Below, piece by piece: positions 1 through 64,000 of a stretch of DNA of 64,000 nucleotides. Under the pieces are notes generated by a model. The model searched no databases. It was given only the letters and a program-made list of their open reading frames with translations, and was not told the DNA's origin. The DNA is taken from contig NC_092679.1 of the NCBI RefSeq assembly GCF_964355755.1, positions 1,302,001 to 1,366,000 on the forward strand. Direction: 5' to 3'. Source of the DNA: Antedon mediterranea (lineage: Eukaryota > Echinodermata > Crinoidea > Comatulida > Antedonidae). The translations under genes were made by a program, and so were the position numbers. The stretch's first letter is position 1; the number at the start of each line of letters is the position of its first letter.

Positions 1-2373
1 GTATAATGATATAAGCAGTGAGTTAGGCAGATCATAAGTCAGCTCTCCTTAATTGCCTAAGTCACACAGCTAACTTATGCAGAAACACGAAAAATATAGT
101 ATATTGATATGAGCAGTGAGTTAGGTAGATCATAAGTCAGCTCTCCTTAATTGCCTAAGTCACACAGCTGACCCAGGCAGAAACACAACAAATATAGTAT
201 ATTGATATAAGCAGTGAGTTAGGCAGAAAAACAAAACAAAAATTATCACTTAGACACTTTTGTTATGAGGCTGTCAATATCATCTATATACAAAAAATGC
301 TACCTTTAAGTAATAAAATTTAATAGCATCAGCTCTTCAGATTAAAATTAACACTGATGATTTTAGAAAAAGAAAGTAGCAATAAAAGAGAAAGAATTTG
401 TAACAAATGGGTTAGAAAATATACTATAAAATGTATTTCTTATTTTATTTAAAAACTCATGAATCTCCTCTCCTTAATTGCCTAAGTCACACAGCTGACT
501 TAGGCAGAAACACAACAAAACGATTTGAGCATGTGCAAATGTATATAAAAGCACTCAGATAATGTACAGAGGGCAGTATAATGATATAAGCAGTGAGTTA
601 GGCAGATCATAAGTGAGCTCCCCTTAATTGCCTAAGTCACACAGCTGACTTAGGTAGAAACACAAAAAATATAGTATAATGATATAAGCAGTGAGTTAGG
701 CAGATCATAAGTCAGCTCTCCTTAATTGCCTAAGTCACACAGCTGACTTAGGCAGAAAACACGAAAAATATAGTATATTGATATAAGCAGTGAGTTAGGC
801 AGATCATAAGTCAGCTCTCCTTAAATGCCTAAGTCACACAGCTGACTTAGGCAGAAAACACGAAAAATATAGTATATTGATATAAGCAGTGAGTTAGGCA
901 GATCATAAGTCAGCTCTCCTTAATTGCCTAAGTCACACAGATAGTACAGGGATTTTTTCCAAAAATAGCCAAAAATATCAAGTTTTTAAAATTCAATTAT
1001 TATGTTATAAAATTTCTCCATATGATCATATATTGCTTTATCATCACCTTATAGTACCATAGACACCAGTTTTATCGAAAAATAAAAGGGTCGAAAAATG
1101 GCCATTTTTGGAAAAAATCCTTGAACTATGACTTAGGCAGAAACACAAAAAATATAGTATATTGATATAAGCAGTGAGTTAGAAAAACAAACAAAAAATT
1201 GTGACTTAGACTCTTTTGTTATGAGGCTGTCTATATCATCTATATACAAAAAATTTTACCTTTAAGTAACAAAATGTAATAGCATCAGCTCTTCAGATTA
1301 AAATTAACACTGATGATTTTAGAAAAGGAAAGTAGCAATAAAAGAGAAAGAATTTGTAACAAATGGGTTAAAAAATATACTATAAAAATGTATTTCTTAT
1401 TTTATTTAAAAAATCACGAGTCTCCTCTCCTTAATTGCCTAAGTCACACAGCTGACTTAGGCAGAAACACAAAAAACGATCTGAGCGTGTGCAAATGTAT
1501 ATAAAAGCACTCAGATAATGTACAGAGGGCAGTATAATGATATAAGCAGTGAGTTAGGCAGATCATAAGTCAGCTCTCCTTAATTGCCTAAGTCACACAG
1601 CTGACTTAGGCAGAAACACGAAAAATATAGTATATTGATATAAGCAGTGAGTTAGGCAGAAAAACAAAATAAAAATTATCACTTAGACACTTTTGTTATG
1701 AGGCTGTCAATATCATCTATATACAAAAAATGCTACCTTTAAGTAATAAAATTTAATAGCATCAGCTCTTCAGATTAAAATTAACACTGATGATTTTAGA
1801 AAAAGAAAGTAGCAATAAAAGAGAAAGAATTTGTAACAAATGGGTTAGAAAATATACTATAAAATGTATTTCTTATTTTATTTAAAAACTCATGAATCTC
1901 CTCTCCTTAATTGCCTAAGTCACACAGCTGACTTAGGCAGAAACACAACAAAACGATTTGAGCATGTGCAAATGTATATAAAAGCACTCAGATAATGTAC
2001 AGAGGGCAGTATAATGATATAAGCAGTGAGTTAGGCAGATCATAAGTGAGCTCCCCTTAATTGCCTAAGTCACACAGCTGACTTAGGCAGAAACACAAAA
2101 AATATAGTATAATGATATAAGCAGTGAGTTAGGCAGATCATAAGTCAGCTCTCCTTAATTGCCTAAGTCACACAGCTGACTTAGGCAGAAAACACGAAAA
2201 ATATAGTATATTGATATAAGCAGTGAGTTAGGCAGATCATAAGTCAGCTCTCCTTAAATGCCTAAGTCACACAGCTGACTTAGGCAGAAAACACGAAAAA
2301 TATAGTATATTGATATAAGCAGTGAGTTAGGCAGATCATAAGTCAGCTCTCCTTAATTGCCTAAGTCACACAG
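1..2373. repeat. Left part of satellite array, 1,433-bp tandem period
   Basis: The left end of the window starts inside the array. Landmarks recur at 1,432-1,433 bp: the MITE at 941 and 2,374, and the segment beginning TGATTTTAGAAAAAG at about 358 and 1,790. This differs from the 1,239/1,680 alternation to the right, so it is a separate tandem duplication at or near the array's left side. The array probably continues beyond base 1. Confidence 0.85.
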
Positions 2374-2562
2374 ATAGTACAGGGATTTTTTCCAAAAATA
2401 GCCAAAAATATCAAGTTTTTAAAATTCAATTATTATGTTATAAAATTTCTCCATATGATCATATATTGCTTTATCATCACCTTATAGTACCATAGACACC
2501 AGTTTTATTGAAAAATAAAAGGGTCGAAAAATGGCCATTTTTGGAAAAAATCCTTGTACTAT
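2374..2562. mobile_element. MITE-like element captured in the satellite (type copy of 21)
   Basis: This 189-bp element has ~28-bp imperfect terminal inverted repeats: ATAGTACAGGGATTTTTTCC at the left and the complement of GGAAAAAATCCTTGTACTAT at the right. It interrupts the satellite palindrome at CACACAG / GACTTAGG. Other copies in the array start at 941, 3611, 5291, 6531, 8211, 9450, 11130, 12369, 14049, 15135, 16091, 17327, 19006, 20094, 20728, 22923, 23923, 24762, 24942 and 26173. It has no coding capacity. The same family occurs outside the array at 27.43-27.72 kb, so it was probably captured and then amplified with the satellite. Confidence 0.85.
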
Positions 2563-5290
2563 GACTTAGGCAGAAACACAAAAAATATAGTATATTGATA
2601 TAAGCAGTGAGTTAGAAAAACAAACAAAAAATTGTGACTTAGACTCTTTTGTTATGAGGCTGTCCATATCATCTATATACAAAAAAATTGACCTTTAAGT
2701 AACAAAATGTAATAGCATCAGCTCTTCAGATTAAAATTAACACTGATGATTTTAGAAAAGGAAAGTAGCAATAAAAGAGAAAGAATTTGTAACAAATGGG
2801 TTAAAAAATATACTATAAAAATGTATTTCTTATTTTATTTAAAAAATCACGAGTCTCCTCTCCTTAATTGCCTAAGTCACACAGCTGACTTAGGCAGAAA
2901 CACAAAAAACGATGTGAGCGTGTGCAAATGTATATAAAAGCACTCAGATAATGTACAGAGGGCAGTATAATGATATAAGCAGTGAGTTAGGCAGATCATA
3001 AGTCAGCTCTCCTTAATTGCCTAAGTCACACACAGCTGACTTAGGCAGAAACACGAAAAATATAGTATATTGATATAAGCAGTGAGTTAGGCAGAAAAAC
3101 AAAACAAAAATTATCACTTAGACACTTTTGTTATGAGGCTGTCAATATCATCTATATACAAAAAATGCTACCTTTAAGTAACAAAATTTAATAGCATCAG
3201 CTCTTCAGATTAAAATTAACACTGATGATTTTAGAAAAAGAAAGTAGCAATAAAAGAGAAAGAATTTGTAACAAATGGGTTAGAAAATATACTATAAAAT
3301 GTATTTCTTATTTTATTTAAAAACTCATGAATCTCCTCTCCTTAATTGCCTAAGTCACACAGCTGACTTAGACAGAAACCCAAAAAAACGATTTGAGCAT
3401 GTTCAAATGTATATAAAAGCACTGAGATAATGTACAGAGGGCAGTATAATGATATAAGCAGTGAGTTAGGCATATCATAAGTGAGCTCCCCTTAATTGCC
3501 TAAGTCACACAGCTGACTTAGGCAGAAACACAAAAAATATAGTATAATGATATAAGCAAAGAGTTAGGCAGATCATAAGTGAGCTCTCTTTAATTGCCTA
3601 AGTCACACAGATAGTACAGGGATATTTTCCAAAAATAGCCAAAAATATGAAGTTTTTAAAATTCAATTATTATGTTATAAAATTGCTCCATATGATCATA
3701 TATTGCTTTATCATCACCTTATAGTACCATAGACACCAGTTTTATCGAAAAATAAAAGGATCGAAAAATGGCCATTTTTGGAAAAAATCCTTGTACTATG
3801 ACTTAGGCAGAAACACAAAAAATATAGTATATTGATATAAGCAGTGAGTTAGAAAAACAAACAAAAAATTGTGACTTAGACTCTTTTGTTATGAGGCTGT
3901 CCATATCATCTATATACAAAAAATTTTACCTTTAAGTAACAAAATGTAATGGCATCAGCTCTTCAGATTAAAATTAACACTGATGATTTTAGAAAAGGAA
4001 AGTAGCAATAAAAGAGAAAGAATTTGTAACAAATGGGTTAAAAAATATACTATAAAAATGTATTTCTTATTTTATTTAAAAAATCATGAGTCTCTTCTCC
4101 TTAATTGCCTAAGTCACACAGCTGACTTAGGCAGAAACACAAAAAACGATCTGAGCGTGTGCAAATGTATATAAAAGCACTCAGATAATGTACATAGGGC
4201 AGTATAATGATATAAGCAGTGAGTTAGGCAGATCATAAGTCTCCTCTCCTTAATTGCCTAAGTCACACAGCTGACTTAGGCAGAAATACAAAAAACGGTC
4301 TGAGCGTGTGCAAATGTATATAAAAGCACTCAGATAATGTACATAGGGCAGTATAATGATATAAGCAGTGAGTTAGGCAGATCATAAGTCAGCTCTCCTT
4401 AATTGCCTAAGTCACACAGCTAACTTATGCAGAAATACGAAAAATATAGTATATTGATATGAGCAGTGAGTTAGGCAGATCATAAGTCAGCTCTCCTTAA
4501 TTGCCTAAGTCACACAGCTGACCCAGGCAGAAACACAACAAATATAGTATATTGATATAAGCAGTGAGTTAGGCAGAAAAACAAAACAAAAATTATCACT
4601 TAGACACTTTTGTTATGAGGCTGTCAATATCATCTATATACAAAAAATGCTACCTTTAAGTAATAAAATTTAATAGCATCAGCTCTTCAGATTAAAATTA
4701 ACACTGATGATTTTAGAAAAAGAAAGTAGCAATAAAAGAGAAAGAATTTGTAACAAATGGGTTAGAAAATATACTATAAAATGTATTTCTTATTTTATTT
4801 AAAAACTCATGAATCTCCTCTCCTTAATTGCCTAAGTCACACAGCTGACTTAGGCAGAAACACAACAAAACGATTTGAGCATGTGCAAATATATATAAAA
4901 GCACTCAGATAATGTACAGAGGGCAGTATAATGATATAAGCAGTGAGTTAGGCAGATCATAAGTGAGCTCCCCTTAATTGCCTAAGTCACACAGCTGACT
5001 TAGGCAGAAACACAAAAAATATAGTATAATGATATAAGCAGTGAGTTAGGCAGATCATAAGTCAGCTCTCCTTAATTGCCTAAGTCACACAGCTGACTTA
5101 GGCAGAAAACACGAAAAATATAGTATATTGATATAAGCAGTGAGTTAGGCAGATCATAAGTCAGCTCTCCTTAAATGCCTAAGTCACACAGCTGACTTAG
5201 GCAGAAAACACGAAAAATATAGTATATTGATATAAGCAGTGAGTTAGGCAGATCATAAGTCAGCTCTCCTTAATTGCCTAAGTCACACAG
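2374..5290. repeat. 2.92-kb higher-order repeat, copy 1
   Basis: The unit is defined from one MITE start to the second-next MITE start. MITEs at 2,374 and 3,611 split it into a 1,237-bp and a 1,680-bp half. It carries the private variants AGAAATACGAAA near 4,432 and GCAAATATATATAAAAG near 4,887, which recur exactly two units later in copy 3. Confidence 0.9.
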
Positions 5291-8210
5291 ATAGTACAGG
5301 GATTTTTTCCAAAAATAGCCAAAAATATCAAGTTTTTAAAATTCAATTATTATGTTATAAAATTTCTCCATATGATCATATATTGCTTTATCATCACCTT
5401 ATAGTACCATAGACACCAGTTTTATTGAAAAATAAAAGGGTCGAAAAATGGCCATTTTTGGAAAAAATCCTTGTACTATGACTTAGGCAGAAACACAAAA
5501 AATATAGTATATTGATATAAGCAGTGAGTTAGAAAAACAAACAAAAAATTGTGACTTAGACTCTTTTGTTATGAGGCTGTCCATATCATCTATATACAAA
5601 AAAATTGACCTTTAAGTAACAAAATGTAATAGAATCAGCTCTTCAGATTAAAATTAACACTGATGATTTTAGAAAAGGAAAGTAGCAATAAAAGAGAAAG
5701 AATTTGTAACAAATGGGTTAAAAAATATACTATAAAAATGTATTTCTTATTTTATTTAAAAAATCACGAGTCTCCTCTCCTTAATTGCCTAAGTCACACA
5801 GCTGACTTAGGCAGAAACACAAAAAACGATGTGAGCGTGTGCAAATGTATATAAAAGCACTCAGATAATGTACAGAGGGCAGTATAATGATATAAGCAGT
5901 GAGTTAGGCAGATCATAAGTCAGCTCTCCTTAATTGCCTAAGTCACACACAGCTGACTTAGGCAGAAACACGAAAAATATAGTATATTGATATAAGCAGT
6001 GAGTTAGGCAGAAAAACAAAACAAAAATTATCACTTAGACACTTTTGTTATGAGGCTGTCAATATCATCTATATACAAAAAATGCTACCTTTAAGTAACA
6101 AAATTTAATAGCATCAGCTCTTCAGATTAAAATTAACACTGATGATTTTAGAAAAAGAAAGTAGCAATAAAAGAGAAAGAATTTGTAACAAATGGGTTAG
6201 AAAATATACTATAAAATGTATTTCTTATTTTATTTAAAAACTCATGAATCTCCTCTCCTTAATTGCCTAAGTCACACAGCTGACTTAGACAGAAACCCAA
6301 AAAAAAAACGATTTGAGCATGTTCAAATGTATATAAAAGCACTGAGATAATGTACAGAGGGCAGTATAATGATATAAGCAGTGAGTTAGGCATATCATAA
6401 GTGAGCTCCCCTTAATTGCCTAAGTCACACAGCTGACTTAGGCAGAAACACAAAAAATATAGTATAATGATATAAGCAAAGAGTTAGGCAGTTCATAAGT
6501 GAGCTCTCTTTAATTGCCTAAGTCACACAGATAGTACAGGGATATTTTCAAAAAATAGCCAAAAATATGAAGTTTTTAAAATTCAATTATTATGTTATAA
6601 AATTGCTCCATATGATCATATATTGCTTTATCATCACCTTATAGTACCATAGACACCAGTTTTATCGAAAAATAAAAGGATCGAAAAATGGCCATTTTTG
6701 GAAAAAATCCTTGTACTATGACTTAGGCAGAAACACAAAAAATATAGTATATTGATATAAGCAGTGAGTTAGAGAAACAAACAAAAAATTGTGACTTAGA
6801 CTCTTTTGTTATGAGGCTGTCCATATCATCTATATACAAAAAATTTTACCTTTAAGTAACAAAATGTAATGGCATCAGCTCTTCAGATTAAAATTAACAC
6901 TGATGATTTTAGAAAAGGAAAGTAGCAATAAAAGAGAAAGAATTTGTAACAAATGGGTTAAAAAATATACTATAAAAATGTATTTCTTATTTTATTTAAA
7001 AAATCATGAGTCGCCTCTCCTTAATTGCCTAAGTCACACAGCTGACTTAGGCAGAAACACAAAAAACGATCTGAGCATGTGCAAATGTATATAAAAGCAC
7101 TCAGATAATGTACAGAGGGCAGTATAATGATATAAGCAGTGAGTTAGGCAGATCATAAGTCTCCTCTCCTTAATTGCCTAAGTCACACAGCTGACTTAGG
7201 CAGAAATACAAAAAACGGTCTGAGCGTGTGCAAATGTATATAAAAGCACTCAGATAATGTACATAGAGCAGTATAATGATATAAGCAGTGAGTTAGGCAG
7301 ATCATAAGTCAGCTCTCCTTAATTGCCTAAGTCACACAGCTAACTTATGCAGAAACACGAAAAATATAGTATATTGATATGAGCAGTGAGTTAGGCAGAT
7401 CATAAGTCAGCTCTCCTTAATTGCCTAAGTCACACAGCTGACCCAGGCAGAAACACAACAAATATAGTATATTGATATAAGCAGTGAGTTAGGCAGAAAA
7501 ACAAAACAAAAATTATCACTTAGACACTTTTGTTATGAGGCTGTCAATATCATCTATATACAAAAAATGCTACCTTTAAGTAATAAAATTTAATAGCATC
7601 AGCTCTTCAGATTAAAATTAACACTGATGATTTTAGAAAAAGAAAGTAGCAATAAAAGAGAAAGAATTTGTAACAAATGGGTTAGAAAATATACTATAAA
7701 ATGTATTTCTTATTTTATTTAAAAACTCATGAATCTCCTCTCCTTAATTGCCTAAGTCACACAGCTGACTTAGGCAGAAACACAACAAAACGATTTGAGC
7801 ATGTGCAAATGTATATAAAAGCACTCAGATAATGTACAGAGGGCAGTATAATGACATAAGCAGTGAGTTAGGCAGATCATAAGTGAGCTCCCCTTAATTG
7901 CCTAAGTCACACAGCTGACTTAGGCAGAAACACAAAAAATATAGTATAATGATATAAGCAGTGAGTTAGGCAGATCATAAGTCAGCTCTCCTTAATTGCC
8001 TAAGTCACACAGCTGACTTAGGCAGAAAACACGAAAAATATAGTATAATGATATAAGCAGTGAGTTAGGCAGATCATAAGTCAGCTCTCCTTAATTGCCT
8101 AAGTCACACAGCTGACTTAGGCAGAAAACACGAAAAATATAGTATATTGATATAAGCAGTGAGTTAGGCAGATCATAAGTCAGCTCTCCTTAATTGCCTA
8201 AGTCACACAG
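5291..8210. repeat. 2.92-kb higher-order repeat, copy 2
   Basis: MITEs lie at 5,291 and 6,531 (halves of 1,240 and 1,680 bp). Private variants are TAGAATCAGCTC near 5,632, GCAGTTCATAAGTG near 6,489 and ATAATGACATAAGC near 7,850. All three reappear in copy 4, 5,838-5,839 bp downstream. Confidence 0.9.
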
Positions 8211-11129
8211 ATAGTACAGGGATTTTTTCCAAAAATAGCCAAAAATATCAAGTTTTTAAAATTCAATTATTATGTTATAAAATTGCTCCATATGATCATA
8301 TATTGCTTTATCATCACCTTATAGTACCATAGACACCAGTTTTATTGAAAAATAAAAGGGTCGAAAAATGGCCATTTTTGGAAAAAATCCTTGTACTATG
8401 ACTTAGGCAGAAACACAAAAAATATAGTATATTGATATAAGCAGTGAGTTAGAAAAACAAACAAAAAATTGTGACTTAGACTCTTTTGTTATGAGGCTGT
8501 CCATATCATCTATATACAAAAAAATTGACCTTTAAGTAACAAAATGTAATAGCATCAGCTCTTCAGATTAAAATTAACACTGATGATTTTAGAAAAGGAA
8601 AGTAGCAATAAAAGAGAAAGAATTTGTAACAAATGGGTTAAAAAATATACTATAAAAATGTATTTCTTATTTTATTTAAAAAATCACGAGTCTCCTCTCC
8701 TTAATTGCCTAAGTCACACAGCTGACTTAGGCAGAAACACAAAAAACGATGTGAGCGTGTGCAAATGTATATAAAAGCACTCAGATAATGTACAGAGGGC
8801 AGTATAATGATATAAGCAGTGAGTTAGGCAGATCATAAGTCAGCTCTCCTTAATTGCCTAGGTCACACACAGCTGACTTAGGCAGAAACACGAAAAATAT
8901 AGTATATTGATATAAGCAGTGAGTTAGGCAGAAAAACAAAACAAAAATTATCACTTAGACACTTTTGTTATGAGGCTGTCAATATCATCTATATACAAAA
9001 AATGCTACCTTTAAGTAACAAAATTTAATAGCATCAGCTCTTCAGATTAAAATTAACACTGATGATTTTAGAAAAAGAAAGTAGCAATAAAAGAGAAAGA
9101 ATTTGTAACAAATGGGTTAGAAAATATACTATAAAATGTATTTCTTATTTTATTTAAAAACTCATGAATCTCCTCTCCTTAATTGCCTAAGTCACACAGC
9201 TGACTTAGACAGAAACCCAAAAAAAAACGATTTGAGCATGTTCAAATGTATATAAAAGCACTGAGATAATGTACAGAGGGCAGTATAATGATATAAGCAG
9301 TGAGTTAGGCATATCATAAGTGAGCTCCCCTTAATTGCCTAAGTCACACAGCTGACTTAGGCAGAAACACAAAAAATATAGTATAATGATATAAGCAAAG
9401 AGTTAGGCAGATCATAAGTGAGCTCTCTTTAATTGCCTAAGTCACACAGATAGTACAGGGATATTTTCCAAAAATAGCCAAAAATATGAAGTTTTTAAAA
9501 TTCAATTATTATGTTATAAAATTGCTCCATATGATCATATATTGCTTTATCATCACCTTATAGTACCATAGACACCAGTTTTATCGAAAAATAAAAGGAT
9601 CGAAAAATGGCCATTTTTGGAAAAAATCCTTGTACTATGACTTAGGCAGAAACACAAAAAATATAGTATATTGATATAAGCAGTGAGTTAGAAAAACAAA
9701 CAAAAAATTGTGACTTAGACACTTTTGTTATGAGGCTGTCCATATCATCTATATACAAAAAATTTTACCTTTAAGTAACAAAATGTAATGGCATCAGCTC
9801 TTCAGATTAAAATTAACACTGATGATTTTAGAAAAGGAAAGTAGCAATAAAAGAGAAAGAATTTGTAACAAATGGGTTAAAAAATATACTATAAAAATGT
9901 ATTTCTTATTTTATTTAAAAAATCATGAGTCTCCTCTCCTTAATTGCCTAAGTCACACAGCTGACTTAGGCAGAAACACAAAAAACGATCTGAGCGTGTG
10001 CAAATGTATATAAAAGCACTCAGATAATGTACATAGGGCAGTATAATGATATAAGCAGTGAGTTAGGCAGATCATAAGTCTCCTCTCCTTAATTGCCTAA
10101 GTCACACAGCTGACTTAGGCAGAAATACAAAAAACGGTCTGAGCGTGTGCAAATGTATATAAAAGCACTCAGATAATGTACATAGGGCAGTATAATGATA
10201 TAAGCAGTGAGTTAGGCAGATCATAAGTCAGCTCTCCTTAATTGCCTAAGTCACACAGCTAACTTATGCAGAAATACGAAAAATATAGTATATTGATATG
10301 AGCAGTGAGTTAGGCAGATCATAAGTCAGCTCTCCTTAATTGCCTAAGTCACACAGCTGACCCAGGCAGAAACACAACAAATATAGTATATTGATATAAG
10401 CAGTGAGTTAGGCAGAAAAACAAAACAAAAATTATCACTTAGACACTTTTGTTATGAGGCTGTCAATATCATCTATATACAAAAAATGCTACCTTTAAGT
10501 AATAAAATTTAATAGCATCAGCTCTTCAGATTAAAATTAACACTGATGATTTTAGAAAAAGAAAGTAGCAATAAAAGAGAAAGAATTTGTAACAAATGGG
10601 TTAGAAAATATACTATAAAATGTATTTCTTATTTTATTTAAAAACTCATGAATCTCCTCTCCTTAATTGCCTAAGTCACACAGCTGACTTAGGCAGAAAC
10701 ACAACAAAACGATTTGAGCATGTGCAAATATATATAAAAGCACTCAGATAATGTACAGAGGGCAGTATAATGATATAAGCAGTGAGTTAGGCAGATCATA
10801 AGTGAGCTCCCCTTAATTGCCTAAGTCACACAGCTGACTTAGGCAGAAACACAAAAAATATAGTATAATGATATAAGCAGTGAGTTAGGCAGATCATAAG
10901 TCAGCTCTCCTTAATTGCCTAAGTCACACAGCTGACTTAGGCAGAAAAGACGAAAAATATAGTATATTGATATAAGCAGTGAGTTAGGCAGATCATAAGT
11001 CAGCTCTCCTTAAATGCCTAAGTCACACAGCTGACTTAGGCAGAAAACACGAAAAATATAGTATATTGATATAAGCAGTGAGTTAGGCAGATCATAAGTC
11101 AGCTCTCCTTAATTGCCTAAGTCACACAG
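8211..11129. repeat. 2.92-kb higher-order repeat, copy 3
   Basis: MITEs lie at 8,211 and 9,450. It matches copy 1 in the AGAAATACGAAA variant near 10,272 and the GCAAATATATATAAAAG variant near 10,725, unlike its immediate neighbours. This points to a two-unit amplification step. Confidence 0.9.
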
Positions 11130-14048
11130 ATAGTACAGGGATTTTTTCCAAAAATAGCCAAAAATATCAAGTTTTTAAAATTCAATTATTATGTTATAAA
11201 ATTTCTCCATATGATCATATATTGCTTTATCATCACCTTATAGTACCATAGACACCAGTTTTATTGAAAAATAAAAGGGTCGAAAAATGGCCATTTTTGG
11301 AAAAAATCCTTGTACTATGACTTAGGCAGAAACACAAAAAATATAGTATATTGATATAAGCAGTGAGTTAGAAAAACAAACAAAAAATTGTGACTTAGAC
11401 TCTTTTGTTATGAGGCTGTCCATATCATCTATATACAAAAAAATTGACCTTTAAGTAACAAAATGTAATAGAATCAGCTCTTCAGATTAAAATTAACACT
11501 GATGATTTTAAAAAAGGAAAGTAGCAATAAAAGAGAAAGAATTTGTAACAAATGGGTTAAAAAATATACTATAAAAATGTATTTCTTATTTTATTTAAAA
11601 AATCACGAGTCTCCTCTCCTTAATTGCCTAAGTCACACAGCTGACTTAGGCAGAAACACAAAAAACGATGTGAGCGTGTGCAAATGTATATAAAAGCACT
11701 CAGATAATGTACAGAGGGCAGTATAATGATATAAGCAGTGAGTTAGGCAGATCATAAGTCAGCTCTCCTTAATTGCCTAAGTCACACACAGCTGACTTAG
11801 GCAGAAACACGAAAAATATAGTATATTGATATAAGCAGTGAGTTAGGCAGAAAAACAAAACAAAAATTATCACTTAGACACTTTTGTTATGAGGCTGTCA
11901 ATATCATCTATATACAAAAAATGCTACCTTTAAGTAACAAAATTTAATAGCATCAGCTCTTCAGATTAAAATTAACACTGATGATTTTAGAAAAAGAAAG
12001 TAGCAATAAAAGAGAAAGAATTTGTAACAAATGGGTTAGAAAATATACTATAAAATGTATTTCTTATTTTATTTAAAAACTCATGAATCTCCTCTCCTTA
12101 ATTGCCTAAGTCACACAGCTGACTTAGACAGAAACCCAAAAAAAAACGATTTGAGCATGTTCAAATGTATATAAAAGCACTGAGATAATGTACAGAGGGC
12201 AGTATAATGATATAAGCAGTGAGTTAGGCATATCATAAGTGAGCTCCCCTTAATTGCCTAAGTCACACAGCTGACTTAGGCAGAAACACAAAAAATATAG
12301 TATAATGATATAAGCAAAGAGTTAGGCAGTTCATAAGTGAGCTCTCTTTAATTGCCTAAGTCACACAGATAGTACAGGGATATTTTCCAAAAATAGCCAA
12401 AAATATGAAGTTTTTAAAATTCAATTATTATGTTATAAAATTGCTCCATATGATCATATATTGCTTTATCATCACCTTATAGTACCATAGACACCAGTTT
12501 TATCGAAAAATAAAAGGATCGAAAAATGGCCATTTTTGGAAAAAATCCTTGTACTATGACTTAGGCAGAAACACAAAAAATATAGTATATTGATATAAGC
12601 AGTGAGTTAGAAAAACAAACAAAAAATTGTGACTTAGACTCTTTTGTTATGAGGCTGTCCATATCATCTATATACAAAAAATTTTACCTTTAAGTAACAA
12701 AATGTAATGGCATCAGCTCTTCAGATTAAAATTAACACTGATGATTTTAGAAAAGGAAAGTAGCAATAAAAGAGAAAGAATTTGTAACAAATGGGTTAAA
12801 AAATATACTATAAAAATGTATTTCTTATTTTATTTAAAAAATCATGAGTCTCCTCTCCTTAATTGCCTAAGTCACACAGCTGACTTAGGCAGAAACACAA
12901 AAAACGATCTGAGCGTGTGCAAATGTATATAAAAGCACTCAGATAATGTACATAGGGCAGTATAATGATATAAGCAGTGAGTTAGGCAGATCATAAGTCT
13001 CCTCTCCTTAATTGCCTAAGTCACACAGCTGACTTAGGCAGAAATACAAAAAACGGTCTGAGCGTGTGCAAATGTATATAAAAGCACTCAGATAATGTAC
13101 ATAGGGCAGTATAATGATATAAGCAGTGAGTTAGGCAGATCATAAGTCAGCTCTCCTTAATTGCCTAAGTCACACAGCTAACTTATGCAGAAACACGAAA
13201 AATATAGTATATTGATATGAGCAGTGAGTTAGGCAGATCATAAGTCAGCTCTCCTTAATTGCCTAAGTCACACAGCTGACCCAGGCAGAAACACAACAAA
13301 TATAGTATATTGATATAAGCAGTGAGTTAGGCAGAAAAACAAAACAAAAATTATCACTTAGACACTTTTGTTATGAGGCTGTCAATATCATCTATATACA
13401 AAAAATGCTACCTTTAAGTAATAAAATTTAATAGCATCAGCTCTTCAGATTAAAATTAACACTGATGATTTTAGAAAAAGAAAGTAGCAATAAAAGAGAA
13501 AGAATTTGTAACAAATGGGTTAGAAAATATACTATAAAATGTATTTCTTATTTTATTTAAAAACTCATGAATCTCCTCTCCTTAATTGCCTAAGTCACAC
13601 AGCTGACTTAGGCAGAAACACAACAAAACGGTTTGAGCATGTGCAAATGTATATAAAAGCACTCAGATAATGTACAGAGGGCAGTATAATGACATAAGCA
13701 GTGAGTTAGGCAGATCATAAGTGAGCTCCCCTTAATTGCCTAAGTCACACAGCTGACTTAGGCAGAAACACAAAAAATATAGTATAATGATATAAGCAGT
13801 GAGTTAGGCAGGTCATAAGTCAGCTCTCCTTAATTGCCTAAGTCACACAGCTGACTTAGGCAGAAAACACGAAAAATATAGTATAATGATATAAGCAGTG
13901 AGTTAGGCAGATCATAAGTCAGCTCTCCTTAATTGCCTAAGTCACACAGCTGACTTAGGCAGAAAACACGAAAAATATAGTATATTGATATAAGCAGTGA
14001 GTTAGGCAGATCATAAGTCAGCTCTCCTTAATTGCCTAAGTCACACAG
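11130..14048. repeat. 2.92-kb higher-order repeat, copy 4
   Basis: MITEs lie at 11,130 and 12,369. It shares the variants of copy 2: TAGAATCAGCTC near 11,470, GCAGTTCATAAGTG near 12,327 and ATAATGACATAAGC near 13,688. Confidence 0.9.
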
Positions 14049-16090
14049 ATAGTACAGGGATTTTTTCCAAAAATAGCCAAAAATATCAAGTTTTTAAAAT
14101 TCAATTATTATGTTATAAAATTGCTCCATATGATCATATATTGCTTTATCATCACCTTATAGTACCATAGACACCAGTTTTATTGAAAAATAAAAGGGTC
14201 GAAAAATGGCCATTTTTGGAAAAAATCCTTGTACTATGACTTAGGCAGAAACACAAAAAATATAGTATATTGATATAAGCAGTGAGTTAGAAAAACAAAC
14301 AAAAAATTGTGACTTAGACTCTTTTGTTATGAGGCTGTCCATATCATCTATATACAAAAAAATTGACCTTTAAGTAACAAAATGTAATAGCATCAGCTCT
14401 TCAGATTAAAATTAACACTGATGATTTTAGAAAAGGAAAGTAGCAATAAAAGAGAAAGAATTTGTAACAAATGGGTTAAAAAATATACTATAAAAATGTA
14501 TTTCTTATTTTATTTAAAAAATCACGAGTCTCCTCTCCTTAATTGCCTAAGTCACACAGCTGACTTAGGCAGAAACACAAAAAACGATGTGAGCGTGTGC
14601 AAATGTATATAAAAGCACTCAGATAATGTACAGAGGGCAGTATAATGATATAAGCAGTGAGTTAGGCAGATCATAAGTCAGCTCTCCTTAATTGCCTAAG
14701 TCACACAGCTGACTTAGGTAGAAACACGAAAAATATAGTATATTGATATAAGCAGTGAGTTAGGCAGAAAAACAAAACAAAAATTATCACTTTGACACTT
14801 TTGTTATGAGGCTGTCAATATCATCTATATACAAAAAATGCTACCTTTAAGTAACAAAATTTAATAGCATCAGCTCTTCAGATTAAAATTAACACTGATG
14901 ATTTTAGAAAAAGAAAGTAGCAATAAAAGAGAAAGAATTTGTAACAAATGGGTTAGAAAATATACTATAAAATGTATTTCTTATTTTATTTAAAAACTCA
15001 TGAATCTCCTCTCCTTAATTGCCTAAGTCACACAGCTGACTTAGGCAGAAAACACGAAAAATATAGTATATTGATATAAGCAGTGAGTTAGGCAGATCAT
15101 AAGTTAGCTCTCCTTAATTGCCTAAGTCACACAGATAGTACAGGGATTTTTTCCAAAAATAGCCAAAAATATCAAGTTTTTAAAATTCAATTATTATGTT
15201 ATAAAATTGCTCCTTATGATCATATATTGCTTTATCATCACCTTATAGTACCATAGACACCAGTTTTATCGAAAAATAAAAGGGTCGAAAAATGGCCATT
15301 TTTTGAAAAAATCCTTGTACTATGACTTTGGCAGAAACACAAAAAATATAGTATATTGATATAAGCAGTGAGTTAGAAAAACAAACAAAAAATTGTGACT
15401 TAGACTCTTTTGTTATGAGGCTGTCCATATCATCTATATACAAAAAATTGACCTTTAAGTAACAAAATTTAATAGCATCAGCTCTTCAGATTAAAATTAA
15501 CACTGATGATTTTTGAAAAGGAAAGTGGCAATAAAAGAGAAAGAATTTGTAACAAATGGGTTAAAAAATATACTATAAAAATGTATTTCTTATTTTATTT
15601 AAAAAATCATGAGTCTCCTCTCCTTAATTGCCTAAGTCACACAGCTGACTTAGGCAGAAACACAAAAAAACGATTTGAGCATGTGCAAATGTATATAAAA
15701 GCACTCAGATAATGTACAGAGGGCAGTATAATGATATAAGCAGTGAGTTAGGCAGATCATAAGTGAGCTCCCCTTAATTGCCTAAGTCACACAGCTGACT
15801 TAGGTAGAAACACAAAAAATATAGTATAATGATATAAGCAGTGAGTTAGGCAGATCATAAGTCAGCTCTCCTTAATTGCCTAAGTCACACAGCTGACTTA
15901 GGCAGAAAACACGAAAAATATAGTATATTGATATAAGCAGTGAGTTAGGCAGATCATAAGTCAGCTCTCCTTAAATGCCTAAGTCACACAGCTGACTTAG
16001 GCAGAAAACACGAAAAATATAGTATATTGATATAAGCAGTGAGTTAGGCAGATCATAAGTCAGCTCTCCTTAATTGCCTAAGTCACACAG
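14049..16090. repeat. Shortened variant higher-order unit (2.04 kb)
   Basis: MITEs lie at 14,049 and 15,135 and the next starts at 16,091, so the halves are 1,086 and 956 bp instead of 1,240 and 1,680. It contains the variant GACTTTGGCAG after the MITE (near 15,325) and the altered GATGATTTTTGAAAAGG near 15,505. Both recur near 20,284 and 20,465. Confidence 0.85.
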
Positions 16091-19005
16091 ATAGTACAGG
16101 GATTTTTTCCAAAAATAGCCAAAAATATCAAGTTTTTAAAATTCAATTATTATGTTATAAAATTTCTCCATATGATCATATATTGCTTTATCATCACCTT
16201 ATAGTACCATAGACACCAGTTTTATTGAAAAATAAAAGGGTCGAAAAATGGCTATTTTTGGAAAAAATCCTTGTACTATGACTTAGGCAGAAACACAAAA
16301 AATATAGTATATTGATATAAGCAGTGAGTTAGAAAAACAAACACAAAATTGTGACTTAGACTCTTTTGTTATGAGGCTGTCCATATCATCTATATACAAA
16401 AAAATTGACCTTTAAGTAACAAAATGTAATAGCATCAGCTCTTCAGATTAAAATTAACACTGATGATTTTAGAAAAAGAAAGTAGCAATAAAAGAGAAAG
16501 AATTTGTAACAAATGGGTTAGAAAATATACTATAAAATGTACTTCTTATTTTATTTAAAAACTCATGAATCTCCTCTCCTTAATTGCCTAAGTCACACAG
16601 CTGACTTAGGCAGAAACACAACAAAACGATTTGAGCATGTGCAAATGTATATAAAAGCACTCAGATAATGTACAGAGGGCAGTATAATGACATAAGCAGT
16701 AAGTTAGGCAGATCATAAGTGAGCTCCCCTTAAATGCCTAAGTCACACAGCTGACTTAGGCAGAAACACGAAAAATATAGTATATTGATATAAGCAGTGA
16801 GTTAGGCAGAAAAAACAAAACAAAAATTATCACTTAGACACTTTTGTTATGAGGCTGTCAATATCATCTATATACAAAAAATGCTACCTTTAAGTAACAA
16901 AATTTAATAGCATCAGCTCTTCAGATTAAAATTAACACTGATGATTTTAGAAAAAGAAAGTAGCAATAAAAGAGAAAGAATTTGTAACAAATGGGTTAGA
17001 AAATATACTATAAAATGTATTTCTTATTTTATCTAAAAACTCATGAATCTCCTCTCCTTAATTGCCTAAGTCACACAGCTGACTTAGACAGAAACCCAAA
17101 AAAACGATTTGAGCATGTGCAAATGTATATAAAAGCACTGAGATACTGTACAGAGGGCAGTATAATGATATAAGCAGTGAGTTAGGCATATCATAAGTGA
17201 GCTCCCCTTAATTGCCTAAGTCACACAGCTGACTTAGGCAGAAACACAAAAAATATAGTATAATGATATAAGCAAAGAGTTAGGCAGATCATAAGTGAGC
17301 TCTCCTTAATTGCCTAAGTCACACAGATAGTACAGGGATTTTTTCCAAAAATAGCCAAAAATATGAAGTTTTTAAAATTCAATTATTATGTTATAAAATT
17401 GCTCCATATGATCATATATTGCTTTATCATCACCTTATAGTACCATAGACACCAGTTTTATCGAAAAATAAAAGGATCGAAAAATGGCCATTTTTGGAAA
17501 AAATCCTTGTACTATGACTTAGGCAGAAACACAAAAAATATAGTATATTGATATAAGCAGTGAGTTAGAGAAACAAACAAAAAATTGTGACTTAGACTCT
17601 TTTGTTATGAGGCTGTCCATATCATCTATATACAAAAAATTTTACCTTTAAGTAACAAAATGTAATGGCATCAGCTCTTCAGATTAAAATTAACACTGAT
17701 GATTTTAGAAAAGGAAAGTAGCAATAAAAGAGAAAGAATTTGTAACAAATGGGTTAAAAAATATACTATAAAAATGTATTTCTTATTTTATTTAAAAAAT
17801 CATGAGTCTCCTCTCCTTAATTGCCTAAGTCACACAGCTGACTTAGGCAGAAACACAAAAAACGATCTGAGCGTGTGCAAATGTATATAAAAGAACTCAG
17901 ATAATGTACATAGGGCAGTATAATGATATAAGCAGTGAGTTAGGCAGATCATAAGTCTCCTCTCCTTAATTGCCTAAGTCACACAGCTGACTTAGGCAGA
18001 AATACAAAAAACGGTCTGAGCGTGTGCAAATGTATATAAAAGCACTCAGATAATGTACAGAGGGCAGTATAATGATATAAGCAGTGAGTTAGGCAGATCA
18101 TAAGTCAGCTCTCCTTAATTGCCTAAGTCACACAGCTAACTTATGCAGAAACACGAAAAATATAGTATATTGATATGAGCAGTGAGTTAGGCAGATCATA
18201 AGTCAGCTCTCCTTAATTGCCTAAGTCACACAGCTGACCCAGGCAAAAACACAACAAATATAGTATATTGATATAAGCAGTGAGTTAGGCAGAAAAACAA
18301 AACAAAAATTATCACTTAGACACTTTTGTTATGAGGCTGTCAATATCATCTATATACAAAAAATGCTACCTTTAAGTAATAAAATTTAATAGCATCAGCT
18401 CTTCAGATTAAAATTAACACTGATGATTTTAGAAAAAGAAAGTAGCAATAAAGAGAAAGAATTTGTAACAAATGGGTTAGAAAATATACTATAAAATGTA
18501 TTTCTTATTTTATTTAAAAACTCATGAATCTCCTCTCCTTAATTGCCTAAGTCACACAGCTGACTTAGGCAGAAACACAACAAAACGATTTGAGCATGTG
18601 CAAATGTATATAAAAGCACTCAGATAATGTACAGAGGGCAGTATAATGATATAAGCAGTGAGTTAGGCAGATCATAAGTGAGCTCCCCTTAATTGCCTAA
18701 GTCACACAGCTGACTTAGGCAGAAACACAAAAAATATAGTATAATGATATAAGCAGTGAGTTAGGCAGATCATAAGTCAGCTCTCCTTAATTGCCTAAGT
18801 CACACAGCTGACTTAGGCAGAAAACACGAAAAATATAGTATATTGATATAAGCAGTGAGTTAGGCAGATCATAAGTCAGCTCTCCTTAAATGCCTAAGTC
18901 ACACAGCTGACTTAGGCAGAAAACACGAAAAATATAGTATATTGATATAAGCAGTGAGTTAGGCAGATCATAAGTCAGCTCTCCTTAATTGCCTAAGTCA
19001 CACAG
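16091..19005. repeat. 2.92-kb higher-order repeat, copy 5
   Basis: MITEs lie at 16,091 and 17,327. The unit has the normal 1,236 + 1,679 layout, but its first half lacks an uninterrupted long segment: the GGGTTAGAAAATATAC variant near 16,515 replaces GGGTTAAAAAATATAC. Confidence 0.85.
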
Positions 19006-20727
19006 ATAGTACAGGGATTTTTTCCAAAAATAGCCAAAAATATCAAGTTTTTAAAATTCAATTATTATGTTATAAAATTTCTCCATATGATCATATATTG
19101 CTTTATCATCACCTTATAGTACCATAGACACCAGTTTTATTGAAAAATAAAAGGGTCGAAAAATGGCCATTTTTGGAAAAAATCCTTGTACTATGACTTA
19201 GGCAGAAACACAAAAAATATAGTATATTGATATAAGCAGTGAGTTAGAAAAACAAACAAAAAATTGTGACTTAGACTCTTTTGTTATGAGGCTGTCCATA
19301 TCATCTATATACAAAAAAATTGACCTTTAAGTAACAAAATGTAATAGCATCAGCTCTTCAGATTAAAATTAACACTGATGATTTTAGAAAAGGAAAGTAG
19401 CAATAAAAGAGAAAGAATTTGTAACAAATGGGTTAAAAAATATACTATAAAAATGTATTTCTTATTTTATTTAAAAAATCACGAGTCTCCTCTCCTTAAT
19501 TGCCTAAGTCACACAGCTGACTTAGGCAGAAACACAAAAAACGATGTGAGCGTGTGCAAATGTATATAAAAGCACTCAGATAATGTACAGAGGGCAGTAT
19601 AATGATATAAGCAGTGAGTTAGGCAGATCATAAGTCAGCTCTCCTTAATTGCCTAAGTCACACACAGCTGACTTAGGCAGAAACACGAAAAATATAGTAT
19701 ATTGATATAAGCAGTGAGTTAGGCAGAAAAACAAAACAAAAATTATCACTTAGAAACTTTTGTTATGAGGCTGTCAATATCATCTATATACAAAAAATGC
19801 TACCTTTAAGTAACAAAATTTAATAGCATCAGCTCTTCAGATTAAAATTAACACTGATGATTTTAGAAAAAGAAAGTAGCAATAAAAGAGAAAGAATTTG
19901 TAACAAATGGGTTAGAAAATATACTATAAAATGTATTTCTTATTTTATTTAAAAACTCATGAATCTCCTCTCCTTAATTGCCTAAGTCACACAGCTGACT
20001 TAGGCAGAAAACACGAAAAATATAGTATATTGATATAAGCAGTGAGTTAGGCAGATCATAAGTTAGCTCTCCTTAATTGCCTAAGTCACACAGATAGTAC
20101 AGGGATTTTTTCCAAAAATAGCCAAAAATATCAAGTTTTTAAAATTCAATTATTATGTTATAAAATTGCTCCATATGATCATATATTGCTTTATCATAAC
20201 CTTATAGTACCATAGACACCAGTTTTATCGAAAAATAAAAGGGTCGAAAAATGGCCATTTTTTGAAAAAATCCTTGTACTATGACTTTGGCAGAAACACA
20301 AAAAATATAGTATATTGATATAAGCAGTGAGTTAGAAAAACAAACAAAAAATTGTGACTTAGACTCTTTTGTTATGAGGCTGTCCATATCATCTATATAC
20401 AAAAAAATTGACCTTTAAGTAACAAAATTTAATAGCATCAGCTCTTCAGATTAAAATTAACACTGATGATTTTTGAAAAGGAAAGTGGCAATAAAAGAGA
20501 AAGAATTTGTAACAAATGGGTTAAAAAATATACTATAAAAATGTATTTCTTATTTTATTTAAAAAATCATGAGTCTCCTCTCCTTAATCAGAAACACAAA
20601 AAACGATCTGAGCGTGTGCAAATGTATATAAAAGCACTCAGATAATGTACAGAGGGCAGTATAATGATATAAGCAGTGAGTTAGGCAGATCATAAGTGAG
20701 CTCTCCTTAATTGCCTAAGTCACACAG
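19006..20727. repeat. Second copy of the variant unit, truncated
   Basis: MITEs lie at 19,006 and 20,094, 4,957-4,959 bp downstream of their counterparts at 14,049 and 15,135. The unit is cut short near 20,588, where CTCCTTAAT joins directly to CAGAAACAC and loses the palindromic core of one monomer. Confidence 0.85.
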
Positions 20728-23700
20728 ATAGTACAGGGATTTTTTCCAAAAATAGCCAAAAATATCAAGTTTTTAAAATTCAATTATTATGTTATAAAAT
20801 TGCTCCATATGATCATATATTGCTTTATCATCACCTTATAGTACCATAGACACCAGTTTTATCGAAAAATAAAAGGGTCGAAAAATGGCCATTTTTGGAA
20901 AAAATCCTTGAACTATGACTTAGGCAGAAACACAAAAAATATAGTATATTGATATAAGCAGTGAGTTATAAAAACAAACAAAAAATTGTGACTTAGACTC
21001 TTTTGTTATGAGGCTGTCTATATCATCTATATACAAAAAATTTTACCTTTAAGTAACAAAATGTAATAGCATCAGCTCTTCAGATTAAAATTAACACTGA
21101 TGATTTTAGAAAAGGAAAGTAGCAATAAAAGAGAAAGAATTTGTAACAAATGGGTTAAAAAATATACTATAAAAATGTATTTCTTATTTTATTTAAAAAA
21201 TCACGAGTCTCCTCTCCTTAATTGCCTAAGTCACACAGCTGACTTAGGCAGAAACACAAAAAACGATCTGAGCGTGTGCAAATGTATATAAAAAGCACTC
21301 AGATAATGTACAGAGGGCAGTATAATGATATAAGCAGTGAGTTAGGCAGATCATAAGTCTCCTCTCCTTAATTGCCTAAGTCACACAGCTGACTTAGGCA
21401 GAAATACAAAAAACGGTCTGAGCGTGTGCAAATGTATATAAAAGCACTCAGATAATGTACAGAGGGCAGTATAATGATATAAGCAGTGAGTTAGGCAGAT
21501 CATAAGTCAGCTCTCCTTAATTGGCTAAGTCACACAGCTAACTTATGCAGAAACACGAAAAACCATCTGAGCGTGTGCAAATGTATATAAAAGCACTCAG
21601 ATAATGTACAGAGGGCAGTATAATGATATAAGCAGTGAGTTAGGCAGATCATAAGTCAGCTCTCCTTAATTGCCTAAGTCACACAGCTGACTTAGGCAGA
21701 ATTACGAAAAATATAGTATATTGATATAAGCAGTGAGTTAGGCAGAAAAACAAAACAAAAATTATCACTTAGACACTTTTGTTATGAGGCTGTCAATATC
21801 ATCTATATACAAAAAATGCTACCTTTAAGTAACAAAATTTAATAGCTTCAGATAAAAATTAACACTGATGATTTTAGAAAAAGAAAGTAGCAATAAAAGA
21901 AAAAGAATTTGTAACAAATGGGGTAGAAAATGTACTATAAAATGTATTTCTTATTTTATTTAAAAACTCATGAATCTCCTCTCCTTAATTGCCTAAGTCA
22001 CACAGCTGACTTAGGCAGAAACACAAAAAAACGATTTGAGCAGTGTGCAAATGTATATAAAAGCACTCAGATAATGTACAGAGGGCAGTATAATGATATA
22101 AGCAGTGAGTTAGGCAGATCATAAGTCATCTCTCCTTAATTGCCTAAGTCACACAGCTGACTTAGGCAGAAACACAAAAAATATAGTATAATGATATAAG
22201 CAGTGAGTTAGGCAGATCATAAGTGAGCTCTCCTTAATTGCCTAAGTCACACAGTTGACTTAGGCAGAAAACACGAAAAATATAGTATATTGATATAAGC
22301 AGTGAGTTAGGCAGAAAAACAAAACAAAAATTATCACTTAGACACTTTTGTTATGAGGCTGTCAATATCATCTATATACAAAAAATGCTACCTTTAAGTA
22401 ACAAAATTTAATAGCTTCAGATAAAAATTAACACTGATGATTTTAGAAAAAGAAAGTAGCAATAAAAGAAAAAGAATTTGTAACAAATGGGGTAGAAAAT
22501 GTACTATAAAATGTATTTCTTATTTTATTTAAAAACTCATGAATCTCCTCTCCTTAATTGCCTAAGTCACACAGCTGACTTAGGCAGAAACACAAAAAAA
22601 CGATTTGAGCAGTGTGCAAATGTATATAAAAGCACTCAGATAATGTACAGAGGGCAGTATAATGATATAAGCAGTGAGTTAGGCAGATCATAAGTCATCT
22701 CTCCTTAATTGCCTAAGTCACACAGCTGACTTAGGCAGAAACACAAAAAATATAGTATAATGATATAAGCAGTGAGTTAGGCAGATCATAAGTGAGCTCT
22801 CCTTAATTGCCTAAGTCACACAGTTGACTTAGGCAGAAAACATGAAAAATATAGTATATTGATATAAGCAGTGAGTTAGGCAGATCATAAGTCAGCTCTC
22901 CTTAATTGCCTAAGTCACACAGATAGTACAGGGATTTTTTCCAAAAATAGCCAAAAATATCAAGTTTTTGAAATTCAATTATTATGTTATAAAATTGCTC
23001 CATATGATCATATATTGCTTTATCATCACCTTATAGTACCATAGACACCAGTTTTATTGAAAAATAAAAGGGTCGAAAAATGGCCATTTTTGGATTAAAT
23101 CCTTGTACTATGACTTAGGCAGAAACACAAAAAATATAGTATATTGATATAAGCAGTGAGTTAGAAAAACAAACAAAAAATTGTGACTTAGACTCTTTTG
23201 TTATGAGGCTGTCCATATCATCTATATACAAAAAAATTGACCTTTAAGTAACAAAATGTAATAGCATCAGCTCTTCAGATTAAAATTAACACTGATGATT
23301 TTAGAAAAGGAAAGTAGCAATAAAAGAGAAAGAATTTGTAACAAATGGGTTAAAAAATATACTATAAAAATGTATTTCTTATTTTATTTAAAAAATAATG
23401 AGTCTCCTCTCCTTAATTGCCTAAGTCACCCAGCTGACTTAGGCAGAAACACAAAAAAAAAACGATCTGAGCGTGTGCAAATGTATATAAAAGCAGTCAG
23501 ATAATGTACAGAGGGCAGTATAATGATATAAGCAGTGAGTTAGGCAGATCATAAGTCAGCTCTCCTTAATTGCCTAAGTCACACAGCTGACTTAGGCAGA
23601 AACACGAAAAATATAGTATATTGATATAAGCAGTGAGTTAGGCAGAAAAACAAAACAAAAATTATCACTTAGACACTTTTGTTATGAGGCTGTCAATATC

Positions 23701-26340
23701 ATCTATATACAAAAAATGCTACCTTTAAGTAACAAAATTTAATAGCATCAGCTCTTCAGATTAAAATTAACACTGATGATTTTAGAAAAAGAAAGTAGCA
23801 ATAAAAGAGAAAGAATTTGTAACAAATGGGTTAGAAAATATACTATACAATGTATTTCTTATTTTATTTAAAAACTCATGAATCTCCTCTCCTTAATTGC
23901 CTAAGTCACACTATAGTGTACTATAGTACAGGGATTTTTTCCAAAAAATGGCCAAAAATATCAAGTTTTTAAAATTCAATTATTATGTTATAAAATTGCT
24001 CCATATGATCATATATTGCTTTATCATCACCTAATAGTACCATAGACACCAGTTTTATCGAAAAATTGCCATTTTTGGAAAAAATCCTTGTACTATGACT
24101 TAGGCAGAAACACAAAAAATATAGTATATTGATATAAGCAGTGAGTTAGGCAGATCATAAGTCAGCTCTCCTTAATTGCCTAAGTCACACAGCTGACCCA
24201 GGCAGAAACACGAAAAATATAGTATATTGATATAAGCAGTGAGTTAGGCAGAAAAACAAAACAAAAATTATCACTTAGACACTTTTGTTATGAAGCTGTC
24301 AATATCATCTATATACAAAAAATGCTACCTTTAAGTAACAAAATTTAATAGCTTCAGATAAAAATTAACACTGATGATTTTAGAAAAAGAAAGTAGCAAT
24401 AAAAGAAAAAGAATTTGTAACAAATGGGGTAGAAAATATACTATAAAATGTATTTCTTATTTTATTTAAAAACTCATGAATCTCCTCTCCTTAATTGCCT
24501 AAGTCACACAGCTGACTTAGGCAGAAACACAAAAAAACGATTTGAGCAGTGTGCAAATGTATATAAAAGCACTCAGATAATGTACAGAGGGCAGTATAAT
24601 GATATAAGCAGTGAGTTAGGCAGATCATAAGTCATCTCTCCTTAATTGCCTAAGTCACACAGCTGACTTAGGCAGAAACCACGAAAAATATAGTATATTG
24701 ATATAAGCAGTGAGTTAGGCAGATCATAAGTCAGCTCTCCTTAATTGCCTAAGTCACACAGATAGTACAAGGATTTTTTCCAAAAATGGCCAAAATATCA
24801 AGTTTTTAAAATTCAATTATTATGCTATAAAATTGCTCTATATGATCATATATTGCTTTATCATCACCTTATAGTACCATAGACACCAGTTTTATCAAAA
24901 AATAAAAGGGTCGAAAATGGCCATTTTTAGAAAAAATCCCTCTACAGGGATTTTTTCCAAAAATAACCAAAAATATCAAGTTTTTAAAATTCAATTATTA
25001 TGTTATAAAATTGCTCCATATGATCATATATTGCTTTATCATCACCTTATAGTACCATAGACACCAGTTTTATCGAAAAATAAAAGGGTCGAAAAATGGC
25101 CATTTTTGGAAAAAATCCTTGTACTATGACTTAGGCAGAAACACAAAAAATATAGTATATTGATATAAGCAGTGAGTTAGAAAAACAAACAAAAAATTGT
25201 GACTTAGACTCTTTTGTTATGAGGCTGTCCATATCATCTATATACAAAAAATTTTACCTTTAAGTAACAAAATGTAATAGCATCAGCTCTTCAGATTAAA
25301 ATTAACACTGATGATTTTAGAAAAGGAAAGTAGCAATAAAGAGAAAGAATTTGTAACAAATGGGTTAAAAAATATACTATAAAAATGTATTTCTTATTTT
25401 ATTAAAAAAATTATGAGTCTCCTCTCCTTAATTGCCTTAGTCACACAGCTGACTTAGGCAGAAACACAAAAAACGATCTGAGCGTGTGCAAATGTATATA
25501 AAAGCACTCAGATAATGTACAGAGGGCAGTATAATGATATAAGCAGTGAGTTAGGCAGATCATAAGTCTCCTCTCCTTAATTGCCTAAGTCACACAGCTA
25601 ACTTAGGCAGAAACACGAAAAATATAGTATATTGATATAAGCAGTGAGTTAGGCAGATCATAAGTCAGCTCTCCTTAATTGCCTAAGTCACACAGCTGAC
25701 TTAGGCAGAAACACAAAAATATAGTATATTGATATAAGCAGTGAGTTAGACAGAAAAACAAAACAAAAATTATCACTTAGACACTTTTGTTATGAGGCTG
25801 TCAATATCATCTATATACAAAAAATGCTACCTTTAAGTAACAAAATTTAATAGCATCAGCTCTTCAGATTAAAATTAACACTGATGATTTTAGAAAAAAA
25901 AAGTAGCAATAAAAGAGAAAGAATTTGTAACAAATGGGTTAAAAAATATACTATAACATGTATTTCTTATTTTATTTAAAAACTCATGAATCTCCTCTCC
26001 TTAATTGCCTAAGTCACACAACTGACTTAGGCAGAAACACAAAAAAAACGATTTGAGCGTGTGCAAATGTATATAAAAGCACTCAGATAATGTACAGAGG
26101 GCAGTATAATGATATAAGCAGTGAGTTAGGCAGATCATAAGTGAGCTCCCCTTAATTGCCTAAGTCACACAGATAGTACAGGGATTTTTTCCAAAAATTG
26201 CCAAAATATCAAGTTTTTAAAATTCAATTATTATGCTATAAAATTGCTCTATATGATCATATATTGCTTTAGCGTCACCTTATAGTACCATAGACACCAG
26301 TTTTATCGAAAAATAAAAGAGTCGAAAAATTGCCATTTTT
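20728..26340. repeat. Irregular right portion of the satellite array
   Basis: MITEs at 20,728, 22,923, 23,923, 24,762, 24,942 and 26,173 no longer follow the 1,239/1,680 spacing. A 569-bp segment is tandemly duplicated almost exactly (about 21,703-22,271 and 22,272-22,840). Two MITE copies sit head to tail at 24,762-25,130, the first truncated. Private deletions become common, as expected at an array edge that homogenisation no longer reaches. Confidence 0.85.
21703..22840. repeat. 569-bp exact tandem duplication
   Basis: Two adjacent 569-bp blocks are almost identical base for base, including private features such as ATGGGGTAGAAAATGTAC and GAGCAGTGTGCAAATG. A related single copy lies near 24,200-24,660. 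This is a very recent local duplication within the array. Confidence 0.85.
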
Positions 26341-26460
26341 AGTCGCGTGGACGTTCACTATGTCGGTCGGTCTGTCGGTCTGTCTGTCGGTCCGGTATCA
26401 CTGCGTTTTAGCACGCGACTTATGGCTGTTGGCCTTGTTAGAAAAAATCCCGTTTTTGGA
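26341..26460. repeat. GTCGGTC-rich unclassified repeat element
   Basis: A GC-richer insert interrupts the last satellite MITE. It begins GTCGCGTGGACG, contains (GTCGGTC/GTCTGTC)n, and has CACGCGAC near 26,411, which is the inverted complement of the opening GTCGCGTG. It looks like a short interspersed element, but the family was not identified. Confidence 0.5.
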
Positions 26461-26461
26461 A

Positions 26462-26720
26462 TAAACATGCGCAGAGACGAATAATGGGTTCTCCGCATGT
26501 CAATTGTGCTATAGTAACCAGTTTTACCGAAAAATAAAAAGGTCGAAAATTTGCCATTTTTTGAAAAAATCCCTGTACTATAGTACAGGGAAATTTTCGA
26601 AAAATGACCGATTATCGACCCTTTTTTGTTGTTGACATAAATGGTTACTATTGCATAATAAACATGCGCAGAGACGAATAATGGGTTCTGCGCATGTCAA
26701 TTGTGCTATAGTAACCAGAA
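26462..26720. repeat. Direct repeat with array-edge MITE debris
   Basis: A ~60-bp sequence beginning AACATGCGCAGAGACG and ending GCTATAGTAACCAG occurs at about 26,463-26,522 and again at 26,661-26,719. Each copy is itself partly palindromic (ACATGCGCAGA / TCCGCATGT). Between them lies a fragment of the satellite MITE end, ATAGTACAGGG, near 26,580. Confidence 0.7.
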
Positions 26721-28137
26721 TAACAAGACACCTTTTAAGACATGATATATTAAAATTAATTTATTTTTGGAATCGTTTTTGTAGGCCTACAGACACTACT
26801 GTACACATTTCCCACATTTCTGTATATATTTAGTGTGTACATAGACATAGATAACTAAAAATAAGTTTAAAATATTGTTTTTCATGTTTCTTGTATTTTT
26901 ATTTTAGTTTTACTAGTATTAATTTAAGAGGGAGAATATTCAATAATAATATCATTACGGTGTTCACATAGTCTCTCCAGGGTATTTAATTCTAAATATT
27001 CAAGAAATAAAATGAATACTCTAATAATAACTAAACAAGTTTAAGTGAGTATTGAATAAAATAGTTATTGACAATTATTCGTAGGGCAGTACCAAATTAT
27101 GTTTAAAACAACAACATTACACAGGTTGCTGTGCAATTAACACCATTGTTGTGCACTTGAATGGGTTTCCTATGACATAATAGGTGTTAATATGTCAATT
27201 GGGTGAGTCTTTCATGGCATTTGTAGTTGAGTTAGTCTTTGGTGACAATAGTAACACACACTTGCAATTGAGTGGTATTTTGATTTTTAAATTTCATATT
27301 TCTAGTTAAAATTTTGAATATCTGAATATACCACAAGGTGTATCATTCCCTAAATAGCTCAAAAAGCTAAAAAAGTGATTTTTGAAAAATGTGTCAGTTA
27401 AGTCGTTCTTTCACTGACAGGGCAGTATAGTACAGGGATTTTTCAAAAAATGACCAAAATATCAAGTTTTTACAATTCAATTATTATGCGATAAAACTGC
27501 TATATATGATACAATTGCTTTATCGTCATCTTATAGTACCATAGACACCAGTTTTGTCGAAAAATAAAATTTTTGAAAATTTGTCATTTTTTCAAAAAAT
27601 GGCCAAAATATCAAGTTTTTAAAATTCAATTATTATGTGATAAAACTGCTCTATATGATCATATATTGCTTTATCATCATCTTATAGTACCATAGACACC
27701 AGTTATGTCGAAAAATAGCCAATAGCCACAAAATAAAAAGAAAAACCAAATTGCCTATTGTTGTGTGTTGATAATTGTTGATGACTGATGGTCATGTACA
27801 GACAGTAACCACTGTTCCTTGGTTAAGTGAGCTCTTGATTAGAGCACGACGGCCAATCACAATACTGTTTTAAGAGTGTCGATTTCAAGTTGAATAGATT
27901 GTAAATAGATTGTTAAAGAACATAAGAATAAAACAAAAGAAAAGATGAATAACTAATAAAGTATGATTAATTATACTAGGGAGCTTCCAACGGCTGACAA
28001 ACGTATTACGTCATGTTACTTTATTGTGTGCATGCAAAGATATTAGGACGTGTGTCCTCGCTCCTCACCTTAGTCCAGTGACCACTGATGACCTAACCTA
28101 GGTTGGTCGTCACAAATTGAAAGCTACCTCAAAGTAC
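26721..28137. other. Intergenic region between satellite and first gene
   Basis: Apart from the degenerate MITE pair at 27.43-27.72 kb, I see no gene, RNA or splice-supported exon. The segment 27,115-27,270 repeats phrases such as TGTGCAATTAACACCATT and TGTGCACTTGAATGGG, suggesting an old repeat. A minus-strand poly(A) signal (AATAAA, seen as TTTATT at about 28,021) fits the end of the gene that stops at 28,138. Confidence 0.6.
27425..27716. mobile_element. Two degenerate tandem copies of the satellite MITE
   Basis: The recognisable core, TAGTACCATAGACACCAGTT, appears at about 27,533 and 27,684. The preceding AATTCAATTATTATG and TATCAAGTTTTT blocks also appear twice. Several substitutions separate both copies from the homogeneous satellite copies, so these are older and are not being homogenised with the array. 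Confidence 0.85.
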
Positions 28138-31100
28138 TTAACTATGATTAGATGATATTAAATAAAGGATATCGGCAACATCATAATTCTCTTCTTCAAT
28201 TGCTGATTCTAGTGCCTGCTGTAATTTTGCAATTACTTGCCTTTCTTCCTCATGTTTATCACACTGTAAGAAATTCACAGAGTCATGTATGTTTATTTGT
28301 TGGTAATTTGGAGGAGGAGGGGAGTTAAAGGGAGGAGGATTAAAAAATGAAATATAATTATTATCAATTATTAAAATGATATTTACTGAACGTACCACGA
28401 GTATATCATTATTTACTGGGTGTTGTAGCAGATATTCCTCAGCGTCTCCATCAAACATTACATGTAAATGATTACATAAGTACTTTATCCATAAACTACA
28501 TGTTTGAATCTCTGCTTGTATAATCTGCTTTGTCATCATTGGCTGGTGATCATCATGTGACACAAGTTCTTTGATCTTTTGGAAAGTACTTCGGGCTGAA
28601 TCGAGATGCTGCAAACCTGAAATTAGTGGCAATAATAAATTTACATTTTAAATATGCTAGCCGACCAATAGCCTACCCTTTATAGATACAACAAGGAAAT
28701 ATAGGTAATCTTTTGTTTATAACTCTACCACCTTTTCATCAGTTAAATACCTTGTTTCTTTTCTTCTGTATCTAACTGTGTTTCTAATTCATCTTGTTCC
28801 TTTCTTATTGCTGATAATTCCTTTTTCAGTTTTTCTAATTGCTCTCTACTCTTCTCAAGCTCTTCTTCTATACTTGCTATTTCTTGAACCATAGATTTCA
28901 GCTCTATTGATAACTTTTTAGCCTCCGAAAAGTGCTTTCCTAATCAATCAGTAAGAATCAATACAAATCAATAATAATCAATGAGAATCAATATGAATCA
29001 TTAGGAATCAATAGGAATCAATAGAAATCAATAAGAATCAATAGGAATCAATAGTTGTCAATAAGAATCGATCAGAATCAATAGGAATCAATAATAACCA
29101 ATAAGAATTAATAGGAATCATTAAGAATCAATGAGAATCAATAGGAATCAATAAGAATCAATAGAAATCAATAAGAATCAATAGGAATCAATAAGAATCA
29201 ATAGTAGTCAATAAGAATCGATAAGAATCAATAGGAATCCATAAGAATCAATAATAACCAATAAGAATCAATAGGAATCAATAATAACCAATAAGAATTA
29301 ATAGGAATAAAAAAGAATCAATAGGAATCAATAAGAAAAAATACGAATGAAATAGTGAATAAAAGAATGTGAAACATTCATATCAACATTATAAGATCAA
29401 TTTGCATGTCTATAGTGGTCCTCCAAAGGTGACCCAGTTTTAGGAAGTTGATTGTATGTATACCCTGTACTGCAGCCTGTTTAGCTACTTTAATTTCTTC
29501 TACTTGGCAACGCAGACTTGAGAGGGTTTTTGTTTGTAATGTAACTTCCGTTTGTTTGAAGATCATTGAAGATGTGGCGTTCTTTATCTTCTCAATTCCT
29601 TCACAAGTTATATCTTGTAATCTACAAATACAATTGAGATTGAGCAAAGCTTAAGATTAAGCAAAGCTTACTAAGATTGAACAAAGCTTAATATTTGTGT
29701 TAGTTTAGAGGCTCTCAACTTGAATTGAGAATTAGCTCCAAAAAACGAACACAACACAATTAAACTGAATACAGTACTTTGGATAGAAATGATTGGAAAG
29801 ACCCGACCAGATGTTCCATGTTGGCAGATGCAGTGATCCCAACATGAAAGTATAAAATGTATACCTGCATGATTCATATATTTAAATATAAACAGGCTCA
29901 CCTAGCAACACACTGTGACTGGTTGATTTCTAAAGTAGCAACAGTCAAGTCTGGTACCAATTGACCATCTGTTTTCTTCAGCACACGCAGGTTTGCTATA
30001 TTTGTCTCAATAACACCATTTACAACTGCTAACAAGTTGTCATATCTAAATTAATGTTTCATTATTGGTTAGATTAATTATAATCAGTCATAACAAAGAA
30101 TAGAACTACAAAGCAGGCTACATAATAATTCTGATGATGTCACTGATAAAGACAATAACATTGACAAACACTTACTTCTTTTCTTCTTTATCATACCATT
30201 GTGATTTAGTCTTCATTTCATCTTCATCTGACGTCAATTTACTCTCCAAAGTATTTAGTTCATGTTCTCTGTTCTTAATCTCTATTTGGTCTTTTTCTAA
30301 TTGTTGGATCTCATTGCTAAATCCATCCCTGACATTTGTAATAAGTTTATTCTGCTCTTCAATATCGTCTTTGATTTCTTTCTCCTGCTTTCTCAAACAT
30401 TCTAATTTCTTCAGTAATTCTTCAATTTCATCCTTTTATTAAATGCATAAAAAACATGGAACAATAAACACACTGCAAAACATATAGGCCTATGGGTAAA
30501 AGTCTTGTTTGGTAAATTTGTTAAAAATGTTTTACACCACAAAGTAAAATATTAAGATTTAATAGTTTTTGGCAAAATACAAATATAATTGCCCAGTAAG
30601 CCTGTAGCCAGGAGGAATTGTACAGGTTGGTTTTGAACATCCCCTCTCGTTAGCAGGCTATTGGCTTGCACTGTTAGCAGGCTATGGAAATTTGCCCAAT
30701 TAGCATGCTATGGGCTTGCCCGGCTATCAGTCTATGAGCTTGCCCTATTATGGTGCAAAAAAATATAATTATATGTTCTTATTTTTACCTGTACACATTG
30801 CTGTTGAATTTCTAGTAAACTTTTTTTTGTGTCAAATTCTTTGGTTTCTTCTGCAATTCTATCTTCAAGGAGTTTCTCACATTTTAGTACGTCTTCTTGG
30901 TCTAATGTTAAATGTCTGAAAACAATGTAATTGGAAAAAATTTAACAAATAATTTGTAAAATACTGCAGATAATATCTAAAGCTCTGTCTACACTATCAA
31001 ACTTAATGTGACAAAAAAATGTGATGTGCCAAAATATAGACATGATGTTATATCACTAGCATATTTGGGTATATCACTACCATATTTGGGCACATCACAC

Positions 31101-32658
31101 TTGTTTTTTCACACTAATTTGATAGTGTAGACAGAGCTAAATACAAACCCTTACCCTTTTGCTGTGTTTAGTTTCTGTTTTCTCTTTTGTATATCTAATT
31201 CTATATCTTGTTCACAATGTCGTTTTTTAACAGTTATTTCCTCATTTTTCAGTTCCAATTCCACCTTCAACTGTTTAGCAAGCTCCGCCTCGTTTTCTTG
31301 ACAAAGTATCTCGTCATTGGTCAATTGTTTAAGGTTGCTTAGTAACCATGGGTAATTGGCATGAGTATGTGGTTGAATAATAGACTGTTGTTTCAATTTC
31401 ATTTGCTCAATACTTTTGTTGAGTTCTTCCGCTAAAAATCAAAGAAAAGAATAAGAAAGTAGTACAAGTTTATTTTTTAAACAAAACAAAGGTCTGTGTA
31501 AAGGAAAATATAAATGCTTAGAAAATTGAAAATAGGAACTAATTACCTTTTTCATAATCTTCTTCTCGCAGCGCTTCTTTCTCAGATAATTCTATATCAT
31601 TTAGTGAGGATTGTTTATCCAACAACTGCAGCACACTGTGTAGACTGTCTTCTATGATATCATCTACATGTTTCTGAATATTCCTATGAAAGAAGATCAT
31701 ATAAATATTGATAAAGATCATGATGATGATGATGATATTAATGATGATGATGATGGTGGTGGTGTTGATGAAGGTGGTGGCTGAATAATGAATAACATAA
31801 TGGATATGTAAACTAGAAGGGCACTCACAGAGCCCAAACTCTGGCTAGGCATATGAAAATTGAATCACATGTTCCCATACAGATGAAACCATCCTTTAAA
31901 ATCTTACAAAAATCGGGCAATAACTTTTTGAGTAATCCTGCTAACAAATATTGAAACAAACACACGCATTCGATTGACCTCATAACCTCTAACCATTCTG
32001 ACGGAGGTAATAAGCTAAATGGACATAATGACACCTATGCTGTCCATATATAGGCATGATAGCATGATTTTTCTGTTCACTTTGTGTTCATTGCATCTGA
32101 ATAACACAAATAATATGATAAATAGATCAATGATTCTTACCTTTCCGCACTTGAATGTGAATTAACCTTTAACCTTTCAACTTGTTTAGTTAACATACAT
32201 TCCTGTTTTGTATCCAAGCTAGGCTCATCCTCCTCTTTCAAATCCAAAGATGATTCAATATCTTCAAATTTATCTTCTTCATCTTCAATAGTCTTTATAA
32301 AATTGAACGAGCTAGTTTCAGATTTCTTTTGTTCAACATTAACTGGAGATGTGAATGTTAAACCATCTAGATCAGCACTGTACAGCTCTCTAAGTTCAGG
32401 TGTTACGGGATTCGAGTAATAAGGATCTAACTGTTCGTTTGCCAGTGTTGTCGTTGTGAAGGCGTCTTTATCATCTTTAGCAACATCAAGAATGTCACTT
32501 GATGGTTGTTGTTGTTTACTAGAAAGATCATTGATAAAAGAAAACCCACTGGTCTTTCCAAAATGTTTGTCCTCTTTGTTGGTTTCTTTGTTGTCAGAGT
32601 CGTCATTTTCATCTTTGCATTTTTCTGCTGCAGTTGACAGTTTCATACCAGAGAACAT
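28138..32658 (-). CDS. Unrecognised nine-exon coiled-coil protein with UVR-like motifs
   Basis: Exons on the minus strand, in order: 32658-32141, 31683-31547, 31431-31155, 30915-30789, 30432-30176, 30045-29902, 29621-29464, 28939-28751 and 28616-28138. All have GT/AG borders and the phases sum to 762 codons (761 residues). Residues 1-172 are acidic and disordered, with two short aromatic motifs, GFSFI and SFNFI, ~80 residues apart. About 207-230 contains REEDYEKAEELNK, resembling a UVR-type helical hairpin. Long charged coiled coils follow (about 219-440 and 488-602). A second such motif, EEENYDVADIL, lies near the C-terminus. The last exon holds a 132-nt in-frame segment (28395-28264) with perfect GTACGT and TTACAG borders, so the true product may be 717 residues. 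I do not recognise the family. A cytosolic scaffold or ciliary/trafficking role would be a guess only. Confidence 0.85.
28264..28395 (-). other. Probable in-frame intron (3n, no stop) in last exon
   Basis: Read on the minus strand, the 132-nt segment starts GTACGTTCAG and ends AATTTCTTACAG, in phase 0 on both sides. Its translation is unlike the flanking helical sequence: a run of Ile/Asn and a proline cluster (NPPPFNSPPPP). Splicing would join DILV to CDKHEEER. It is either a normal short intron or an optionally retained one. Confidence 0.7.
28945..29345. repeat. AATCAATAGG-type 10-bp minisatellite
   Basis: About 40 units of a 10-bp motif (AATCAATAGG, AATCAATAAG and close variants such as AATAACCAAT) fill most of intron 7 of the coiled-coil gene. 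The array runs right up to the splice acceptor of exon 8 at 28,940-28,941. Confidence 0.95.
30979..31141. mobile_element. MITE with CTCTGTCTACACTATCAAA inverted ends
   Basis: Terminal inverted repeats AAGCTCTGTCTACACTATC and GATAGTGTAGACAGAGCT bound a 163-bp element lying in intron 3 of the coiled-coil gene. The interior repeats TGATGTGCC / GGGCACATCA in inverted order. It is one of five copies in this window (others near 50.1, 51.6, 52.0 and 56.1 kb) and has no coding capacity. Confidence 0.9.
31719..31790. repeat. ATG/GATGGT microsatellite
   Basis: Simple trinucleotide repeat (GATGATGATGATGAT, then GGTGGTGGTG) in intron 1 of the coiled-coil gene, just 5' (on the minus strand) of the second exon. 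Confidence 0.9.
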
Positions 32659-32689
32659 AATGATCTGAGAAATACCGGAATGGTGTCCG

Positions 32690-32805
32690 GCGGGGGATAG
32701 TTTATTACCATTAGTTAGGGTCTAATGTAAAGCACCTAGAGGGGTCAGTGATCCATTAGGAGCTATATAAATATTGTTTATTATTATTATTATTATTATT
32801 TACAA
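32690..32805 (+). mobile_element. LINE 3' tail relic (CR1/L2-like) with TTA repeat
   Basis: GTAAAGCACCTAGAGGGG...GCTATATAAATATTG followed by (TTA)n has the layout of the 3' end of CR1/L2-type LINEs: a short conserved tail plus a simple repeat. It lies immediately upstream of the coiled-coil gene's start codon, in its promoter or 5' leader. Only the tail is present. Confidence 0.6.
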
Positions 32806-34752
32806 AATAAACTTATCAATCAAAAAACCACACATATCATTACTAGAGTAGTGTGCTTGAGTACAGTTGAGTTGCACTGTAGTAAGTCTTGATTACTGTT
32901 AGTACTGTCGCTCCGTACTGTGTGTTCTTTCATTTATGTGAATCAGTGTGCTGTAAAATTGAATATGGTATATGCAAATCATTATTTAACTACTTATTTA
33001 ATTAAATGCATTTATTTATTATATGGTGCCTGGTGGTAGTGCGTATTATTAGAGACTGCCTAGCTAGCTTGCTAGCTGCTACCACAGCACAGCAGCACTA
33101 ACTACTACTACTAGAGTTGTACTACTCTAGCTAGGCCTCACTCAGGATAATAGATTTTTCCAGGCTACGCTACGACGTCGTTGAGTCGTAGGCCTACTAT
33201 AGGTAGGCTACGTAACGACCGTACTGGACTGCTGTACGTAGGTAGGCCTAGCCTGTAGTAGGGACTGGCATATGTTTTTCAATTTATCTTTCTGCATTTG
33301 AATAGTGTTCAGTTTGAAAGAGTATATAATCGTAAGCATTTTAAACTTTAAATCAACAAAATTGATTGAGTATTTCGAAAGTTATGAATAAAATAAGGTG
33401 TAAAAATTTGGCACCATCACTATCCTTTGTTTACATAGGAATCCCCACCCCGCGTTTGTGACCTTGTACACAAATAGTCACTGGGTGAAAATACTACTAA
33501 AACACATATAAATACATTTTATGAACATATTTTTAATTAGAAAGTTGATGGTGACAAATATATATTTGCATAGTACCACATTTTGTTTGGAAATTGTGTC
33601 AAAATCACAAAAATAAGATAGAAAGTACTTATTTTATGTTTACCCTCTCCCCGGACTGCGCGAATGTCCCGGAGGAATACCCCCACCTCAGCCAGGCTGT
33701 GTGATGACGTCATCAGGCACTTCGCGGCCTAGAATTGCTTACTCACCTAGCATCAGGTGATTAAAAACCTTTTGTGATCCAATATAGGTGATATTTATGT
33801 AAAACCAAAGGCGTACACTGTTAAAATATAAATATATCTAAAATATATAAGCAAAATCCCAAAATATTAGGCATGTTTTCGATTTTTTCTGATTTTACTA
33901 ACATTTCGAGCCCAAAATAAAATGTCATCGCGAAGACATGTGGGCAAAGGAATTTCAAATTTTTCATCGGAATTTTCCGGAAAAGATCGTACAGTCATTC
34001 GTTTTTTCTGAATAGCCAATCAGAGTTCGTAAATTCATGCGCAAGTTGACCCCTTTTTAACAGGTTAAGGGTCACACTTGTCTATTCCCTAAAGATGTCT
34101 GCTGCCCTCTAGCGGTTTTGCTAGTCGCTACCTGTAGGCTGTAACTAGTAGGACGAGGCTCATGATGGTCTATAATTAAAATTAGATTCTTTATAAATAT
34201 ATCAGACGTGTTTTTTTAATTTGCAATTAATTTATTCATAAACCTGGCCTACCTGTATCCACCAGTTTGGTTTTGTCAAAATTATAATGCTCGTTGATCT
34301 CATTCAAAACAAAAAGGGAAATTCCCTAATAATATAACTATAGAGGGCGAAGGGCGTCGGCCCCATATGGAGTACAAAACGGGACAAAAACAATTACACA
34401 CCACAATTTATCATTGATGACGGTATTTATAATAAAAGCCGGCATATAATTATACAGTATATTAAAGTCATTATTGAGGTTAAAACTTTCACCTTTCTAA
34501 ATACCAAACTAACCCAAACTTTATATTAAAATTAAAAATTGGATCCAGACAAAGTGCTTTAAAACGAGCCTAAAATAATAGTTTTTAAAAATATATATAT
34601 ATATCATTATCGTCACTATATGTGCCCTGTTAATTCTCTAATACTGTACTTTATAATTTTATAAATATCATATTTATTTTTCTTTTATTATAAATTTCAT
34701 CTATGTTAGTGTCTCAGCAGTTTTAATGATGAATATGCATCTCTGGATTGAA
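32806..34752. other. Intergenic region: promoter side of coiled-coil gene and 3' flank of TPMT copy 1
   Basis: 33,050-33,260 is dense in CTAG/AGGCCT palindromes (GCTAGCTTGCTAGC, TAGGCCTA). A TGATGACGTCATCA palindrome, containing a CRE-like TGACGTCA, lies near 33,702. 34,296-34,395 (GGGAAATTCCC ... AGAGGGCG ... CAAAACGGGAC) is homologous to 38,590-38,665, so it is part of the TPMT duplication unit. No ORF is supported. A minus-strand TTTATT near 34,674 is a candidate poly(A) signal for TPMT copy 1. Confidence 0.6.
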
Positions 34753-37700
34753 TTAATTTGGCTTCAGTAAAAACACAGTGCGAACACAATCTTCAAATGG
34801 GCCATATTTTGAAGTGTCAAGTTTTTCCACAACACAAGTCGGTTCTACAAAAAAAAATGTTCATGAATCAATAATATAATTTCTTTATTTGACACATATC
34901 ATGGTCCAAGCATTGTATTTTTGTTTTATATAATAACCCAGTGATCCACATTAACATAAATTAGCTACACAAAAATTCTTTATTCTTTACTCGGAGCCTA
35001 GCACCAGAAATAAAATGTATAAATTTTAACTCAGTCATTCATTAATCATCATCATTAATGGTAATTTAACCTAAAATTTAAAAAATGCTTGCCAGCAAAT
35101 CACAGGCTACAGGATTCAATTACGGCGTCATGGCAACCTAGTCTAATTCAATGTTGTGTGATGCTATCATACAGTAAATGAAATTATCAATTTGTATTTT
35201 ATTTATTTTTATTCTTACCGTAAAGTTCTGCTACTACTGAATTTGGAACATCAAATGGTGGTCCTGTGAAAATAACAAAATATATGTTTATGTCCCTAAC
35301 AAATAAAAGGACGATAATTACTGTAGTGGCTGGATATGACAATCCCACGAACTAAACGAAAGACATTTGCTGACCGTTCGTTCGCCGTAGCAGGACCCAA
35401 AATTTGGAACAGATTATCAAGTCACATTAAACACTTAGACGACTATAATCAGTTTAAAAAACATTTTAAAGCACTAAATTTCAAACAATGTTACGATACT
35501 AATTGATGTGAAGCGCCGCTGATTATAATTAAATGTTGTATAAATGTGCGCTATACAAGTAATAATAATAAATATCAATTGAGATACAAAACAAAAATCT
35601 TCTCAAAATCTAAACTCAGCCAGACAGAAATGCCAATCTTTATCTACTCAAATCCCACTCGCCAATTTATGCTAAATACGGACATAATAAAATTTAACTC
35701 CACTAATTTGTACCAAATTCAACCCCTTGAGAGTGTACTTGTCATATATGGTATATATAAGTATATTGTCTTACCAGAAGCTTTTGTGGAATCGTAGTCG
35801 TATACAGCCAGTAGATATCGGCAATCGGACGCCATTAATGGAATCATTGTACAAATATACCTACAGTATATGACAACAAAAAAAATGTTATTTTTCAGTT
35901 ATCACAATAACATGAGAATTTTAAAAACTCAGTTTCTATTTTTAATTTTGACCCTTATAACTTTACAAACACCTTTTGACATTAGTTTATGAATGCTACA
36001 TAAATATCTTCGAATGGTACTAACTTTTGTCTATCTGCTTTTTCCATAGCAACCAATGACCCTCTATCCCAGATGCAATCAAACTGTCCAATTATATCTC
36101 TGTAAAACAAAGGAATAGAATGATGATAGCTATTTAAGAAAAATACATTATTTATTTCATATTAATATAATTTAACTAATAATTATAATCCCTTGAAACA
36201 GATATACAGGTTTTTAATTACAGGAGACTTAACTAAACACAAATTGATAATTATACCTCATTTTTCTTTTATTTTCCTCTCATACTTACTTCTTCATGGA
36301 AAATAAGTCGGCTTCATATATTGTAATTTTGCCATCTTTACTCTGAAAAAAGACAATATACAGTTATCTTCAGTTAAATACAGTTATCTTCTGTTAACTA
36401 CAGTTATCTTCAGGTACATACAGTTATCTTCAGTTACATACAGTTATCTTCAGTTAAATACAGTTATCTTCTGTTAACTACAGTTATCTTTAGTTACATA
36501 CAGTTATCTTCAGTTACATACAGTTATCTTCAGTTAAATAAAGTTTATTAAAAAAAAATTGGAATGAAAACTAATATAACCTTAGACCTTTCATTATCAA
36601 ATGGTTATCTTGGTATTTTACCAGTAAAGTGTACTTGTGGTACCAATTACAAACCTTATATCTCGTTGCTCCTGGTATTTCTGGCACCGATTCTTTTACA
36701 TATTCAATACTTTGTTCTTCAAAGAAATTCAGAATTGGCATCTTAGCAATTTCAGCACCTACAACATCATGACCTAGGTCAGCAAGCCTGCAGACAACAA
36801 ACACCATTAAAGACACCTTACCTACGTTTTTTAGATCTAATTTAAGATCACAAACTATATTTAATGTAAAAATAATACTATATGGTCCTATTGCGATAAC
36901 TTTTTTAGTTTTTAAATGGTTAAAAATGTGAAAAAAAGTTGATTCTAATAATTATAGGGCCCGCTATAAATCCCGAAATGCATTGCGCCGGATTGATATT
37001 TTTGTTGTTCTTCTGTAATTCACCCACTTTTCGATAGATCGCGAGGCCAAAACAAATGGAAGACTCCTAACTTTTCAGCGAAAATACCAGGTTTTCCCCA
37101 ATTTGTATCAACGGAGTCAAAAATAGCAAGACAATTAATGCAGCAACTATATAACGTCAGGCTAGGTATATAGCTAGCGTACGATGTTCGTACGTTACCG
37201 ATGTTTACCAGCTAGGCCTACAATACTAAGCCTAGCTAGGCTAGGCCTAAAGACCGTCCACAAGAGGTCATTCGCCGCGAGCTACTTAGGTAGTGCATTG
37301 TTTCTCACTTTTTACCATAAAACATACATTTAAGACAAGGAATGACCTGGTTTAATGTTTTTAAAGTAATATATAGGTATTATTTTTACAAAACGTCACG
37401 AATTGTAGGAAGGTGTCTTTAAAACATTTAATAAATGTGCAAAAATGAAAATACAAATTATGCAGGTTTCCAAAATATATCAAACAATTATTGGCCTACA
37501 GTAGAACACCTTAGGATAATGGGAATAGTCCCGTTGATTGTTACCTGGTAAAATGTCCCCCTAATAGGAGGCAGTGATTATTACTGTAATATAGAAGTTA
37601 ACTACCTTACCATTTCATGTCGACAGTCTTTCCACAAAGGGGAATGAACACTCTGCAATTTGATTGGTCGTTTAAGAACCTTCCAGCATATTTTTCCAAC

Positions 37701-37970
37701 ATTCTAATAAATTATTTAAATTAAAAAGAAATATATTATGCACGTCCTGTATAAGATTAGCAAACATTTTAGCAGAGCACTTCTTCACGTTATGGCATAA
37801 AAATGTTGATTCTACGAAACAAGAAGTAATAAAATAGTTGAAATTATGGATTGTTTTAATCAGGGAGTTGGTTAATAAAGTTATCAAAATACATACGGAT
37901 GCACATTCTTGCTGTGCCAACCTGTATCTCCTGTTTTCCAAAAGGACTCCCATTCTTGATTAGATGGCAT
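34753..37970 (-). CDS. TPMT: Thiopurine S-methyltransferase-like protein, copy 1
   Basis: Eight coding exons on the minus strand: 37970-37897, 37703-37611, 36787-36655, 36342-36290, 36099-36025, 35860-35775, 35263-35219 and 34844-34753, giving 217 codons including the stop (216 residues). The order of motifs follows vertebrate TPMT: N-terminal EWESFWKTGDTGWH, then the S-adenosylmethionine-binding RVFIPLCGKTVDMKW (about 42-56), ADLGHDVVGAEIA, then FDCIWDRGSLVA (about 124-134) and DSTKASGPPFDVP. TPMT moves a methyl group from S-adenosylmethionine to the sulphur of thiol substrates in the cytosol. The arginine equivalent to human Arg152 is kept (Arg130), but the C-terminal loop is shorter and no arginine stands at the human Arg226 place. 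It could equally be another member of the TPMT-like class-I methyltransferase family. The natural substrate is unknown. A noncoding first exon upstream is likely. Confidence 0.94.
35334..35570 (+). mobile_element. 5'-truncated LINE fragment (RT C-terminus and 3' end)
   Basis: The plus strand encodes RTKRKTFADRSFAVAGPKIW followed by about 30 residues to a stop at 35,504. This is the usual C-terminal tail of CR1/L2-type LINE reverse-transcriptase ORFs (R.FGDRSF..AGP..WN). It is followed by a short 3' region with GCGCTATACAAG and a TAA repeat. It is inserted in intron 6 of TPMT copy 1, opposite in strand to the gene, and everything upstream of the tail is missing. Confidence 0.85.
36359..36545. 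repeat. 20-bp minisatellite TACAGTTATCTTCAGTTAAA
   Basis: About nine tandem 20-bp units with small variants (CTGTTAAC, CAGGTACA) in intron 3 of TPMT copy 1, starting only ~15 bp upstream (in transcript sense) of the exon 4 acceptor. The equivalent intron of TPMT copy 2 lacks it. Confidence 0.95.
36811..37418. mobile_element. 608-bp nonautonomous DNA transposon with TTAA target duplication
   Basis: Terminal inverted repeats AGACACCTTACCTAC (left) and TAGGAAGGTGTCT (right) are flanked on both sides by TTAA (36,807-36,810 and 37,419-37,422). A TTAA target duplication is characteristic of piggyBac-type elements. The interior has no ORF of note. It fills most of intron 2 of TPMT copy 1 and is absent from copy 2. 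Confidence 0.75.
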
Positions 37971-39184
37971 TTTTGCACAATCTATACAAAACAACAGTAT
38001 GAAATACACAATTACATTTATATCTTTTAATAAATTTATATATATCTGCACAAACAAGAATGACCCACTTAACCCAATACAGTACTATTATTAATACAAC
38101 CTTGTTAATGTTAGCAGCCTTGCTAGGCTTTAGGCTTATGATTCCTACTATCTACTAATACTATTCTATTGCCTTAGTTAAGTTAGGTAGGCCTATGTCT
38201 AGCTAGCCTAGCCTACTACTGGATATCCCCTACTACTATCTATAGTAACAGTAACTATAGAATAGGCCTATACAATACTTGCGGCAGGCCTAGCCCAGTG
38301 GGTGGGTAGGCCTAGTTAGCAGGCGCAGCCTAGCTAGCTAAAGAGGCTAGTATAGGTAGGGTAGGGCCCTGGCCCTAGCTAGCCTAGCCGCTAGAGAAGT
38401 ACGTAGCCTAGCTAGCTATGGCCAGGTCCATACAATTAGGCATATATACTTTTTATTTATTAGTGGCCTAGCCAAAATCTGTATATATCTTTGGTTGTTT
38501 TTCCTCAATTAAATACTTGCCCTCTTTTCTGCGAATAGCCTTACAAACAATTATTAATTTTATTTGCAGCAAAATAAATGATTTCCACCAAAACAAAAGG
38601 GAACTTCTCTAAAATATTGAGGGCGTAACAGCTATTTATTAATATGGTGTGCAAAACGGGCCAATAAAACAGAACTTAATTATTTATTCTGTTTTATTGC
38701 ATATCATTATCGCAGCCGAAGTTGAATAACTGATAATACATTAAAATCGAGGGTAAAAGCACAATAAAAAAAATAGTAAATATGTAACCACAGAGAAACA
38801 TGGTACATACACATTAAACACTACATTTAGTACTTTTCGATTTACCATCAACGATTTAATATAAGAAAATATACAATATAATTTTATTTAGTGATCATTT
38901 ATTATGAACAAATACATTTTGCACATATTATTTCAAAATGTTTATCATAACTTCTAATATGCTTGGCCTGTTGTTCCCACTCTCTAATGACGTAATGCAA
39001 GGACGTAAACGCAACTCAAGTAATTTGACCAATCACAAGCGATAGATTATTCTGTCATTGTTATCATTGGTCAATTCGCTTGCGTTGTGCGTCCAAGTGA
39101 GTAAACCAAACTTGACCAAAAACAAAAACAACGGAGCTGCAAACAAGAGAGAATTCGTGGCTTTTGCAGTCGATGGGGATTGAA
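37971..39184. other. Region between the two TPMT genes
   Basis: It holds the presumed promoter of TPMT copy 1 and the 3' flank of copy 2. A cluster of CTAG, AGGCCT and GCTAGC palindromes runs from 38,110 to 38,440. 38,590-38,665 is homologous to the 3' flank of copy 1 (34,296-34,395). A palindromic MITE occupies about 38,985-39,115. No ORF or RNA gene is supported. Confidence 0.65.
38985..39115. mobile_element. Palindromic MITE (GCAACGCAAG type), copy 1
   Basis: ATGCAAGGACGTAAACGCAA at the left and TTGCGTTGTGCGTCCAAG at the right form imperfect inverted arms around CCAATCACAAG / CATTGGTCAA. A related element lies at 40,935-41,100. It sits just downstream of TPMT copy 2. Confidence 0.65.
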
Positions 39185-41709
39185 TCATTTTGGCTTCATT
39201 AGGAACACAGTTTCATAATAAACGGCTTCTCTACCATGTACACGATATGACGATGCGTCAAGCTTCTCTAGGGTACACGTTGGTTCTACAAAACAAGAAA
39301 TTTGATAGATAAGAATAACATTGTCAGCTAACGCAAATAGTTCTAATTATCTACTGTATTCTTACCCACGGATGAAGAAGAGTGAAATTATAATTTAACT
39401 TTTTCCTTGTTCTTACCATAAAGTTCTTTAACTACTGAATTTGGAACATCAAACGGATGCAGTACACCTATAAAACCAATCATAAACATTTGTATAGTAA
39501 TTTTATTTTACTATGTCTAATTGACACAAAGCTATTTTTTGGAAAGTAGATAGCAGTATTGATAGGCCATATACTATAGCTTGAAAATAGTATGGTTTTT
39601 TTTTCTAAATAAAATATTACAGTAATACTAGATTGACCGTGTGTGTCATCTCTAACTTATAATGAATTATATTTTATTTACTTTATTTTTAATGTGTATA
39701 TATTATTTCTACCTGATTTTATGGGATCAAAGTCTAACGCAATTAGTAGGTATCGGCAACTATCCGCCATTAACGAAGTCAATGTAGATACATACCTAAA
39801 AGAAAAACTTCTATACCGTAATTGTGTTTTTAAAATGTGACGTAATGTATAATTAATACATGTTGATTCAAGTTATTAGGCCTATTGGATTGTTGTACAA
39901 CCAACTTACTTTTGTCTATCTTGTTTATTAATAGCGACCAATGACCCGTTATCCCATATACAATCAAAATCTCCAATGATATCTCTAAAATAAAAGAACA
40001 CAACAGGCTCTTATTATCTTAATAGTGTCCAAATAATGGTTGGTTAATCGTTCACCCACGAACACACATCTGACCGGAACATGGTGTCCATTTATAATCA
40101 ATGCCCGAACACTGATGATCAAATTTTCCACTTTTTTTTACTTACTTTTTCATTGAAAACAAATTAGCTTTGTATATTGTAATTTTGCCATCTTTACTCT
40201 AAAAAAAAAGAAGAGAAAGCTTTTAGTGTAAAGAATAGGATTTATGGCAAACGTAAAATTCAATGAATTACCACATCACATTTTAAATATTTTAAATTAC
40301 TGTGACAGTATTAGGCCAGGGAGTTTACAACTACTCATAACCTCAGAACAGAAACTGAATTCGAAATTTCCTTCACAAGACTAACTTGCAGTCAACAAGT
40401 TTATACACATATATGGACCAAAATTGTGGAAAGAATTCACTTGTAATGGTGGTAATAAACCGGTTATTTTAAAGAAACAAAATAAATGTATAAAAAAACA
40501 GGTCAAAAAATACTTTTTATCACTATATGCTGATTAACAACACCTTTGTTTTATTTAAGTTCTATATACTTGTTCTTATGTAAAAGGGTCCTACAAAAAA
40601 AGAAGCTACAGCTTTTTTATGCAGGATCCCTGTTTTCAGTTGTACTGTAATTATGATGTACTGTAATTGATGACTAAATAAATGTGGAATAAATAGTTAT
40701 CTTTAGTACTTTACTAAACATAGTTTAATGTACCAATTACAAACCTTATATCTCGTTGCTCCTTGTATTTCTGGTACCGATTCTTTTACATATTCAATAC
40801 CTTGATCTTCAAAGAAACTCAAAATTCCTACTTCGGAAACATCAACACCTACGACACTATGACCCAAATCTGCAAACCTACAAAAAAAAAAAAAAAAAAA
40901 AACCTTTTAAAATCCTATTTACAAAATTATAGAGCGCGGCGAGTTAAGCTTTCCCCCTAGAGACGTAGCCTACGCGCAACGCAAGTTAATTGACCAATGA
41001 CAAGCCACTGTTCGAATAATCCATCACTTGTGATTGACCAAATCACTTACGTTGCGTTAGGTCCTTGCGTTGCGTCGCTAGTGGGAAACCAAGCTTTATC
41101 ATGTGTATCATCAAATTATTAAAGTTTACTGGCATTATTCTTTCTTCCTTTGCCTTGATATTGTTTTACAACGCTTCAAGAATTTTCTTTTTTAGCTACC
41201 TAACTTTATTCCTAAATATAATCAAACATTTTACAAAATTACTTTGACTACGTACCAACACTCACTCTTACCATTTCATGTCGAGAGACTTCCCACAAAG
41301 AGGAACAAACACCCTGCAATTAGATTGGTTGTCAAACAACTTTTCTGCATGTTTTTGCAACATTCTAATAAAGTAAAATAGATGTCCAAACGTTTAAAAT
41401 TGGTGAAATATCTGTAGAGTTTTCTTTAAGAATACAGCAGGTGGCAAATACTTATAAGAATAAATGATAGTGGACGCTTAAAACAATGACTGAAGATTCA
41501 CCAGGGAAATGTATTTTTTCTCTTTTAGTTAATCATCGGCCTTCGAAGTAGAACTGAGTGTTAGTATGGACAATTTTTTTGTAAAAAAAACAATTGGGAG
41601 AAATTGTATTTTAGTAATAAAAAGCAACAAACGGATAGATAAAATCATTGTGGAAAACAATGTCACCGGCCTTCCACGAAGACATCCAGTACTCAGTAGA
41701 CAGCGCCAT
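39185..41709 (-). CDS. TPMT: Thiopurine S-methyltransferase-like protein, copy 2
   Basis: Eight coding exons on the minus strand: 41709-41633, 41364-41272, 40877-40745, 40198-40146, 39984-39910, 39795-39713, 39467-39417 and 39285-39185, giving 222 codons (221 residues). Every intron has the same phase as in copy 1, so this is a tandem paralogue. Exon 1 is read in a frame not obvious from long ORFs: MALSTEYWMSSWKAGD..FH, matching the TPMT N-terminus, ending CC before GTTTGT exactly as in copy 1. The SAM-binding segment RVFVPLCGKSLDMKW is intact. In the active-site segment WDNGSLVA, the arginine equivalent to human Arg152 is asparagine (about residue 131), while an arginine (about 203) stands where human Arg226 would align. 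Exon 3 is ~70% identical to copy 1 at protein level. The reading frame is fully open, so it is probably functional with altered specificity. This last point is inference. Confidence 0.92.
40260..40695 (+). mobile_element. LINE 3'-end fragment (CR1-like)
   Basis: The plus strand encodes GPKLWKEF followed by a lysine-rich tail ending KKYFLSLYAD and a stop at about 40,535. This is typical of the C-terminus of CR1-clade reverse-transcriptase ORFs. The 3' region with TCCTACAAAAAAAGAAGC...GCAGGATCC forms a stem. It is inserted in intron 3 of TPMT copy 2. Confidence 0.65.
40935..41100. mobile_element. Palindromic MITE (GCAACGCAAG type), copy 2
   Basis: Inverted arms ACGCGCAACGCAAGTTAAT and TTGCGTTGCGTCGCTAGTGG flank CCAATGACAAG / TGATTGACCAA. 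It is related to 38,985-39,115 and lies in intron 2 of TPMT copy 2. Confidence 0.7.
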
Positions 41710-42372
41710 TGTACTTGGCAAACTCTAAAAAAGAACACAAATATTTTAAAACTAGTTTCAATTCCAAAAAAAGAATTAGTAATTATAGGCTCAATGCTGA
41801 TCAAGGTTAAAATGTCTATTGTTTACTATTATATCACAAAAAAAGGCATTTAGTATTTCACGATTCTTGTTCGGCCTCACCGCAAATAACAAAAGTAGAT
41901 TGAGGGAACGTGCATGACGTCACAGTAGTACGCTCAGCTTCGGCTACCCTTTCAATAGTGTATGTATACTGTACAGTTAGGTCAACCATGTCCACATTAC
42001 ACGGACAATACTCACTTATTGTTTGTTGCCGATAAGTTTCTTCGTCTTGAGTAATTCGTACAGTTACAGAATCAGTACTACTAACAGTATACTAGACTTA
42101 TTCATCTGGCGTTTTTCTAAACACTGTGTATAGGATCATGTACAGATAATATCTCTATGGTAGGAAATAATCTCTATGATACTCAATTTGTTTGAGTAAG
42201 CCTGCACAACGCATTCAAGCATGAATGATAAAGCTTATTTGTGTATTCAAAAGAGTTATAGGCTACTATTGTAATTTTTGTCTGTAAATTGGATGCACCA
42301 TTAACTAATAAATGTGTGCCACCGATATAATAAATAAAATTCCTATGAATAAATAAAAAAATAAATACTCAC

Positions 42373-42440
42373 GTTCTATTCTTAGACTCTCGCTTTACTA
42401 CTGTCGTCTCGTCTCTGCTGACTGTCAGCAACTACTTAGT
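42373..42440 (-). promoter_or_regulatory. Likely 5' noncoding exon and promoter region of TPMT copy 2
   Basis: On the minus strand GAATAGAAC is followed by a strong donor GTGAGTAT at 42,372. The coding exon is preceded by TTCTTTTTTAG (ending about 41,722), a good acceptor. Joining them would give a noncoding leader exon. A TGACGTCA box lies at about 41,913. The transcription start was not determined. Confidence 0.45.
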
Positions 42441-43234
42441 ACTGACAAGCAACAAATAAAACGATAGCATCTGGGTCATGGTCAATTATTTATTATTAGG
42501 CCTATTTATTAACTATTGCTTTTGAAATTCAACAGCGCCATCTATTTTGTACTTCCGCCGCGACGAAGATTGAATGTTATAATATGATAGTAGGCGTGTT
42601 AATGTTCTTATTTGAGGCAAATCCTTCAAATGTCACAGTTATTCATTGGTGTATCAACAAAAACATAAATGGAAGGGTTACTATGGTGTCATTGGAAATA
42701 GAAATTAATACTGATCATTTGATTCTATTACACTTACAAAACTTATACAAAAAGTCATAGTTGCACAGTTTATATTTAGCAATAATAAATACCATAGGCC
42801 TACTGTTTGGTAGTATCGAGATAGCTTTTTGTGGTCCTGAATACAGTTTTCGCGATGGAAGTACATTTTTGGAGAGATATATGTACTAATTTAAATGCCT
42901 TTAGATCGTTTGTATGATTTTGATTAATCAATGGGAACATCTTTACATGACGTGGAATCGTTAAAAAAAAAAAAGAATTAGTCTAGATGAGTTCCAGTTG
43001 CCTGTCGAAGTTTCGTTATGGTACCGCTAGGCCTAAGCCGGTTTGGTCGTTTGTTGTCATAATTAACACTACAGTAGGTTTTTATAAAATCCAAATAGAT
43101 AGAATATTTAATTAATAACAAATTATTAAAAACCAAATTTACTACTATGCCTACCTTTTATTCAATCTGACTAACATGACAGGAATCTATTTAAATGTTA
43201 TATAATGAATTATTTTTTATATTTGTGTAATAGT

Positions 43235-43337
43235 TCAAATAATGGCATTTGGTGAATGATGAAATGGTATATTTCAACTCGGCTTCGCCTCGTTGTTGAA
43301 ATATAACTTTCATCATTCACCTCATGCCATTATTTTG
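43235..43337. repeat. Long near-perfect hairpin
   Basis: CAAATAATGGCATTTGGTGA on the left pairs with TCACCTCATGCCATTATTTTG on the right, and the pairing continues inward through GATGAAA / TTTCATC and TATTTCAAC / GTTGAAATA to a loop CGGCTTCGCCTCG. The stem is about 42 bp with few mismatches. It could be a MITE or a structured element. Confidence 0.85.
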
Positions 43338-43636
43338 TACCATTACACTCATAAACATTCGTTTTGCGTTGTTGCATGCGTCGTCCTAGAGGGGGAACCA
43401 AGTATATACGGGTCGTGTGCGCGCGTGTCTAGTGAAACGAGTGCCCTGGTGGTGGTACTATTGCACTTAATAAGTAACCGTTGTTTTCATAAATTAAAAG
43501 ATATTATAATTATGGAAACATGACAACATAACAACTGGGCATCAAGACATTGTAAAATTGAACGGCGGAATAAATAATTTCTATATATAATTTATTATTA
43601 AAAGTATTACATCAAAATTTAAAATTTAAAACAACT

Positions 43637-44437
43637 TTAAAAATCGTCTTCGTCGGCGATAGAATCTTGCAAGGGTCGTTTCGTTCCGATTGCCGGTAAC
43701 GGTTCCTTTAACGGAAAACGTTTAAGCCTAATTTCTTTGGCGTAGTCGACTTTTGATATGTAGTTGTATTGCGGCGGTGGATGTAGACGTAATCTACGTG
43801 TTCGTTTTAAAAGCAGTTGTCCTCGCATCACAGCTAGCTCGTTCAAGTCAGGTGTTTTGTTACGTAACTCGATGTCTTGGAGGCGGATGACACTGTCATT
43901 ATGAGGAATAATACCCTGCCTTCTAAAATGATAAAAACATATCAACACCGTACACAGGTAACATTAACAATACAAAACAAAAGTGGGACGGTAACCAATA
44001 TATTCTACAGCATAAAAACCAGTACAAATTCAACAAGTAAAGTACCTGAAAACAAAATTAGGCCTATGCCTAAGTATTATTACTTACTGAATAGCGTGTG
44101 CTTCCTTATACTTCCCACCGAATAATCTGCTGAAATGTGCTGCGGCGTTTATAGGCCGAATTATTCGATTTGGAATGTTCAATCGTTCTAAATTCATGTC
44201 TCCAATTTCTTCTAGACCTAGTTCGGAATTATTCCACCGGCCGCCGCCACCACCGGCGTCGTCGTCGGCTATCTCGATATTCTTTCGTCGTAGTTTTCTT
44301 CGGCGGCGAGGCCGAGATTTTCTGTCTTGTTCAAAGATATTTATTTGACTTTTTTGGTTTTCTTGGTATTTGTTTAGTCTTTTATCACGTAGGTCATCTT
44401 TACTTTTTGTTTCATCTAAATATTCATCGATATCCAT
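43637..44437 (-). CDS. Unrecognised two-exon basic protein
   Basis: Exon 1 is 44437-44088 and exon 2 is 43922-43637, with donor GTAAGTA and acceptor CATTTTAG. Phases agree (CA + A gives Gln) and total 212 codons (211 residues). The N-terminus is charged (MDIDEYLDETKSKDDLRDKR) and is followed by a strongly basic block RPRRRRKLRRK (about 41-52) that could act as a nuclear localisation signal. A glycine-rich linker comes next (AGGGGGRW). The conserved-looking second half contains NRIIRPINAAAHFSRLFGG and IELRNKTPDLNELAVMRGQ, and the C-terminus is acidic (ADEDDF). I do not recognise a family. The well-formed splice junction and poly(A) signal argue that it is real. Confidence 0.75.
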
Positions 44438-46109
44438 TCTTATTCCTTAACGAATGAGTACCTGACTATAAAATCGTGTGATTCTAGAGACTGTTTCTAA
44501 ACTATTAGTATTATAATAATATTATTTGCCATCGCGTTTTGTTGCTAAGTAGAACCATGGTGATAAAAAGTATGCGTGCAGAATATGCGCGCGTGAATTT
44601 TCTACCAATCACAGCAAAGCATTTCATTTGTTTGGAGATTAATACACCTTTTACAATTGTACTATTATATATATACAGTAATTGGATACAAGTGTAATTA
44701 TAATCTGAAATATAGGTGTGAAACATTTTTTATGTATATAATAATGTAAATATAAACTCAAATCCCTTGCCAGTCGATCGATCGGCATTATTCATAGCCT
44801 AGATTTAGTGGAGTGTGATTGTTAAGCGTAAAATGTCACCTAGGTGATAAGGACGCTGGATAAACTCGGCTAAATCTCTGGAGAACATTCCTAATCAATA
44901 AGTTTATATATCAACATTCACAAGTGAACAAAGTAAGCTTATTTGAATTAAACAAAGAACATGCACCGAACTTCTGATTTTACTCTCTCTCTCTCCCCCT
45001 CCTTCTCCTGCACCATTGAAGAAAATAAAGTCTATCATCATATTAAACTCATGACCATGAAAGCAAACCTCTAGGGCTAAAGAAGATGTTATTTTTTATT
45101 TACTAATTTTACTGATTGTCAGTAGATATAAACAAAAGTAATTTCAAATTCATCCTACCAAACGAATAATATCAATACGACGAATAATATAATTTCATTT
45201 AAATAAAAAGAATAGTTTTTTTGTCTCGTAATTCCCGTTTAAAAAAAAACCCAAACAATATATTACTATAAGACTTGTTATAGAAAGGCATGATGCAGAA
45301 TAAATTCAATAAAATTACTTGGTTTTAATTAAACAACACGGTCATTATTATCGGAAAGTAGTGTTGTCGTAGAAACAGGACGCGTTTAATTTAACATGTT
45401 GGTATGTTGACACGCGATGAGAGACGTTGAGGTGTTGTTATGCACGCGCTTCATTGACCAATAAACGCGCTTTAAGTGGAGAAGTCTTCTCTTAATTGTC
45501 AGGTGACGAAGATTATATTATATTATTTCTATGATATTATCGAAATTAAGTTATAGATATCATTAATTATAAATATATGAATTAACATACTGTATCAATT
45601 ACCTTAGCTTTAATTACACCACTCTTCTTACATATTAATGTATCGATATAAATCGAGAATGACAAAATTAATTCAAAGACTATAAAAAGGCTTGTTTATT
45701 ATATTTTAGTGTTTTTTAAATAAATTTGGCAAAAACTAAAAAAAAAGGGTTCCCCCACCCCCCACGAAATGAAACGTATACGGAAGTAGTCACTATTTCC
45801 TGGGATATACCAACGTGAAAATTTGTCTAAAAAAGTCAAATTGAATACCGCAGGTTTTCTTGTCATGATTCCAGACCTCAATTTAAATGACTGATTGTCG
45901 TCGTCGCCGCCTACCGTATGTCGCACAGATAGAATTGATTTACTCTTATAGTGAGAGTACTTTTGTATATGGTGGTCTAAATCAAGAATTTTAAATCGTA
46001 GAATCGAGCGCACGATTTATGTAAATGTGCGCGCGCACATTGCGTTTATCATACGTTCTCTGCAACGATATTTGAAAAAGGTTTGACGCTAGTTTCTGGT
46101 TAGTGCACT
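44438..46109. other. Intergenic region and probable 3' UTR of the 355-residue gene
   Basis: A 104-codon open frame (46,013-45,699, minus) lies directly downstream of the stop at 46,110. It is more likely 3' UTR than a separate gene, with AATAAA (as TTTATT near 45,696) at its end. A (CT)n tract lies at 44,982-45,012. Otherwise no supported feature is seen. Confidence 0.55.
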
Positions 46110-47177
46110 TTATGAACGAATAAAATCAGAAATGACTGAAGAAGTTGGTGTAACAGAATTGCTGTTGGTGGCATCCGATTGTGTTTTATCTAATGGCGGT
46201 AAATGATAAACTTTGTATGGTTCTCGCAACCCGCCGGCAGACGACTCCGCCGTCTGACTACGACGAAGATTCGGCGACGATTTATTCCATATATTCCTGT
46301 ATAGTCCCGCATCGCATTCCACCAACGCAATTCCTTGTACACCCATTGTCTGCGTGTCTATAATAGGTAATGGATGATCTATATCAACCGCTACGTCATA
46401 GGGTGATTTTGGCACGCGCGCGTCGTAACTTGAGCGTGACCTTACAACGGAGGAAGAAGAAGTAGTGTCAACCGTTGTATCGTGTGACGTAATTTTTATT
46501 TCAGATGCTTCACCACCAATAAAAGTTTTTCCTTTGAGAGAAGATTTTTTGATAGGTTTTAATTTAGTCTTTGAATCGTATGAGTATGATTTTACACGTC
46601 GTCTTGTGTAAGTCGAATGTAATTGAGTTGTACTTGAATGATTGCTTAGTTGTCTGCCTTCTGGCGATAAAGGAGAGATAAACACGTTATCGTCGTCGAA
46701 GTCCTCCAAATCGGGTGTTACACTCCTGGTGCTTGCATTGGAAATAGCGTCAACTTCGTTAATCCGACTCATTTCGGTTGTATTAGCTCTTCTTCTAAAT
46801 TGCTTGTTCTCATAATCGTATTCCTCCTGTTCTGCGATCTTTAGTTGATGAGGCCTACGACATCCGTAACTAGACATTGGTCGTGAAGATGACGGTTTAC
46901 CAGATTGAGTGGTGTTGTTATCCACGATTTCTTGTTGGGACTTCCTAGCGACAGAGGCTGTTTTTGGTCTCGATATAGAGTCAAGCGCAAGTCGTGGTTG
47001 AGTTGTGATCGAAGACAGAAGATACGAATCGTTATCTTCAGTATCATTTTTTGAGCTGCTACTCAAACAACGATTGAATTTCGATTGGTCTCTCAAAAAA
47101 GACATCATCTGTTCTCTTTTTGAACTTTCAAATTCATGGTCCATTCGTTTAAGAGCTCCTTTATCCTGCTGCTCCAT
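46110..47177 (-). CDS. Unrecognised single-exon Ser/Thr-rich protein (355 aa)
   Basis: A continuous 355-residue frame with a good start context (AAAATGG). It is rich in Ser, Thr, Arg and Asp and has no transmembrane or folded-domain signature that I can see. It contains several possible phosphorylation clusters (SRPKTASVARKS, SRPMSSYG, ASTRSVTPDLEDFDDD, VFISPLSPEG). A basic stretch (TRRRVKSYSYDSKTKLKPIK) and a more ordered-looking segment near the C-terminus (DIDHPLPIIDTQTMGVQGIA, then LYRNIWNKSSPNLRRS) follow. It probably codes for a disordered adaptor or cytoskeleton-associated protein, but that is inference from composition only. It is transcribed divergently from UBR7, with ~1.45 kb between the two starts. 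Confidence 0.75.
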   Translation of the reverse strand: MEQQDKGALKRMDHEFESSKREQMMSFLRDQSKFNRCLSSSSKNDTEDNDSYLLSSITTQPRLALDSISRPKTASVARKSQQEIVDNNTTQSGKPSSSRPMSSYGCRRPHQLKIAEQEEYDYENKQFRRRANTTEMSRINEVDAISNASTRSVTPDLEDFDDDNVFISPLSPEGRQLSNHSSTTQLHSTYTRRRVKSYSYDSKTKLKPIKKSSLKGKTFIGGEASEIKITSHDTTVDTTSSSSVVRSRSSYDARVPKSPYDVAVDIDHPLPIIDTQTMGVQGIALVECDAGLYRNIWNKSSPNLRRSQTAESSAGGLREPYKVYHLPPLDKTQSDATNSNSVTPTSSVISDFIRS

Positions 47178-48632
47178 TTTAAAATGTCGGATCTTGACGA
47201 TACAATTGGAAATATCACTTAGGCCTACATAGAGATATTACAAATGGGCCTATACAAATTCCAAAGAGGTGCAACCAGTGAGCTTTCCTCAAGTTGAAAC
47301 TTAAGCAACTACTTCAAGTGTCCACCTTGTCACTGACAATGAAAAAACACAAAATGATGTGTTCAGCTCTCGTATGATAGAAACGGTTTCGCTGACTCGC
47401 AGTACAGTAGATATAAAAAGAATTTAGTGACTATGGGAATACATCGCTGTATAGACTCTCTAGTCGTTAGCAAATTTACACACACAAATAGATCATTGAA
47501 AACATCTGTATTGTAAACACTGCACTCTGAATAGAGATGTGTTGTTCACTAATACTATATAACAATACAGACATGTTTAGACTTACGTAGGAAAACTTGC
47601 CCTTCCCGTTTTATTGCTTACTCCACCTGTTTTATATCGATTTCATGTATATACACTACCGATATTTGGGTAAGTAAAGATACGGGAAGAGCGTCACCGT
47701 ATCCATTGCCGACACACGCAACGTATTTGTTAACTTATCGATCACCAATAATATGTACATACAGCAGTCGGCATTTTAATGTCGATCACTACTCTGCGTA
47801 TCCTGCAGACACAGTTTAAAAGGTGTCGCCACAGCTCAATATATGATAATTTAATAGGCCTTCAGTTTCTTTTATGACAAAACATTTTTTTTAATATATA
47901 TAGGCCTACAAGGTAAAAAACAAAACCGACCATAAAGGTGCTCTATAACTCTGCATGATTCAGTATTTATTTTTTTTTTAACGTCAAAACTATGGCTTGC
48001 TGGTTATATTATATAAATATTGAAAATTACAGATTTGTATCTGTAATTTTCAAACAGAAATATAAAAACAATAGTGGTTTAATAATTGTAAGGGTATGTA
48101 ATGAGTAGAATGATCTGGGTTCAAATCTTGCCTTGGGTGACTTCAGTCTCATTTTTAGTGATGTCTCATCTTTACTGATTAACGCCTATACATTTAAATA
48201 CAGTAAAGCCGCCCCTCCTTGTGACACTTGTTTGGGGTCCCAACGTGTCCTAGTATATGGGGTCTACTGAAGGCCTTAGTATAAAAACAATTATGTGGTG
48301 AAAAAACTCGATATTATTTACCGGTATTAATAAAAGGTAATATTACTCCACGGTCCATACTTTAATAATCGCGTTTTATTTTGTAGCTTAATATATGGTT
48401 TGATTTTGACGTACATATATGAAATATTATTAATTAATATTTTAAGAATGCACTTTTTGCGACGATATTTTTTTGTAATGTTATATAATGGGTCTGCCAT
48501 AGATCGATCTCAAACTATTAATTAACATTGCCAAAAACATGGTTTAGAAGCGGAATGTACCGACCTACTTACAATACTGACTCCTATATTCATGGATTTC
48601 ACAAAACCCGGCGTAAAGAAAACAAAACAAAA
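47178..48632. promoter_or_regulatory. Divergent intergenic region between the 355-aa gene and UBR7
   Basis: This region must hold the promoters of both flanking genes. The visible structure is a perfect 15-bp hairpin at 48,020-48,053 (TTGAAAATTACAGAT with a TTGT loop). An upstream in-frame ATG at 48,528 would add 35 residues to UBR7, but this part looks like 5' leader. No TATA box could be assigned. Confidence 0.55.
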
Positions 48633-51600
48633 ATGGCAGGTTGTTCAACAAGCGAGGGAGGAGGACACAATATTACTGATAAAAATGAGAGTGATGGCGA
48701 AATTGTTTCCATGATTGATGTCTTAAATGCAGATAATGATTTGGAGGAAGAGGCTAATGCTGTCTTGGGAGACAGCGATGATAAATGTTGTACATTTCCC
48801 CAGGTCAGAAACGGTTCAAGTTAGGCCCATCATAATGATCAATCCCTTGCCATGTGGGTTCTATTTCGCAGGGAGATGTCGATCATTTCCTCATCCATTG
48901 ATTGACACATATTCGGCCTAGCGATTTGGATTGTTTCGTTATGTGTAATCTTTTCTGTTAATGATGAAACACCAAACTAACATGTTTACAATTATAGTAG
49001 TGAAAACAACAAATACATTTTCTATTATATTTACAAATCATACTACTAGGCTAGGCCTACTACTAAACTTATTAACAAATAAAATAATACTATTACTGTC
49101 TACTACTACTAGTAACTATTAGAGTACTATTCAACTACACTGTACCTATAGACTATAGTACAGACTATTATTATATACTAGTATTGTTGTTATATATTTT
49201 CAGGGCTATCTTGGTAGACAAGCATTGTATGCTTGTGAGACGTGCTGTCCTGATGGACTTTCTGAAGCGGCCATTTGCCTGGCCTGTAGCTACGAATGTC
49301 ACGAGGGACATGATCTGTACGAGTTATACACTAAAAGGTGCATTTCACAAGATATGTTGAAATAACTTATTGTGTCATAAAGAAGGCCCTGTGTACAGTA
49401 TTGCTGTTGAATAAGTTACTCACTGTTAAATTGTATTATTCTAATGTCCGTATAAATGTTTTTTTGTTTCATTTTTTTCAGACACATCAGATGTGATTGC
49501 GGCAACACCAAATTCCAGAATCTAACCTGCAAGATTTTTCCAGTGAGTAAAAAAAAAACAACAGAAAATGCCAAAATAAACCCACAGCTAACCAATCAAA
49601 TCAACTAAATCTATTACTACACAGTACTAATACCAAGTAATTAGTACCATTTTTATTTTGTCCTTTTAGAACAAATCGGAAATAAATGACGAGAACAAGT
49701 ACAATCAAAATTACAAAGGATTGTACTGCACATGTAAGCGGCCATACCCTGACCCTGATGACGAGGTAATGCAAATTAAAATTAATGTTGTTTGTGCATT
49801 GGTTACTCAACAAACCTTTTAACTTTTATAAAATTTATTTAGACCCTCATCTTTATACAATTATGATAATAAACAGTGGATTGATTGGTTGATCAGCAAA
49901 TGAATGCATGTGCCTGAAAGATGATAAAAAAAACATCTTTTGTTCTTTCTTTGTGGAAGTGGAATATATTAAAACATGAACTTGAATTTACTTTTAATAG
50001 GTAGCAGATGAAATGATTCAGTGTGTTGTATGTGAAGACTGGTATCATGGCAGAGTAAGCAAACTACTAGTATTTTCATATCTGGCACCCAAGTGTTATA
50101 TTTACTGAAGCTCAGTCTACACTATCAAGCCATACTGCGTTGAAATACGGCCATACTGCGTTGAAACACCGGTTCTCGTCAGATCACCGAAGTTAAGCAA
50201 CGTTGGGCCCGGTTGCGTTCTGGATGGGAGACCGTCTAGAAATAGTGGCGGGTGCTGTATATACTGGAGAGTGATGGTGTAATGGTAATATCGGACTAGC
50301 ATGTGATAGGCATGGGTTCGAGGTTATCTGTACCATACTAATTGCATCCTTAGGCAAGATGCTTTACTCTCATTGCCTAATCTGGTAGGCGCTGCACTGC
50401 TGGCTGCCGTGGGTCCGTGGAGGGCCTAATCCGAATTTCCTCACTGAGGACAAAATATTAATATACAAAATATTTCCTTGATCAAACTAGTTTGACAAAA
50501 AAGTGTGATGTGCTCAAATATGGTAGTAATATGATGTCATCACATTTTTTTATCACATAAGTTTGATAGTGAAGACAGAGCTTTAGGCAGCCTAGGCTCA
50601 AGAATTAGGCTTTTACTACACTGCATATTATTTGTTACACAGATGTGAATATAGACCAAATATAATTAACCTGAAAAAAATAAACATTTCTAATCCTTTC
50701 ACTCTAAAATTACATTAAAAAAATTATAAAGTTGTAAAGAACAGAGATTTGAAAATTATTTGAACACAGGACCTCCACTTGATGTTGTTGCATTTTATTT
50801 TAGCACCTTGGTATTGGACCACCTGAGTATATGGATTATCAGGAGATGATATGCACAACATGCATGGATAAGCACAGCTTCTTATGGGCTTACACCGTTG
50901 ACAGCATTGGTGAGATATTGAAAAATATTATGTAAGAATTTTCCAAATCAAAGGATTTAACGACGCCCTATTTAACGACGCCCTATTAATTGCCATGCAA
51001 TAATTTATTTTTACTTTTTAACAGAAACTAAATGCATTGAAAACCAAGAAGATACAAAACCTGTAGAAATTGAGAATAAAAATACCGTGGAAGAAGAGAA
51101 GACCGACAACGTACAAGGGGAAGAAGCACCTCCAGCTAAAAGAAGTCGGCAAACAGATTATGATACAGTTAGTTCGGCTCAAGAAGAAAAAACTGAAAAT
51201 ACTTCCAGTGCAGCCAACGAAGCCGCTAATAAAACAACCGATGAAGCAACACAAGAAGACACAAAGGATGGTTTAAAACCTGCCAATGAAAATAAATTAG
51301 AACATTCTAACGAGGAGAGTGAATTAGGCTGTATACTAGATGAATTAATGAAAAGAAGTTTGAAACCAGCGCAACATGCTACATTCTGGCCCAGCGGCTG
51401 GAGAGCAAAGTTGTGTGCATGCCTAAAATGCAAGGTAAATCAACAAGCAGCAGGAGCAAGTTTATTAAAACAAATACAAACATTTATACTGTAGGATAGC
51501 TTCTGGACACAGCAAAGTTAAATAGGAGTTGGTCATAGTCTTAACATTTATACTGTATTTACTTTTGTTCATTTCACAGAAACGTGTCCTTTTAAGACTC

Positions 51601-52538
51601 TGTCTTCACTATCAAACTAGTTTTTGACAAAAATGCGCTTAAATATGGTGGTGATATGACATCATGTCCATATATGGGCACATGACATTTTTTTGATAGT
51701 GTAGACAGAGCTTAATAGGGTGTTACAAAGGAGGTTTCTAATACTTTAATACTAAACTAAACTTTTTCTACTACAGGAGCTGTATAAATTAAACCACCTT
51801 GAATTTCTTCCCAATTTGTCTGACACTGTGTTAGCTTATGAGGAAAGAGGCAAAGCAAAGCAGACACCAGGGGTGACACAATATGACCGTGGGATCCAAG
51901 CTCTGTCACACATGCACAGAACACAGCAGATTGAGGTCATCTCTGGTAAGGCGCCTTTCACACTTGCTAAAGCTCTGTCTACACTATCAAAGTTTATGTG
52001 ATGTGCCCATATATAGACATTACGATGTCATATCACTACCATATTTGGGCACAGCACACTTGTCAAATTAGTTTGATAGTGTAGACAGACCTTTACTAAA
52101 CTTTGCATACTGCAAACCTAGAGCGCTTAACAAGTCTGTAAAATTGAAATGTTTTAGTTAATGGGAATTTGCGCTCTTGTACAGAGGTAACAGCTTAACA
52201 TCACACCTGAAGGACAAACAAACAAGTGAATTAAGATGCAATGTTTAAACATATTTTTCTTTAAAATAAATTATTTTGCAGAATATAATGATTTGCAAAG
52301 TGAACTTAAAGATTACTTGAGAAAATTTTCAGACGAAGGAAAAGTAAGTAAAGTATTTGATTGTCATTTTGAAGTAGATTTAATAGTTGTGCAATAAACA
52401 GAGGTGATGACCATGTGTTGTAATTTCAATTTCTAATTACAGGTTGTCCAAGAAGAAGACATCAAGATATTCTTTGAGGGATTGAAGACAAGGAAGCGAC
52501 AAAGATCAGACGTCGCCGTTCAAAACTTCTGTCGCTAA
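48633..52538 (+). CDS. UBR7: UBR7, putative E3 ubiquitin ligase (UBR box + PHD finger)
   Basis: Ten exons: 48633-48803, 49204-49337, 49482-49542, 49670-49765, 50001-50054, 50804-50909, 51025-51434, 51777-51945, 52282-52343 and 52443-52538. They total 453 codons (452 residues; human UBR7 is 425). The UBR-type zinc domain lies at about 52-120 (ACETCCPDG, ICLACSYECHEGHDLYELYT, RCDCGN). The PHD finger lies at about 141-198 (YCTCKRPYPDP, MIQCVVCEDWYHGRHLG, ICTTCM), with the full Cys4-His-Cys3 pattern. An acidic, Lys/Glu-rich linker follows, then the conserved C-terminal region (TFWPSGWRAKLCACLKC, DTVLAYEERGK, EYNDLQSELKDYL). UBR-box proteins bind N-degron-type ends, and UBR7 has been linked to histone H2B ubiquitination. 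The start is placed at MAGCS, matching the human N-terminus. Poly(A) signals AATAAA lie at about 52,587 and 52,622. Confidence 0.97.
50108..50585. mobile_element. MITE (CTCTGTCTACACTATC family) split by a SINE insertion
   Basis: The left end AAGCTCAGTCTACACTATCA (50,108) and the right end GTTTGATAGTGAAGACAGAGCT (ends about 50,584) belong to one MITE whose interior resumes at about 50,472 (ATCAAACTAGTTTGAC). The ~340 bp between is a SINE. ATCAA at both joins may be the target duplication. The nest lies in UBR7 intron 5. Confidence 0.8.
50129..50471 (+). mobile_element. Chimeric SINE with 5S rRNA-derived and tRNA-derived heads
   Basis: 50,149-50,259 is clearly 5S rRNA-derived: GGTTCTCGTCAGATCACCGA, AGTTAAGCAACGTTGGGCCC, GGATGGGAGACCG and GGGTGCTGTA are in the right order. 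Its first ~21 bases are duplicated in tandem (50,129 and 50,150). A tRNA-like part follows at about 50,265-50,335, with an A-box-like TGGTGTAATGG and a B box GGTTCGAGGTT. Then comes a core (CCTTAGGCAAGATGCTTTAC) and a LINE-like tail (CGAATTTCCTCACTGAGGAC). A 5S-plus-tRNA double head is the layout described for AmnSINE1/DeuSINE elements. It is not a functional 5S gene. Confidence 0.85.
51594..51714. mobile_element. MITE (CTCTGTCTACACTATC family) in UBR7 intron 7
   Basis: Inverted ends AGACTCTGTCTTCACTATCA and TTGATAGTGTAGACAGAGCT enclose ~120 bp with ATATGACATCATGTCC and CATATATGGGCACATGAC. It is a slightly shorter member of the family, with two mismatches in the left end. Confidence 0.85.
51969..52095. 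mobile_element. MITE (CTCTGTCTACACTATC family) in UBR7 intron 8
   Basis: Inverted ends AAAGCTCTGTCTACACTATC and GATAGTGTAGACAGACCTTT. It starts only ~20 bp after the exon 8 donor (GT at 51,946-51,947), so this intron is largely MITE. Confidence 0.9.
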
Positions 52539-55500
52539 TTCAAATAATGATAGTTCTTAATTGAACATAATTGCACAAAAGCGCCACAATAAATGATTTG
52601 TAAAATATAAATATGCATTTCAATAAACTATTCAAAATGGTGCTAAAAAAGTAGAGTGAGTATTTATTTAGTTGCGTAAACGTTCGTGTCAATTAGTATT
52701 TTCTATTGACACAGTCCGATAATAATAAGTGGCCCTCCAGTGCTGGAGGCCTCTGGGTTTTTCGCAATTTTCGACATATTTTAATGCCCGTTTTTCTGCT
52801 GGGAGCCCTGGGTTTAGCCAGTGAGTGCTCATAGCCGTTACGCCACCGAGCTGTTGCAGTATTCAAATACTGTACAAAGCAGATTCTCCAGCACCCATTG
52901 CAGTCATGTGATATATCGTCATGATTACCAATTAAAAATATAACGAACAATTAATCCATAATCTGGCAGTAATGCAGCTACAAAAGTAGTACAGGTGACA
53001 AATATAGTATTTTCCGGTAACCTCATGTTTCTTGGATCGGTACATTGTTTTTTGGCCCGGTAGGAGGCCTAACAAATGCTTTAAGGCCGGTGGTGGTGTC
53101 CTCACCAACCTTTATCAGCATAATTACATCCTTTGAATGGCAGGCCTAACTACCCTTTGTTTAAACTATTTTAATTGCATGAAGTAGAACAATTTAATAC
53201 ACTTTTATAGATATTTAAGCTTTTTTTATTACTTTGAAAGTCACACTATTAGTTATTAAATATAAATTATGATTTAAAAAGCTAATAAAGTATTAATTCA
53301 TTAAGCTGCTATCGCAATCCCACCACAACTTTAGAAAGTTTACAAAAAATATGAGAAAAGATATGAGCAATAAACTTAACATTGCAAATAAAAAATTATT
53401 ATTATGAAAATGTTCCTTTAAAATCTGCATTAAAAAAAAAATTATTATGGGTTGGGCAGCGGAAGTTCACACCCGGCCTACAAGTATGTGAACTCCATCC
53501 TCTCAATATATGATGATTCAAATTATACTTGGATCACTTGTTATGGCGTATACAACACCTTAATAAAATGTGTACCGCCAAACCAAAACCAGGCGTTTGT
53601 CGGCAGCAAGGGATTTCTGTAAAATGCTTCTGAATGTGTAAAACCTATATCTTGACCATTTTTAGTTTTTTAAATAATCTTACAGAAAATTTACCGTAGA
53701 TTCCAAAAATCTATGTATTTTAAAGAAATTATAAGTATAAATCAATGAAAATAACATTTTAATGAGACCCCCTGTTTCGTCTTTGGTGAAAAAATCAAGT
53801 TCTATTCTGTAATTTGTGTCTATTTCTAACCAATTTTTACCTCTTTGATTATGAGAAGACCCCTTAATGTGTGGTATTTTTAGAAAGCTCGTGAAAAAAT
53901 CTTTCCAAAGATAAAGGTTGTAGGTCATGTAAAATAATAGTATAGCCAATCAAACACATTCTTTAATAACCTTTTGGTATAAGCAAACCAGTCTTGTTGC
54001 TACGGAATCCTGAAACAGGCAATTTGATTGGCTAACAGAGTGGCTCAAGTCATTGAAGCGTTAAATATGCCTTTAACAGCTATTCAAAGTACACTGAGGA
54101 AGCGGTAAGGTTTTAACAAAACATTCTTACTGTAAAAAACATTCAATATTAATTTATACTTGCTATTTATGCATCCTAGATAATAATAAAACAACATAGA
54201 ATAGTTTAATGATTTATATAATATGAAAAGTAGAAATATTGGCTTCGCTAGCGAATCATAAACAACAAGAGGTTAGAAAGTACGAAATGACTTTCTAGCG
54301 CGACACACTCAGTTTGGTGAACACAGAAACACTTTTGATCAAAATATTAGGCCTAGCCTAGGCATAAGATAAGAGATGAACTGTATGCCAGCTTAGTACT
54401 TCAAGTTAGCCTAGTAAAACCACCTAGCATACCTTGGTCTAGGCCTAGCCCAAAAAAAAAAGATTTTTAAATGTGTTTAAAAAAGTTTAATTTAATTTTT
54501 CATTCTGTTTTCAGATCTTGATTGGTAATACTGTAATGTATACCAATAGTTTTGACAGCGGTGGTGATGCTGTTGCTACTTTCTCTTCTCAAACAACTCC
54601 AATAATGGTGATACGGTGCTTAATATAACTTTACAAAAATGACTTTGATTCTGATGATACATGACACATGTATTCTATTATGCAACGTAACCCTGAATAA
54701 AACCGTGAAATAATTGTATCGAAAAATATGTATGTATTTAAAAGACCCGGCACAAAAGATGATAATACTGTTGTAACACGCAGCCTGAAATGACCAAAAT
54801 GTTATAATTTAAAGTGTACCAATTGTAAATAAATTTAAACACATCAAACACAATCAACTGTCTGTGTATCATTAATTTTGGTTTATTTCTATGTGTTGTA
54901 TTTTTATTGTCACTTTATTAATAGTACTTATTTATAGTTATTACAAGCCTCACACATAACATAAGTTTAGTAAAAAAAAGTTTACTAACGTATGTTGTTA
55001 TTTGAAGTCTCATTTGACAATGTTAATGTTACTGGATTTCTTTGAAAATTTCAATGATTATAGAAATATGTATTAGTTACATTTGTGCTAAATTTCAAAG
55101 TCATAGGTATACTAGAAGTTAGCGTTGTCAAGGTGAACATGAGTCGCTGTCTGCCAGCACATTTAAACTTCCTGTTTGAACTATTGTTGATCTTTGAATG
55201 CATTTTTCACTGCTAAATAAAAATGAATTCTTACTTGTATTTCTTTACTTATTGTATCATAACTCTAAAAATACTTGACCAAATTGAATAATTTTTTCAG
55301 TATTTTAAAGCAAATTATGTGCTCTGTACAAATATCTTTAAAACTCAAAATGTCACATTTACGACAAATGCCTGGTTTTGATTTGGCTGTACACAAATGG
55401 TAAAATAGATTCCTAATTAATGTGCATATATAACAATTATTAACTAGTGTTCCTCCACTGTACTTTGCTAAAATTAGTTCAACGCAGAATAAGCTTCATT

Positions 55501-55620
55501 GGTTTTAATATCTGCATATCAATTTTGGATCTCTGTTTTTATTAATGTTTGTTGTCAGTTACGATTTTGAACACAAACATTCATTAGTGATATGTGCATG
55601 TGTACCTTAGTGCAGTTGAC
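52539..55620. other. Intergenic region between UBR7 and SETD3
   Basis: The 3' ends of two convergent genes flank it. 52,690-52,880 contains a palindrome CCTCCAGTGCTGGAGG and, on the minus strand, a weakly tRNA-like GGTGGCGTAACGGC, so it may be an old SINE. Around 54,000-54,115 a GTAAGGTT donor and at 54,514 a TTTTCAG acceptor could belong to a short noncoding transcript on the plus strand, with AATAAA near 54,828. No coding gene is supported. TTTATT at about 55,538 is the likely poly(A) signal of SETD3. Confidence 0.55.
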
Positions 55621-58600
55621 TTATTTAACATCATCAGTTGATTGTGTTACAGCCTCACCTCTCAATGATAGATTTTCAAGATCTAATTCTTCCCCATTTG
55701 CAACAACCTGTTTTTGCACTACATCTTGCAAGTGCTCTTCCTTATGACCAAGATCGTCTTTCGTCAGACCTAGCGGTTCTGGCAGCGAATTATCATCCAA
55801 ATTCTCTGCAATACGACTCGGGTCATCTTTAGGTTGGCCTAGCGGGTCCGGAAGCGTGCTTTCATCCAATTTCTCTACAATATCTTTATTTTTTCTGGCG
55901 TGATTGATTGCATTATGCAAAATTTGTTTTTCACGAAGTCGAAGTTGAATGGCAAGTTTTGAGAATTCTGAAATAGTGCTCTGTTCTAAGAGCTGTTCAT
56001 CTTCCTATAAAAGTAAAGGCTAAACATGTGAAGGACAAGCTGAACTTACAGTAAAGCTCTGTCTACACTATCAAACTTGTTTTACCAAAAATGTGTGATG
56101 TGCCCATATATGGTAGTGATGTGCCCAAATAAGGCAGTGATATGACATCATCATGTCCATATATATGGGCACATCACATTATTTTGTCTCATAAAGTTTG
56201 ATAGTGTAGACATTATACACCTTAGTAACAGGAATCACGACAGTGCTGCAATTCAACCTTCAACAACCAATTGGGACGCAAATTACAGGGACAGGGGTGA
56301 AGGGGAGTGCACAGCTAAAGTGCCATTATGAAGTATTTCCAGATATCTATTTTTTTACAGACTATTATTATTATATGTCAGTGTTTACTAGTTTAAAAAA
56401 AAAACCCTGAATTATATAATATGGATATAAAGAATATAAACCAAGATAACTCACCTCAATTGTTGACTTATATATTTGTAAGAGTAAACTTAGTCTGGTG
56501 TCTAAAAAGGTCCATAATTTAATTTCATTTGATTTGCTTACTGGCACTTCACTGTGCAGTAACATCTCTAGCATTTCAGGCTTCCTCTCACATTTGAAAC
56601 GGACATCTAATTCATCTAAAAAGCATAGCTTAACTTTTATTTATGCAATTCACAAATCTTTTATGAAGAAATTCTCCAAATATTACCATATTATCATTTT
56701 TGTATTGTGGAGAACTACACTTTATATGAAGACTTATATATTATACCTTCTGTCATGCAAAATATTCGCAGGAAAACAAGTAGCTGTTTGTTCAATGGAG
56801 TGTCTCCGGCTTGAACAATATATGAATCTACGCTCCTGAAAAAGTAATGAAAATGAAAAATATACACATTTTGGTAGGGGAAAGAGAAGTGGAGAATGGC
56901 AGAGAGAAGAGAATGATAAACAGCAGGAAGAAGGGGGAATGACAAACAGAGGGAAGGGAGGACAATGACAAACAGAGAGAAAGAATGGAGGAGAGAAGGG
57001 AAGAATGGCAGAGAGAAGAGAATGATAAACAGCAGGAAGAAGGGGGAATGACAAACAGAGGGAAGGGAGGACAATGACAAACAGAGAGAAGGGAAGACAA
57101 TGACAAACAGAGAGAAAGAATAGAGCAGAGAAGGGAAGAATGGAGGAGAGAAGAATGGAGGAGAGAAGTGGAGGATGGCAGAGAGAAGGGAGGATGGCAG
57201 AGAGAAGAAGAGAATGGCAGAGAGAAGGAGAGGATGACAGAGAGAAGAAGAGAATGACAGAGAGAAGGAGAGGATGACAGAGAGAAGGAGAGGATGACAG
57301 AGAGAAGGAGAGGATGACAGAGAGAAGGAGAGGATGGCAGACAGAAGGGGAGGATGGCAGAGAGAAGGGCAGAATGGGAAACTTTTGAAACTTACGATTT
57401 CAATGTAAACATAGACAATAGTTGTGTTTTCTTCTGATATAATTTATCATTTTTACTGATTCCTAGTTGAACTGTGACCCCATCGTTTTCGTTATCAGGA
57501 TAAACAAAGCCATTGTGTACCAGAAATTCCATGTTGGTTCTCTTACCATAGTAGATTAACATTTGCTCATTTGGCTGCGTGTCTCTAAGTGCAAGACTAC
57601 TGGAGCAGTTTTGTGAAAGGTCATATCCGGTTCGAATCTAAGATAAGATTTTGATTTGTTGATTAGTGGGTGCATTTGGATTAATAACCTCGATAAATTT
57701 GATTTCATAATAAATAATAATTTTGCAACATTCAATAATATGATATAGTGGCCATATTGGTTTTAAGATACTCTTTTAAAATCTTAAACAGAATCTTGGT
57801 AAAATAAGTAAATAAAATAGCAAGACATTAAAAATAAATTAAAATGTTGAATTGTCTCAATGATTTTGAAGCGAGATCATGATCGAACCACTTCTTTCCA
57901 TTTTAACCAATCAGTTGAATGCAAAACACCCCTTTCTTTAATTGGAATTGCCCATTAATAATTACTTAACCAAATGGCTTATGGGCTGCATGCATATTTC
58001 AAAAAGCAAACAAAATAAAATTCAGCATGCTCAAATATAAAGCAAAAGAAACTGAAATTAGGATTTTAACGCAAACTCAAAAACAACTAGCAAGACCATA
58101 ACTGCAAAATAAACAGTAAAAGCAAAAATTAATTATTTCAAAAGTTGTGACATATTTAACTTTGATTAGGATGATGGCAAAACTATCCAGAAAGTATTGC
58201 GTTTGAATAACAAATTATTATTAAATGTTCATAAATTGGATGCAGAGAATGTCCCTCTCATTGACACACCTTGCCGTTTGTATGGTTACACATGTCCCAA
58301 AGCGGTATCAAAGATGTACACTGGTACTTCCGATTGGTCGATGGTATCTGATTTTGCCGTGTCATCACCGTGGAAACAGCCCACCTACAGGAAGAAAATA
58401 ATGGCCATGCAATATAAAACACTGCAACAAGGATATCTGATTAACCACAAACACAGGGAAACCACATCTTGCTTGTTTACAGTATTATTATTACAAAAGT
58501 ATTGAATCACACCAAATAAGGTCATGATCTGTACCAAGAAATATGCATCACTGCACGCAAAAGTTTAATACACACAATTAGTAATGTTAATATTCAAGTG

Positions 58601-61600
58601 TATTCATGGGACAGTTATGGATTAGCCTATACCAAACCCTCAATAATGAGTGTTTAATACTGTGTGTATATGTGTGGAATTGGGTTTTGTTCGAACTTTA
58701 GTTAATATATGGCCTCCCACTCAGGCTAGCCTTTTGGAGGTTGCCACCCTCTTTTGATTTTATTTTTTAAAATACAGAATTAATTATACCAAAGTAGAAA
58801 TATTGATTCTAGGACGAAAGTAATGATTTGGTTGTTACATTTTCTTGTCATTTGTTCCTTTTTTTCAACCTTATTATTACGTTTCATTGTTGTTATATGT
58901 TTCTATCTTTTCTGTAGTTGTTATAGTTTAAAATGTCTTAATTGGGAAAGAGTGAAAATTGGGCAACAAACAAAATGTCGTCATGCCTGAACACACAAAA
59001 GCGTTTAGTACACAACTACATTTTAGCCTAATACATTCTTAAAATCAATTAGTTAGTTAGTAAGTCAAATAAAATCCACCGTAAGGATTTAACTATAAAC
59101 ATTGCATTACCTTGCTCTAGTGAAAAACATGTATTATGCCACAAGAGAGAGAGAGAGAGAGAGCACATAATTATACACTATTATTATACTTTGCCCTAAA
59201 CTGTCCCTAGTAGATATTAAACCATATGATACCTGTAACCATCATAGGTGAACATGTTCTTTAACGGAACATCTGCAGCATCAGGACTAGTCTGAAATTA
59301 TTATTAAAATAAAGAAAACAATAAAAGCAACACTTATCAGCCTCTCATAAAATACTGTATACCATAATTTTAATCATACTATACATACTATATTTTATTA
59401 TTTTTATAAATATAGGGCTCCCTTAGGAGTGCTAAACCAGGAGTCGGACTTTTCTCCCTACGTTACGCCTACAGATCCCATGTTCTACATACAGCTTTTG
59501 ACCCCGTATCAAAATGTAAGTTCTACTGTAATAAATATAGCAGAGTAGCTTTACTAATATACTTACATGAAACAACTTGTTAAAGTATGCATACTGCCTT
59601 GCAATGTTCTTGTACTGTTTTAATGATTCGCCTGTGAAATTCAACCAAGAAACAAAATAAAAACAAAAAGTCTTGCATAATGTGCGAGAACTTGATTTCA
59701 ATTATAGCGAGTGATAATGTTTTACGTCTTATCTGGCCGACTGGTCTCGCTACTTACCAGAAAGTAAGTGAAGTTGCTTATATTTATTTTATCTACCTGG
59801 ATTATCCACCAGGATTATCTACCTGGATTATCTACCATGATTATCTACCTGGATTATCCACCTGGATTATTTACCATGATTATCTACCTGGATTAACTAC
59901 CTGGATTATCTACCAGGATTATCTACCAGGATTATCTACCTGGATTATCTACCAGGATTATCTACCTGGATTATCTACCAGGATTATCTACCTGGATTAT
60001 CCACCAGGATTATCTACCAGGATTATCTACCTGGATTATCTACCAGGATAATCTACCTGGATTATCTACTAGGATTATCTACCAGGATGAATGAAAACCT
60101 ACATAAAAGCTTATGTCATAATGTGCTAGATGATCAAACAGTGTGTGTGTGTGTGAGTGACTTACTGAAAGCCTGTGAACCTTGTAGATAACTCATTTCT
60201 GCTTCATTGAAATACAAAGGAACAGAATAAGATCGTGGAAGAAAATCTGTAAAACAATCAAAATCCTACATTAATTATACAGTATCTGAATCCGACATTA
60301 ATTATACAGTATCATAATCCTACATTGACACTTTAGGGTCTGACCGATTTTAGAGGGCCCCTTGAAGTCAGTTGTACTGCTGTAGTACAGCTGTTAGAGC
60401 TACCGTACCCTTGTGAAACAAACTTGAATAAATAATGACACACTTGGGCTGGCCTACTGCATTGTTTTTAATGACTAACCCAAGTAAGGCCTCCAAAATG
60501 AATCTGGTTTGAACATCTCGCTTAAAACATGAACCGCTAACAGTACATTTGGCATGGATTTCAATATAGGATCAGTCTCTGCGAGTTTTCCAAATTCCGA
60601 TTGTCTTGCTGTCTCTACTGTGAGCATCATGGACCTTGGTATTGATAAAAATACATCATCTTCCTGAAGGAGAAAAACAACATTAGTATTAGACAAAACA
60701 AAGACAACAATAATCTGACGATAATTTTGTAAAGCACATTAATCCTATCACATAGCACATTAATCCTCTAGCCCATTAATCCTTTAGCACATTAATCCTA
60801 CAGCACATTAATCCTATGACTTACTAATCCTATAGCACATTAATCCTATAACTTATTAATCCTATAACTCAATAATCCTATAGCACATTACACATATAAC
60901 TCATTAATCCTATAGCACACTATCCTATAACTTAATAATCCTATAGCACATTTATCATAATAATAACTCATTAATCCTATAGCACATTCATCATAATAAT
61001 AACTCATTAATCCTATAGCACATTAATCCTACAGTATATCACATTAATCCTATAACTCATTAATCCTATAGCACATTAATCCTATAACTCATTAATCCTA
61101 TATAAATCCTAAAGACTTAATCAATTTACCTTAACGTCTGTCACAGCCTCAATCCCATAACCTTCTGTGTTATATTTTGCAATCTTTACTTTATTGCACA
61201 TGGCTCCATGTTCCTTCACCCACGACAAAAAGGCGTCAAGATTCTCTTCACGTTCCTCATCGACAAACAATCTATGCAGACCTAACAAATATTTTAGTTT
61301 TAATGAAGACCTTATAATTTATAATTCCTAATCAATTCAGATTTTAATTCGTTGGTTTTTATTGTTGTATCTGTTTATTTTATTTAAATGCCAAATTGGA
61401 TAAATCAACCAAAAATATTTGTCCATATAAGTTTATTTTTTTTAATCTCTTTCTTTTACCTTGTTGTTTTGTACGTATCTTCTCAACTACACTACGAATC
61501 TGTACATGTTCTTCCCATTGCTTATTTGGGTTTGCTTGTGTTGGTGTTTTACACACTGAAAAAAAAAATGTTTATTATTTATTCTGCGTTAAGAATTTCT

Positions 61601-61836
61601 GCACCAAGTTTACAAATAGATAGCATTTAGGACAGTTTTTTGCACTACCAAATCAGATGTCAACCTGATAACTGTTATGGGATGTACTGCAGTAATTTAG
61701 TTATTAATTATAAGTACTGTATTAAGGCAACTTTACATTCCATCAGCTGGGAACAAAGATTTTGTATTTCCTTCCGTTCACTCTTGGTCATTCCATCCTG
61801 TTCCTTTACCTGCCTCTTCTTACTTTTACGTCCCAT
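55621..61836 (-). CDS. SETD3: SETD3, actin-histidine N-methyltransferase
   Basis: Twelve coding exons on the minus strand: 61836-61737, 61555-61460, 61281-61130, 60663-60480, 60246-60166, 59631-59567, 59291-59233, 58384-58270, 57637-57396, 56835-56747, 56615-56455 and 56004-55621. They total 576 codons (575 residues; human 594). SETD3 transfers a methyl group from S-adenosylmethionine to His73 of actin in the cytoplasm. The start MGRKSKKR matches the human MGKKSR. The split SET domain runs from about 95 to 320, with MTRQNQIP (254-261), WDMCNH (275-280) and the Tyr-Gly in LIYYGKR (Tyr314, Arg317). These match human Asn256, Asn278/His279, Tyr313 and Arg316. The Rubisco-LSMT-like substrate-binding domain follows (about 350-475: LNKQLLVFLRIFCMTE, KLWTFLDTRLSLLLQIYK). 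The acidic C-terminal tail holds a tandem 23-residue repeat. One change is EGYGIEA, where human has EGFGLRA. Confidence 0.97.
55744..55881 (-). repeat. Tandem 23-codon repeat in the SETD3 tail
   Basis: Residues about 490-512 (LDESTLPDPLGQPKDD) and 513-535 (LDDNSLPEPLGLTKDD) are two adjacent diverged copies of a 69-bp in-frame duplication. The tail is outside the catalytic and substrate-binding domains. Confidence 0.85.
56053..56212. mobile_element. MITE (CTCTGTCTACACTATC family) in the last SETD3 intron
   Basis: The left end AAAGCTCTGTCTACACTATC and right end AGTTTGATAGTGTAGACA bound ~160 bp. It lies ~50 bp upstream (transcript sense) of the last SETD3 exon. The outermost right bases are lost. 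Confidence 0.9.
56876..57382. repeat. GA-rich minisatellite
   Basis: Purine-rich tandem array on the plus strand in SETD3 intron 9. Units are ~20 bp (AGAGAGAAGGAGAGGATGAC), and a larger ~111-bp repeat of AATGATAAACAGCAGGAAGA and neighbours occurs at about 56,910 and 57,021. On the minus strand it is polypyrimidine and stays open in several frames without coding meaning. Confidence 0.93.
59144..59164. repeat. (GA)n microsatellite
   Basis: About ten GA units in SETD3 intron 7. Confidence 0.95.
59790..60092. repeat. 12-bp minisatellite GGATTATCTACC
   Basis: About 25 units of GGATTATCTACCT/A with variants CATGATTATCTAC and GGATTATCCACC fill SETD3 intron 5. Because the period is a multiple of three, the plus strand reads as an open repeating peptide, which explains a long but meaningless open frame. 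Confidence 0.95.
60735..61110. repeat. ATTAATCCTATAGCAC minisatellite
   Basis: Irregular ~16-18 bp units (CATTAATCCTATAGCA, CTCATTAATCCTATAA) fill most of SETD3 intron 3, ending ~20 bp before the exon 3 donor. Confidence 0.93.
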
Positions 61837-63759
61837 GTTGCACTGCAATGGTAATACCAAATACCAACAATTTATTAAAATATAATAAATAAATGCATTA
61901 TAGGATATGTTAATAAACACAGAAAGTTTTTCTTGAAATATATGTAACAGCTTTAATATGTTCCAGATCTAGTCTCTCCTAAATGGGCCGAAACGTCCCA
62001 ACACTGGGTCGAATCATCCCGGGTCGAATCGTCGAGGCTTTGCTTGTTGTGTGTGGGAAGATTGCTAGCCTAAAATAACTCTAATCTAGGCCCTAGCCTC
62101 TAGGCCTAGCCTATAGCTTAATAATACCCACGGGACCACATGCCTAGATATTTTATTCTAATTAAGGAGATTCGAGGGGATGATACTTCTCACAGAACAT
62201 TGCTTCATTTAATTTATCTCTCCTACTAAACATAACAAATCAGCCAAGTTAGAAGCTAGGCTAGGCCTACCGTAGGGGCCTACAGGGATAGAGGAGGTCG
62301 TCGAGGACGTAGTAGACAGCGATTCCCCAACAACAAAAATAAATTTATCAGTATCGATGGCGCGCCACTCATGACATATTTTAAATAATATCCACATACC
62401 TCTCCCCTCTCGAAATCTGTCTCGCAATATTTTACACAAATTTAAACATTGGCTTTAAAGGCACCTCGTGATCAAATTGAATGAGGCAAAAGTTGGCGAG
62501 AAGTGGAATCTGTACAATTGGCAATAAGCCCAAAAGAAAAACAGTTATGAAATACCTTTTTCAACTTTGTATGTATCCGTCTCATGGGTATGAACATTAA
62601 TAGAAAAATGATATATCCGAATCTGACAATTAATATTGTTTATCAACAGATCTAATGGGGTGTGTAGGCCTACCGTTATAACAATATATAATAAATTGAC
62701 AAATTTACTGTAATTTCTTTTGAAACCAAATTATTTAAACAATAATTAAAGGTATTAATTAAAAAGATTCCTATGCGATTTGCAAGCCAAATTAAGGCAT
62801 GTACGGTCCGTATACGGTAAGTTAATTTTCTCTCAAAACAAGTTTCATAGCCTTTAAGGCCTAAATGATTATTGAATATACATCTTATATTACAAGTTTC
62901 CTCTAAAATAACATCAAAACAAAATGAAATTGATGACATTGAAACGTAATCAAATCGGACAATAAAACCATTACAATGTGGCGGGTTTGTGGAGGAAACA
63001 AGTTTACTGGAAATGTTAGACCTAAATACATGTATTGACTTTCACTATAACAGCTCAAGGTCTAAATTCTATTTTGAAAAACCATTATTTCACAGAATTT
63101 CAAACAACAATCTACATTATGGCGTTTTATACGTATACTTAAAAGAAAAATCGAGTAAAAGACAAATTTACAGACAAAGTCTAGTGTATAGATATGATTT
63201 GTGTTAATTTGACTTGGTTATGTTTAGCAGTGGCAGATTAATGCGGAGCCAGGATTTATTGTAACATGCCGTATAATACTCTGTCAATGATATTATTATA
63301 ACAACATTTATGACCTTAGTGAGTGACAGCGTTCACAGCAAATCAGAAAATACAGTAGGCCCGGCCATATACTTTTTTAAGTAGACTGCCTTTTTTTTAA
63401 ATTTATGTATTCTTCTAAAAAACTAATTATTACCAACAGTTCATATTATTGGAATAAATATGAATTACTTTGCTGCTGTCTTTGGTAATCAACTTGCATA
63501 TTGCCTAGCCTTACAAAGATGCATTTTTAATTTTATGTATTGTGTGGTTACAAGCTTTATTATTATATTACGTCATTAAACTTTGGCTTTAGTAATCAAA
63601 TCGAGGACCATCTAAAGTATCGGTAAATACATGCTCACATAGTGATAAACTTCATTTTGTGAGATCAAGGAAACAAGTTGACACACATAGAATATTCGCA
63701 ATACAATCTTCTTTAATTCGAGCAGGTTACCAGTAAGATCGGTGGACGGATATTTACAG
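61837..63759. other. SETD3 leader intron and intergenic region before the GPCR
   Basis: The SETD3 5' intron contains CTAG/AGGCCT palindromes at 62,060-62,130 and 62,255-62,290. 62,460-63,700 shows no supported exon. Open frames there are short, isolated and without recognisable homology. The presumed GPCR promoter and 5' leader lie just before 63,760. Confidence 0.55.
62400..62460 (-). promoter_or_regulatory. Likely 5' noncoding exon and promoter of SETD3
   Basis: On the minus strand GAGAGGGGAGAGG is followed by a strong donor GTATGTGG at 62,399. The coding exon is preceded by the acceptor TACCATTGCAG ending at 61,843, eight bases upstream of the ATG. This gives a noncoding first exon and a ~560-bp intron. 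The transcription start was not determined. Confidence 0.55.
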
Positions 63760-64000
63760 ATGAATTACTCGAGCTACAATGATACATATGGGACCAGGAC
63801 CGAGGCAATATCATGGGATTTCACTGATGTAGCATTTGTCACTGTTTTTTTCACAAGCATCATCAGTACTGCTGGCATGTTGGAAAACCTGATTGTTGTT
63901 TTGGCTGTCTGCTGCATTCGTCAACTTAGGAAGAAGCCAAATGTCTTACTTGTTAACTTGGCCGTCGCTGATTTTATGTGTGCTTTTTTCAGCTTGTTTG
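63760..64000 (+). CDS. Rhodopsin-like (class A) GPCR, N-terminal part, cut by window end
   Basis: The frame starts ATGAATTACTCG and is still open at the last base (80 codons). The extracellular N-terminus has two N-glycosylation sequons (NYS at 2, NDT at 7). TM1 spans about residues 25-51 (VAFVTVFFTSIIS then LENLIVVLAV), with the conserved Asn1.50 preceded by Glu instead of the usual Gly. The first intracellular loop is basic (RQLRKKPN). TM2 begins VLLVNLAVADFMCAFFS with the diagnostic Asp2.50. Ligand and subfamily cannot be told from this part. Melatonin-, opsin- and peptide-receptor-like class A receptors share these motifs. Confidence 0.8.
   Translation, partial: MNYSSYNDTYGTRTEAISWDFTDVAFVTVFFTSIISTAGMLENLIVVLAVCCIRQLRKKPNVLLVNLAVADFMCAFFSLF

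Follow-up and report, generated by a model that had tools for sequence, protein, structure and literature searches.

The 64,000-bp stretch of DNA analysed here (the window, C10:1302001-1366000, from a genome of 354.4 Mb in 18 contigs) begins within a tandem repeat array that is very probably a non-coding satellite, one array of which took up an inverted-repeat element, E, and was then reshaped by exchange, nested duplication and spread over contig C10. Other loci carry the satellite but no E, and others again carry E but no satellite, which bears out the initial annotation of a higher-order satellite with a captured inverted repeat.

Structure of the satellite array

Component segmentation of the window and 40 kb upstream delimits the whole array as a 61-kb tandem repeat block (C10:~1,267,389-1,328,340), the right-hand part of which, cut by the window start, occupies window positions 1 to ~26,340 (1-26337 in the segmentation), with ~34.6 kb more lying upstream. 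All array features described below are on the plus strand. Within window positions 1-26,600, 2,919 bp is the commonest and strongest self-offset, as expected from the 2.92-kb periodicity proposed initially, and positions 2374-14048 contain exactly four units, of 2917 bp (2374-5290; halves 2374-3610 and 3611-5290), 2920 bp (5291-8210; halves 5291-6530 and 6531-8210), 2919 bp (8211-11129; halves 8211-9449 and 9450-11129) and 2919 bp (11130-14048; halves 11130-12368 and 12369-14048). Pairwise identity between these units is 99.42-99.83%, corresponding to 5-17 substitutions. The alternation of 1,239- and 1,680-bp halves, each with a 189-bp inverted-repeat element, was likewise recovered: the shorter halves measure 1237, 1240, 1239 and 1239 bp, the longer ones 1680 bp, and a copy of E opens every half. 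The two half types are 98.0% identical over aligned bases, with 443 gap positions. As in satellites with higher-order repeats, the units are more alike (99.4-99.8%) than the tandem-repeat monomers (91-97%).

The unusual regularity initially attributed to this architecture holds for the four-unit stretch and its duplicates, whereas across most of the rest of the array the E-to-E spacing is irregular, ranging from 634 to 2,919 bp. The array also contains a tandem self-duplication of 18.7 kb (18,700 bp) at an offset of 17,291 bp (99.82% identity, 28 mismatches); its first copy lies at C10:1275459-1294153, and window positions 1-9449 are therefore the right part of the second copy. At its right end (26173-26580) the array finishes with E followed by an E-family variant carrying a TCGGTC-rich insert, a variant also found inside an E cluster at C11:21.785 Mb. 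Two truncated E-family copies adjoin the array at 27426-27717, the left one beginning directly after GGGCAG with the E terminus TATAGTACAGGGA.

Four components build the array, rather than the three first described: a 98/99-bp monomer (M), a 55-bp block (T) that had been missed, a ~234-bp block (b) and the 189-190-bp element E. The plain ~99-bp monomer, exemplified at 5023-5121, carries an 11-bp inverted repeat, TGCCTAAGTCA/TGACTTAGGCA, and successive monomers meet at the junction TGCCTAAGTCA-CACAGC-TGACTTAGGCA. T takes the place of ATAT between monomers; examples are the GATGTGAGC version at 2909-2963, a 55-bp block with TATATAAAAG, and the GATCTGAGC version at 4146-4200, the latter followed by a 149-bp M+T unit. 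What had been taken for a ~370-bp segment proved to be block b, inserted between M positions 32 and 33, together with pieces of M. Two subtypes of this ~234-bp block were distinguished, namely b1 (3095-3328), which lies at M positions 32|33 and follows plain M, and b2 (2617-2850), which lies within M near positions 27-32 and follows E in the main C10 array. The example copy of E at 2374-2563 is 190 bp long and has a 31-bp terminal inverted repeat (29/31 matches), and the copy opening the first 1,680-bp half lies at 3611-3799. In a further copy (23911-24098) the left junction is longer (CACACTATAGTGTACTATAGTACAGGG) and is interpreted as the remnant of a junction between two E copies.

With the M pieces around E and b omitted, the order of components is E-b2-T-M-b1-T-M-M' in the 1,239-bp half and E-b2-T-M-T-M-M-b1-T-M-M-M-M' in the 1,680-bp half, where M' is a monomer cut at position 70. 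The linked variants reported at the outset are most evident in T, which occurs in each unit in five versions in the fixed order GATGTGAGCG, GATTTGAGCATGTTC, GATCTGAGCG, GGTCTGAGCG, GATTTGAGCATGTGC; the order is not absolute, since two of the four units each contain one deviant T (GATCTGAGCATG at 7066 and GGTTTGAGC at 13628).

The satellite is non-coding, with no open frame of 120 codons anywhere in the array (window 1-26,337) and no Rfam family at curated thresholds; a relaxed Rfam search of the array gave chance-level matches only, and Pfam searches of the window frames gave sub-threshold matches only. A coding repeat was accordingly rejected, as was an RNA gene (spliced leader or small nuclear RNA), which the TATA-like T block and the hairpins had suggested. 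The array is presumably without cellular function. Elsewhere in the window, a single full-length 5S rRNA match (50143-50263, plus strand; 71.7 bits, Rfam RF00001) lies in otherwise gene-like surroundings, and a ten-base minisatellite, AATCAATAAG, with about 40 copies (28946-29348) lies next to gene-like minus-strand frames. Two more minisatellites, TTATCTACCAGGA x23 and a 16/36-bp repeat, occupy 59789-60088 and 60752-61105.

Distribution of the satellite and of E in the genome

Genome searches, in which the best candidates were scored and copy numbers are lower bounds, recovered at least 2,880 M cores (within three mismatches), at least 621 b blocks and at least 310 T+M patterns (within two mismatches). 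Among the matches listed, M/b/T arrays grouped by eye into ~37 loci, mostly without E, on six of the 18 contigs (C2, C6, C8, C9, C10 and C11; C12-C18 at exact match only), and a first search with a 1,201-bp query returned only E-free arrays among the matches listed. Arrays at C8:26.67 Mb and C11:21.35 Mb match the C10 array in their order of M, b and T, with no E inside. On C2, two near-identical segments (15.88 and 15.95 Mb) hold a short M/T stretch that ends inside b; they represent a duplicated locus and are not bordered by E. At C6:26.505 Mb (piece 266-570), an isolated M/T lies after a segment of b in inverted orientation (74%) and several TGACTTAGGCA/TGCCTAAGTCA motifs; this piece is possibly a relic of the sequence that gave rise to M.

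E belongs to a large dispersed family, with at least 687 termini (340 + 347) within 3 mismatches on many contigs, compared with 0 in the control. Members form tandem units of ~185 bp on C4 and modular, palindromic clusters elsewhere, and are candidate foldback elements. At C11:21349001-21351090, palindromic E-family units of ~285 bp (GGTTACTATAGCA...TGCTATAGTAACC) are arrayed in tandem and directly adjoin an E-free M array. The initial designation of E as a MITE agrees with its small size (190 bp), lack of coding capacity, 31-bp terminal inverted repeat (29/31) and many dispersed copies, and is at odds with the missing target-site duplication and with the usual tandem or palindromic arrangement of the family. 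Judged from sequence features, E is likely a MITE. Fourteen other places with E-family sequence were inspected, none with clean unique flanks on both sides that could show a target-site duplication.

Junctions between E and the monomer

E sits at one fixed point of the monomer, M 70|72, and the monomer phase continues through it. Within the array, GTCACACAG|ATAGTACA is common to all 43 left M/E junctions and TTG(T/A)ACTAT|GACTT to 45 right junctions. Across the genome, 60 left junctions were counted, 58 on C10 (0.336, 0.910, 1.268-1.328, 2.050-2.060 and 2.494 Mb) and 2 on C11 (both at 21.785 Mb), whereas the 56 right junctions are confined to C10, where they lie between 0.306 and 2.060 Mb. In a tree of E copies, those of C10 group together. 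At the C11 junction, the adjacent E belongs to another subfamily, while the third copy in that multimer resembles the E of C10. Runs of consecutive E copies (E-E-E and E-E) are still present at the margins of the main array, at C10:0.906 Mb and at C11:21.785 Mb.

No target-site duplication flanks E in M: the filled site reads CACACAG[A..TAT]GACTT, compared with CACACAGCTGACTT, and does not contain the C of CACACAG-C-TGACTT. A Tc1/mariner-type TA insertion into M was rejected, as the predicted TA-type empty site was not found anywhere in the genome, the eight matches being ordinary M with a duplicated CA.

Origin and spread of the E-bearing units

The most economical history is one capture, followed by unequal exchange and local spread. 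The complex M/b/T repeat is widespread, with dispersed arrays on several chromosomes, and in one array a single monomer would have received E, probably as a short multimer derived from a foldback-like family of inverted repeats that is dispersed and mobile. Through unequal crossing-over, conversion or both, E may then have been cut to one copy per block, the 1,239-, 1,680- and 2,919-bp higher-order units built, a 17.3-kb stretch duplicated in tandem and E-bearing units spread over the initial ~2.5 Mb of chromosome C10. The nested periods, the E multimers located at array edges and the ordered variants fit unequal exchange and conversion, which are the probable engine of this remodelling. Counting against the scheme are the missing target-site duplication and the C11 left junction into another E subfamily, a junction that calls for an E multimer or else for two separate events at one base. 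Capture of a single E multimer that was later reduced would account for both the subfamily mixture on C11 and the persisting E-E and E-E-E stretches.

For the first step, the complete E and the uninterrupted monomer phase make transposition of E into M likely. The serious rival, given that the target duplication and the TA-type empty site are absent, is recombination of an M array with an adjacent E cluster through template switching or repair, which would leave the subsequent amplification unaffected. E clusters border M arrays at several loci, and an end junction could therefore have been drawn into an array; E-family clusters lie directly against the C10 and C11 (21.35 Mb) arrays at either end and against the isolated M on C6, and other E/M junctions at C10:0.906 Mb sit at a shared GC point. 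However, the M phase continues through E from position 70 to 72, as for an insertion and unlike random end joining, and both ends of E are family termini. Entry by recombination is thus a possible first step, though we hold it to be the less probable one.

The E-family sequence that borders the arrays read on C10 and C11 and lies beside the isolated C6 copy might instead indicate that the satellite arrays are cargo, bounded by E-family foldback elements and moved by them around the genome. This is improbable, as E does not border the short M stretch in either of its two C2 copies, E clusters are common enough for adjacency to arise by chance, and a complete E-M-E unit flanked by a target duplication was not encountered. 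There is a correspondingly slight chance that such elements actively carry and seed M/b/T, in which case E clusters would regularly bound the arrays and the capture of E would mark a route by which the satellite becomes mobile between chromosomes, C10 and C11 sharing the left junction.

A centromeric identity of the arrays, with E capture as a side effect of centromere satellite turnover, would agree with the higher-order units and with the mid-chromosome clusters on C2 (12.7-16.5 Mb) and C8 (10.2-16.1 Mb). It is very improbable given that arrays were found only on C2, C6, C8, C9, C10 and C11 among the matches listed (with C12-C18 covered at exact match only), and that each of these chromosomes has many small arrays, several of them near contig ends. 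As to the position of the array relative to telomeres, TTAGGG arrays cap only the start of C3 in the assembly and are uninformative for C10. It is equally hard to credit an assembly artefact in which one locus or two alleles were placed repeatedly: the 28 mismatches of the 18.7-kb duplicate are within the range of allelic differences, and that copy could be a misplaced allele, which also weighs against capture followed by amplification, but the units differ by ordered variants and indels, the array flanks are unrelated, and E-bearing arrays with differing unit lengths occur at five places on C10.

Comparison with known satellite systems

Alpha-satellite higher-order repeats consist of near-identical multi-monomer units of more diverged monomers and contain nested duplications. 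The units of the C10 array are likewise near-identical and multi-monomer, with nested duplications; the arrays here differ in being small and in having four unrelated components per unit.

Satellites with a MITE or mariner element inside the repeat are known from Messor ants and from rye, in which D1100 contains Tnr1 (PMC9659126, PMC5139131). There, as here, the satellite units contain a short class II element or are associated with one; the present case differs in that a single assembled genome has arrays both with and without E, that the junction has been traced genome-wide and that an extra 17.3-kb level of repetition is visible. In Drosophila virilis, the Tetris/TIR-220 satellite grew from the element's own terminal repeats (PMC4079207). 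That system shares with the present one a foldback-like inverted-repeat element close to satellite arrays and modular tandem copies, whereas the satellite described here is a separate sequence that took up E. Bivalve pearl-family MITEs with BIV160/Cg170-type repeats hold short satellite arrays inside the element (PMC5139131); they resemble the present case in that short satellite arrays and inverted-repeat elements intermingle in networks dispersed over many loci, with the relationship reversed, as the element here lies inside the satellite.

The process is therefore already known from other species, and the C10 array is an unusually clear example with good internal controls. One genome holds three states: the satellite before capture (several chromosomes), the E multimer (array edges and C11) and the reduced and amplified form (C10). 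Together these provide an ordered, junction-marked record of a mobile-element-like sequence joining a satellite unit, a worked case rather than a new mechanism.
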